Both the position numbers and the translations under genes were made by a program. 64,000 nt of DNA from Tetradesmus obliquus (lineage: Eukaryota > Chlorophyta > Chlorophyceae > Sphaeropleales > Scenedesmaceae): NCBI GenBank assembly GCA_030272155.1, contig CP126193.1, forward strand, positions 7,688,001 through 7,752,000. Reading direction: 5' to 3'. This document shows positions 1 through 64,000 of the stretch, one piece after another (the stretch's first letter is position 1; the number at the start of each line of letters is the position of its first letter). Under the pieces are notes generated by a model. The model was not told where the DNA came from. It made no database searches and saw only the letters and a list, made by a program, of their open reading frames with translations.

Positions 1-191
1 CCCAACACACACAAGATCAACTTTGCTGCTGCCAGCTACTACAAGAACGACATGCTGCTGATCGACTCACACACAGCAGCACTCGTGGACCGGCACTTGC
101 AGCTGACCGGCGGCCCTGCTGCTGCTGCTGCTGCACCATCAGCATCAGCAGCAGCAGCAGCAGCAGTCACGTCAGAGAGCTGTGACGGCGG

Positions 192-248
<57 letters not shown>

Positions 249-592
249 CAGTGGTACAGGCACGCCTGGCAGGGCGCTGGGAGCCGCGGCAGATGCAGAT
301 GCAGCAGCGAGCGTTGAAGAGCTGCCACAGAAAGCCAGCAGCAGCAGCAGCGGCAGCAGCAGCAGCAGCCTGTCGTCAGTGAGCTCGGAGGAGGAAGAAG
401 CGGCTGCAAGTGAAGCTGCTACAGCTGCAGAGCACAGCAAACGGGCAGCACCTGCAGCAGCAGCAGCAGCAGCTGACCATCTTGTAGCAGCTGAATCGGC
501 GGCGCTGCAACTGCAGGGTCAGCTGCCATGCTTTGAAAGCAGTCCATCGCCCGCAGCTGCAGCAGACCTGCAGCCCCGGCAGGGCCACGCTT

Positions 593-651
<59 letters not shown>

Positions 652-1791
652 AGCGCACCTAGCTTGCGCATGACAGCAATGGACCCCTTTTGCAGCCCCG
701 GCTCCAGCACATGGCAAGCAACAGCAGCGGCCGCTGTTGGCAACATGCCCCAACGGGCCCCTATGATGCCGAGTGCTCTCGGCAACATGGTGAGTTCAGA
801 TCTGTGCAGGCAGGCCATGCTAGCGGCGCTTCTGGCTAACCACCTTATGCTGTTACAACAGCTGGAGTGACAGGGGCTGTTGCATTGAGGAGACGTTGGG
901 GGGCTGCAAGCTGGCTGTTGCTGTACACATGCTGATGAGCATGTTCCTAACGAGTGCCACTTGACAGCCAGCATGTGCCCCAGTATTTACAGTAGCCAGC
1001 AGGAGCCTGCTGCAGGTCTGCTGCTGTGCCTGTGCTAAGCAAGCATCCCGCTGCTGTGCTGTCCCGCTGCCGCAGGTCAATGCCACTGCAAGTGCTAGCG
1101 GAATGCAAGCCTTTCCACAGCAGCAGCAGCAGCAGCAACATCAGCAGCAGCAGCAGCAGCAGCTGTTGCCGGCGGGCAGCTTGCCTGCACAGCTGCCAGC
1201 TGCTGATGAGGACACTCAGCTGTTACTTGAGCTAGCGGAGCACGTGGCACAGAACATTCTGCAGCAGCAGGTGCCTCAGCAGGAGCAACTGCAGCAGGAG
1301 AACCTCCAGCCTACGCCACAGCAGCAGCAGCGCCAGCAGCAGCTTGAGTTGCATCAGCTGTCTCCGGATTGCATGATACAGCAGCTGCTGGCAAGCTGTC
1401 CAGCAGAGCCAGCCTGGCAGCAGCAGCAGCAGCAGCAGCGGGCGGCAGCAGCGGCAGCTGCTGCATGGCAAGGGGGCAATACAGCACGGCTGCAGTCAGG
1501 CCAGGAGCGGCAGCACCAGCAGCAGCTGCTGCAGCACACACAAGAGCAGCAGTTGCAACAGGTGCTGCAGCACCAACAGCAGATGCATGCACAGCAACAG
1601 CAGATGCAGCAGATGCTGCAGCAAACAGGCACTGCTGCTGCCCCTGGTGCATGGCACCTGCAACGGGGGGCTGCTCAGCACCTACAGCAGGCAGCACAGC
1701 CCCAGCTTCAGCAGCAGCAGCAGCAGCAACAGCGTTTGCGGGCCCTGCAGTACCAGCAGCAGCAGCAGCAGGGTGTGCTGGGCGTGCATTT

Positions 1792-1826
<35 letters not shown>

Positions 1827-2207
1827 TGCTGGCCCTGCAACACCAGCAGCAGCAGCTGCTGCAGGCGGCAGCAGCAAGTCCGCCTGAGCAGCAGAGCGCA
1901 TACAATGCTGCACATGTGCAGTGGGCGGCTGCGGCAGAGCCTGCATATGCCTCTCACATGCAGCAGCAGCAGCAGCAGCAGCAGCTCAATGCAGCAGCTG
2001 TCAGCGCAGCAGCAGCACCACTGCAACCTGCAAATGCTGTACCCGGTAGCGCCGCGTGGTTGGACCGAGCAAGCGGTGATCACGCTGTGACAAGTATCAG
2101 CATGCGCTGGCTGCTGCGGCAAGTGCCGGCAGGGTGGCAGCTAGAGCACATTGTGGCGGGCTCTGGGGGAATGTATGGCGTGCTGTGCCTGCAGATCACC
2201 GATCAAA

Positions 2208-2243
<36 letters not shown>

Positions 2244-2410
2244 TGCCGCCGCCTGCTTGGATGGCAGCAGTTTGGGATGGACTGGCCTGGCACATTGTGG
2301 GCATGTATGGTTGCGAGCAGGCGGCACGGGATGCTTGTTTGTACGTTCTTGACTTAGAAGCAGCGTGCAGCGACGGTGCGGGGACCTCAGGCGGTCACCA
2401 GACGGTCTAG
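1..2410 (+). CDS. Glutamine/alanine-rich protein, 3' portion; possible AP2/ERF-like regulator
   Basis: The frame is open from the left edge, so the 5' end lies outside. Two exons fit: 1-789 (donor GTGAGT) and 1076-2410 (acceptor GCCGCAG). They join in phase 0 with no stop, giving at least 707 residues. The first codons (THKINFAAASYY) resemble the end of an AP2/ERF domain. The middle is low complexity: 18 glutamines at 193-246, an alanine run near 595-655, and many Q blocks from 1118 to 1990. The last 70 residues contain MYGVLCLQ, a 12-Q insert (2210-2243), AWMAAVWDGLAWHIVGMYG and AARDACLYV. These follow the YrGV / W.A.I / lG.f / AA.aYD pattern of AP2 domains, but loosely. Q-rich activation regions are common in transcription factors, so a regulator is an inference. 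The multi-frame reading frames here are triplet-repeat shadows. Confidence 0.6.
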
Positions 2411-2887
2411 GTAGCAAGCAGTAGCAGCACAGTGATCCCAGCCCCAAAACCACCGTGTTTGTGACACAAAAGGTGTGGTGATAAAGGTCAGGTTTTTGTG
2501 CCACACGCACGCGTGCTATGGCGCCGCCGCCATGTCTTACAGCTGCGCTGTTGACCACATGCGGTTGACAAGTAGGGACAAAGCAGCATCTTGTGCTGAG
2601 CCTCATTGGTGGTGCAACACAGACTGCTGAGCAGTGTATGCATTGTGTGCGTGCCGCCAAGATCGACACATCTGGGCGTGGTTGAAGTTACTATGCCCTG
2701 TTGCCAGAGGCGCTGCTGGAATCAGGGTGTGAGTGTGTTGTGGTTGTTCAACAGCGACGAGTTGTCACTACAACTGCATGTTTTTTACAATGCGCCGGGC
2801 CCTCCTTTGAGGGCCGGCCCATGCCGAGCTGTGCCTGGTTCCCACCTCACCAGGTGTGCATACTGTAGAGGCGCATCAACACATCAG

Positions 2888-2892
2888 TGTAA
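2888..2892 (+). terminator. Candidate polyadenylation motif TGTAA
   Basis: TGTAA, the usual chlorophyte poly(A) signal, lies about 480 bases after the TAG at 2408-2410. The distance is plausible for an algal 3' UTR, but a second TGTAA follows near 3018, so which one is used is unknown. Confidence 0.35.
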
Positions 2893-4261
2893 TCCAGGAC
2901 ACACATAGGTGTTTTGGGGGGCTGAACCTGATTTGAGTGACAGCCCGAGCTGAGCTGTTTGCAAGCTTTCAGCCCTTTCAGGTGTTAGTGGCGGCGTATG
3001 CCCTGTAGTGCACCAGTGTAACGCCTCTGCTCTCACTCTCCCGTTGGACGTGAAGTGTGCGTGCTTACCAATCGTTTGCAACTTGAGCTGTATCCGCATA
3101 TGGCACCTGCAGGCGCATGGTTTCAAAATGCTCACAATCGGCTGCATCGTTTCAGCATCAATCGCCCTGATGAGCACTGCTTATGCTGAACTTCGCATGT
3201 GGGCACACCGACTGCTGGCAGCAATGCAGCGATCAGCTTACTCAACGGTTGAGAAACGACTGGCGTATACCCCAGGGAAGCAGCAGCATCCAGGGACCAA
3301 AGTTATACATGATTGGTACTTCAATTCGCCAAATTACAAGCGCCAGCGGGTGATACTCTGTCCTGCGCATGTACACGCATGCGACAACGTGCTTCTAGAA
3401 CAAGTCTGCAATAGCACAACCTTGCACAACACCCCTATGGGGCAATGCAATCGTCGCCAGCTCTCATCAAGCTGCACCAGCAAGCAGCAACGCAGCCGGG
3501 CAAGCAATTATGCAAAGTGCAACCACAAACGGCAACCACAGGTGGCAGCATGCTCCATGCTTGGAGCAGTCACTATGACCCGGTTTGCGCTGCTACTGGT
3601 ACTGGCAGCAGACAGGCCTAGCGCCAGGCTTGCCGTAGCAACGCACACCTCAAAAAGAATGCCTTAGTGCAGGCGCACGCTGGCAAGATCCACTGATTGC
3701 AGAGGCTGAGTCATCGTACGCGCCTACCACAAAAAAAACATGTATGGCAGGGAGCACATCATCATGCCAAGATCCTTTTACGAAACTGACAGCATAGTAA
3801 ACGCCTCCTGATGCAGCTGCGCAAGCAACACGATGGGAACATACTAGTACACAACTCTGCATACATGCACCCGCCAAGCGGTTCACATGATGGGCTGAAA
3901 GGCCACATGCACGATGCCCTGCTCAACCAGCAGTGTTGCTGCTGCAGTCAACCGGTCAACCTAATATACTCAACACTCAAGACATTTCCAACCGGTGCGG
4001 CACCAACAGCACTAACTAGATCAAGCAAGTCTGCTCAGGCAGCGCATGCAATTGACAGACGACAGCACTGTACAGCACCGCCGATCTGCTCAGCCACGCC
4101 AATGTGTGCCGCTGATCCGCGCTCGCACAGCTCAAATGGCCTGCCGGTATGCTGAAAGCCACGCTGGTGTGCACATCTGCTGCTGTAGTCACTACATTGC
4201 ACTAGTAGTGCAGGGGAAGCGAAGCCTGCGCACTGTCAGTGCAGCACACAACTGTTGATCA

Positions 4262-4560
4262 GGAGCACGGTCACACAGCGCAGCGCTCACTGCACCCTAA
4301 CGTGACCAAGCAACTGCAAGCCCTTTAGTCACAGCGCAGTGCTCACTGCACCCTCATTTGATCAATGCAAGCTCTTTCGTCACAGCTCAGCGCTCACTGC
4401 GCCCGGCATGTGACCAACTTGAGCTTTTTCGACACAGCTCAGTGCTCACTGTGCCCTGAATGTGACCAAGCAACTTCAGCCCTTTGGTCAACAGTGCTCA
4501 CTGTGCCATAATGTGACTGACGCAAGCCCCAGTCACAGCGCAGTGCAGCCGTGCAGTGCT
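4262..4560. repeat. Diverged tandem array, unit about 55-60 bp
   Basis: About five imperfect units recur. Each has GTCACAGCGCAGTGCTCACTG-like text, then a variable stretch, then GTGACCAAGCAACT-like text and a CCCTTT/CTCTTT block. The units shrink and diverge toward the right end. No open frame spans the array and nothing suggests a transposon. It is a minisatellite in the intergenic region. Confidence 0.7.
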
Positions 4561-6652
4561 TGACTGTGGCAGCGCAGGAGCACCACAGTACCACAATATG
4601 AGCAGTCTGAGCAGTACTTGCAGCACAGAGCGCTGTCAGCGTATGCTGTGCGCAGCTCTGGCATGCAGCAACGTCAGTGTCCCAGGCGTATACAGATACA
4701 CACAAACACATCACAAACACAACTGCTACTAGCTTAGTTATCTGAAAAGGCTTGGTGGCGTAGCACAATCATGCAGAGCAGACTTGGATCCAAGTGACAT
4801 TCAACTAGCAACGTATGCAACATCTGCACGCCTTTCACGGCATTCAAGTACTACAATGTCATCATAACATACAACATGTACTGATCGCCCTTTGTAGCTA
4901 AAAGCATTGCTGGCGGGACTCGCTGAGTCAGCAAGACTATCTGCGTGGTAACGCCTGACCGCAGCACTGCAGCCAGCTGCTGCAGCAGCATGCATGTGCA
5001 AGGGATGGTAATAAGCCACAGCTGCTCTAGCTGCATGCCAAACATCCAAGTGCAAGCTGCACACTGCTGCTGCCTGCAGGCTTGGATCAAGAGGTGCAAA
5101 AATCATAGCAATAGCAGTAGCAGTAAGCCCGCCAGTCAGTGCGCAAAAACTTCACATGACTGTAACTTGTACCGCAGCTGGGCTGCATGTCAAAGCCCCC
5201 GCTGTCAGTCAGTGACGGTGACAGAACTCAGGCGGTACAAGAGTACTCCACCTGCCTCAGTCAGAACAACAATGCTCTTAGTGCGTCTAATAGCATAACT
5301 GTGGAAACCTATGTAATCTCTATGTATATAACTGTTGCCATCAATGAGTGGGGTGCTCGGTAGAGGGAAACAACCCCAGCTCAGGCAACCTGCACAACAC
5401 GTCCCTACCAATCAAGTACTTCTGTTGCAAATAGTCAAGTCACCCAATGCCCATATGCCTTGCAAAAATGCACGCCTTCCAATAACACCAGCACGTAGCT
5501 CCCTCAGCCCATGAAACCAATGCACAGTGGAGTGCTGCAGCAGCAGCTGCTGAGCCCCCTGCAGCTCCTGGTGATTATTATAACTACTCTGGCAAAACAA
5601 AGCACGGGACTATGCACAGCGTACCAGCAGGACAGCGCTGGCCAAGGTACATCAGCACGTGACTATGCACAGCATCCCACGCGCTAGTGCATGCAACCTG
5701 ACTCATGAGACTGCATAGGCAGCTTGCTGCAGCTCCAGCAAGCATCACGCGCAGCCCCGACAATCTTATCCCACGTCAGAACCCACAACCCTAAGCAGCC
5801 AACGTCGTCTGTATCATGCAGATGCGCCGGCGCAAACGATGGCAGCCGCTCGCAGGACATCTAAACACCTCGTGCTGGGGTGCAGGGCAAATCAATCCAA
5901 AAAACCACAGGCAAAGGCATGCGGCCCGTACCCCCGGCCCATCTAGTGCTGCTGCTGCAGCCGCCACCTGCTGGTTTGATGAGCTTGGCAGCCTTCCGCT
6001 TGTGATGCCTTGAGGCGGCACACGTGACTGGAACAGACAAAGGAGCTCAGATGAGGACCCAAGCACCTGCCTGGCAATGGCAAGCATACCTCATCCATGG
6101 AAAACGGGGCGAGATCAGGGTCTCAACAGCTTGCAAATGAGTCCCCTTGCACATGAGTAACTCCAGCCCAGCTGCATTGCAGGCGCACGTGCTGCCGCAA
6201 TGACAGCACTGCACAGACAGCGAGAATGAAGCAGCTTATTTCATCTGGGATGAGTGAGCGTGACATCTTGTGCTCCTCATCTGTGCTACATATGCTGCTG
6301 CTGCTGCTGCTGCTGCAGCACAGCAACGCATGAAGATGAACTACCCGTGGACAAGCGCAAAACCTAAACACATGTGTTGCTACTATGCATCAACCTCAGG
6401 CACCAAAGCACATGCAGCCGGCCACAGGCATTGAAAAGCTGCAGGGGCCCGAGCTAGCCCCTGTGCTGCATGTGTCTGCAATGAAGAAACCACGAGCTCG
6501 CCTGTGCTGCACTTTGCCCAAACAACAGCTCATACACGTGACGGCTGCGGATGGATGAGCCAGCCGCATCAGTACGCGCTCCTACCTAATGCACTTTGAC
6601 ATATACCACATGCATGTGATACGATAAGCATATGTTGAGCAAGCAGCGGCAG

Positions 6653-8136
6653 TCACACACTGCGGTTGACAACCACCACGCGCCCCGCAACACTCTGGCT
6701 GTCATTTGCAATGCGCCCGCCTGCAGCCGAGCCCCAAACAGCTGCTGGTGGCGGCTGCAGGCTCGGCATGCGCATCACATGGCTGCTGCTGCTGCTGCTG
6801 CCAGCTGCAAAGCTGCCTCTGCCGCTCAGGAGAGCCATCTGAAAGGAGCCGGGGCCTTCTCCCGGGGGAGGCAGCAGCTGCGGCATGCTCTGCGCAGAGC
6901 GCACAGGTGCAGCAGGAGCACAGGGGATGCCCACTACGATGCCCTGCTGCTGCCTGCCATTGTTGTGCAGCAGCCCAGGTGCGGCCGAGAAGGAGGCTGG
7001 CGGTGACATGTGACTCCTGCCTGCTGCAGCTGCTGCTGCTGCTGCTGATGCTGATGCGGTTGAGTACACTGAGAGGCCAAGCTGCAGCCCTGGCGGCTGC
7101 TGCAGGCACTGCTGGTGCTGCTGCTGCTGCTGCTGCAGAGGCAAGCCGCTACTTGCTTTTATGTTTGCCAGGGCAGTTGGCAACAGCTCCCCAGCTAGCA
7201 GCAGCGCAAACAAGCCGAGTGAGCCCCAGCAGCAGGCGAGCACTGCTGCGCGCTGCGGGGCATGCGCGAGCCCTGCTGCATTTGCGCGCGCTGAGAAATG
7301 CTGCAGCGTGCTTGCTGCTGCCAGCCACGACACAGTGCCAAGCAGCAGCACCAGCACCTGAGCAATGTGCAGACGCTGCGGCGCAAGCTTGCTGGCGGTG
7401 CTGCGGTTTGTGCGGCTGGCCCGCAGCGTTGCACAGAGCTGGAGCACGAAGTACGCAAACATGATTGCTATGCTGACACAGGCGGCGACATCGGCTGCAG
7501 GCAGGCACGACACAGCACAGCAGGTTGCAAAAAATAGGTCAGGCCAGATGCGTGTTAGTGCTGCTTCCAGGCAGAGCGTGATTGAAGCAGCTGGCAGGAC
7601 ACAGCATACAGATTGTTGCTGCAGCTGTAGCTGGGGTAGCCAGCTGCTGACCACAACCCTGCTGTGTTGTGCTGTGAAAAACTGCTTGCACATCAGGAGG
7701 CTGTTTGCGCAGGAAATGAACTGCTGGGGGGCCCTTCTCGCTATATGACAGTTCGCATCATACAGCTCGGCCACACTCCTTCTAAAGTAAAGTAGTCATT
7801 ATGTTGCATTATTCTTGCAGCCTAGGGGCCTCACCATAGATGCAAGCCGCTGGCCAATCTCCTGGCAGGGTGAGGTAGCATGTTTCAGCAACAACGAGCT
7901 TGCCGTCCACTGTCACCATTGACAGTCCTTGCAGTTGGTACCTCACAAGTACCAAGATGGCTACAGTAAGCCCCAGCTGCGCGCACAGCACACACAGAAG
8001 CACGTGGAGGTGAGCTGAAGAGTGGTTGGAGAGTTGCGGTGGTGGTCACACAATGACCTGGCTCACCAACCTTCTGTATGGGGACCCAGCAGCAGCAGCG
8101 CGAGTTGCAGCACCCTAAAGCTCCAACAACAAGCAT
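6653..8136 (-). CDS. Unidentified membrane protein with Q/A/S-rich tail
   Basis: The main exon (about 6653-7740) encodes two or three hydrophobic segments (around ACVSIAIMFAYFVLQLCATL, QVLVLLLGTVSWLAAA, GSLGLFALLLAGELLP), then a long low-complexity tail rich in Q, A, P and S, with stop at 6653-6655. An upstream exon (about 7845-7980) encodes LGLTVAILVLVRYQL, another membrane segment, and ends at a possible GTGAGG donor. The ATG at 8134-8136 with a short first exon is a candidate start. I could not fix the joins, so the model is provisional. A faint likeness to plant TOM1/THH1-type multi-span proteins (WPDLFF followed by a membrane helix) is too weak to name it. It is transcribed away from the DUF1365 gene at 8986. 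Confidence 0.45.
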
Positions 8137-8985
8137 GAAACTGTTCGTGTGCGCCAGCGGGTCTCTGGCTGTTCTAGCTGTCTACAGCAGGCCCTGAAAT
8201 CATTGCACTGGCAATGGGACAGGGTCGACCGCTGTTCAGAGAAGCCAGCTGCTCCGACGTCTCAACAGTCACATATGTGTGCACATTTACATATTATAAT
8301 GCAGCTGTCATGTCGTGCAACCTAGGCAGCTGAAAGCTTCTCAGCATCCACATTCTTTGGGCATGCATATAAGGTACAAGCCCCGTGCAGTCGGGATTCT
8401 ATGGTTTATACTTATTGCTCTTGCCTGTGCGATCGCCGTCGCCAAGCATACTACAGCTGCGTGCATCGGTAATCCTGGGCGTGCAGCGCCTGCACGACAG
8501 CCACGGCTAGCTCCGGCAGCAATCACGTCACGGTACACTAGTCTCTGCCAGATAAACTAGTCGCCACACGATGTTTCACTCAACCTCTGCTACCACCCGC
8601 TCTACGCAACGAACACCTGCTAACTCAGCAATGATCGTTTTGCGTATTCAAAAAACTCACACGAGCAACTTGGCGAACACCCAGCATGATGTTTGATGCG
8701 AGGGTGGAAGTGGCGGGGAACAAGTTGGGAAGGGCAGTTGGTAAAAGTCATATGACAGCCTGTAAACAACTGTGTTTCTGGGTCTTCATCTGCGTCACAC
8801 GTGCTGAGTCTGCTGAGTATTACGCACACCTGTCGCTGCTGAACACATTCCAACCCCAGCTTATTGCGCAGCAGCCAAGCGCAAGCAGCAGCTGCAAGTG
8901 TAGCCCTCAGGGCCTGTAGGTGCTACTGTGTGCTGCAGAATTCCGTCCACCCTGAACAGACAATAGTGTGCATCACACAGCAGCC
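8137..8985. promoter_or_regulatory. Divergent intergenic region
   Basis: This gap separates two genes pointing away from each other and should hold both promoters. An AT-rich patch at 8275-8305 and a CATATAAGG element near 8366 on the + strand resemble TATA boxes. The latter lies some 620 bases before the next ATG, so its role is uncertain. No coding signal was recognised. Confidence 0.4.
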
Positions 8986-11558
8986 ATGGACACACTGTAC
9001 AAAGCAGGGGCGCTGCTCTACACGCAGGTCATCTCTCTGGCACGAATGGCGTTGCTGTTGCCTCGATTGTTGCTGAGCAATGCCATGCAGCAGCAGACAC
9101 CAGCAGCACACCCAGGAGCCACATTCTATGAGGGCAAAGTGACCCATGTCCGCAGGAGGCCTGTGGAGAACAGCTTTGAGTAAGTTGAATAACATCACAC
9201 CATTGGCATGGCAGACTCTGCAGAAATCAACACCACCAAACTACACCCATCAGTATGCTTGCACAGCGCAGTCGACAGTGTGTTAGATACCCTGCTGGTG
9301 TGGATGGTGTGTGTGCATGCAATGATGCCGGTGCATGTAGGCAGCTGGCTGTAGTGTAACCTTATATTACATGTTTGCTGTCAGCAGCTTCACTTGCACC
9401 AGCTTACAACCATCACTGCCACAGCGTCGCCGCTGCTGCTGATGCGCATGCTGCTACCACCACTGCCACCATTACGCTGCCGTGCGTTCCTTGATGCAAT
9501 GAAGATACCCGGTCCGCATGGCTCTTGTCGAACTACAGCAGCAACCACCCTGGTTCCAGCAGCACCAAGCTGCAGACCACATGAGTGCAGAGCAGGCGCA
9601 GAAGTTTGCAGGAACAGATGGTGAGTGGGCTTCAGGGTGGCAGCAGGCTGCAGACTTGCAGGACAGTGCAGCAGCAGCAGCACAAGAGGTTCAATGACTG
9701 CATCAAGTCTGCGTTGAGTGAGTTTGGGCTTGCAGGAAAGCAGCTGTGCAAGGAGCTGGTGCTTGAAGGACAGCAGGGAAGGTGTGTAGAGGGGGTGGCA
9801 GTACCTGCAGGAGGTTGGGTGGCACCTGCGGGCCACTTTGCAAAATAAAAGAAGCAATGCAGACACTTGGCAAAAGTACTACCACAGCTTCCTGCAAAAT
9901 GTCTAATGTACTGTGGCCTGACTTGTGATGGTTAGTTGCAAGCGTTTCAACTGCTCTTTTGGCTGTGATTTCCACGGTCCTGCTGACGTGTGGCAGCTTG
10001 CTGTTGTGCTTGCACACACAGGCAAGGTGCTGCTGCTGAGCAACCCCGTGGTCGCTGGGTATGCGCAGAACCCCATCAGCGTCTACTTCTGCTATGATGC
10101 AGCTGGAAAGCTCGCAAATGCCATATCTGAGGTGCGCAGGCTGCCTGTATCATGTGCTAGCGCTGCTTTGTGTTCACGTGTGCTCCTTCTATATCTGTCA
10201 TGGAGCAGCTGCTGTCTTGCATGGCAGCTGGTGCTACCTGCCGGGCGGCTTCACAAGCCATTTCGCCTGCAGGAACATGCCTCAAAGGGAGTGCAAGCTT
10301 GCCTGAGTTCAGCTGCTCCCTAGTGCGCTTGTGATGTGACGCATGGCCTGGTTTGTGCTGGCCTCTGCCACTGCTGGTGCCTCCTTGTCAGGTGACCAAC
10401 ACCCCCTGGGGTGACCGTGTGACGTTCCTGTTCAACCCCGATGGCGATGTGAGCCCTAAGGCGCTGCACGTCAGCCCTTTCATGGACATGCAGAATACTT
10501 GGTGCGTCACGCCTACACTGCTGCTGTTATGTTCTGGTCTGCTGAGGCTTGCCGCTCCAACTGTAATGTAGTGTGCAGCAGCTGGACACTTGCACCATGC
10601 GTGCGCTGCTTGCTTGCCGTTGTATGGCTGTGCTGTGTTTTCGGGTGTGCTGGGCCTGCAGTTGCACGTCTGCACTGAACAACAGCTGTGCTACAGCATC
10701 GTTGCAGCCAGCGCGTACATCACACCGCAACAATGACTGTTGCTTCTGCCGGTCGGTCTATGCCCATCCTTTGTCCTTCTGCATTGCTATATCAGCTGCT
10801 GGCCGCACAGATTAACAAGTAGTTTTGACATTCCTGCATGCGCGCTTGCAGGCACTTGAAGGCGACAGACCCAGCCAAGGGCCCAGGCCTGTCTGTGTCA
10901 GTGCTGGTGCGCCATCCCACTCTGGGTGCCTACTTTGACGCACACCTGCTGCTGCAGCGATGCCCAGAGCAGCAGCAGTGCCTGCCGGAGCAAGGAGGGC
11001 TGGCTAGCCTGCTCAGGTGAGAGGGGCGGCTGGTGCTCCTGCATAGCTGCTTTGTGTGGGGTACTGCCATGCATGTCTGCTGCTGTCGGGACTGGGCGGT
11101 TGGGCTGCAGGCGTAGGCAAGGACAACACAGCGCTGCTGGGCGGCATACTCGTGCAGGCAGGCGCAGCACTGCTAACCAACTCGTACGCCAGCTGCGGAG
11201 GCAGTAGAATACCCCCTATGGCAGCAGCAGGCATTGCTTACTTGCCACTTGATGCCGGCAGTCCTGTGACAACTGCCGTCGGCAGTGGTGAGGACACCTC
11301 AAGTGCACCGGACACCGTGACACGCGCCCGTGTCCTGCTCTGCTGCACTGCTGCAGGTTTGGCTTCATGCCTCAGCGGGTTGCCTTCTGGATCTACTGGC
11401 AGGCGGTGCGGCTGATAGCTAAGGGCTGCCCCATCCACGCCAAGCCAGCCAGCAGCAGCTTCCAGCCAGCCGTCAGCAGCAGCAGCAAGGTACAGCCGAG
11501 CGGGCTAGGCGTGAAGTACGTGTGGCGGGAAGCACCGCAGTGGCCATGGTACCTGTGA
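8986..11558 (+). CDS. DUF1365 family protein
   Basis: Six exons restore a complete 298-residue protein: 8986-9179, 9505-9620, 10022-10131, 10392-10501, 10852-11016, 11357-11558. All junctions are GT-AG and phases agree. Family motifs appear in order: FYEGKVTHVRRRP, ENSFEYPVRMALVEL, GTDGKVLLLSNPVVAGY, NPISVYFCYD, ALHVSPFMDMQNTWH, RHPTLGAYFDAHL, and a C-terminal WIYWQAVRLIAKG. These match DUF1365 proteins, which are about 240-300 residues long, often sit beside fatty-acid cyclopropane synthases in bacteria, and have no settled biochemical role. The start is the first ATG in frame and gives a hydrophobic N-terminus (about residues 14-30) that could be a membrane anchor or targeting segment. The 400-base second intron might hide a skipped exon, but GTD|GKVLL joins cleanly without one. 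Confidence 0.88.
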
Positions 11559-12452
11559 CGCCACGCCATGCAGCAGGCAGGAGGCGAGCTGGTGCTTAAG
11601 CTTTGGCGGCGCATCGCTTGGGCTGCAGTGCCGGCAACAGCGCCACGTGTGAGTGTGGTGAGCGTGCGGGAATGCTGAGGCTTGCAGGACTGCTGCTGCT
11701 GTCTGCAACGTGGCCTGACATCGCCGATGAACATGCCTGCGACTCAAAGGCAGCATGACCAGCACTGCTAGGCGTGCCTGACACGTATCGATCTTGTTTC
11801 AGCTGAGCACTTGTTTATTGCCGTGGGAGATGCAGTAGTGTGCTGACAGACGCTGCACTGTTTGTAGCGATTTGTGGCGGTCCTTGGAGGGGGCATGCAG
11901 CATCCCTGCTGCCATGTGTACGGCCAGACACGCTGTGTTTTTTCTTTAAGCATTTGCCTGGTGATGCCACAGTACAAGTACGAAGTGCGCAGCCTGTGAT
12001 GGGGGCAAGGACATGTTCATGCTCTGTCTACTGCACCACTATGATTAAGGCCACACGCTACGACATGCCACTACAGTCTAGGCTACTGCATATGCAGATC
12101 TGTCTACAGCATAAAAGTGGCTGCATGCATGTGAAGGGCTGTTAGGGACCAGACATCGCACCAGTACAATGCAACGTTGTTTAATTTGGTTACCAAAAAT
12201 TCCCACTCGAAGCCGGCGATGTAAGTGATGGAAGCCGGGTTACGCAAGCAGTATGCAAGCAGATGACGAATTGGGAGCTAACCTGAGCCAATCCGGCATT
12301 GTGAGCGTGCCTGGCGTTCAGGCAAATGTAAAGTGTGGCAACTTGTTTAGAATTGGCAAACAATGGCATTCACGTTGAACATGTTCGCAAAGTTGCAACA
12401 ACAACAAGCCAAGAGCCGGCGAGTTCACACCGTGCTTCATGGGAAGCATCAC
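11559..12452. other. 3' flank of DUF1365 gene and upstream flank of the duplicated gene
   Basis: No coding exon was recognised. A TGTAA motif lies at 12327-12331 but is about 770 bases from the DUF1365 stop. From about 12361 the sequence begins to align with the reverse complement of about 27085 downward, marking the outer edge of the inverted duplication. Confidence 0.45.
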
Positions 12453-12536
12453 TGCCCGGGCGCGGCCGGGATGACGCCCGGTAACGTTGGTGCAGTTTGT
12501 AACACAGCCTGCTGTACCCATGATATCCTATATAAG
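12453..12536 (+). promoter_or_regulatory. Promoter of the left cysteine-rich gene (GC element and TATA box)
   Basis: A GC-rich block at 12453-12489 (GGGCGCGGCCGGGATGACGC at its core) and a TATATAAG box at 12529-12536 are both conserved in the right arm, although surrounding bases differ. A further shared block, AGCCGGCGAGTTCACACC, lies just upstream near 12413. The TATA box is about 146 bases before the ATG. Conservation inside otherwise diverged flanks argues that these elements are functional. Confidence 0.65.
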
Positions 12537-12674
12537 GCGCTGCTGCTCAAGTCAAAACATCATCAAGCGGAAGTATACAGCCAACCAACTCAGCTGACAT
12601 CTGATTCGCTACAATACAAGACAGTTTACTGAACTCTGTGCTCCATACATAATATATTGCAACTTTCTTTAGTC

Positions 12675-15600
12675 ATGCGGTTTTCTCTAGCGCTGCTGCT
12701 TTTGGCAGCGGGTGCTGTCGCCGTGCAGGCGAGCAGTGGTGAGTTTTTACCGATGTTGTTGCCGGGCAATGTTCTCCCACAGCAAACTCAATTATACATC
12801 CGTGTCAGTTGAAGTACCTGCAGCATGACCTCAGCGATCAGTGCTCCTCGGCTGACCTGAACCTCCCGCCCTCTGTTGCTGCGCAGGCCGTGCCCTGCTG
12901 CAGGGATCCGCGACATGCCCCATCAGCGGCTGCAAGGATGCCAACAGCTGCATCTACAACAGCGACACCAGGAGGTGGTCGTGCAAGGCCTGTGTGGCGC
13001 CCCTGGTGCCCAACTCCAACAGGACTGCATGCACGGTGAGGGCGCCTTGCTTGGTGCAGTGGAGCTAACAGCAGCAGCACCACCACCAAAGGCTCCTTTG
13101 TCCACTTGGCCAGCCTGCTTGTGGGTAGCCGCAACAGTGAGCGCGTTATACCGATTATCACCAGCTGCAGTGTGCTTGAACTTCACTTGAATCAGGCTGC
13201 CAATGCATTGCACTGACCTGACCTGCCCTGCCTCTGCTCTGCGTGCAGTGCGTGGCTGGCAAGTACCGCACCAGCAATGGTGACTGCACCGACTGCCAAA
13301 AGAACTTCTACTGCCCTGGCAACGGTGCCGGCAAGGTTGTGTGCGGCAACGGCCTCATCACTGCCAAGAGGGGCGCAGTGAGCAAGAACAACTGGTGAGC
13401 ACAGCTGCTGCGGCCATCTGCTTTACTGCAGTGTGCCAAACATGTACTAGCAACTGGCAGCTGCTGAGTGGTTGCTCTCTGTCATGCCGCATCACCATGT
13501 CCACGCATCACACCTTTTGCGCCTGCCAAGGACAGGCACAGGCAGTCACTGACATGCTGCTGCTGCTGCCTGCAGTGTGAACCCTCCCGGCTACAAGTAC
13601 GTCAAGACTGCCACCACCGTCAAGGCAGAGGCATGCGGTGACAACACATACAGCCTGGGCCTCAAGCAGCAGCCTACCTGCAACCCCTGCCCGCCCGGCT
13701 TTGTGACAGACCCCGACAACAACGCCGGCACCCACACATCTGCTGCCGTCTGCCGTGAGTGACCCGGCACTACTGTTGCTGCAGTCCCTGTTGCTTGTGG
13801 CTTGTATGCAGCCTGAACAGCTGGTTGTCCGCGCCCGCCAAAGCCATATCCAGCTGCTTCTAGACAACAGCATCTGCAACCCGACGTCTGCTGCACACTC
13901 TTGTGCTGACATGTGGCTGTCTTGCTCTGCCTGCCTGCCGCGCTGCCTGCAGTTGCTGCGCCCGGCATGTACATGCTGGGTGACACTGTTGTGCCCTGCC
14001 CCAAGGGCGAGTTCAGTGACAGCTTTGGCAGGAACACCGCCTGCACCTCCTGCGAGTCACTCTTTGGCCAGGGCGTGACCACAGCCACCACCAACTCCAC
14101 CTCCAAGGACCAGTGCAGCTGTGAGTGACGCTGCGTTCACCACAGCAGCGGCTTTTGCGTGGCAATGGCTATGCACACAGCAGCGGCTGTTGCCGATACG
14201 CTCGCAGCCCCATTCCTGTGTGAGATTTGCTGCGTGCTGCTGCCGGTCATTGCCCTGCAGCTGCCAGCCAGCTGTGCTGCTTGATGCTGTGACAACATGT
14301 CTGCTCAGGACCGCCCATGCTTACTCCTGCTTCTTCTTCTGCTGTTGTCACGCACATGCTGCTCCCCCTCTGCTGCAGGGTCTGAGGCTGGCTTTGCGCT
14401 GGTTGATGACAAGGGCAAGGTCATCCTGGGGGCAATGAGCACCAACCCTGCTCAGGTTGTGGCTGGCGCGCGCCCCTGCCCTCAGAGCTACTACTGGTGA
14501 GCTGCACGCAACGCCGGCAGCAGCACAGCACCCCGCATTGTACCACGCTGCTCACAGGCGCTGACCACTCTGCTGCAACTGAGCCGGGTGTACACTGCTG
14601 CTGTGATCAGCTGCTGCTGTGTAGGTAAGTGTTTACCCTCAGCTGACGCAAGCTGGTGTATCCTGCTCCCACTGCCCATGCTGCTGCTGTGTGTCTGCAG
14701 CCCCGGTGGCGATCCTGCTGTGGCCGCCAGCCAGCCCACCAAGTGTGACACTGACCTGACCATTGTCGGGCGCCTGTGGACGGAGGGCGAGGGCGCCACG
14801 TCTGACGAGGACTGTGTGGCGCCTCCAGGCTGGGCCAGGTCGACCGGCACGACTGTGGTGGAGTGTGCATCCGGCACATACAAGAGCGTGAGTGGCAGCC
14901 TCTGCTGCTTGTGTCTGTAGGCGCCTAGCAGGCATGGCGCATACCTGCACAGCGGTTCATGTGCTGCTCTGCCTGAAGGTGCTGCACGCAATGTCTCACA
15001 GCTTGATTGGTTCACAGTGCTGCGCTTGTTCTTGATCTGACCCTGATTTGCAAACCTGCTGCTGCTTCTGCTGCTGCAGACGTGGGACAACACTGCAGCT
15101 TGCACCTCTTGCGGCTCTGGCGTGTGGGTCAGCAACCGCAGGTCCTGGATCACCGCCACTGACGCGTACAGCCAGCCCACCAAGCAGTTCAAAGTCAGGG
15201 GATCCTCCGAGTCTTGCTGTGAGTCACGATTCCTGCGGGACCCCAGGCTCATTCCCACATCCCAACTCCTGCAGCAGCACCTTGCACTGGACAGCGATGT
15301 ATTGTGCCACATGAGTAGTATGCACTCTGGGGTGTCGCCGCACTGTCCTGGTCAGGCCAGTTAGCTGTGCTGTTGTCGCTCACCCGTTGCTGCCTGCGCT
15401 GCGCTGTGCCGGCCTGCAGACATCCAGCCTGGCATGGGTGCCACTGTCAGCCACGATGCTGACGGCAACGTGGAGCTGAAGGCCATGGTGTGCCCAGCCA
15501 ACTACTTTGGCATCACAGCCAACAAGTGGGGCGTGGTGGCCACCCCCTGCCAGGTGAGCTGCCGCTGCTGCGTGGAGTGCTGCTGCTGCTGCCACCCTTG

Positions 15601-16029
15601 CCTCCGCTCACGCTGCTCGCAGCACTCTCACCACGACAGCGTTTGCAGCCCAGCCTGCATGCAAGGCGCCTGCAGCACTGCGACATGCTGTGAATGCAGC
15701 AGATAACACACTCCGCCATCCTTGCTGACTGTCTGTGGTTGTGCACCGCCGCAGGCCTGCCCAGCCAACACCCGCACCGGGTTCAACAGCGCCCCTGCGC
15801 AGTACAAGGCGGCATCGTACTACACCACCGCTGATGACATGGACACCGCCCCCAACACCTTGAGCGGCCTCACTGAGCCTACTGAGAAGCTCACCCGTGA
15901 CGGCTACTACAATGTGACAGCCTGCTACACAAAGCCCGGTTATGGCTACTACTCCGGCGCCGCGTCCATCTGCCCCAAGGGTTACTACAATGCGGGTGAC
16001 AACCGTGAGCCCTGCACCAGGTGCGCATC

Positions 16030-16101
<72 letters not shown>

Positions 16102-18635
16102 AGGTTCTGCAGTCAACACACACAGTCAACATGCATGCATCACATGCTCAGCATGACTCATGTGCCCACTGCGTCTGCCGCGCCAATGTGTTCAGCATCT
16201 TTCAGCTCACCCTGCTTGCTGACACCAGCACACATGCAGCCATGCATATCTGCTGCTTGCCCGGTGACCTGCAAGTCGACTGTGTTTTGCGCCGCCGTCA
16301 CTGCATTTCTCAGGTGCCCCAACGGCAAGAGCACCTTCTTTGAGGGCAGCACCAGTCTGGCCGACTGCATGGCCTACGCAGCCGGCTACGGCAAGGTTGG
16401 GTCTGCGGCAGCGCTGTGCTACACCGGCACCTACAACGACGGCAGCAGCGAGGTCTGCCTGCCCTGCCCCCTGGGCACCACCACAGACGTCACAGGCGCC
16501 ACCTCCAACGCAAACACCCTCAGCGGCAACCCCGTTGACACCTTCTGCAAGCGTGAGTGGCACGTCATCAGTGCGCTTACGCAGCTGTGCCGCTGTTGCT
16601 TGAAGTACCTCATTGCCAGGCCCAGCAGTGGCCTGCCAGCAGCGCATTTTGCTGCTGCAGGCTGTCTTTTGGTTCACCTGCTGTTGGTTGTGTGAGCCAT
16701 GCCAAGCCCACTGCTCTCACCTTGCTGCCGTGCGTCCTTGCGCCGCCTGCAGTGTGCGCGCCCGGCTATGGCGGATCCAGCGCGACTGAGTGCGCCACTG
16801 GTGCCACGACAGCCGCCAAGCTCTGCCAGGACGGCTACTACGGCTCCCCAAGCCGCACCGGCAGCGACACCGCCTGCGCCACCTGCCCCACAGGCCGCAG
16901 GTTCACCTACACCTACACCACTGACGACGTGTACCTGCCCGGCGCAACCTCTCGCTACGGTGCCAACTCTGCGGACGACTGCATTGCGGGTGAGCCTGCA
17001 CACGCCTGCGCTGGGTTTGTGCAGCAGCCTGGGCGCATCTCTTCAATGTCAGGCCGCAGCATGCCGTGCTTGCACCATCCTCTGCGCCTCACCCCATTCT
17101 TCTGCCCCGGTGTGTCTGCCCGCAGACTTCTCCCAGACCGTGGACGGCTCCAGCTACCTGCCGCTGACCCTCGGCTCCGCAGTGGCTGATGTAGTCAGCC
17201 TGCGCGGGTGTGTGGATGCCTGCCGCAGTGCGGGCACCTGCGCTGCTGCCACGTTTGCGTACTATGTTGCTGACACTACTGGCAGCGGTGCGGCCGAGAC
17301 AGCCTGCTACCTGTGGAGCCCGAAATCAAACGGTGCTGCAGGAAGGTGAGCACTGCTGGCGTGGCCTGTGGTTGGTTGTGCGCTGTTGGGAGTGTGGGTG
17401 TGCTTGTGGATGCATGTGGAGAGCGTGTGCAGGTCATGTCATGCAACAGGTGTTGCTCTTGGACTTTGAAGCCTATGCCGCTACCAGCTGTGGCAGCACA
17501 TGCCTGCAGGGATGGCCTGGTGACCAAGCACGCACGCTGTAACGCAAGGTGTGCTGGTCTTCTGCTTACAAACTGCGCTGCTGCTGCTTCTGCTGACGTC
17601 CCTGCAGCGGCGTTGCGCTCAAGACCATTACCTCCACCGCCAACAGCCAGTCTGTCCAGGCCCAGGACATGGGCACAGGCATCTGGACGTTCTACGCCAA
17701 GACTGACGCCCCCGAGCCGGCGCTGACTGCCTCTGGCGCTGTCGACATCACCACCTCCATCCCCTCTGGGAGCTTGAAGCTGTCGGAGTGCTTGAAGCGC
17801 TGCGCCAGTGACAGCCAGTGCGCCGGCGCAAACTACGCAGGTGGGCGTGAAGCCGTGGCTGGGCCAGCATGCGGCACAGCTGTGCTGCCGCGGCACCCTG
17901 GCATGCACAGGTTGCCCTGCACAGTGCGCTCAGTGGTGTGAACAGCGCCTTGCATGGTTCATGTCCTGACAAGTTGCACCTGCTGTTGTGCATTGGTTGT
18001 TCCTCGCACTGCACCACCTGGCAACCCTTGCGCTGACCCGGTGTGGCTGCTGCCGCTGCTGCTGCTGCTGCTGCTGCTGCTCTGGTGCGTGTTGGTGGTG
18101 TGGTGCAGGCCTGGCAGATGCGACCGACCCAGACTCCGCCATCACCGCCTGCTTCAAGATCATGACCCAGACCACGGCATCCGCTGCCCTGCGCAGCATG
18201 ATCAAGGCCGGCTACACCAAGTTCTCGCCGGCCATGTTCTGCCCAGCAGGGCAGGTGTCCAAGGCAGACGGCAGCGCCTGTGTGGCCTGCGCAGCTGACA
18301 CCATCAAGCCCATGGCTGGCTTTGCCAAGTGCGTGGCATGCGCTGCTGACACGTACGCCACGACAGACTTCACGCAGTGCAAGCCTCTGGCGTTCTGCCC
18401 GCCAGGCAAGACACTGGACTCTGCGGTGGCCGCAAACGCCCGCTTCCTGCCCGCAAGCTGCAGCAGCTGCGCCGCAGACGACTACAAGGCACTGGCCGGC
18501 GCGCAGGCCTGCGCCACATGCGCAACCAGCGGCAACGTCAATGACGCCGCCACCAAGTGTGCTGCTACTGCCGCCATCTGCGCGGCGCCGCTGATGCTCG
18601 ACCCCACGGACAAGTCGCAGTGCTACATTCCTTAG
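12675..18635 (+). CDS. Secreted cysteine-rich protein, left copy (ephrin-receptor/GCC2-GCC3-like repeats)
   Basis: Fifteen exons, all GT-AG with matching phases: 12675-12738, 12887-13035, 13249-13394, 13576-13754, 13953-14120, 14379-14496, 14701-14887, 15080-15218, 15420-15553, 15755-16020, 16314-16552, 16753-16989, 17126-17345, 17608-17840, 18109-18635. The product is 1001 residues. Residues 1-20 (MRFSLALLLLAAGAVAVQA) form a signal peptide. The rest repeats short cysteine modules of the form C..C..G.....G...C..C (for example CNPCPPGFV, CPKGEF, CPKGYYNAGD), typical of GCC2/GCC3 or ephrin-receptor-like regions common in algal surface proteins. Residues about 676-826 (CVDACRSAGTC, CLKRCASDSQCAGANYA) look like PAN/apple modules. 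No membrane anchor is visible at the C-terminus, so an extracellular or wall-associated protein is likely. Ligand and function are unknown. Confidence 0.9.
16031..16099 (+). repeat. (CTG)23 tract in intron 10 of the left copy
   Basis: Twenty-three uninterrupted CTG units directly follow the donor site of intron 10. The equivalent place in the right arm has only nine, in otherwise nearly identical intron sequence. The 42-base difference is the largest one between the inner parts of the arms. Confidence 0.95.
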
Positions 18636-19348
18636 GCTAGCCCAATGCATGGCGTGGAGGCTGCAGCTAGAGAGAACCTGCTGATGTGGGGACAGCAGCA
18701 GGTTGCATCAGCGCAGCCAGCTGATGGCTTTCTGCTGATGTTGTATGGTGTGCAGGTGCACAGCGCAGCTGTACATGCAGCTGCTTGTTGGCTGTGATGC
18801 ACTACATGTGCAAGGTTTTGAAGGTAGCTCAGGTTTGAAAAGTCAGCACAGCTGATGATGCACTAGCGTGGGCTGCTTCTATTGTTTGCATTTGTTCAAA
18901 CCAGTTGGCGTGTTTATGTGCTCAAGATCTCCGTGCGTTCACGCATTCCCATTAGGAGGATAGCGGTGCTTGGATTTTTTGGGGCATTTCTTGCAGCCGC
19001 GCCTGGCTTGAATCCAGACGCGTGTATGCCTATCACGATTCCAACAGTATGACCATCAGGTGCTGCGAAGAACAGCACAGCACGCCACATTCCAGGCCGT
19101 TCATGCTTGACCATTGTTTTCTTTGATTGTTACAGCACAATGCTCGGGGCTCGCCCGCAAGGCACAGCCAACAAGCACAGCTCACCTCCCTGCCTGGTGC
19201 TGTGCAGCGCTCACAGCACTGAGCCAGCACTGATTTATTTCAAGCCCTTGTGGGTGTTGCTTCCACCTTGAGTGAACTGGTGGCTATACCAGTGCGTATG
19301 GATTGTTCATTGTTGTGATGCAGCATTCAACGCAGGTGCCTGGGCATC

Positions 19349-20092
19349 AAAAGCAGCAGGCGGTGTTGCGGTTTTGGGACTTGCTCGCTGACTTTGTGGA
19401 AATGGATGCTGCGCCGGCTCATTGGCGTGTCGCGATGCCTGGTGATCATCAATTTTTGCGCTCTGATCCAGCACGGCTGCGCATTGTACTGGCGCCCCGC
19501 TCTGGTTGACCTCCCTGCTTTTACATGCTGTGCTGTCAGCAGTTGTTAAATATCCACTATCTGGTTGGCACATTTGTTGGCAGCGCAATGCGCCGGTACA
19601 GCAAATGATGTGCGGTCATTGCCATCAGTACACCCATGGTGGAAGCAACGCGCGTCGGCGCGCCCACGAGGGCTTGAAATAAACCAGCGCACTTTGCACA
19701 ATACAGTCCTGTCAGGCCTTGCACCATACGTTCCAGCCCTCAACCATTGCAGGATTGCCTGTACTTACAGTAGTGAGCATCGTCTGGAAAAGGCTGTCTG
19801 TCACAGAGGCCAAGGGGCGCTGTCGGCAAGCTGTGCAGAGCGCACCATGTATGACCTGAAGCAAAGTGGTGCATCAAAATCATGCAAGGGGCCGGCTGTG
19901 CACATCTGCAGCAGCTGTTGATCAAAAGCTGCCCGGTTGAAGGCTGGCATTACATTTGTTCCAACCTGTTTACTTTGTAAAATGCATATAAGGCAGGTGG
20001 AATTGTTTCAAGCTAAGTGGTGCCTATAGCCTGTAGCCATGGTTCCTGCACATTCGCCTTGGTTACATCACTGAAGAACACCGAGTCAACTG
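19349..20092. other. Spacer between the inverted arms
   Basis: About 744 bases unique to the centre. It holds no recognised gene. At 19637-19690 it carries a third, diverged copy of a motif present near the inner end of both arms (GGTGGAAGCAAC followed by GGGCTTGAAATAAA), with an 11-base insertion between the two halves. A CATATAAGG element near 19984 resembles the TATA boxes elsewhere in the window. This could be the remnant of an older, longer arm or of a small mobile element. Confidence 0.6.
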
Positions 20093-20804
20093 ATGCCCAG
20101 GCACCTGCGTTGAATGCTGCATCACAACAATGAACAATCCATACGCACTGGTATAGCCACCAGTTCACTCAAGGTGGAAGCAACACCCACAAGGGCTTGA
20201 AATAAATCAGTGCTGGCTCAGTGCTGTGAGCGCTGCACAGCACCAGGCAGGGAGGTGAGCTGTGCTCGTTGGCTGTGCCTTGCGGGCGAGCCCCGAGCAT
20301 TGTGCTGTAACAATCAAAGAAAACAATGGTCAAGCATGAACGGCCTGGAATGTGGCGTGCTGTGCTGTTCTTCGCAGCACCTGATGGTCATACTGTTGGA
20401 ATCGTGATAGGCATACACGCGTCTGGATTCAAGCCAGGCGCGGCTGCAAGAAATGCCCCAAAAAATCCAAGCACCGCTATCCTCCTAATGGGAATGCGTG
20501 AACGCACGGAGATCTTGAGCACATAAACACGCCAACTGGTTTGAACAAATGCAAACAATAGAAGCAGCCCACGCTAGTGCATCATCAGCTGTGCTGACTT
20601 TTCAAACCTGAGCTACCTTCAAAACCTTGCACATGTAGTGCATCACAGCCAACAAGCAGCTGCATGTACAGCTGCGCTGTGCACCTGCACACCATACAAC
20701 ATCAGCAGAAAGCCATCAGCTGGCTGCGCTGATGCAACATGCTGCTGTCCCCACATCAGCAGGTTCTCTCTAGCTGCAGCCTCCACGCCATGCATTGGGC
20801 TAGC

Positions 20805-23800
20805 CTAAAGAATGTAGCACTGCGACTTGTCCGTGGGGTCGAGCATCAGCGGCGCCGCGCAGATGGCGGCAGTAGCAGCACACTTGGTGGCGGCGTCATT
20901 GACGTTGCCGCTGGTTGCGCATGTGGCGCAGGCCTGCGCGCCGGCCAGTGCCTTGTAGTCGTCTGCGGCGCAGCTGCTGCAGCTTGCGGGCAGGAAGCGG
21001 GCGTTTGCGGCCACCGCAGAGTCCAGTGTCTTGCCTGGCGGGCAGAACGCCAGAGGCTTGCACTGCGTGAAGTCTGTCGTGGCATACGTGTCAGCAGCGC
21101 ATGCCACGCACTTGGCAAAGCCAGCCATGGGCTTGATGGTGTCAGCTGCGCAGGCCACACAGGCGCTGCCGTCTGCCTTGGACACCTGCCCTGCTGGGCA
21201 GAACATGGCCGGCGAGAACTTGGTGTAGTCGGCCTTGATCATGCTGCGCAGGGCAGCGGATGCCGTGGTCTGGGTCATGATCTTGAAGCAGGCGGTGATG
21301 GCGGAGTCTGGGTCGGTCGCATCTGCCAGGCCTGCACCACACCACCAACACGCACCAGAGCAGCAGCAGCAGCAGCAGCAGCAGCGGCAGCAGCCACACC
21401 GGGTCAGCGCAAGGGTTGCCAGGTGGTGCAGTGCGAGGAACAACCAATGCACAACAGCAGGTGCAACTTGTCAGGACATGAACCATGCAAGGCGCTGTTC
21501 ACACCACTGAGCGCACTGTGCAGGGCAACCTGTGCATGCCAGGGTGCCGCGGCAGCACAGCTGTGCCGCATGCTGGCCCAGCCACGGCTTCACGCCCACC
21601 TGCGTAGTTTGCGCCGGCGCACTGGCTGTCACTGGCGCAGCGCTTCAAGCACTCCGACAGCTTCAAGCTCCCAGAGGGGATGGAGGTGGTGATGTCGACA
21701 GCGCCAGAGGCAGTCAGCGCCGGCTCGGGGGCGTCAGTCTTGGCGTAGAACGTCCAGATGCCTGTGCCCATGTCCTGGGCCTGGACAGACTGGCTGTTGG
21801 CGGTGGAGGTAATGGTCTTGAGCGCAACGCCGCTGCAGGGACGTCAGCAGAAGCAGCAGCAGCGCAGTTTGTAAGCAGAAGACCAGCACACCTTGCGTTA
21901 CAGCGTGCGTGCTTGGTCACCAGGCCATCCCTGCAGGCATGTGCTGCCACAGCTGGTAGCGGCATAGGCTTCAAAGTCCAAGAGCAACACCTGTTGCATG
22001 ACATGACCTGCACACGCTCTCCACATGCATCCACAAGCACACCCACACTCCCAACAGCGCACAACCAACCACAGGCCACGCCAGCAGTGCTCACCTTCCT
22101 GCAGCACCGTTTGATTTCGGGCTCCACAGGTAGCAGGCTGTCTCGGCCGCACCGCTGCCAGTAGTGTCAGCAACATAGTACGCAAACGTGGCAGCGGCGC
22201 AGGTGCCCGCACTGCGGCAGGCATCCACACACCCGCGCAGGCTGACTACATCAGCCACTGCGGAGCCGAGGGTCAGCGGCAGGTAGCTGGCGCCGTCCAC
22301 GGTCTGGGAGAAGTCTGCGGGCAGACACACCGGGGCAGAAGAATGGGGTGAGGCGCAGAGGATGGTGCAAGCACGGCATGCTGCGGCCTGACATCGAAGA
22401 GATGCGCCCAGGCTGCTGCACAAACCCAGCGCAGGCGTGTGCAGGCTCACCCGCAATGCAGTCGTCCGCAGAGTTGGCACCGTAGCGAGAGGTTGCGCCG
22501 GGCAGGTACACGTCGTCAGTGGTGTAGGTGTAGGTGAACCTGCGGCCTGTGGGGCAGGTGGCGCAGGCGGTGTCGCTGCCGGTGCGGCTTGGGGAGCCGT
22601 AGTAGCCGTCCTGGCAGAGCTTGGCGGCTGTCGTGGCACCAGTGGCGCACTCAGTCGCGCTGGATCCGCCATAGCCGGGCGCGCACACTGCAGGCGGCGC
22701 AAGGACGCACGGCAGCAAGGTGAGAGCAGTGGGCTTGGCATGGCTCACACAACCAACAGCAGGTGAACCAAAAGACAGCCTGCAGCAGCAAAATGCGCTG
22801 CTGGCAGGCCACTGCTGGGCCTGGCAATGAGGTACTTCAAGCAACAGCGGCACAGCTGCGTAAGCGCACTGATGACGTGCCACTCACGCTTGCAGAAGGT
22901 GTCAACGGGGTTGCCGCTGAGGGTGTTTGCGTTGGAGGTGGCGCCTGTGACGTCTGTGGTGGTGCCCAGGGGGCAGGGCAGGCAGACCTCGCTGCTGCCG
23001 TCGTTGTAGGTGCTGGTGTAGCACAGCGCTGCCGCAGACCCAACCTTGCCGTAGCCGGCTGCGTAGGCCATGCAGTCGGCCAGACTGGCGCTGCCCTCAA
23101 AGAAGGTGCTCTTGCCGTTGGGGCACCTGAGAAATGCAGTGACGGCGGCGCAACACACAGTCGACTTGCAGGTCACCGAGCAAGCAGCAGATATGCATGG
23201 CTGCATGTGTGCTGGTGTCAGCAAGCAGGGTGAGCTGAAAGATGCTGAACACATTGGCGCGGCAGACGCAGTGGGCACATGAGTCATGTTGAGCATGTGA
23301 TGCATGCATGTTGACTGTGTGTGTTGACTGCAGAACCTAGCAGCAGCAGCAGCAGCAGCAGCAGCAGGGATGCGCACCTGGTGCAGGGCTCACGGTTGTC
23401 ACCCGCATTGTAGTAACCCTTGGGGCAGATGGACGCGGCGCCGGAGTAGTAGCCATAACCGGGCTTTGTGTAGCAGGCTGTCACATTGTAGTAGCCGTCA
23501 CGGGTGAGCTTCTCAGTAGGCTCAGTGAGGCCGCTCAAGGTGTTGGGGGCGGTGTCCATGTCATCAGCGGTGGTGTAGTACGATGCCGCCTTGTACTGCG
23601 CAGGGGCGCTGTTGAACCCGGTGCGGGTGTTGGCTGGGCAGGCCTGCGGCGGTGCACAACCACAGACAGTCAGCAAGGATGGCGGAGTGTGTTATCTGCT
23701 GCATTCACAGCATGTCGCAGTGCTGCAGGCGCCTTGCATGCAGGCTGGGCTGCAAACGCTGTCGTGGTGAGAGTGCTGCGAGCAGCGTGAGCGGAGGCAA

Positions 23801-26770
23801 GGGTGGCAGCAGCAGCAGCACTCCACGCAGCAGCGGCAGCTCACCTGGCAGGGGGTGGCCACCACGCCCCACTTGTTGGCTGTGATGCCAAAGTAGTTGG
23901 CTGGGCACACCATGGCCTTCAGCTCCACGTTGCCGTCAGCATCGTGGCTGACAGTGGCACCCATGCCAGGCTGGATGTCTGCAGGCCGGCACAGCGCAGC
24001 GCAGGCAGCAACGGGTGAGCGACAACAGCACAGCTAACTGGCCTGACCAGGACAGTGCGATCAAACTTCAGAGTGCACTCTACTCATGTGGCACCAAAAC
24101 ACCGCTGTTCAGTGCATGGTGCTGCTGCAGGAGTTATGATGTATAGATGAGCCTGGGGTCTCGCAGGATCATGACTCACAGCAAGACTCGGAGGACCCCC
24201 TGACTTTGAACTGCTTGGTGGGCTGGCTGTACGCGTCAGTGGCGGTGATCCAGGACCTGCGGTTGCTGACCCACACGCCAGAGCCGCAAGAGGTGCAAGC
24301 TGCAGTGTTGTCCCACGTCTGCAGCAGCAGAAGCAGCAGCAGGTTTGCAAATCAGGGTCAGATCAAGAACAAGCGCAGCACTGTGAACCAATCAAGCTGT
24401 GAGACATTGCGTGCAGCACCTTCAGGCAGAGCAGCACATGAACCGCTGTGCAGGTATGTGCCATGCCTGCTAGGCGCCTACAGACACAAGCAGCAGAGGC
24501 TGCCACTCACGCTCTTGTAGGTTCCGGATGCACACTCCACCACAGTCGTGCCGGTCGACCTGGCCCAGCCTGGAGGCGCCACACAGTCCTCGTCAGACGT
24601 GGCGCCCTCGCCCTCCGTCCACAGGCGCCCGACAATGGTCAGGTCAGTGTCGCACTTGGTGGGCTGGCTGGCGGCCACAGCAGGATCGCCACCGGGGCTG
24701 CAGACACACAGCAGCATGAGCAGTGGCAGCAGGATACACCAGCTTGCGTCAGCTGAGGGTAAACACCGGCCGCAAAGTGCCCGGCGCAGCTGAAGGCAGC
24801 AATGTCAAGGGCGCTTGTCGGTTAGGATCAGTGTCTGGCAGGCGCTGCTGTGCTGCTGCCGACACCCTGTGCGCCTCACCAGTAGTAGCTCTGAGGGCAG
24901 GGGCGCGCGCCAGCCACAACCTGAGCAGGGTTGGTGCCGAGTGCCCCCAGGATGACCTTGCCCTTGTCATCAACCAGCGCAAAGCCAGCCTCAGACCCTG
25001 CAGCAGGCGGGCACAGCAGCCCATCACGTCAGGCAAGAAGAAGAAAAGAAGAATAAGGAAAAGAAGCAAACGATGACAGGACAACCATGGGTCAACAGGG
25101 AGGGATCCCACTGAGCAGCAAGGCTTGCTGCTGGCTGACAGTGCAGCTGAAAAGACAAGTGCACATAGCAGCGTAGCAACGGAATTGACTGCAAAAGTGC
25201 AGCTGCAGGCTTGCATCGCCAGTTGTTGCCTCTCGGCACAGCAACTGTTGTGGCCAATGCGGGGCCCACTCACAGCTGCACTGGTCCTTGGAGGTGGAGT
25301 TGGTGGTGGCCGTGGTCACGCCCTGGCCAAAGAGTGACTCGCAGGAGGTGCAGGCGGTGTTCCTGCCAAAGCTGTCACTGAACTCGCCCTTGGGGCAGGG
25401 CACGACAGTGTCACCCAGCATGTACATGCCGGGCGCGGCAACTGCAGGCAGCAAGGCACAACAGGCAGCCACATGTCAGCGCACGGCTGTGCAGAGGGAA
25501 GGGGTCTGATTGCAGTCGCAAATGCACGGCTTCGGCTCGAGTTCAACATGTACAGGCACGGCAGCAGCTGCTGAGGCCGGAAGGAAGTCACGCTGCCACA
25601 ATAGCTGCTGCAACAGTGCTGGGTCACTCACGGCAGACTGCAGCAGATGTGTGGGTGCCGGCGTTGTTGTCGGGGTCGGTCACAAAGCCGGGCGGGCAGG
25701 GGTTGCAGGTGGGCTGCTGCTTGAGGCCCAGGCTGTATGTGTTGTCACCGCAGGCCACGGCCTTGACGGTGGTGGCAGTCTTGACATACCTGTAGCCGGG
25801 AGGGTTCACACTGCAGGCAGCAGCAGCAGCAGCAGCATGTCGGTGAACGGCCTGTGCCTATGCTTGGCAGGCGCGGAAGTTTTGATGTGTGGACATGGTG
25901 ATGCGGCATGACGGAGAGCAAATATTCAGCAGCTGCCAGTTGCTAGTACATGTTTGGCACACTGCAGTAAAGCAGATGCCGCAGCAGCTGTGCTCACCAG
26001 TTGTTTTTGCTCACTGCGCCCCTCTTAGCAGTGATGAGGCCGTTGCCGCACACAACCTTGCCGGCGCCGTTGCCAGGGCAGTAGAAGTTCTTTGGGCAGT
26101 CGGTGCAGTCGCCGTTGCTGGTGCGGTACTTGCCAGCCACGCACTGCATGCAGAGCAGAGGCAGGGCAGGACAGGTCAGAGCGTTGCATCGGCAGCCTGA
26201 TTCAAGTGAAGGTCAAGCACACTGGTGATGTAAATGGTACATACACGCTCACTGTTGCGGCTACCTGCAAGCAGGCTAGCCAAGTGCACGAATGATCGCT
26301 CTGGTACTGCTGCTGCTGCAACTGCTGCTGCTGCTGCTGCTGTTAGCTTCACAACAACAAGCAAGGAGCCCTCACCGTGCATGCAGTCCTGTTGGAGTTG
26401 GGCACCAGGGGCGCCACACAGGCCTTGCACGACCACCTCTTGGTGTCGCTGTTGTAGATGCAGCTGTTGGCATCCTTGCAGCCGCTGATGGGGCATGTCG
26501 CGGATCCCTGCAGCAGGGCACGGCCTGCGCAGAACCGGTGCAGCAGCAAACAGCGGGGAGTTGACTTCAGCCGGGAGCAGCGATGACTAACCTAGAATAC
26601 GAGTTCACTGCGTTAGGCAATAATCAACGACTGAAATTTATGATGCCGGTGCACATTCACGCTGCCGAAAGCACCTTCGCCAGCAACCACATCGGTGGCA
26701 ACTTACCACTGCTCGCCTGGACGGCGACAGCACCGGCTGCCAAAAGCAGCAGGGCTAGAGAACACCGCAT
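20805..26770 (-). CDS. Secreted cysteine-rich protein, right copy
   Basis: Reading from the ATG at 26768-26770, the exons are 26707-26770, 26376-26524, 25998-26143, 25632-25810, 25274-25441, 24880-24997, 24511-24697, 24180-24318, 23845-23978, 23378-23643, 22888-23126, 22451-22687, 22095-22314, 21600-21832, 20805-21331. The product is again 1001 residues with signal peptide MRCSLALLLLAAGAVAVQA. Differences I can see from the left copy are few and scattered: F3C, R/K in exon 2, Q/P in exon 3, K/R and E/V in exon 4, T/A and G/S in exon 11, S/A in exon 13, G/D and the final P/L in exon 15. Every splice site is intact. Both copies therefore look functional. The two genes converge, so their 3' ends face each other across the spacer. 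Confidence 0.9.
23341..23367 (-). repeat. (CTG)9 tract in intron 10 of the right copy
   Basis: Written CAG on the + strand, nine units, at the exact position of the 23-unit tract in the left arm. The two tracts flank the same donor site in matching introns. Confidence 0.95.
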
Positions 26771-26914
26771 TGTTCTGATTCGTGGATGTCAAGTAAACTG
26801 ACCCTAAGAAGCGAGTATCAGCTACACTGTCTGGTATTGCAAGTCACTTGAAGGCAAACTGAGGATGTTTGACTTTGTGTCTGCTCGATGATGTCTTAGG
26901 TGAGACAAGTACGC

Positions 26915-27000
26915 CTTATATAGGCCTTGAAATTGCAGCAGGCTGTGTCAATTCACCTCTGCAATGTTACCGGGCGTCATCCCGGCCGCGCCCGGGGCAG
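26915..27000 (-). promoter_or_regulatory. Promoter of the right cysteine-rich gene
   Basis: The TATATAAG box (26915-26922, minus strand) and GC element (about 26961-27000) match those of the left copy. The TATA box is about 145-152 bases before the ATG, much as in the other arm. The shared upstream block GGTGTGAACTCGCCGGCT (+ strand) lies at about 27021-27038. Confidence 0.65.
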
Positions 27001-27085
27001 TGACACTTCGCGTGAGGCAGGGTGTGAACTCGCCGGCTCCTACACTCTTTGTTGTAAGTTCGCCAGCAGTTTCAATGCGAATGTT

Positions 27086-27574
27086 ACTTTTACACCTTAT
27101 CAGCCCCAGTTCAGCGCAATACTACTCATGAGAACACTGTGACAGCCAGGCATGCTTTGGTAAAGCCGGTGTCCACCACGTCTAATGCTTGCACTATGTT
27201 CGCGTAATCCGTCTTTTACCATTTCATCGGCTGCGAGTTGATGTTTTTGTGCACAAATTTCAGTATGGGGCTTCTGTTATGTGCTATGTTTTGGTTTTCA
27301 ACAGCACTGCACATGCAGCAGCACTGCATGATGCAGTTGAGTGGCCATGACCTTTGCTCCCGTCACCGACTGTGAAGTTGTGGTGTAGTAATGCTAGACA
27401 ATGTCTCAAGGAAGCTGCCACACTTGCCTCGCCGTGCAATTGGCTGCAGGGCTGCTGCACGCCCCACCACAGTTACCAAGCTCCGTTACATACACATACC
27501 CCTTAGGTGCTCCAATAAGGCAGGGCCGATGGTGCTGTTGCTATTGCTAAATATAAATATATCAAAGGACGTAA
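27086..27574. other. Interval between the right arm and the NIPSNAP gene
   Basis: No gene recognised. It contains the presumed 3' UTR of the NIPSNAP gene, including TTACA (TGTAA on the minus strand) at 27486-27490, 85 bases beyond its stop, and the upstream flank of the right cysteine-rich gene. Confidence 0.5.
27486..27490 (-). terminator. Polyadenylation motif TGTAA of the NIPSNAP gene
   Basis: TGTAA on the minus strand, 85 bases after the NIPSNAP stop codon at 27575-27577, a typical distance for green algae. Confidence 0.6.
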
Positions 27575-28798
27575 TCAGCGCCACGGAGAGAACGCTGTCG
27601 GGTGCAGCAGGCTAGTCTGGAACTGCTGAACTCTGGGGGTGACTGCAGCAATGGTGTCACGCCATTTCTGCACCGCCCTGGCTGACACCCGTGCCCTGCA
27701 GCAGCACCACAGCATTTGCAGTCAAGCTTGCATCCGCACATGCGGCATGTAACATGCCAGCATCACTGCTGCCGCGCGTGCTTGCGTGAGCTTTCCTTCC
27801 AGATTGCAGCAGTGCTGGTGGCTGCCACCAACAACCTACTGTGTACAATGTGGGTGCCAAAGGGTTACAAGCACATGCTGCTGCTGCTGCTGCGGTGCGT
27901 GAGCACACCCGCTGCTTCCATACTCCCTCAACACAGCTTGTGCCCAGCAGCTGCGCCCAAAAGTTTCCCTGCAAGCATCCTGCATGCAAGCATCCTGCAT
28001 CTGCATGCAAGCATGCCTCGCTCTCACTTGATGCATGCTGCTGCGGAGGGGTAGCGCCACAGCTCCACCACGTTGTTCAGCACGCCCACGTCGCTGTGCG
28101 CAAACGCCACCAGCAGGCCATCACGGTCAGCAGCAACCTTCTCAGGCAGCCTACAAGAGCAGGGCAGTATAGAGTGGCGCAGGCACAGGTGTCAGGCCCA
28201 GAGGCACTGCGTGCCCAGCAGGACAATGTAGTTGTGGAAGGCGCGCATGCCAGCCCTGGCAGCAACTCCTGCAGGCGGGCTGCGGTCATTCACACAGGCA
28301 TCACGGTCAGCAGCAACCTTCTCAGGCAGCCTACGGCAGCCTGCAAGCGCAGCACAGAGAGGCTCACGCACAGGTGTCAGATCTGACCCATAGGTGTAAG
28401 ACCCACATGCACCGCTTGCTTAGCAGGAACACACAGGCAGGGCAGATGCATGCCAGCCCTGGCAGCAGCTCGCTCATACAGGCTGCAGATGTGTGATGTG
28501 GCCAACGCATTCGAAAGCATGCAGCGTTTGTGTGTGTGTACAGCGTGATACCCCTGTTTGCCTTGGCTTGGGAGCACACAAGCACAGAGTCTCGCTGCAA
28601 AGGTTTCCTGCCATTGCAAGTGTGGCAGCTGCATTTTGCTCAGGCAGCACAGCCTGTGCACTGAGTGCAGCAGCAGCCGCCTCACCCGTCAGCAAAGGCA
28701 GCCAGCAGCTTGGGCACTGAGCCGTAGCCTGGGTGCAGCTGGTACTGCCGGTACTCGTACACCTGTCAACAAGCAGCAGGCACACACAAAACTCAAGT

Positions 28799-28830
<32 letters not shown>

Positions 28831-30530
28831 AATCAGGCATATGGCGTAGCTAATCTTTGGAAGGCGGTGCACATCAACAGATGCGCATCAGCGTCACGCC
28901 AACGGTGGTCCTATTGCTGCAACGCACCTGGCAACACATGCAATCGTCATGCTGCTGTATATATTCACACTACTGCCACTGCCGCCAGCCATGCAACCAT
29001 GCTCGCATTTCCATTGCTTTCAGCAAGCAGCAGCGCTGGTTGCTTACCGGGTTGTTAGGCAGCGTCTGTGGGGGGCTCCTGAAGGCTGCTGCTCCAGGCT
29101 TACCCAGGGCTTCATACACTGCAGCAGACTCCACCATAATGCGCGACTCCTGCAAGCAGATTGCATGGCTGTGTCGAACACTGGCAGCGTTGCCACTGGT
29201 GGCATTGACATGACATGATAGCTTGGGATGATGCCTTGGCTGCCGCCAATCTAGCCATGTCAAGCAGTTCTAGTTGAAGCCTTGACAGCCACAGCAGGGC
29301 ATGCGCAATGTTGCTGCCCTCACTTCTGGCAACATATCCATACCAAGTCAATGGCGCATGGTGAGGACGCTGGCGTCATTGTCACTGCTAGAACTGACAC
29401 GGCTGCACCTGCAGATGCTATACAGCCCTGCTTGCCGCAGCACAGACGTGGAATTGCCGGGCACAGGACTTGCCAAAGATTGGCGGCCGTCCTCGTGAGG
29501 CGTTCTGGTGAAGCCTCACATACATACAGCTGTGCTGCCCCACCTGCTTTGCTACGTGTGGCCTGCTGGCATCAATGAACGCCTGCCACTGCGCGTCCTT
29601 TGCTGCTGCTGCGCGCACTGCCTCACGCTGCTCTAGGTCCTGCAGCAAGGCGCGCAGGCAGCGGTAGCAGCATGAGCATACGTGTGCACGTATGACCAAC
29701 ACTGGCAAATGCATGCTGTGGGATGTGGTAGCACAATCAAGGGCGTCTTGCGAACAAGTGCAAGAGGAGCACCAATGGCAGAGTGCAACTTGTGCATAGC
29801 TGGTTTTGTCTGGCCTGCTGGCAGATATGGCCGGGATTCAAGTCAACCCTGCTATAGCATGCTTGTTCTAGCACATCAACTAGACCCAAGCTGCCTGAGC
29901 ACTGCTGTTGCTGCACCTTGTAGTGGTAGAAGTGAGTGACCTTGTTTAGGTCACCGCCAGTGTCACACGTGAACATCCTGCAAGCGAATGCAGTACCGCA
30001 GCCATACGCAGCACTATGAGCGACACAGCAAGAGTTTCAGTGTCATTCAAAGCGCGCTTTGGCAGGTGGCGCGGCATGCTCAGGCTGCGCAGGTGCAACC
30101 TGCGCACAGATATTCAATGCAAGGCAGAGGCCTGGTTGTCTGGTGACTAATACATGAGAGTGCACTTAGCCAGCATGCAGGGCAGCAGCAAATGTCTCTG
30201 TACGGCCCACCAGTGAGACTTGAACAGCAGGTGAAACCCAATGTGCGCCTTGTGCAGCATTGCTGGCATGTCACTGGCTCACCCCAGGAAAGGCAGCAGC
30301 TTGGAGCGCAGTGCTGCATTCTCTGCTGCCAGCTTCATGAACTGCTTAGACCCTACTGGGTGCAGGGTGTACTCCCTGATCTCCAGAATGCCCAGCCCAT
30401 GCTGCTGCTGTTGGCTGCTGCTGCTGAAAGCTTGCGCCAGTAGTGGTAGTGCTGCACTGCTGGTGCAGCTGGCAGCACGCGCACCCTGCAGTAGCGGAGG
30501 CCAGGCTGCGGCTTTGATCGACTGCTGCAT
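27575..30530 (-). CDS. NIPSNAP family protein
   Basis: Seven exons from the ATG at 30528-30530: 30283-30530, 29917-29977, 29544-29639, 29048-29149, 28686-28762, 28028-28150, 27575-27695; 275 residues, all GT-AG, phases consistent. The N-terminus (MQQSIKAAAWPPLLQGARAA, serine-rich after it) looks like a mitochondrial or plastid transit peptide. Two NIPSNAP units follow: LEIREYTLHPVGSKQFMKLA ... LNKVTHFYHYKDLEQR near residues 52-125, and VYEYRQYQLHPGYGSVPKLL ... NNVVELWRYPSAAACI ... KWRDTIAAVTPRVQ ... PTAFSPWR to the end. NIPSNAP proteins are dimeric alpha/beta-barrel proteins; animal ones are mitochondrial and act as mitophagy signals. The algal role is unknown. Intron 5 holds a partial copy of the start of exon 6 (see the repeat at 28119-28334). 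Confidence 0.9.
28119..28334 (-). repeat. Duplicated 3' splice site and start of NIPSNAP exon 6
   Basis: A 36-base sequence at 28119-28154 recurs exactly at 28299-28334, 180 bases away. On the coding strand it is the last bases of the intron (TAG acceptor) plus the first 32 coding bases of exon 6. The inner copy (28119-28154) continues into the real exon. The outer one runs into unrelated sequence and reaches a stop. Confidence 0.9.
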
Positions 30531-31474
30531 GGTGTTAGATGGATGGGAAAATGTGCGTGTGTGGAGACGGCATCCATGTGAAGGTGGGATGAAGAGGTGT
30601 GGTAGCAGGGCGGTAGGGCTTTGGCGGTTGTTCAAAGAGGTGGCAGCTCTTCTTCCATAGCGCCTAGATCTCAGCTTGTCACGTGCACACGACAGTTTGT
30701 TCAACTGTCCGGCATCCAACAAGCAGGCGTCCCTGTCGCTGTCGTCAACAGATACGTTGATCACGCGGCACTGCGCGTCTTCTGCTGAACAGTTTCGGGT
30801 GCATTTCGGTACTTGCCGAGGGCAATCTTACACCTGCTCTTATCCATCATTGGCAAGTCGCTGCCAAGACCACTTGGGCAGCTGCGTTGGGAGAGCCTCT
30901 CTGTTTAGCTAGTAGCTAGATGTTGGCTCGCAAGTCTATTTTGTCTGCAAGGGAGGTGCTGCAGCCCAGGTATGCGTCGGCAGGGTGATCAGGCGGGGAA
31001 CGGAGCTGCAGGGGTTTCTTCCACGCTGCTGATGGTTGACGCCTGCTGCGGTTGCCTCGCAGGACTGCCTGTCTCGCCCTGGCAGGCGGTGCTCCTCCCC
31101 TCTTTAGAACGGCAGCAAACAATAGGAGTGAGTGCTGCCTGGCAAGCTGCCGTGGTGATGGTGCAACAGTCCTGTACTGCTGCCTTGACTGCAGTTGATG
31201 GTCTGCTGACATCCATAGTCAACCTGATCAGCGGACGGCTGCTAGCGCAGGAAGCAGCAACAGATGTAGCATAACAGCAAATCCAGTGCATACAGACAGG
31301 CACCATGCAGGCGCGCTTGTGGTCGATGTGTGTGTCCTTGTCCAGGCACCTGCCACTAGCAAACAGCAACTGCACTGATACGCGGCCTGTGTTACCCATC
31401 GCTGGTGGCCTGGCTTCCATACACCTGTCAGCTCCTGACAGTCAAACACATGCAATGTGACTTTGACCCTGCAG

Positions 31475-34400
31475 GCCGGCAGGTTGCTGCAGGTGCAGCC
31501 AGCAGCCCTGCCTGGCAGGCATGGAGCGACTGCCTGCCCCAGTGGACCAGCAGCACCACCAACCTGCCGCCAGTCAACACAGCTGACCGCACGTGAGCTA
31601 TTAAATGCGAGGCACAGACGCTGCAATTTAGCAGCAGTAGCAGCAGCGGCACATCCAGCAGGCATGGCGCTTGTGCGGGCATGTCCAGCGCTGGCGGGTC
31701 TTGGTTATGCTGACGGGGCTGCAGCAGAGCCCTAACATGACATGCCTCGATTAACCGGTCGAACAGACATCTTTGGCATCTGCAGGATTTAGCGCGTTAC
31801 CAATTACGCGCGAGGGCGCGAGCGCTGCACCCTGCACCCGCCACTAACCTGCACCCCCACGCCCTCGCACCCACATCCGCCTGCTGCCCTCCCTGCTGCG
31901 CCGCTGCCCTCCTGCTAGCGCGCTGGCTGCTGCCGTGAAGAGCGCTGCTGCCAGCTACAAGCCCAAGCCTACGCTCAAGGTGCCCAGCCTGGATGAGCTG
32001 CCAGAGGTGCCCAAGAACCTGCACAAGCGCCTGGAGCTGATCGCGCGCGTGCAGCTGGCGGGCTTCCTGGAGCGCTCGCTGGAGGTGCGGCGGGATGCTC
32101 AGCTTTATGCTTGTATCGTTTGACTTGTGTTCGTTGGGGGGGATGGTGTGGATTGGTTGAACCATGCCAAGCGAATAACAAGCAGGCAATCTAGCCGGCT
32201 TGGCGCAGCCCCTTCTGTCGCACGACTGATGCGCAGCAGGGCAGGCAGAGGCAAGCCACGGCAGGACAGGAGAAGAAGAGGCTGCATCCTTCTTGCAACC
32301 AGCAGTGCGCCTGCCAGTCATCTAGTTTGGAAGCTGACGTGCTTTGGCTGCTGTGCTGCTGCTGCTGCTGCTGCTGCTGCTGCAGGATGTGCCCGCCACT
32401 GTCATGGAGTACACCACGACTGACATCTCAGCAGCGCTCAGCATCGCTGGCGTGCAGGTCAAGAGCGGCACCAGCAAGAGGGTGAGCATAAGAGACTAGT
32501 TGCAGGCTTTGCGGCCTGTACAACAAGGATGTGTATGCCAGGTTGCCGCTGGCAGCCCAGAGTCATGCATGTGAATAGGTATGGTCGTGTATGGTTATAC
32601 GCAGACACCCTGCCTGAACACATGCGTGCACGATGATGCGCTGTCTGTTCATACAGACATGTGCACCAGTCCTGCAAGCCTCCTAACCTCACCTGCAAAC
32701 TGTTTCGCAAACACAAACACACGCACACCCCGCAGGCGGTCATGAGCGTGGTGGTCACTGAGACGGAGAGCCTCATGACCTGGTCTCGCCTGGAGGGGCT
32801 GCTGCTGCACTGGGCCGTGTCGCGCAAGGGGCCGCCCGCGGAGCGCTGGGAGCTGCCGCCCCGCGGCTGGAAGACGCTGCCAGAGTCCACCGTGGACGCA
32901 GGTGCGCGGGTGGCTGTGAAATGCAGCAGCCGGGCTTTAACAGTCAGCCAGCAGCGCATGCAGGTGGGTGTGAGCAGCATCAGAGGTTGAATACGCTGCC
33001 AGAGTCCACCGTGGACGCAGGTGCGCAGCAGCAGGCAGATAGCATTAGTTTAACAGCAGCACAGGCAGGCGCATGTGCGCAGTGTTCGCGGCGGGAGACG
33101 CTGCAGAGTTTACCGTGGACGCAGGTGCGCAGCAACCGGCAGATAGCATCAGTTTAGCAGCAGCACATGCAGGCGCATGCGCGTAGTTTTCGTGGCGGAA
33201 GACGCTGCAGAGTCCACCGTGGACGCAGGCGACCAGGTGGTTGCAGCAGCAGCCAGATGTGTACACATACATCCGCCAGCAGCCTGAAGAAGCACCGCTG
33301 CCTGAGCGCCGGTCATGGCGCTATTCTGAATCGTTGGTTTCTGCGGCGTGCTGACATTGGTGCTTCCGCTGCTGTGCCTTCCTGCAGGCGGTGCGTGGCA
33401 GTCCACCCTTGAGAAGCACCCGCTGCGCAAGCACCGATCATTGCGCTACTCTGACATTGTTTGCTTGCTTGTTTTCTGAATTTGGTGTGTCTGCTGTTGT
33501 TCCTTGCTGCAGGCGGGGCGTGGCAGTCGAGCCTGGAGCAACCAGCAAACACGGCGCTCAGCATGGCGAGCTGATTCATGCACCTCATATTGTTTGCTAT
33601 CGTGCCTGCAGGTGGCGCGTGGCAGTCCACCCTTGAGAAGCACCCCCTGCCTGAGCCCGATGGCACGCTGGGCCCCGCGCCCATGTACACGATGATGATC
33701 AGCGTGCCACTGGAGGGGCCCCTGGCCGAGGGCGGCATGATCTTTGTGCTCAAGAGCGGCAGCACGGGCCAAAACACCAAGTGGCTCAAGGTGCGCGTGC
33801 GTGTGTAAATATTGACAGTCTAGCATGAAACATGCAAAGCTGCGCACCTTCAAGCATTGCTTGTCCAGGAGACCCCCCGCCCAAGTGCGCCCCAGTGTGT
33901 CGTGCTGTTGCAAGCTGCTGGTTGCAACGCTGGGGTTGCTTGGCTGAGGGTGTGGGTGATGGGCGTGCCAGGCGGTGGCTGAGATGGCTGTGTTGGTGCG
34001 GCAGCACGGGCCAGAACACCAAGTGGCTCAAGGTGCGCGTTCATGTGTAAAGATGGACAGTCTAGCATGGAAAATGCAAAGCTGCGCGCCTTCAAGCATT
34101 GCTTGTCCAGGAGACCCCCCGCCCAAGTGCGCCCCAGTGTGTCGTGCTGTTGCAAGCTGCTGGTTTCAACGCTGGGGTTGCTTGGCTGAGGATGTGGATG
34201 ATGGGCATGCCAGGTGGTGGGTGAGATGGCTGTGTTGGTGCGCCAGCACGGGCCAGAACACCAAGTGGCTCAAGGTGCGCGTTCGTGTGTGTCGTGCTGT
34301 TGCAGCTGCTGGTTGCAGCGCTGGGGTTGCTTGGCTGAGGGTGTGGGTGATGGGCGTGCCAGGCGGTGGGTGAGATGGCTGTGTTGGTGCGGCAGCACAG

Positions 34401-34916
34401 GCCAGAACACCAAGTGGCTCAAGGTGCGGCTGCGGGGGAGGGCAGGTTGCTGCTGGTACTATTTCACCAGCTGGGTGCTTGTGGTTGAAGCTACTGCGGA
34501 TGCCTGGTGGTCAGTGTGCTGGCTGGCGTTGTTGCTGCAGCAGCTGTGCATGGAGTGTTGGTCGTGTGGCTGCTACAGCTGCTGGTTGCACCATTGGGTG
34601 CTGCTTGGCTGAGGGTGTGGGTGATGGGCGTGCCAGGCGGTGGGTGAGATGGCTGTGTTGGTGCGGCAGGGGGCCACAGCAGCAAGCGCTGTAGGGTGCA
34701 GACAGCCTGCCTGGCTCTGTCTTGGCGTCGTGGTCTCCACATCTGCTCAGATGTGATCTGCTGCTCCTGCTGCTCCTGCTGCTGCTGCTGCTGCCGCTGC
34801 TGCTGCTGCTGCCGCTGCTGCTGCCGCTGCCGCTGCTGCTGCTGCTGCTGCCGCTGCAGGATGCCGCCACCAAGAGTGACTTTTACCTGGACCTGCAGAA
34901 GCTGAAGGCGGTCTGA
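31475..34916 (+). CDS. CBM45-like starch-binding protein (glucan water dikinase N-terminal type), 5' end unresolved
   Basis: Exons that join in phase: about 31475-31592, 31919-32084, 32386-32481, 32736-32901, 33612-33790, 34860-34916 (stop TGA). The domain is recognised from LLLHWAVSRKGPPAERWELPPRGWKTLP, then GGAWQSTLEKHPL, PLEGPLAEGGMIFVLKSG, NTKWLKDAATKSDFYLDL. This matches the carbohydrate-binding repeats (CBM45) at the N-terminus of alpha-glucan water dikinases, which bind starch in plastids. The dikinase itself is absent: the frame ends right after the domain, so this is a stand-alone binding protein of at least about 260 residues. The first coding exon is not certain; an ATG at 31304 followed by a transit-like stretch is one candidate. 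Introns 4 and 5 are filled with copies of the adjoining exon ends. Confidence 0.72.
32873..33640 (+). repeat. Repeated exon ends within intron 4 of the CBM45-like gene
   Basis: The end of exon 4 with its donor (32873-32905, ACGCTGCCAGAGTCCACCG then TGGACGCAGGTGCG) recurs at 32993-33026, 33098-33130 and 33202-33230, with spacing near 105-120 bases. The start of exon 5 (33612 onward, CAG then GTGGCGTGGCAGTCC-like text) is preceded by two more copies at 33387-33420 and 33513-33540, each behind its own CTGCAG acceptor. Outer copies have accumulated changes. The copy at 33387 runs in frame for about 30 codons before a stop. Confidence 0.9.
33756..34680 (+). repeat. Tandem array of exon 5 ends, unit 242 bp, within intron 5 of the CBM45-like gene
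   Basis: GCGGCAGCACGGGCC followed by the codons for QNTKWLK and a GTGCG donor occurs at 33756 (the real exon end), 33998, 34240 and 34389, with a remnant at 34663. Spacing is 242, 242 and then 149 bases. The intervening sequence (for example the block around 33810-33960) is also repeated nearly identically. So whole units of exon end plus intron were copied in tandem, and each copy kept a usable donor. Confidence 0.92.
34788..34859 (+). repeat. CTG/CCG-rich tract forming a 3' splice region
   Basis: About 70 bases of CTG with CCG interruptions run straight into the CAG acceptor of the last exon of the CBM45-like gene at 34860. The tract replaces an ordinary polypyrimidine tract. Confidence 0.8.
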
Positions 34917-35741
34917 GCAGCAGTGGCAGCAGGTGCAGGACAGCGCACCAAGGCTCTCTGGGCTGGGCAGCAGCAGAGCAGCAGCAGGCTGTGGATGCCG
35001 TGCAAGCAGTGGCAGGTGCTGGTCTTGCTGCTGCAATGAAAGGGGTGTGTCTTGTCTGCAGCAGTGCTGGGGGGCTTTGGCAGCATGCCCAGCCGGCAAG
35101 CTGCCTTGCAAGTGGAGGGGAAGGCTTGGGGTGGTCAATGTTGGTTGAATTGCGACAGGAACTGCATGTTGAAGGTTTGCCACCAGAACAGCTGGCAGTT
35201 TGAATGCATGTAGCTGCAAGTGCGTGGGGTAACGGCTGCGGGGAACATTCTGGGATGCAGGAGTGGTCTTGCGCGTGTATCAACCGGCATGGTGCTGCTG
35301 TGGCTGTGGCTCTGGCCGCAGCGTTTCACTGTGTTGTGGCACCAATAACCTGACATCAGCTGCCAGCATGACAGCAAACTGCACTGTCCTGTAATGCTTC
35401 TCCTGTAGCTGATATGCTTGATGCGTGAGTTGTGCAGCTTAGACTGGTAACAGTTCCACAGGCTGTGGCACACAGCGTTATTGCTGTCAACAAGGGTTCT
35501 GTCATTGCGGTTGTGCATAGGCGTGCCCTGTGTGAGTTTCCTGGCAACACTTAACCAGCGGGCGTATTGCACGTTTAGTTGTTGTCCGTTCACCCTGCCG
35601 TCTACATTTCCTGTGCGGCATAAGGAGCAGTCAAGCTAGCAGCTGGCCCACCTGCACCACCAGTTGCTGACGTTGCCGTTCAGCCACGGAGTGTTTCAGC
35701 ACAAGATATCACGACAAATTTAGCTTGAATCTTACAACAAC
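34917..35741. other. 3' flank of CBM45-like gene and promoter of the TPM gene
   Basis: No coding exon recognised. TGTAA at 35390-35394 is a candidate poly(A) signal for the upstream gene, 474 bases after its stop. The remainder up to the ATG at 35742 should contain the promoter of the TPM gene; no clear TATA box was seen. Confidence 0.45.
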
Positions 35742-36948
35742 ATGTCTCATTGCTTGAAGCAGCATCGCAGTGCGCAGGCTTTCTCAGCCACGCGGCCCGG
35801 CAACAGTGCCAGGCAACTCAGCGTGAGGGTAGTCAACCGGCAGCAGCCTTCACGGCAGCAGCATGATCGGCAGACATTTGGGGAAATTGCCAGGCGGGCT
35901 GGGGCTGCAGCGATGTCGGGACTGCTGACTCTGTCGGTCCTCACTTCAGGTATAGTGCTCATGGCAACAGCAACACGCATTGATGCAGCACTGGTGCTTG
36001 CAATGCGAGCAATCATGGCCTTAGACGTTTATATACCCAAGCCAGGCCTGCCCTCAACTCTGCTATGACGTGACTCATGTGGTATCATTGCTACTGCTGC
36101 TGCTGGTGTGTGCCAACCGCAGGCGCTGCGTATGCTCGCCCAGCAGGCGTGAACAGGCCAGAGCTGCTGCCAACCGAGCAGACACCTGTTATTGATGTTG
36201 CTGGCTTCCTGACGCCATCAGAGGTGCGCAGACCTGCTGCTGCGGCTCACTGGTTCCTGCACACCAGCAACCGTTGCGACTGCTATGGGCACACCTGTGA
36301 TTGACGGCAGCGAAACAGCTTATCAGGAACTGATGAGCTTTGCAGTTAATCAGTTCTAAACTCACGTGCACCATCAGCTCAAGCAGCTGCGGTAAGCGGC
36401 CAACATCCTACCACCCATGGACGTGACGTGCATTGTGTCAACACAGCACTGTTGCAGTAGGCCTGAACATGCTCTAACACTGGGACGCCACAAACATCTG
36501 GTGTGAGCGGTGACATTCAGCAACTATACACAGTGTTCATTCTGTTTGAATGGCTGCAGGAGAAGCGCATTGCCAGCACGGTGGCGGCGTTGGAGCAGGA
36601 CACAGGCTTCCGGCTGCGCGTGCTGTCGCAGAACTACCCGGAGACGCCAGGTGTGTATGCTGTGCATCACACATGCAGCAATTATATACATGCTTGATTA
36701 GCAGCTGGCTGTCCGTGACTTCAAGGCGCCTGGCCAGCAGCATCAAACCTCATGCTACATGCTTTCATTCAACACACCACACTGCCACCTGTTGCTGCCT
36801 CACTCACACGGCAGGCCTGGCTATTCGTGAGTTCTGGGGCGTGGATGACACATCAATCGTGTTTGTGGCCGACCCCAGCTTTGGCGACATCCTCAACTTC
36901 AACGTGGGCCAGGCAGTGGACCTGGAGGTGCCGCAGGTGCGCATGCAC

Positions 36949-36990
<42 letters not shown>

Positions 36991-37915
36991 CGCCTGCTGC
37001 TGCTGTGGCGGCGGCGGCTGCTGTGCCGGTATCTGCTTTGCGTGCCTTGTAGCATGCTGCGGTGTTGCTTGCTTGGCTTGTGCCGCGCTGCGTAGCTGCG
37101 CCTGGCTGCTGCGCATGAGGCATGCGTGTTGAGGGCGTGTGCTCCTGCAGCTGCAGCAGACAAAAGCTCAGCTCCAACTGCAACGGCTGCCAGTGCATCA
37201 CGCTACGGCAGAGCTCTCACATAACCCTGATTGGTTTCTCGCCCTTGCTTAAACTACGTCTGCTTCGCTAGCACACTGCTGCATTGCAACGCAAAAAAAC
37301 AAACCATTTGCATCAGCTCGACGTTGCTCACGCTTGCGCCAGCACCTCACCGCCGCCTGCCGCACCTGCTCTGCTTGCTGCCACACACATGATCAGAGCT
37401 TCTGGTCTCGCCTGGCTGGCAAGTATGGCAACAAGTTCTACTGGCAGGAGAAGGGCGAGGCAGCATCCATCCTCAGTGCGGTGAGCCCTGATCAGCAAGG
37501 TGTTATCCAGGGCATCATCTCCTCACCAGCGGAGCGAGCTTTGCTCAGCCTCCATAATTCGTCGCAGCGCGCTTCTCAGCACGCAGCGTTGGCGCGGCGT
37601 TCTTTTGATCAACAAGCTCGCAAGAGTGGGGGCTTGACTAGCACGTATCATTGTGCCATGCTGTGTGGTGCACGTGACCATCTGATGCCTATGTCGCGGC
37701 AGAATGTGCTCTCTGTTCATCCATAACTGGGAGAAAGAGCCCGCACACCTCCTCCTGCAAACCTCTGCCATCCTGCTCATGTTTCTAAGGCACCCTGCTC
37801 TCGTTTTGTTGTGCTGTGGTGGCTGCGTGTGCAGGTGAACGCCATTGACACGTGCCTCCGGGAGCCCTCCGGGCGCGCAAAGTGCGCCAATGTGCAGGGC
37901 GGCATGGACGAATGA
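35742..37915 (+). CDS. Thylakoid-lumen TPM-domain protein, Psb32/TLP18.3-like
   Basis: Six exons: 35742-35949, 36123-36223, 36560-36650, 36815-36936, 37397-37480, 37835-37915; 228 residues, all GT-AG. Residues 1-76 look like a bipartite plastid signal: a basic, hydroxylated stretch, then twin arginine (IARRAG), a hydrophobic core (SGLLTLSVLTSGG) and AYA before the mature start. This is the layout of a Tat-dependent lumen signal. The mature part has the TPM fold pattern: PVIDVAGFLTPSEEKRIAST, GFRLRVLSQNYPETPG, VFVADPSF, ILNFNVGQAVD, and a C-terminal CLREPSGRAKCANVQG. Related TPM proteins (TLP18.3/Psb32) help photosystem II repair. Unlike TLP18.3, no C-terminal membrane helix is seen, so exact orthology is unproven. 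Two cysteines near the end could form a disulfide. Confidence 0.85.
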
Positions 37916-37939
37916 GCGAGGCCGGCTGCTGCACTGAAT

Positions 37940-37944
37940 TGTAA
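37940..37944 (+). terminator. Polyadenylation motif TGTAA of the TPM gene
   Basis: TGTAA 25 bases after the stop codon at 37913-37915. The 3' UTR would be unusually short if this one is used. Confidence 0.45.
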
Positions 37945-40900
37945 TTCTTTGGCAGCGCAGCTGCCATGGTACTGGAAGCATATGTGGCCTGTGAGGAGCA
38001 GCAGTAGCTGGTCTGGAGCTGCCAGCTGCCGTGGCTCAGCTTGGTCCATAGCGCTGCATGCATTTGACAGCGATAGATATTTGGTGAGGTGAGGTGTGGC
38101 TCAATCACAAGCGCGTAGCTTGTAGTCTGTGCTGGCCACCGTGCACGTCCAAATCAAGGTCACAGCTGCTTGGTGCATTGCACTGCGTTGATTGTGTAGC
38201 CGTGTCCAGCACCGATGTCTGCACGTTGGGTTGTAGTAAACCGACTGGTGGTGTGTTTGCAGCGGCATGGCAGGCAGTTTTCCAGTGCTTGCAGTTTTGG
38301 TACCTGTGGCAGCTGCTGATACATCAGCATGTGAAGCAGCGCACACTGTTGACAAGCACGCTGCAGGCAGGGGCTGCACTAGAGCACAGCACCGCTACCC
38401 AAGCCAGGCAACCATCATGCAGCTGGTGGCTTGCATGGCTGTGGGCCGCAGTGGGCCCACTGCTGCAGCGCTGCTGCTTGTTATTGCAGCGTCGCACTGA
38501 TTGCAGCTGTGTTTGTGATGTGTTTCCTGCACATACAACTTGTACGTCTTGAAAGCATGTGTGCACTCTCTGGTGGTGACGGTGCATCTGGTGTTATGTG
38601 CAATGGATGTACCATACGCCCGGTACAGTACATGAGCTGGATGGCACGCCGTATTGCTTGTGTTCTTGTATAACTTAAACGTCACCTTTTTTTAAATTGA
38701 CAGGTGCATTACCGTCTGGCAATTCCCTTTGCCCAAATGATACCCTGGAGCTACCAGTTACCTGCAATCCTTTATACAGTTGCTCCTCATACACAAACAG
38801 CAACTGCTCTTCAACTGATGGCAGAGGCTTCCAAATCACCATGGACATGCCATGTTCAGCTACATCAACTAAGGCCAGAAGACTGAAGCTTCAGCTACAA
38901 CACAGTTGTGCACGCAGCCCTGGCAATGATGCAGACAAGATACCCAAGAGAAATAGAGAAGACTGCGACAGCAGAGCACGGCCAAGAAAGCCGTGCGCTT
39001 GGAGGCCGTTCACACAACAAGTGCACACCGCATTTGTAGGCAGAGACAAAGAAAGCTCAACACGCCGTTGATGCGCCTTTGATGCACAGCGCAGCCGTCA
39101 CCACACTGAAACAAGATTAATTTGAGTAGCTACACATCTCCAAACAGCATATACTGCATGTGCCTGGCAAAAGAGAGCCCCACTCGCACCCCATTTGTAA
39201 TGCTCCGTCATAGGCTGCAACGTTATGATGCAAGCATGCAGCACGTAATCCTTTGAAGGAGGAATTACTGTCGAGAGCATTGCGGCGGAACAACACACCG
39301 TGTGCAGCGGTTACCAACAGCCAGTGGCCTACTCCAAAAGAACAAGCGCGCCCTGTTTTGGGGTACAGACAGAGCAGTTATCAAGTGTGCGCAAAGAATA
39401 CTAGATATGCAACCATCACTTGCAACTGTCACTTGCACGCAGCCTGCAGACCTCAACATGGGTCGACGCAGCCCAACTGCATATGCACAATTGTTGACAG
39501 AGAGATGACAATCAGATGCTTGCAAGCAGGCTAGTAGCTGAACCCCAGAACATAACATTTCTTGGGGGAGTGCAACCAAAACCCAAAGGTGGCCCCTTTC
39601 AAGTTTGAATGGCAACAGCCACATCAGCACAGACAGCCGTGCTGACATCCAGATGCATCAACCAACCAGCAGCTGATACACCACTTGCAGTGGGTGCTCA
39701 CACACCCAGGTGCATCAGACACTCAGCAAACAACACACACCAAGCTGAACACAGTGCAAGTCGCACCTGGGATCACTGTATGGGCAGCTGGAAAGAGAAA
39801 GCCAGGCACAGCAGCTGAGCTGGTTGGTAGCTGTAGCTGCTGTGCAGCATGCCCAAGATGCAGTGAGCACAGGCAGCAACAACAGCACCATGATGGACTG
39901 CCAACTAGCCCACCTGCATGCCAATGCTGTTTGCAGCATAAACCTGCCGCTTGCCGCATGCTGGCCCAACAGCAAGCTGTCAGTATGACACAAACACCCG
40001 TCGTTAGACAAAGGTCGGCAGGGTGCCTCCTGCAACAACCATACACCAGCAACGATAGCACCCGCTGACACAACAGCAATCAATCCTAAGCCGCCATGCG
40101 TTGGAAGCCCACCAGCTATTCCAACTACACAGGCCAATCTGGTGCGCTAACAGCACTCTGAAGCTGCCCTGCCTTTCGGACACCTTCAGGTCAGCTGCTG
40201 CACCCCAAGTGTAAACAGGCATGTTGTTGCCAGCAAACAGGTAGTGTGGCTGCCCCTGCATGACCGATGCGCATCAGCGGCAGTGGAACCATACGCTGGT
40301 CACTAAACAGAGCACAACATGTACTGGCCAGCTGCAAGGGTGCTGAGCAAGCACAAAGCCGCAATGCACATCACTGTGCAGCACGTGCACACCTTGCCGC
40401 CGTCGTGCACCTGATGCAAGACACAGGCAACACACATAAATGAAGATTGCTGCTGTATTCGAGCTGTTGCCTGTGACAGCACTGAGACCCGTCGGTACAG
40501 CACAGCTGTGGATTTGCTCAAAAGATCAGCAACAGCTGTGCAGACACTAACAATTGTTAAAGGCAGCTTCCCCATGCCGCCACCTTGAGCAGTGAACAGT
40601 TCAGGAGAACCATAAACCACACAAAGACAATAGTGTGTAGCGCCGTGCAGAGATGGGCAACAAATGCAAGCCCTGAGCCCCCTTCATCAAGAGATGCAGT
40701 GCAGCAGTCAATCCCCGAATAGACAGGCATGTGGAAACAAATTTTCTGTCCACAAAGCATGCTGTCGTCACTGTCCGCTGGGCGCTGCACTGCTACTGCT
40801 GCTAACTTCGACACTGCTGTGTTTGTGAAGCTGCACGCAGCTCTGCAGCAGCGCCGCGTCAGAACCACCAAGTCCAGCGCTGGTGCCACTAACCATACAA

Positions 40901-42430
40901 CCCCAACATCGCCAAACACAGACACATGGCATGCATTAGCGAGTGCTCCCTGCACAGGCGATCAGCCACCAGGCGCGCAGCTGTTCCGCCTTGATGGGCT
41001 CGTTGCAGCCAGCCGTGCAGCAAGTGAAACAACAACAGCTGCAGCACGCCCAACAGCAGCCTGCAGCCAACCAACCACAGACACTAATCCGCACTGACGT
41101 GTCGTTGGCGCTGGCCACAGTTGGCAGGGGCAGCACGTGCAATGCCAAGCAATGATCAAAGTCACGCAGAGCAAGGCACAGCAACAACCATAACAGCTAT
41201 TAAGGTAAACTGAGTTAAGCTGTCACAGCCACCATTTCAACATATCCCAGAAGCTCGCAGTGCTTGTACTGAGACATTGATGCAACAGCGAGCGTCAGCT
41301 GTCACGTCAGCCGTTTAATTTGGCTGAGATGGCCAGCGCAGCTGACCGGCAGCACACAACGCTGTGCTCAATCATAAGCATTGGCAAGATATAGTCACTG
41401 GCTGCACAGCCTGGCGTTCGAATTTAGTGCACCACTCAAACGGTAAGGCATGCTGTGTTGAGCACAAGCCATGCGATAAGCGGGACGCAGTGACCTACTA
41501 CAGCAGCCGAATGACGTGCACCGCAGCAGCGGCTGTCATTCAGCAGCACATAGAAGGCACGACGCACTGCAAAGCTCAAGCGGAACAGCATCCACCACTT
41601 TGCCCAGATGTCACAACGTATCAAGACACAGGACAGCTATAACGTGATCACCACCAGCCTGTTGCTCCACAACACGAACAGCATACAGCAGCTGTTGTTC
41701 TTGCCATCTGTTAGAAAGCAGCAGGAGTTGCCACAATGCTTAGTGGCAGTGTAAGCGTGCAGGGCTGGAAGACAGTCCCCATCTGCCAAATGCTGGATGC
41801 GATCTGTGAGTGCATTGCGATGCCTGGCAGCAGCGTACGCACAGTAGTGGGAAAGCGCTGCAATGCTGGTGTACTCAACTGACTGTGTGGCTAAAAAGCC
41901 ACAGCCACCAGCAAGAGATCACTTGCAAGCACCAGGTAAAGCACCAGGTACCCCAAAAAAGCACTATACCATTGAGCTGCTTGCAACCTGCCAGCCTGTC
42001 AAGCATCATGCTGTTGTCAAGCATTGACACAACACCTACGCACAAAGCGGCGGTGCCACGCACGCATTCATCCACCCATTGATCCCAACCTTCCCTGGTC
42101 GCTGCACACTTGCAGGCTTCAGCTGCCAAGCTGCGCAAAACAATGATGCATCAGCTTGTATGGCCGCACCACCACACCACGTGCACTGCACACTCCTCGC
42201 AACATCCCCAGCAGCAGCCTCGCAGCCACACCACAAGCACCTGGGCTAACTGCCCAACGTAACACTGCCGCGTGCATTGCAACGCAATTCCTTGCAGGAT
42301 ATGGTGCAGCTGCCATGCACCGGCACATAGCCACCTGCAAGCTTTGCTTAAACCTGCTGCTGCTGCTGCTGCTGCCTGCAAGCCTCATGCAGTGCTGTTG
42401 TGTTGCCACTGCTGTATGTTGTGTGCAGCA
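37945..42430. other. Long interval without a confident gene
   Basis: About 4.5 kb. Only short frames occur. On the minus strand, hydrophobic fragments around 40640-40700 (LCTALHTIVFVWFMVLLNCS, ending at a possible GTGGCG donor) and 40040-40140 (GLGLIAVVSAGAIVAGVWLL) could be downstream exons of the membrane-protein gene at 42431-44190 if its stop at 42431 is bypassed by splicing. I could not connect them in phase. The plus strand shows nothing recognisable. Base composition is less CAG-rich than around the genes. Confidence 0.4.
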
Positions 42431-44190
42431 TCACGTCCCACCAAGCATCGCCTCCAGGCCAAACCAGCCTAGCCCAACAGCAAGCAGCAGCACATACACC
42501 TCTGGGAAGTTGGGTGGCAGGCAGCCACCGCTGCTCTCCACATCAAACACATCAACAGCTGGCAGGTCCAGCAGCAGCTGCTGGGACTCGTCCTCGTCTG
42601 TGCTGCTGCTGCAGCTGCCCAGCAGGCCTCGCCAGCTGCTGCGGCGGCTGGGGGCCCTGCGGCCGGCAGCCGCCGCTACTGCTGACCGGCCTTCGCTGGC
42701 AGCTGCTGCTGCTGCTGCTGCTGACAGGCCTTCTGTAGCTGCTGCTGACGCATTCGCAGCATGCTGCGGCCCAGCTGCTTTGCTGCTGCAGCCTGCAGCT
42801 GCTGGTTGCTGCTGTTGCTGCTGCTCTAGGCCTGCTGCTGCTGCTGCTGCTGCTGCGTCCGCTGCAGGGTCCAAAGAACACAGCAGGTCAGGCCAGCTGC
42901 CAGATACTCCCAGCTGCTCGCTGCTGCTGCTGCTGCTGCTTGCATTGCTGCTGCTGCGCGGCCGGCGCCTGCGCTGCTGCTGCCGCTGCACTGCCAGCCA
43001 GTGGTGCCGGTTGCGTGCCTCAACACAGTACAGCAAGAAAGTAGGCAGTGCGTGCCCAACCACCACTTGCAGGAGACCCAGGCCCTGCATGCAATTGCTG
43101 TGGCTTGCTCCTGCAGTGCCGTGCTGCTGCAGCGCTGCTTGCAGGACAGCTTCTGCTGCATGTGGCGCGCCGTGTGCAGCCAGCAGCTGCGCCCAGAGCA
43201 TTTGTGCTGCTGACGTGGTAGCGGCAATGCTTTCTGGGCCATACTGTATGCGCTGGATGGTGCTGCATACAGCAGGGCTCAGGGTGCGCCAGTAGGTGAG
43301 CAGGAAGCCACTCTGCACCAGCAGATGCTGCCAGAACAGCAGCGGGAAGGCGCCAGCATACCAGATGAGGCCAATCACGCCTGAGCGCCACAGGAGAGCT
43401 GACATGGGTGACTCCAGCTGCACGCTGCTGCTGTTGGAGGCAGTGGATAAGCCAATCGGCCCTACGCCGCATACTGCAAAGCCATTGACACTAGTTGCTG
43501 CGAGGTAGAACAGGCGGAAGCCGAGGGTGATGATAGCCCTGTGGCGCAGATACGCGGCTGGTGGCAGCAGCCACAGCAGCAGCAGGTGAGCTGCAGGGCC
43601 GATCCAGCTGCACAGGATCAGGCTGCTGCAGCAGTCAACTGTGGTGGCCTTGATGCCTGCTGCTGTGATGATGAGGTATAGCAGCGAACCACTGGCAACC
43701 ATCGCCAGGTAGGTTGCTGCTGCCTGCAGGACATTGGCAACGGCAACAGCATGAGCAGGGTTACTCGTACAGTCACCCCGGTGCCGATGACATACTGCCT
43801 GCTGCATGGTGTCAATGTGGAGGATGACCTAGCAAAGTGCTGTTTAGTCAGGGCATGCCTGCTGCAGCACCAAAGCAGCAGCTGCAAGAGGGCCCCACGC
43901 CTCACAGCTGCAGGCAGCATCTGGCGCTTGAAAGACGACACACAATACAGAGTGTCGTTTTCGATGAATGCAAGCACAGTCATGATGTCTGCTTAGCACA
44001 GGGGCGCGTGAAACTGCCAAGGAGCTGTTCAGTGCTGGTGAGCACTGGGGCTTCACCTGCAGGTCATGTGCCCTGGCCTTGACGGCGTGATCTTGTACAA
44101 ACTTTCGCTCCAAAGCAAGGTCGCTGAAGCTGAGAAAAAAGGGGCTCTGCTTGGCACTCGTCACCAGGTACGGTTTTGCCATCGCCGTGG
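42431..44190 (-). CDS. Unidentified multi-span membrane protein
   Basis: The main exon runs from about 43727 (behind a CTGCAG acceptor) to the stop at 42431-42433. It encodes about 430 residues with several hydrophobic segments (AAATYLAMVASGSLLYLIIT, GPAAHLLLLWLLPPAAYL, SGVIGLIWYAGAFPLLFWQH, VYVLLLAVGLGWFGL), split by a low-complexity S/A/Q-rich loop. Upstream, MAKPYLVTSAKQSPF and FSDLALERKFVQDHAVKARA (about 44060-44190, ending before a GTGAAG donor) look like the N-terminal exon, and a small exon near 43925 (MLPAAVRRGALLQLLL) may lie between. The arrangement of a short acidic/aromatic N-terminus followed by membrane helices is familiar from chlorophyte membrane proteins of unknown function. 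Joins are provisional, and the gene may extend left of 42431. Confidence 0.45.
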
Positions 44191-45175
44191 CGGATATCGA
44201 GCAGTCAAAGCCTAATGAGCTGCTAGCGTCAGCGTTCTGACCAACCGATAGGCATGAGCGGCAGCATCGGCGATAGTCACATGCTCGAGACGGTCCACCC
44301 TGATTATCCTGCTGTTGAAGCTCCTGATCCAGCACTGCAACCATAGTCCGCAACTTGGTTGAAATGCCAAAGCAGCAGTTGCTTGTTGGCTCTTCTTCCT
44401 CTGTGCGCTTGAAACACTGGGTGTTACCCGGCTGAACCCTGCCCCCTGGACCCTGGATACAATCTGACATCCACCGCAGAATGTAGAATACAGAGCTGTT
44501 TGAAGTCGTGTAAGCATGCACAGTATGTTGCTCCTTTCGACACTCTAGGCAGGCGTCTTACTACTGCACTGCCAGCAGCAGTACAACAGCATTGCTGCAG
44601 CCTCTGTCATGGTGCAAGGTTACCAGTGTTTGCTGCCCCACCCACATGCTGTGCAAGCCTGTATTCCAGTGAATGGGACTTCCTAGATGCGTTTTTTTTG
44701 TCAGCACAGCACAGCGGTGCCGCACAGTGACTTGAAAGCAGACGCAGCTGATGGCGTATGTGCTGGTTTTCCAACTTTGATGGCTGCAGCTGTCAAAAGA
44801 TTCCCAGGCCAGTCATGCCAGAGCAGCAAATGTTTGTTACTGGCTTTGACCCAGCAAAGTTGCATTTGTAGCAGGCTCAACACGCGGGAGTGCAGCCTTG
44901 ACTGCAGGAAGCACACAGCATCATGATGACGCCTGCTGCTACTAGCTAGTAGCTGACCAGGTATTTCCCTTGGAGTCGTGGCTGCTGTTCTGTTCAATTT
45001 GACAAAGCCATGCATCAACCTGATCCATCGCATGTCAAAGACCTCAAAGCTTGCCAAGGGAGCTTGCAACAATACAGCCTTTGCATCTAGAAATACTCAC
45101 AGATCTGCGTCCAGCCTCATATCATCCGCCTCCTCGAGGCCACTCATCACCAACTACCACCGCGCTCAGTGCCTA
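44191..45175. other. Interval upstream of the membrane-protein gene and downstream of the M20 peptidase
   Basis: No recognised gene. The right part should contain the 3' UTR of the M20 gene (minus strand) and the left part the promoter of the membrane-protein gene. A 16-base perfect palindrome (GCTACTAGCTAGTAGC) lies at about 44938-44954. Confidence 0.4.
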
Positions 45176-47820
45176 TCACAGCTCCTGCTGCTGCTGCTGC
45201 TGCTGCTGCAGTGGTTGCCTGCCCACAGCCTCGCCAGCCCTTTGACCAGCCTCTGCTTCATAGCTGCCAAAGCTGCGCAGCAGGGCCTCGTATGTCAGCA
45301 GCCCACACGCAAAGTCGGCAATGCGCATGCGCTCATTGGTGCCATGAATGCGATTCAGCTCCCCGCCGGCTGTACTGAAGGTGCCTGGGGACCAGCGCAG
45401 CGCGCCATTAGGGCTCAGGCGGGCGTAGTGCCGGCTGTCTGTCATGGCTGCATGCCAGGGTGCAGGCATGTGCGGTGGCAGCAGCAGCGGCGGCAGCAGG
45501 GCTGTGGGCAGGTCGAGCTACAAGTGGCTGTTGCCACGCTGTCAAGCTGCCTTGCGTTGGAGGCACAGCAATGAGGAGCTGCTGTCCTGACTGATACCGC
45601 TGCTGGTCCGCCCTGTCCAGGAACGCTTGATGTTGTGCTGGCAATGCTTGCATGCGTGACCGCCTACTAGTAGTACTACTAGGTAGTACCTGCGCCTTCA
45701 CACTGTGCATCATATGCATGTGCTGGGATGACACGCACCCGGCAGCAGCATTGGCACCACAGGTAGCGCCTTGCCATTATGTTGAGGGCCCTGCAGTCTC
45801 CAGGCAGCCTGGATTGCATCCTGCATGATTGCGAAGTGCGGCTCTGACGCGTCAGCCACAGCCATCGGCTGCAAGGCTTTGTCACCCTTCATGCTGATAT
45901 TGGCAGCAGCAGCCCTGCAGGGCATTTAAAGTGCCGCAGAAGACACACAGCAGCGAGGCGGCCGGTGAGCTGCGGGAGGTATAGGGCAGCAGAAGCACAG
46001 CTTGGCAGGGTGTTCCAGCTTGCAGGGCAGGGTGGGCAGGCCGCAGAGCACACACCGCAGCGTTGCGGCGGGTGACCTTGCCGGGGTATGATGCAGCGGA
46101 GGCGTATCCTTGTAGGGCCTCACAGCTGTCACATGCTGCCGGCTGAGCTGCTTCCCGCTCGGTCAGCGTCCAGATGCAGGCTCCCAGTAAATGCTAGGTT
46201 GCATAGCATGCACGACAGCAAGCTGCAGCACCTGCTTACTTCACAAATGCATGCCATGTACGGGTGTGCGCTAGGTGTGCGAAAGCGTGTGTGCGTCATG
46301 AAAGGCCCGCAGCAGCAGCAAGCAGCAGCAAGCAGCAGCAGCATCACCTGCCCAGCCAGCCCCGAGTCAGCTGCAGCGCAGTCTGTGGCGTGTCGCCGGG
46401 CAGCAGCCGGAAGTTGATGGTCACGGAGCCGCTCTGAGGCAGCACATTGTCAGCCACGCCTGCAGCAGCCAGGGTGACTGCGGCAGTGCTGCGCACCTGC
46501 AGCAGTTGCAGTTGCAGGTGCAGCAAGGGGGGGGGGGCAGTGTGGTTGGGCAGCTGGTTGTGGCTAGCCACGCAGCGCTGGTGTGTGCAGCTGCCCGGGT
46601 GTAAACAGGCAGCTCTTCCGATCAGGAAAGAGGCACATTTTGTGTGGCTGGCAGTTACCAGGCACCGCTGCTGTGCTTTGGCAGCTGACTCGGCAGCACC
46701 AGCCAGGCGGCCTCATGGCATCACCACATCACAGCCACCTGGCAGCACCAGCCAGGCGGCCTCATGGCATCACCACATCACAGCCACCTGGCAGCACCAG
46801 CCAGGCGGCCTCATGGCATCACCACATCACAGCCACCTGGCAGCACCAGCCAGGCGGCCTCATGGCATCACCACATCACAGCCACCTGGCAGCACCAGCC
46901 AGGCGGCCTCATGGCATCACCACATCACAGCCACCTGGCAGCACCAGCCAGGCGGCCTCATGGCATCACCACATCACAGCCACCTGGCAGCACCAGCCAG
47001 GCGGCCTCATGGCATCACCACATCACAGCCACCTGGCAGCACCAGCCGGGCGGCCTCATGGCATCACCACATCACAGCCACCTGGCAGCACCAGCCAGGC
47101 GGCCTCATGGCATCACCACATCACAGCCACCTGGCAGCCTCGGAAAACGGCACACGTGCCCTGGCAGTGCTTGCAGCGCTGCGGCAGCTAGCTGTAAGGT
47201 GATGCAATGGAAACTGACGCCATAGCAGAACCGTACACTCTACAGCGTATTGCCACTGACGTTGTGTCCTCCTGCTGCATGTGGTATACATGCATGCATG
47301 CTTGCTTGCTCACCACTGCTGCAGCCTCTTCAGATGCCATGGACACCATCTTGGCCAGAAGCCTGCCTGCAAAGGGCACATACTTGACCGCCAGCAGCAT
47401 AAGCGACAGCCAAGCTGCAGCACGCAGCACAGCACAGCAACCATGGCAGCGGCAGCAGCGGCAGCAGCGTGATCAGCAGGCGGCCACAGTGGTGCTAGGC
47501 AGCACCAGCACGTAAGCCAAAGGCAGCAAGCGTATCCGACTTTATCCAACTTTATCCGACTTTTTGACTGATGGGTGTGCACTGCTGTGTTACCCCTGAA
47601 TCAAACAGCAGCAGCAGCAGCAGCAGCAGGAGCAACCCCACCTGGTGCCAGATCAGCCAAGGCAATCATGAACTCGCGTGTGGGTGACACCAGCTTTGTT
47701 GGAGGCGGCTGCGCACTGACAGCAGCCATGAGCCGGCCCATCTGGCCGCCTACTGTGCTGCCATCAATGGGTGGCTTGCTGCTGTGGCCCCCGGGAGACT
47801 GCACAGTCACCTGCACTTGG

Positions 47821-47859
<39 letters not shown>

Positions 47860-50103
47860 GCAACGCTGACAACAGCATGGTGCAGCAGTTGGATGGGCTG
47901 CACTGGCGCATTCACATTGGTGATACAGGGCAACACAACATCCACTCATACAATGTGACTTCAGCAGTGCCAAATCTGCGCTACGGACCTCTCGTACCGC
48001 GGCAAATGTCATGGCACAGTGCACCTGCCTGCACAGCAGCAGCACCCTCAGCTGTGCAGCAGCATGCATAGCACCCACCTGCACGGTCTGCAGCTGCTTC
48101 TCTGCCGTGCCCACGAGCGCCACAGGCTGCTTCGTAAAGGGTGCCACGCCAGCCAATGCGAGGCCGATGCCTTCATCCACAATCATCTCCAGCTGCACTC
48201 CACGCGACGCAAGCAGCTCGGCAATGTGCACTGATGGCAGCAGCACATGTGTTTGCCAACACGAGAGTTGCAACACGCAGATTCAAGCAGGGGTGAGGGT
48301 GGGCGAGATGGTGGCAACACCCGACCTGCTGGGCAGTGTGTGCACTGCAGGTAGCAGCACATGTGTTTGCCGACAGGAGCAGTTGCAACACGCAGACTCA
48401 AGCAGGGCTAAGAGGTGGGGGAGATGGTGGCGACACCCAACCTGCTTTGCGCAATGAGCACTGCGGACATGAGCGGGAGATACACACAGCAGCCACAAGA
48501 AGGATGGAAGGCCGCCTCATCTCAAAGAGCATATGCGGCGATTCTTGGTGCCTCAATGCCCACACATTGCTTGCCAAACCAACATACGCACGGGTCTAAA
48601 GCATCCCTGCATTTGCACCAGTCATATGCATGCACATGCCACGTGTGATACAACATATATGCGCTCACTCGCCCCAAGGTCGCCTCCAACCTCCTCATCA
48701 TGGCCAAAAGCAAACAGCAGGCTGCGGGCTGGCTGGAAGCCCTGCCGCAGCAGCGCCAGCGCGGCTTCAAGCAGCGAGACAACGCCCACTTTCACGTCCT
48801 GCGCGCCCCTGCCCCACACCGCACCGTCTGCAACCGCCCCGCTGAAGGGCGGGTGGCGCCAGTCCTGCAGCCACGCGCCACACCAGCAGCAGGCATACGG
48901 CAAAGCAGGCATAGTGGCAGCAGTGGGCGGTCAGGTGTGTGGCTGTTGCAACAGGTTGCTGATGCTGCTGCATAGCCGCCAACATGGATCCTAGTGCCGC
49001 CCAGCAGCACATACTGCGGCAGTGCCATCACATTACATTGCATTACATGCTCCACTCAACGAGCAGCAAGAACATCAGTCGGTAGCCAACGAGAGGCTCA
49101 GTGCCACAGGCTGCTGCTGCCTACAGCACCACGACCGCCACCATCATAGCTATGCTATAGAAATAATGGTGGTGAGAAGTGACGCAACAGGCACCACAGC
49201 CCTGCACAGCAACACTGCCCTATCCACTCGCCTGCAGCGTCTCTGCAGTCACTGGCACCACATCTGTGTGGCTGATGAACAGCACGGGCCGCAGCTGCTG
49301 CTGGCTGCCGCGCCATGTCAGCAGGAAGCTCAGCGAGCCGCTGCCAAGCTGTGTTTCCGATGTGCGGTTTTGTTTCAGGCCGCAGCAGGAAGGGGTTGGA
49401 TGTACGTGGCAGTGTTGTGAGAGGGTGGTGGGGGTTGGAAGGGAACAGGCAGCACTTGTGCTACACCAGCGTGCCAGCTGCTGTGGGACACTACTGTGAA
49501 TCAGACAGCTGCGATTATGTGTTGCCACTTGATAGCACTCTGCTGTCTTGTATTTGGCTGCAGGTTTTCAATTAGCGCCCTCAGCTGCTGCATCCTGCAT
49601 CATCGTGTGTGCCTCTCCGACTGCAGCTGAATGCTTACTCAGATGTATCACCACAGCTTTGCCCAACGCATCTGATCAGCTGGCTCACTCACCTGTTCAA
49701 CTTGGAAGTGCTGCCAAATGTCCGTGTAAGCACTGGCTAGCCAAGCCCCTAACTTGTGAAACTCCTCTACGTCAACTGCATGGTGTTCTGCATCTTGATT
49801 TGAGGTTGTGGCAAATTGAAGCATTTCACTGAAGTGCTGCACGGCATCTTCCAAATATGGCAGGCTGCACTGCTGTAAGCTGGCCCCTGAGGTTGGTGTA
49901 GGATTGCCTCCTGCTACTGTTGCTGCTGCTAGTAGCACGAGAGGTAACCAGCGTTTAAACCCATCGAGCAACATTTCAAAACCAAGATTAAAGATGGTAT
50001 GATCAAATTCCTTTTGCTGTTGAGCTGCTGAGGATGAATGAAAGGGTCCAAATTTATTGGTGACAGCCACGTCGGCATCAGCTGCTACCGTGCCGGTCGT
50101 CAC
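45176..50103 (-). CDS. Peptidase M20 family protein (PM20D1/carboxypeptidase-S type)
   Basis: Nine exons from the ATG at 50101-50103: 49693-50103, 49232-49348, 48669-48864, 48079-48230, 47642-47810, 47314-47414, 46348-46496, 45739-45914, 45176-45447; 580 residues. A membrane anchor (WLPLVLLAAATVAGG) lies near residues 52-67. Zinc-site motifs appear in order: FISHTDVVPV (His and Asp), DWRHPPFSGAVADG, WGRGAQDVKVG (bridging Asp), FGHDEEVGGDLGA (catalytic Glu pair), MTDSRHYARL and RIHGTNERM near the end. The dimerisation domain (VTVQSPGGHSSKPP ... NVLPQSGSVTINFRLLPGD) sits between. The family cleaves or forms amide bonds in acyl-amino acids or dipeptides; the substrate is unknown. Intron 2 appears to have a GC donor (CAG|GCGAGT at 49231). 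The sixth intron contains a 49-bp minisatellite. Confidence 0.9.
46692..47132. repeat. Nine-copy 49-bp minisatellite in an intron of the M20 gene
   Basis: Units start at 46692 and then every 49 bases to 47084. They are identical apart from a single A-to-G change in the eighth. Because 49 is not a multiple of three and no stop occurs, all three + strand frames stay open and encode the same 49-residue periodic peptide. The array lies antisense in intron 46497-47313 of the peptidase gene. Confidence 0.97.
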
Positions 50104-50397
50104 GTCGTGCGGAGTTCAGCTCGCGATCTGAATGCATATGTATCAGTAGTACCCTTACACTGGCAAGCTTCCACGTCATCAAGCACAACTACGTAATTGC
50201 CAAAATGACAAGGATGGTTTAGAAACAATTTGAACGAGAGGCAGGACCAAGGAAACAGAGTGCACCGCAGTTGGCTCCCTGCCAGGAACCGGGAATCAAT
50301 GAACCGCAACATGCATCATAACCTGAACTGAGAGTTTGCGGGTCCTGCCACTGTCAACGGTCAGCCTGAGCCCTGAGACTGAGGGCTGTTGGTATCA
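50104..50397 (-). promoter_or_regulatory. Gap between the aminotransferase 3' end and the M20 start
   Basis: Both neighbours are on the minus strand. TTACA at 50155-50159 (TGTAA on the minus strand) is a candidate poly(A) signal for the aminotransferase gene, 239 bases after its stop. The rest must hold the M20 promoter, so the space is tight. No TATA box was recognised. Confidence 0.4.
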
Positions 50398-53300
50398 TCA
50401 CAAGTGTGACGCTGCTGCTTCCGATGTCACCAGCTCCTGCAGCGCCTGCACAAGAGACTCAAGCTCCTGCTCGGTGTTGTAGTAAGCCACGCTGGCCCTC
50501 AGCACCTCCTGCAGGCCCCGAGCAGTGAAGTCTAGGCGGGAGGAGCCAGCACCTGAAACGCTCACCTGCAGGGCACACACACCGCACACACATGGGGGCT
50601 TCTGCACCAGCATTGCTGCAGGTGAACGGTTGTACAATTACCATGCCTAAAACTGTCATATTGCATGGGCATCCAGCACGCACGAGGAAGTCCTGCATGC
50701 ACCTCTAGCGATACATTGCAGCAACATGCCTGTTCTTCGACAAGAGCCCCACTGCGCAGTGTGATGGTGCGACAGGATTCATGACATGTGTACACATCAT
50801 GTGGGATGTGCTGTCCTGCAAGCAACGGCTTGCAAGGTGCCCGCTCACATTGATGGGTGGCTGCCTGCTCTCCAGCCACTGCCGCACTGCAGCAGCATCA
50901 GGGTGGGAGCGCAGCGTGAAGCTCACAATGCCGCACAGCTGCCGGCCCTTGTCATGTATGGCGAGGCCAGGCACATGCTGCTCAAGCAACTGCCGCAGCT
51001 GCGCTGCAAGCTGCTGCGTGCGCTGCCAGCAGCGCGCGACGTCCTGCTCTAAGCAGTACTGCACAGCTGCGCCAAAGCCAGCCTGCAGGCAGTGGCAACA
51101 GGCGTTAACTAACAACATCGGACGGTGCGAATACATGATTACTGCATTAACACCTACAAGATAACCAGGTCTGAGGCATGGATTTGATTGCAGGAAGCAA
51201 GAAGAACACATTTCAAGGGCACACTGTGGAGCATGGGCTGGGTATGAGCAGCTAGGCACCGACACATATGTATAGCCGCGCGTCTCTTACCTTCGCAGCC
51301 ATGCTCACTTCATACTGCTCGTAGCGCACAGCGCCATCATACAACTCGTAGCTGCTCGGGCCTGTCCACTGTGCGCCGTGAATGTCAATCATTGCAGGCT
51401 CCCAGCCTGACGTGCTGCTGCCCTGCTGGCTCCTCCCGCTGCTTTCAGGTGCTGTGACGCTGCTGCTGCTGCTGCTGGTGATGGTGGTGGCGCTTGCTGT
51501 GGTGCTGTTGCGCGCATACAGGAAGCCAATGCCTCTTGGGCCGCGGAAGTACTTCCTGCTTGTGCCTGCATCCAGAACCACAACATCAACTGCATGGACG
51601 CGGAGTACTTCACCCAAGCGTGTCGTAAATGTTTGATCCGAGTAGGATACAGCCTTTCAGCGCCAGAGCCAGCTTCAGTCCTGCTTACATGTGTAAAAGG
51701 GAAACTCTCCCTTTACAACCGGGGCTTTGGCTGACACGACTCAACCTTGGTTCCTGTGTCGCTGCGGCTGTGCCAACAACCAGAACAGTGCACAGCTGTG
51801 CTGTGCTGGCAGCACAGCACAGCTGTGCGCTGGGTGCGAGTACTTGGTATGCAGCAGACGTGTGCCTGTGTGCAGCTCTGCTGCATGCGCAGGCATGCAA
51901 CGCTGGTGTCCCCTAATGCTGCGCTAAAGGCAAGACACAAGCTGACATGCACGCCTGACAGGTCACCACCATCAAACCTCTATCTCACGCCAACTTCAAC
52001 AGCACCACAGGTTGCAGCAGGGTCTAACAAACCCCACCTGTCAGGAAGTCACACTGCAGCTGCTGCACATCCAGCGGCACCTGACCAGCTGTCTGGCAGG
52101 CATCCAGCAGGAACGGCACGCCAGCAGCTGCTGCTGCAGCGCCTACTGCTGCTGCATCGTACATACGCCCGCTGCTGGTTGGCACATGGCTGATAGATAC
52201 CAGCACTGGGCGGGGCTGCAAGCGACACGAGGCATTTGAGACAGAACACATTCCGTATGATCAGCGCCTTCAGGCCGCACTCCAGTGCTCGGTTTGTGGT
52301 GCCGAGTTGCAAGAGCAGCAGCCTGCTGCCTCTATCAGGGCGTGTTAATCTTGATGTATGTGGAGGTCGCTGTCGCACCATCGTGCATAGTGCCAGCCAG
52401 TCATAGCGGCTGCTATGGCACATGATCGGCAGCAACTGCAGCAGCAGCTGCTTCCTGCAAGCACTGCTTGCTGCAGCCCAGGGCCGCCCACCTGCTGTTC
52501 TAGCAGTTGCTGCAGGTGCACCACCACAAGCACCTACACAACTCCTATGGCGTGCACCGCTGCATCTCCACATAAAGGAGCAGCGGCCAGCTCATGCGGA
52601 GTTTATCCTGCAGTTGCTGCAGCCTGGGCCGCCCACCTGCTGTTGTAGCAGCTGCTGCAGGTGTGGGATGCTGATGTCGCCTTCTGGGGTCTCTGGGATG
52701 ACCTGTATGCGCACCCCTGTGCGCTTCTGCGCCTGCAGCAGGGCACAGCCAGCGTGAGTGGCTACTTGTAGCAGGGCATGCCAAGAGTGTGTGACCATGC
52801 GTGCACTGCTGCACAGTGGGAGCAGGTCGGTAGGGCTGGCACAGACACATAGCGTTTATCAGCGCAAGGTGCTGCTAGCAGCAGCAACAGATGTCTTGCA
52901 GCGTTGGTACCAAGGTCCAACCACATGAGGCCGAAGCAGGCTGTGCAAGCCACCACACATCAGTGCAAGCCCATACAGAGTCCGCCTGTTCCGCACACAC
53001 GCGCTGCAGATACACAGCCAATGACCAGGGCAATGCCCGCTCGCCTGCCTGCCTGCCTGCCTGCCTGCCTGCATCTGCCTGCATTTGCCTCGCTACAATG
53101 TTGCCTCACTGCAATGCTTGCCAGCATGGACAGATGAAGGGTGACAAGCTCACCTGCAGGAAAGCCAGGTAGTTGCTGCCGTACTCGGCCACTGATGTCA
53201 GGATGACGTCGCCGGGCTTGAAAGGAATGCCGTGGAACACCTGCGAGCTCACACAACTGCCATTCAATGTGACGGACAAGAGCAGCATGGTAGTAGCCAC

Positions 53301-54601
53301 ACAGCTGCGGAGCACCTGCACTGTCTTGCGCCAGCAAGAGACGGCTGCGCCTGTGGGAGGCAGGCAGTACCGCAGTATAGTAGAAGCAGTACACGCACAT
53401 GCATGGTAGCTGGCTTGATACGGCCAAGCAGCATCATGCGCAGCGCATGTGCTACGCAGCGCAGCGCAGCGCATGTGCGTGTGCAGTGCAGCACCATGCG
53501 CAGCGCATGTGCTGCAGGCAGCAATCACTTGATATGGCAAAGTAAACACAAACACAAAGCAGCATGCAGCATGCGCAGCGCATGTTCTGGAGGCAGCACT
53601 CACCTGGGCCCAAGCCGATGTGGCGCTGCCTACAATTGCAATCTGCAGCAGCAGACCACAGCAGCAGGCGGACGGCACAACCACCGTCACACCGCATCAC
53701 TGCGCCTTGCTGGATGGTAGCATACTGTGTGCATGTGCAGCTGCTCTACAGCGTTGTGCGGCTATTTCACGTGAAGCACCAGGGCCCGGTGCTCTCTTGC
53801 ACGAGGTACCCAGGATCACACGCATGCGCTGTGCAATCTGAAAAATGTGCACGCCAGCAGGCCTTGACTTGAATAGTTGCAAGCCAGCCAGGGGTTGTCA
53901 CCTCGTTTGGTGAGCAGTTGAGCAGCTCCGCTAGCGCAGTGTAGGGTAGCGACAGCTGTCGCGCCAACCTGGCGGAGAGGTGTGGCCAGCGCACAGATGT
54001 GGCATATCACACACGCATTGCAACAATGCAAGCGCTGCTTGCTGTTGGGGTGTGACTTGCCATGCGGTGCACGAACAGCAGGCAGGCACGCAGTGCACAC
54101 CATGCCCTAGGGTCTTCCAGCAGCAGGTTAAGCTAAGTTAGTTACAGCATTGTATAAGGCCAAATGCCAAGGCCCCACCTGCGTTGAGTCTCATATCCAC
54201 CCCAGATTGCCTCCTCCTGCAGATAGTGCTGCACTGCATCCAGCACACACTGCGGCTGCAGTGCAGCTCCTGCAGGTGGCAGACGCATGTGTTTGCTGCT
54301 GAGCAGAAGCATTGAATAGCAGTTTGATCGAAGACATGTGCCTGTTGGGTACTGTGGCTGTGTTAACTGGCGAGCTTAGGGGTGCCTGTCTGATTGACAG
54401 GACAGCAACGCTGCATTTTGCGCTGAGTTCATGTGACGCAGACGCAGAATGCATCAAGCTGCCGCTGTCAGTACACGCACCTGCATTGTTAAAGTGGATG
54501 ACGTGCTTGCACCCAGGCGTGTCTGCTCTGCACTTGTGCCACCATCCTCCTTCATGTGACCTGGAAGCAGCAGCGCCCATGCTGCTCGGCCTCAGGTGCA
54601 T
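50398..54601 (-). CDS. Class V PLP-dependent aminotransferase/cysteine desulfurase-like enzyme
   Basis: Ten exons from the ATG at 54599-54601: 54481-54601, 54179-54269, 53902-53968, 53604-53642, 53154-53240, 52637-52732, 52038-52215, 51291-51565, 50849-51082, 50398-50565; 451 residues, all GT-AG. Motifs in order: HFNNAGAALQP, IWGGYET, IAIVGSATSAWAQ, DVILTSVAEYGSN, SISHVPTSSGRMYDAA, PFLLDACQTAGQVPLDV (cofactor-binding Asp), GTSRKYFRGPRGIGFLY (Lys for the PLP Schiff base), then IDIHGAQWTGPSSYEL and the C-terminal small domain. This is the isopenicillin-epimerase/selenocysteine-lyase-like branch of fold type I enzymes, not the mitochondrial NFS type. The reaction cannot be told from sequence. 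The start is the first ATG; no clear transit peptide. The 3' end of exon 6 is duplicated in its downstream intron. Confidence 0.88.
51790..51828. repeat. Perfect 18-bp inverted repeat (hairpin) in an aminotransferase intron
   Basis: Arms 51790-51807 and 51811-51828 are exact reverse complements around a GGC loop. The element lies in intron 7 (51566-52037) of the class V aminotransferase gene. It could fold in the pre-mRNA; no other role is evident. Confidence 0.9.
52480..52665 (-). repeat. Duplicated end of aminotransferase exon 6 with its donor
   Basis: About 40 bases at 52626-52665 (coding CAG-rich end of exon 6 plus the GTGGGCGGCC donor on the minus strand) recur at 52480-52519 in the downstream intron, 146 bases away, with two mismatches. 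The second copy also keeps the GTGGGC donor. The copied coding part reads in frame for only a few codons before a stop (TTCTAGC on the + strand reads as CTAGAA). Confidence 0.85.
53425..53590. repeat. Short palindromic repeats (CATGCGCAGCGCATG) in intron 4
   Basis: The self-complementary 15-mer CATGCGCAGCGCATG and variants recur about four times between 53434 and 53584, linked by CAGCG runs and two copies of a TTGATA.GGC.AAG segment. All lie inside intron 4 (53241-53603) of the aminotransferase gene. Confidence 0.75.
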
Positions 54602-54906
54602 TGCTGGATTAGCAAGACAGCAGCACTAGAATCAACACAGAAGCCGCATCAGCCCTGTATAATGACATATAATGCGCCAACATGCAGCAGTAGGCGGCCG
54701 TAGAACTTACAAGAGAGCAGCAACCGAAACGTTGTGCAGCAGGTGTCATCCCACCCAGAACCCTGGAACTCTGGAGCTGCATGTAGCGCCCCTCGTGCGT
54801 GAAACCCATGCAAAACTGTAGCTTTTGTTTGTGCGTTGTCTTTATTGTCCTCGTCTGCTTTTAAGCGCCCGCAGGACAGCCACAGATCGCACCCACTTAC
54901 GGAGCA
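54602..54906. promoter_or_regulatory. Divergent promoter region
   Basis: About 305 bases separate the ATG of the aminotransferase (minus) and that of the DUF6817-type gene (plus), so a bidirectional promoter is likely. A TAATGACATATAATG stretch near 54659-54673 is the most AT-rich part. Confidence 0.5.
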
Positions 54907-57697
54907 ATGGCCGGTCACGACGCACCGCAGAGCTCAGCAGAGCTGCTACCGCCAATCGTGCACACATTTATTAGACAAGAGTACAGCAAGACTGATCCAG
55001 CACTACCGGAGATGCTGGAAGTGCTGACAGCAGTGGGAGCAGCAGAGTGCTGGCACAAGAAGAGCACCTTCAAGGCGAGAGGCTGCTTAGCACTGTTCAT
55101 CAGGCACATGTACTTACGTTGAAAACGGAAATATGAACTTGTGCAGTGCATGTCAGTTCCATGAGGTGTTATTGCGCTGAGCAACAGCACACAGCTGCAG
55201 CACTGCAACCGCCACAACCACCCTAAGTGCATGAACACTGGCCCCATCGGTTCGCCTGCATCATCCTGGGGTTTCATGTGTTGCAAGGTTCTTGTGTTGC
55301 TGTCCTGCAAGCAGGCTCACCTTCTGGAGGTCTACAAGATCCTGAAGATCTGGGGCACTGATGATTCCCTTGCACGCTGCGGGCTCATGCACAGTGAGCA
55401 GCAGCACCAGCACCAGCAGCAGCAGCAGCACGATATCACGGCTGCATTGCACGGCTTTAACAGCGCAGCAGCAAATAGGAGAGATGAGGGTTCTCACTGG
55501 ACAGCACCTGACACCACAAGTGCTGTTTCTGCGCAGCGGCTGCGTGCAGCGCAGCATCAAGCGCCACATGAATGGCCCTGAACACATGCTTGCTATGGGC
55601 TACAAAGCATACAGCTGCTGCCTCAGCCGACCCTTTCCTGCTGCTGCTGTTGCTGCTGCTGCTGCGCAGGCGCCTACAGCAACAGCTTTGTGAACCTTGC
55701 CATCTTCAAGCCTGATGTGGAGCGCAGCAGGGTGGCGCAGCTGATAGGGCAGGAGGCTGAGGCGCTCACGTACAGATTCTGCGTGGTGAGGGCAAGAGAG
55801 CCAGAGAAGCATGTGGGACAGCAACTGGCCGGCTGCTTTAGTTGTGGGCTTGCAGTGCCAGATGGCAACACAGCGCTCCTGCTCTGTCTGGCAGTCAAGC
55901 CGATGAGGCCGGTCTCTGCTTTTGCTGCAGGCACAACAGCAGCAAACGACGTCGAATCAAGTGCAACTTCCTGCGCCCAATTGCTGCTGCACAGTGCTGT
56001 CTGTATATCTGCGTAGCATGTCTCAAGTACTGCTCGCGCTGTGTGTGCTGCTGTGCTGCTGCTGTGTCCTGCAGGTGCCTCGTCAGCAGCTGATTCAAGT
56101 GGACCTGCTGGACAAGCTACCCATGGGCTCACCAGACCTAACAGTGCCTGCAGGAGGGCTGACAGTGCCACACATACGCACAGGTACAACGTGCCTGTGC
56201 CACCATGTGTGCAATGCGACTTTGCAGGACGCTGTAGTGGCAAAAATCAGCAACAGCAGCAGATGCACAAAACCTTCAAAGCTGCTTCACAGCAAGCAGG
56301 AGAGCTGCTGCAGGTTGCAGCGACCTTTTGGCTGGGGCAGTTGTTGGCATTGACCATGTTCGGCTGAATCACCCTCATACTCTCATGCAACATCCAGTCA
56401 ACGCTGTCTGGCTCTCAGTCAAACATGGTCAAACATGGTCAAACTGTTGGTGCTGTTGTCCTGCAGGCGAGCCGCTGCACGTTGACCTGCTGGAGCTTGG
56501 TCAATTCCTGGTGTTGACCATGGCTGACTTTGCTGAGCAGCTGTTCAGCTGGCAGGACTGCATGTTTGGCAACACAGACGGCGCACTGAGGCTGGAAGGG
56601 GCACCTGACCCTGAACCCCGCTACTTGTGGTGAGGCGCATGGCCCAGTAGTTGAAAGGCACGGCATGTCTCGCCGCCTGGCGTGATTCACATGAATTTGC
56701 TGGTTGTCTGCGACGCTGGCGCAGTTGCTGGCATGCTTCTCTGGCGTTAACCACCGGCGCTGTCCACCCTGCGTCTGCATCTGTTCTCTCACGTGTGCTA
56801 TGCACTGCTGGCCTACTCATGCAACATTGTCGCCCTGTGCTGCTTGCTTTCATTCTATCCTGCGCTGCACTGCAGGCCAGGGCCCATGCTTCCAGGGCTA
56901 TGGGTCAGCGCAGTCAGCCGCATGGGGCGCTTGCTGGTTTCCTGCAAGCAGCAGCTAGAGGCAGCAGGAGACCCACGAGCAGCGCAGCTCACCATCCCAC
57001 CCGTCTTTGACCACTGCAGCTGCATCCTCACCGAGCAAGACCAGCAAGCGGCGCGGGACTTGTACTGGGAGGTTGTGTCAGACATGCAGCAGCAGCACCC
57101 GCAGCATGCGCAGCAGGCAGCAGAGAAGCTGCAGCGCGTTATAACGTTAAACCCCTGGGTGCCAGAGCCACACCTGATGCTGGCGCAGCTGCACATACAC
57201 GCGAAGGAGTGGGGCGCTGCATGCGAGGCAGCAGGGACTGCGCTGAAGCTGTTTGCGCAGTGGGGCACCGCTTGGGACAAGCGCATGCCATGGGACGCTT
57301 GGGTGAGGGCAGCGCAGCACTGTGGCTGTGTACTGCTATATAATGCTGAGAAGTGCTTTGTATTGCTGTGATGCTCACAACTCTAACATGCACATGCCGC
57401 ACATAGACGCTTGGGCGAGTGCCGAGCATTGTGTGTGCGTGCTGGCTCACAACTCTGACATGCACATGTCACCACACCGTGGTCAAGTACGCATGTGGGG
57501 GCAACGCTTGGCACAAGCGCAGGCCTTGGGACGCTTGGCTGAGTGGTGTGCCAATGTGACTGCTCACTGGGTTTGATCTGTGACATGGTAGCCCAATAGG
57601 CATGCCACGGAAGTGCATGCGCGTGCACTGCGCCGCAACAGCTGCAATAACGCCTGTGTGCTTCCACCTGCTGCTGCTGATGAGTTAGGCTGTGCTC

Positions 57698-57741
<44 letters not shown>

Positions 57742-57842
57742 AGGTGGCGTGGACGCGTGTGTGCTATGAGGCGGCAGTGGAGCAGCACTGGCCGCAGCAG
57801 CCGCTGGGTGTGCTCAGCATGGGTATGGTGCAAGGGCTGTGA
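54907..57842 (+). CDS. DUF6817-type protein with a helical C-terminal region
   Basis: Seven exons: 54907-55074, 55315-55393, 55670-55785, 56075-56183, 56467-56629, 56876-57302, 57744-57842; 386 residues. The N-terminal part matches DUF6817: a KKSTFKAHLLEVYKILKIWG helix, GLMHSAYSNSF with its conserved His, and VERSRVAQLIGQEAEALTYRFC. This resembles HD-like helical folds, but the family has no known activity. It continues with LLELGQFLVLTMADFAEQLFSWQD. The C-terminal half (about residues 215-355) contains a TPR-like stretch: PEPHLMLAQLHIHAKEWGAACEAAGTALKLF. The first intron seems to use a GC donor (AAG|GCGAGA at 55075), since only that join keeps the family motif in frame. The end of exon 6 is duplicated in intron 6, and the last acceptor is preceded by a long CTG run. 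Confidence 0.82.
57269..57543 (+). repeat. Duplicated end of exon 6 of the DUF6817-type gene
   Basis: The 39 bases at 57269-57307 (last codons WDKRMPWDAW plus donor) recur at 57505-57543 with a few mismatches, 236 bases downstream within intron 6. A shorter fragment of the same end (GACGCTTGGG) appears near 57408. Flanking text CTCACAACTCT.ACATGCACATG also occurs twice (about 57374 and 57448). Confidence 0.88.
57703..57743 (+). repeat. (CTG)n tract ending in the acceptor CAG of the last exon
   Basis: About thirteen CTG units run directly into the CAG that precedes the last exon of the DUF6817-type gene at 57744. Confidence 0.9.
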
Positions 57843-58021
57843 GGCGGCCTGAGCTGCGCTGGGCAAAGCAGAGCTGCTGTGATTTTAGGATTAGGAGCTA
57901 CTTGCCATATTGCAGCCTGCCGGTGCGCTAGCGTCACGGCCCCAATTCAGTTGATGGCTGATGGATCAGGTGGTTGCCAAATGATCCGGTCATGGCTCTA
58001 ACACGGGTTTTGTAGCCGTTG

Positions 58022-58026
58022 TGTAA
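58022..58026 (+). terminator. Polyadenylation motif TGTAA of the DUF6817-type gene
   Basis: TGTAA 180 bases after the stop at 57840-57842. Confidence 0.5.
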
Positions 58027-59211
58027 TGCACAAATTGTCAGTTGTCAATCGACTTTAATTCCCCTTACCTCGCAAACCACCACAACCTCGCCAATCCAGC
58101 CATGCGGCGGTGCGATCAGGCCTGTTGCAGTGTGTAGCAAGTCCTAGGCAAGGTGCGCGGGCAATGATCAGGCAGGAGATAACTCGTGATGGTGTGTCTG
58201 CACTGAGGCATTGTCACGCATGCAACACTGTTGTTGGTGCGGCTCAGGATGTGCACCCTGGCACTACTAGTAGTACTAGCAACGAGTTGAACTGCCAAGT
58301 CAGTGGCCATGGGTGGGATGCACTCTGGTGTGGCACGGCACTCTATCCTGGGGTTGATGTATACTTGGCTGCTGCTGCATTGATGCTATGCTTTGCGCAA
58401 GTCAGTGATACATTCAACAGATGTAGAGAGTGACAAGGGAGCACCACTACTGTTGCGCTGCAATGGCATATGCCTGGCAGTTGCGGCGTACCGCCTTGAT
58501 GCTCCTTCTGGCATGGCGTTTGTGAGGAATTTGATCTGTTTCTACAGCAGCAAGCCCAGACTATAGGCCGTTGATGTAGGGAACTTTTGCAGTCTGCTGA
58601 TGTTTTGTAAGACTTTGCAGCCACAGAAAGATGTAGTTCTCATGTTACATTGGCAAGGTGCGGTGCACTCCCAGACTAGGCGCTGTTTTTACTAGCACTC
58701 TTTTACTCCAGGCGGAGTACAAGCTCACTCAAAAGACAGATGTAGGCAACAGTACCATATATATACTGCCCGCATATCACCAGGCTGCCATAGCTGCCAT
58801 GCCCCGCACTGCGCAGCACGGCATGCCATGTACAAGCAATGTTAACCCTGTCACGCTCAGCTTGCAACACAGAGGTATGTGGCTGTTGCACTGCAATGCA
58901 TGCGCAAGGCACCAACTCGGACACTCGCATGATCAACACTCTGCCCAAGTACAACAACGCACTACATACTGTGCATGCCACTGTGCGCATGTACATCTCA
59001 ACCATATTACCCACCCACACGCACCCCCTGAAAGAACTCATCCCCTGATCCACCTGTCTCCACTCCAGATAGATTGAAGCAGGTTGTGTCGTCCACATGT
59101 GCATGCAACCAGTTGCTGTCAGTTGCAGCGGCGAGGCGTGTTCCTGTGTTTCTGCATGTAAATATCCTCATCAGCTCCTGTGTCTGCAAGTAGTGCGTGA
59201 CACTGGGCCTG

Positions 59212-59249
59212 GAAGCACCAGACACAGTGTGCACTGTGTCTGGTGCTTC
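59212..59249. repeat. 38-base near-perfect palindrome
   Basis: Arms 59212-59229 and 59232-59249 (GAAGCACCAGACACAGTG and its complement) are perfect over 18 bases with two bases between. Confidence 0.93.
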
Positions 59250-59712
59250 AGTGTGGCAAGCCAGCAGTCACCTGCTGCGCCTAGCCACACATCCGCCCAG
59301 AAAGTTTGCAGCACAACAGCTGCGGCACATTGGGTTCTACAGCAGCCAACTCGCTCAGCCACCCTCAACTCTGATACACACCACTCTGATACACATCACG
59401 TCACTGCCTGATGGTGCCCTGGAGGGGCTGAGTTCAGCCTGTGAGATGTATACAGCAACACACATACGCAAGCAGCCTGTGGGGGAGGTGGTGCAGGCGG
59501 TACACCAATGCACCACCTCGGAATGGGTTGATACACTGTATCATGTGCTCGCAGCAGGGCCGCTGAGCCCCTCTGCTCCCCGCCTCAAGGTTGCATTCCA
59601 GCCAACAGCACAGAATGCCTGGCCCGAGAATGTGCACACACACCAATGGTATGCAGCACACACTCCATAATCCGGTTTGATGAAATTGCCAAGGTGAAAA
59701 CGTGTACTACAG

Positions 59713-59759
59713 TGGCTGCTTGCTGCAGGCGTAGCTGCTACGCCTGCAGCAAGCAGCCA
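59713..59759. repeat. Perfect 22-bp inverted repeat with 3-base loop
   Basis: Arms 59713-59734 and 59738-59759 are exact reverse complements around CTG. It lies about 460 bases from the other palindrome. Confidence 0.94.
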
Positions 59760-60196
59760 GACAGGAAAGTATGCTCTGCAGCACTCCATGCTACTACTGA
59801 CCTTATTACTACCCCACATGGTCAGATGGAGTGTGCAACCTCACACAACAACTCAAAACCACTCACAACCCATGTTGATGCACGGCGGTTGGCCAAACAT
59901 CATTGCCAGCTGCTGGAAAACAGGAGCCCAGAGTATGAAGCAGGAAGGAAGAGCCACGAGACAGCGCAGGCGCGCATACAGGAAACAGCTCAATGACATC
60001 AAGCAGCAAGGCGACAGTGCCTTTTGCCAAGGCCCGTGCCAAAAGTCTACAGCAGCGGTGAAACCACATGCTTCATGCATTGCAAAGTGCATGCCTACAC
60101 ACTGCCAACTTGGCATGCGTGCAAGCAGAGATGCAGCCGCAAAGCCTGCCTGCCTGCCTCTTGCTCGAGTCACTCGGTGATGCTGCTAAGACAGCG

Positions 60197-60472
60197 CCAC
60201 ACAGGAAGCAGTGTAAGCTGCTGGCAATTTGCACAGCAGAAGATGAGCCACTCAGCAGCACAGCAGAAGTATAGCCACTCAGCGGCAAGCTGAAAAGATC
60301 AAACCCTCAACCCAATCCACTCACAGGTTTGCTGCCACACAGGAAGCAGTGTAAGCTGCTGGCAAGTTGCACAGCAGAAGATGAGCCACTCAGCAGCACA
60401 GCAGAAGTCTAGCCACTCAGCGGCAAGCTGAAAAGATCAAACCCTCAACCCAATCCACTCACAGGTTTGCTG
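60197..60472. repeat. Two-copy 138-bp tandem duplication
   Basis: Units 60197-60334 and 60335-60472 differ at very few positions (for example TATAG/TCTAG). The first bases of a third unit (CCACACAG at 60473) start before the pattern changes. Each unit itself contains the short repeat AGCCACTCAGC twice. Confidence 0.95.
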
Positions 60473-60479
60473 CCACACA

Positions 60480-60700
60480 GACTAAGAAGCAAGCGCTCAC
60501 GCAGGAGACACACTCACGGCAAAAGATACTAACCCCAGCAGGCATGCCTGCAGGTAAAATGTGCACTTGAAAGCAGCCAATTTGCACAACAGACTAAGAA
60601 TCAAGCGCTCACGCAGGAGACACACTCACACCAACCTCGGCAGGCATGCATGCAGGAAAAATGTGCACCGGCAGCAGCCAAGTTGCACAGAATGGTACAT
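60480..60700. repeat. Two-copy about 112-bp tandem duplication
   Basis: GACTAAGAAGCAAGCGCTCA at 60480 recurs, with one change, at 60592, followed by matching text to about 60690. The second unit is more diverged in its right half. It abuts the 138-bp duplication. Confidence 0.85.
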
Positions 60701-61077
60701 AGCTGCAGCCAGCCTTATTGGCGGGATGCTGCGCACGACAAATCACAAAGCTCGCCAGCCGGTTTACCAACCGTCATTGCTGACCCTATAACACCAACCC
60801 AACTAAGCCCAGCGCACTGCAGTAGGCGCAGATGCCAGCATGCAGCACAAAACCAAGTGGCAGCAGCATGCACGTGGTTTCATGGCAGCAGCAGGCAAAG
60901 TGCCTGCATGCCGCAAGCTCCCAGAAAACACCCCCACTCGGTTTCTTCTCACAGAAACAAAAGCTCAAGCATCTCAGGCAAGCACATGTGCTGCTGATGC
61001 AATCACAACACTGGCTACGCATTGCCTGCTAGCAAGCTGCTAGCTGCAGGAGCCTAGCAGCATCTCATTGCTGCGCT

Positions 61078-63822
61078 CTACCTGCCTTGGCGGGTAGCAA
61101 AGTAAGCAGCGGCCATCTGGCGCAGGCCGGCAGCAGCCTCAGGGCTCTGCTTGTCCACAAGCTTGGAGAACATGGACTCGCGGTCTCCCAGCAGCACTGA
61201 GGGTGGCGCCATCTCCTTGAGCACACCAGCCTCCATCACCAGCACCTGGTCGGACTCGATGACGGTGTCCAGCCTGTGGGCAATGGTGAGCGTGGTGCGG
61301 TCCTGGAACACGCGCTTGATGACCGCCTGCACCTCCTGCTCGGTGTGGGGGTCCATGGCGGCAGTCGCCTCGTCCAGGCACAGCACGGGCACGTTGCGCA
61401 GGGCGGCGCGGCACAGGCACACCAGCTGCTGCTGGCCCAGGGACCAGGCCTGGCCACCTGTGCCGTCAACCTTGCCATCAAGGCCGCCTGCGCCCCGCAC
61501 CTGGCCCTCTAGGCCAGCCTTCTTGATGACCTCCCACATGGCAGTGTCAGAGAACTCGTTGAAAGGGTCCAGGTTGGTGCGCACGGTGCCGGAGAACACC
61601 ACGGGCTCCTGCGGGATGATGGACAGGCTTGTGCGCAGCTTGCGCAGGGCCAGGCTGGCAACATCCACGCCGTCGACCTTGATGGTACCCTTGTCCAGCT
61701 CGAACATGCGGTACAGGGCCAGCAGCAGGGTGGACTTGCCGGAGCCGGTGCGGCCCACAACACCTGCCTTGTCAGCGTGGTTCAGGCGGAAGGAGACACC
61801 TGCAGGAGCAATCGGAGTAGGCAAGTGCAGCAACAGTGGCAACAGTCTTGTCAGCTGAAAGTTGACAGAGTAGTTTGCCTTGCACAATCATGGTAAAGCT
61901 GATTGTCCTGCAAGTCAAGTGATATGCATGACAAAGCAGGGATCTGCTGCCTGCGGCTGACAGCAGTACTATTAGTAGGCCTGGCTGCAAGCAGGGCTGC
62001 AGAGCCAGTGCTGCCATGGATTCAACCAAGCACACGGAATCAACCAAGGGCCGAGTTGCTGTGCCGGCAGCAGCTGCACACTCACCCTTCAGTGCGTAAG
62101 GAGCAGATGGCAGGTACTTCATCCACACGTTGTCAAACTCAACCGTGCCGCGGCGAGGCCAGCCAGCGGGTGCGCCGCCGTTCTCTCCAGCCGCCACCTT
62201 GACAATCTGCTTGCCGGCATCGCCAGAGTCCTTGCTGGGCCCGTCTGCGTTGTACAGCGCGTCGCCCTCCAGGGGTGTCTTGGTTGCCAGCCAGCCCACC
62301 TTCTCAGTGGAGCTCATCATGCTGATGGCATCAGCAGTGAAGCGCACGGACCAGGTGTAGAACACAAGCATCTGCAGGGTGCAGGGTGCAGCGCAGAGCA
62401 GAGGCAGCAGGCAAGTTCGGATCTACCATGAGCATTGCTGTAGCGGACCAAGCAGCGTGGATGACTGGACAGGGCAGGTGGATGGTATCTCGGCTGATAC
62501 GGTACAGCACTGCAGGCAGCGAAGAAACAAGCTTGCGCAAGAGGCTGAAAACATGCTCTACATATGCATACACCTCCTGTGTATGCCGGTGCCCACCTGG
62601 ATGGTGTTGGAGAAGGCCAGGCCGACAGCAGCAGGGCCGAGGATGTCTCGCATCACAACAGCGAAGATGCACACCGCCAGCACCAGGATGGCACCGTACA
62701 GGTCGCAGTAGAAGGCCAGCCACAGGTTGAGGGACTCGGCGTTGAACAGGGCGCGGTGGTGCTCGTCAATCTTGTTGGCGGCGGTTGCGATGAAGTACTT
62801 GTTCTGGTTGAATGCAGTGATGATGGGCAGGCCCTCCAGGGTCTCAGCAACCAGGCCGACCAGGTCACCTGTGCAGCAGCAGGTCGGATCAGGCAGCAGC
62901 CAAGCAGACAACAGTTAGCACTGGTTGGCACACAGCCATGTTGTGGACCTGAAAGTTGCACGAAACCAGCTAGCCAGACAGTTGTATCTTCAGTTACAGG
63001 CATGAAGGCTACGCCGGCTGCACAAGCTGCAGAGTCCCTACATTAGCCGGGGGTGAGGTGCAGGGCATCACCTCAGAAGAAGACAGCACTAGCTTACAGC
63101 AGTTACAGCAGCAGCAGCACTCACCGGCAGTCTCTGCCCTCTGCTTCTTCAGGGTGGTGGCAGCTGGCAGGTAGTAGCGGAGCATGATGATGGTCACGAT
63201 GAACAGCGTACCACCAAAGGCAGCAAAGTGGGGGATGGTGACGCTGACGGTGATGATGGTGGAAAGCATGATCAGGCCGTAGATGCCCAGGTAGTGCAGG
63301 GTGTCCATCAAGTTCTCATCCAGAATGTCCTGGTCCTTGGTGAAGGCGACAAGCATGTCGCCGACAGGGTTCTGCAGGAAGAAGCCGAGGGGAGCGTACA
63401 GCACACTGCGGGAAGCAGAGAGCAAGGCAGGCGCGGCAGGCGGCAGCAACAGAGAGTCAGCACAGGATGACAGACCACCAGACGGCAGCAGAGGATCATG
63501 GTGCATACAGTCCCGTCACAGCAGCAGGCTGTTTGCTGTCCTTCGTTGCGCTGCGGCTGACCAACTGTCAAACCCATCTGTAGCAACAATGTACCGCAAC
63601 AAGCCACCGCACGGCACTCACTTGTGAAGCATCTTCTTCTGCATGGTCTGCGCGCCGCCCAGCGCGCACATATGGAAGTTGTGGCCGCGGAAGATCATGA
63701 AGACCAGGAAGGCCAGGGTGAGCATGCCGTAGATGAACACGTAGGCCTGGCCGGGTGCGCTGAAGAACGGCGCGCGGCCGAGGCGGTACCAGAACATGGT
63801 GTCGCCCGTCCACTGGCGGATC
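61078..63822 (-). CDS. ABCC (MRP-type) ABC transporter, C-terminal half, partial
   Basis: Exons visible in the window, upstream first: 63622-63822, 63125-63405, 62597-62868, 62086-62371, 61078-61799. They add up to 587 residues in consistent phase, with the 5' part beyond 64000. The first exons hold the second transmembrane domain (YVFIYGMLTLAFLVFMIF, KKMLHNVLYAPLGFFLQNPV, TIITVSVTIP, LPAATTLKKQ, LEGLPIITAFNQ). The last exon is the second nucleotide-binding domain: Walker A GRTGSGKS, Q-loop PQEPVVFSGTVRTNLDPF, signature WSLGQQQLVCLCRA, Walker B VLCLDEATAAMD, H-loop AHRLDTV. The signature has LGQQQ, the usual ABCC form. The NLDPF motif places it in the ABCC/MRP group, which exports glutathione conjugates and organic anions, often into vacuoles. 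Substrate is unknown. The stop lies about 40 residues after the H-loop region, as usual. Confidence 0.93.
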
Positions 63823-64000
63823 CTGCGGGGCGCAACAGCAGCGGCAACAGCAGCAGCAGCAGCAGCAGATCGTTAAGATTGTGTTGGGTAAGATTGTGTT
63901 GGGTTACCGGAGTCATATGGTGTCGGATGCGATTGGTTGCAGAGGCAGCTGCGCGTGACAGGCAGTTGTGATTCTGCTGCAAGCTGTTGGCTGGCCCTCA

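Follow-up and report, generated by a model that had tools for sequence, protein, structure and literature searches.

A tail-to-tail gene palindrome in Tetradesmus obliquus with a mosaic of old and recent arm identity, probably shaped by repeated gene conversion between its arms

The window analysed here is a stretch of 64,000 nucleotides, corresponding to positions 7688001–7752000 of contig C3 in the Tetradesmus obliquus genome (104.7 Mb, 17 contigs), and it contains two paralogous genes that lie in opposite orientation within the arms of a large inverted duplication. In a BLASTN comparison of the window against itself, the left arm (12367–19349, + strand) matched the right arm (20091–27083, − strand) in inverse orientation, with 12367–19349 pairing to 27083–20091 at 91.2% identity over 7114 columns (375 mismatches, 77 gap openings). 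The arms are separated by a spacer of their own, a 741-bp segment that is not common to them (19350–20090) and that a first-pass annotation of this DNA had put at about 744 bp. The inverted duplication with two tail-to-tail genes described in that annotation is borne out by these matches. Its wording that the arms are reverse complements applies to the inner part of about 4.7 kb, which is near-identical, but not to the outer part of about 2.3 kb, where introns and promoters are strongly diverged.

Copy A (12675–18635, + strand) has 15 exons, at 12675–12738, 12887–13035, 13249–13394, 13576–13754, 13953–14120, 14379–14496, 14701–14887, 15080–15218, 15420–15553, 15755–16020, 16314–16552, 16753–16989, 17126–17345, 17608–17840 and 18109–18635, which together form an open frame of 1001 residues. 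Copy B (20805–26770, − strand) likewise encodes 1001 residues in 15 exons of exactly the same lengths, at 26770–26707, 26524–26376, 26143–25998, 25810–25632, 25441–25274, 24997–24880, 24697–24511, 24318–24180, 23978–23845, 23643–23378, 23126–22888, 22687–22451, 22314–22095, 21832–21600 and 21331–20805. Splicing of both copies confirmed the earlier description of two intact genes with equal exon lengths and all splice sites preserved, as GT...AG is found at 14 out of 14 introns in copy A and again in copy B, and the two proteins differ at 12 residues over 1001. In copy A, either of two donor sites could serve exon 1, leading to a protein of 1001 or 1000 residues.

Using the curated Pfam cut-offs as threshold, Ephrin_rec_like (PF07699; 82.5 bits, cut-off 23.1) was identified in seven stretches of the copy A protein, and PAN_1 (PF00024; 25.7 bits, cut-off 21.4) in two stretches. 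The N-terminus of the A/B protein, judged by eye, is a hydrophobic leader. The protein is predicted to be secreted and cysteine-rich, and the leader together with these domains points to a putative extracellular or cell-wall role. Two Tetradesmus paralogs, OEZ86_005909 and OEZ86_011966, contain the same Pfam domains and are 38% and 37% identical to the query across 88% of its length, but they are much longer than A and B (1521 and 1530 residues, respectively, compared to 1001).

The exons and introns of the two copies were each aligned separately, and site counts were taken on one alignment. Comparison of the arms, a check which the first-pass annotation had proposed, did reveal inverted identity, though in the form of a mosaic along the arms and not at a uniform level. 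In the outer part of the left arm (12367–14628, + strand), which is diverged, the exons are kept, while introns 1, 4 and 5 and the 5' part of intron 6 are nearly dissimilar. Identity between the copies is 61% for intron 1, 65% for intron 4, 53% for intron 5 and 65% for the 5' flank. When unrelated introns of copy A were put through the same alignment procedure, 40 pairs gave a mean identity of 49% and a maximum of 55%; intron 5 falls inside this range and introns 1 and 4 are somewhat higher. Exons 1–6 of the same region show a dS of 0.094 and a dN of 0.012. Intermediate values were found for introns 2 (83%), 3 (93%) and 8 (90%).

The homogenised inner tract (14629–19349, + strand; partner 24766–20091) covers the latter part of intron 6 and everything from there to the edge of the spacer, and differs from its partner at 20 of the 4549 aligned sites outside a divergent island (15219–15345, + strand), in which 20 of 126 sites differ. 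Introns 7, 9, 11, 12, 13 and 14 and 714 bp of the 3' flank are 99–100% identical between the copies, the value being 100% for introns 9, 11, 13 and 14. Intron 10 has three base differences and 14 CTG units by which the copies differ, as the CTG tract of copy A (16031–16100, + strand) is 42 nt longer than that of copy B (23340–23367). Intron 6 is diverged until about 14629 and matches from there on; identity jumps within a few bases at this edge, the position of which is taken from the alignment, and no gene boundary explains why it should lie there.

Non-coding differences amount to 397/1364 in the segment 12367–14624, 3/261 in 14625–15218, 20/126 in 15219–15345, and 6/2106 from 15346 to the spacer. 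Coding differences from 15346 inward (7/1856) are about as rare as the non-coding ones, and protein-level selection is therefore not what keeps the inner tract alike. The identity pattern of the arms greatly exceeds chance expectation: among 3857 non-coding sites, the longest uninterrupted identity covers 675, compared to a maximum of 113 in shuffles, none of which (0/2000) reached that length. The GC content is 0.56–0.65 for introns 7–14 and 0.53–0.62 for introns 1–6, a small difference that gives no clear sign of the GC-biased conversion which often accompanies homogenisation.

Two elements are kept in the 5' flanks, which otherwise match poorly. A 31-bp promoter element is identical in both copies (12455–12485, + strand, for copy A; 26966–26996, − strand, for copy B), and a genome-wide pattern search allowing up to three mismatches found it in these two places alone. 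A TATA-like box (CCTATATAAGGCG), also identical in both arms, is located upstream of copy A at 12527–12539 (+ strand) and upstream of copy B at 26912–26924 (− strand), in flanks that are otherwise about 65% identical. That both elements have been retained in such flanks points to selection acting on the two promoters and to both genes being in use; expression of both copies is thus presumed.

The spacer was considered as a further arm or as an RNA gene, and both options were rejected, as it consists of a repeat fragment and of DNA otherwise unmatched in the genome. The multi-copy repeat fragment adjoins the left arm on its inner side (19351–19564, + strand); its 214 bp occur at 89–90% identity in at least 39 other places, as counted among the best 40 of 199 candidate matches. 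Six copies of this repeat display 97–99.9% mutual identity along stretches of 0.8–2.2 kb, and the repeat is probably a mobile element. A genome search with the remaining part (19570–20090) gave one candidate, which was the segment itself, and no second match; within the window it weakly resembles the 3' flank of the arms themselves (73 columns, 71%). An Rfam search of the 64-kb window produced nothing at gathering scores. The pentamer TGTAA is the polyadenylation signal of green algae, and the first TGTAA after the stop codon of each gene lies inside the spacer, at 19976–19980 (+ strand) for copy A and at 20063–20067 (− strand) for copy B, so that the two face each other. By chance TGTAA is expected once per about 1200 nt. 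Two paralogs have one sense TGTAA each, 858 and 572 nt past the stop, and zero antisense in the stretch examined. This arrangement is suggestive of back-to-back polyadenylation signals in the spacer.

The family to which A and B belong includes at least 11 further loci spread over seven contigs (four on C1, two on C4 and one each on C5, C11, C12, C13 and C14). Members on the same contig are dispersed, the two closest pairs of neighbours being about 28 kb apart on C1 and about 120 kb apart on C4, in the same orientation; both statements refer to the best 46 of 782 candidate matches. As a control set, eight family regions were fetched and three pairs were compared. The regions L039 and L040, which are the two on C4 in the same orientation about 120 kb apart, form a non-palindromic pair in which no intron is homogenised: where the flanking exons align well, the six introns reach 49–71% identity, and one further interval, close to the 3' end, gives 61% in a gappy alignment. 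Their dS is 0.29 over residues 22–79, 0.065–0.19 over residues 80–745 and 0.4–0.9 beyond. This pair diverges fastest toward the 3' end, the reverse of A and B, whose 3' half is most alike. Introns of the pairs L041/L043 (45–58%) and L039/L041 (42–48%) are at the level of unrelated introns or slightly higher, and dS in the well-aligned exons of these two pairs is mostly 0.23–0.76. Among the pairs compared, intron homogenisation was thus seen in the palindrome only, whereas low exon dS beside saturated introns was seen in non-palindromic paralogs too.

Exon-only conversion in exons 1–6 is not demonstrated by these comparisons, the A/B dS of 0.094 being comparable with the 0.065–0.19 of the control pair L039/L040, the introns of which are 49–71% identical. 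We make no claim of a separate conversion of these exons, because control pairs, too, combine saturated introns with low exon dS. Stronger codon bias may contribute to low exon dS; the GC3 of L039 is 0.83–0.93 in low-dS blocks and 0.78 in the high-dS block. Another possibility is that exons are homogenised throughout the family by a process templated by spliced RNA or cDNA, while the introns drift to randomness, and that the palindrome adds a DNA-templated process covering introns and 3' flank near its centre. We consider this rather doubtful.

Some comparison with a second strain is offered by the protein OEZ85_012483, which is annotated as a fusion of the left neighbour (PF07103, DUF1365) and exons 3–12 of an A/B-type gene. 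In the window, the left neighbour gene has its exons at 9085–11516, and according to this annotation the gene order on the left side is the same in the second strain. Over the 608 of its 867 residues that were compared, OEZ85_012483 has 7 differences to A and 8 to B, and A and B differ from each other at 7; at the seven A/B sites it agrees with B at three and with A at four. We took it as the positional counterpart of A, although it is one protein model with ends that are apparently mis-annotated. The residue pattern fits concerted evolution, but as a single protein it proves little. When other strains were searched for a 3' half annotated as a gene of its own, the only result was a 241-residue metagenome protein with 71% identity.

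The best explanation of these data, in which we have considerable confidence, is an old inverted duplication with repeated gene conversion between the arms, from which the outer 5' halves mostly escaped. The duplication would have produced a tail-to-tail pair from one gene. Arm-to-arm repair, with one arm as template, would later have homogenised the arms repeatedly, most fully and most recently in the inner 4.7 kb or so adjoining the spacer. In the outer 5' halves, introns and promoters would have drifted, and selection would meanwhile have held exons, splice sites and core promoter elements. An old duplication is indicated by the outer introns, which have decayed while exons 1–6 kept low dS and dN values. 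The mosaic, with introns 2, 3 and 8 at intermediate identity, argues for an old duplication and for homogenisation that came later and more than once, since several levels of divergence coexist and a single event would be insufficient. The arms, introns included, are far more alike than the age of the duplication allows (6/2106 near the spacer versus 397/1364 in the outer part).

Candidate donors other than the opposite arm were looked for in the genome. A DNA search for a third copy of the outer part of A returned A itself, B and one stretch of 184 nt on C4 (all 3 of 3 candidates). The corresponding search for B returned B, A, a C4 stretch of 144 nt and short matches of the CAG-repeat type (best 40 of 216 candidates). 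The other family members have at most 51% identity per exon, and no donor was found among the best 46 of 782 candidates. Because no third donor locus came out of these searches, the opposite arm is the most plausible donor, and we infer that the homogenising process was gene conversion and that it was recurrent. This view is drawn from the sequence mosaic in the genome of one strain, and one extensive replacement of the inner tract in recent times, together with older outer events, would leave much the same picture. The ongoing repair between arms put forward in the first-pass annotation can be retained as repair that appears from the mosaic to have been repeated in the past, but not as present-day activity.

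Recent origin, also put forward there, is contradicted by the outer introns. A recent inverted duplication of the whole gene would explain why the inner arms are near-identical and both frames open, but introns 1, 4 and 5 (61, 65 and 53%) and the 5' flank, at 53–65%, are little above unrelated introns with their mean of 49% and maximum of 55%. The uniformly low divergence along the arms expected from such an event was not observed, and the searches (3 of 3 candidates for A, the best 40 of 216 for B) revealed no third locus able to supply a diverged 5' half, making this explanation extremely improbable. We give equally little credence to selection alone as the force keeping both copies alike without homogenisation. 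Exons 1–6 are indeed conserved beside saturated introns, and non-palindromic family pairs behave alike, so exon conservation in the family may be due to selection or codon bias; yet the 99–100% identity of introns 7, 9 and 11–14 and of 714 bp of 3' flank is left unexplained. A single recent fold-back or template-switch replication event, in which the inner 4.7 kb was copied from one gene to its older convergent neighbour with no recurrent conversion, would account for the uniform difference of about 0.3% from 15346 inward, unbroken to the spacer edge, and would in mechanism equal one very long conversion. It is nevertheless unlikely, as the intermediate introns (2, 3 and 8) and the divergent island within the tract require further events of other ages.

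An assembly artefact was considered as well, in the form of a fold-back read, a collapse, or two haplotypes joined at the spacer. Near-identity does flank the centre, where such errors usually sit. However, the outer introns differ well past the level of alleles or read error, the CTG tract differs by 14 units (42 nt), and each flank is single: the right flank (27084–29500) is present once in the 104.7-Mb assembly, and so is the left flank (10000–12366), apart from a 37-bp match on C6. An artefact or haplotype misjoin is therefore judged very unlikely. In addition, the sequences beyond the arms align at 62–65% only, and the DUF1365 neighbour precedes the same gene in the annotation of the second strain. 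Arms equal to within read error, with flanks mirrored or found elsewhere, are the signature of such artefacts, and the locus displays neither.

If an old duplication with repeated arm-to-arm conversion is indeed the history of this locus, its arms hold recently, anciently and perhaps never homogenised DNA side by side, in one gene pair around one spacer. The locus could then serve as a natural ruler for the reach of conversion from the centre of an inverted repeat. It also provides a caution, in that near-identity of neighbouring copies alone is no proof of recent duplication. In the accessible parts of the literature on Tetradesmus, Chlamydomonas or the Ephrin_rec_like/PAN family, no report of such a homogenised palindrome was found.

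The survival of the palindrome requires no special cause. The first-pass annotation had regarded long palindromes with so short a spacer as unstable in most genomes, but longer spacers lower instability, and since a 6-kb pair separated by 280 bp is described as stable in wild-type yeast (PMC7999016, as far as the accessible text goes), 741 bp is not exceptional in this respect. Close parallels come from three Caenorhabditis species, where long inverted repeats carry paralogs arranged as convergent or divergent pairs and gene conversion has been proposed (Zhao et al. 2007, PMC1803023). As described in the available sections of that report, these repeats resemble the A/B locus in their opposed paralogs, in near-identical arms that include intergenic DNA, and in an old duplication; a convergent example is formed by HSP16 genes with a 414-bp spacer. 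Their age was shown by orthologous structures in three species, whereas that of A/B is indicated by saturated introns in one genome. Human Y palindromes such as P6 share with A/B the inverted arms, a unique spacer and, on the reading preferred here, arm-to-arm conversion, and the conversion tracts given for P6 in the available part of the source measure kilobases, with a mean minimum of 2068 bp and a length of up to about 9 kb (PMC3723533). The arms of the human palindromes are more than 99.9% alike and reside on a sex-limited chromosome (PMC3723533), while those of A/B are homogenised on the inside only. Gene palindromes with arm-to-arm conversion therefore have precedents in worms and on human sex chromosomes, and on the present reading the algal pair is a clear new example. 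Unlike in the Caenorhabditis repeats, as far as these are documented in PMC1803023, identity between A and B is a partial mosaic within 15-exon genes, and the unusual feature of the locus is that old, intermediate and recent strata are well separated in one intron-rich gene pair.

The left neighbour of the palindrome is a PF07103 gene (window 9085-11516, + strand), which is joined with the palindrome gene into a single fused model in the annotation of the second strain. The final residues of that strain's fused protein match exon 12 spliced directly to exon 14, read in a different frame, and this looks like a mis-annotation.

The intron 10 CTG/CAG tract differs between the two arms by 14 units. 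Such tracts are very frequent and occur in many places across the window, for example at 193-250, 592-654, 16031-16100 and 34745-34860. Other repeats include a tandem array with a 49-bp unit (46594-47236), in which a 202-nt reference was matched in ten registers, the inner ones being identical, as well as repeats of 242/125 bp (33756-34702) and of 138 bp (60196-60689). Two long open frames on opposite strands, 42156-43295 (+) and 42431-43807 (-), have one stretch in common, and neither gave a match in a Pfam search at E 0.001.

In the dispersed paralog pairs of the palindrome gene's family, L039/L040 (C4) and L041/L043 (C1), the exons are well preserved, with dS from 0.065, whereas the similarity of the introns beside them is gone or nearly gone. 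Codon bias or conversion limited to exons may be the cause of this contrast.
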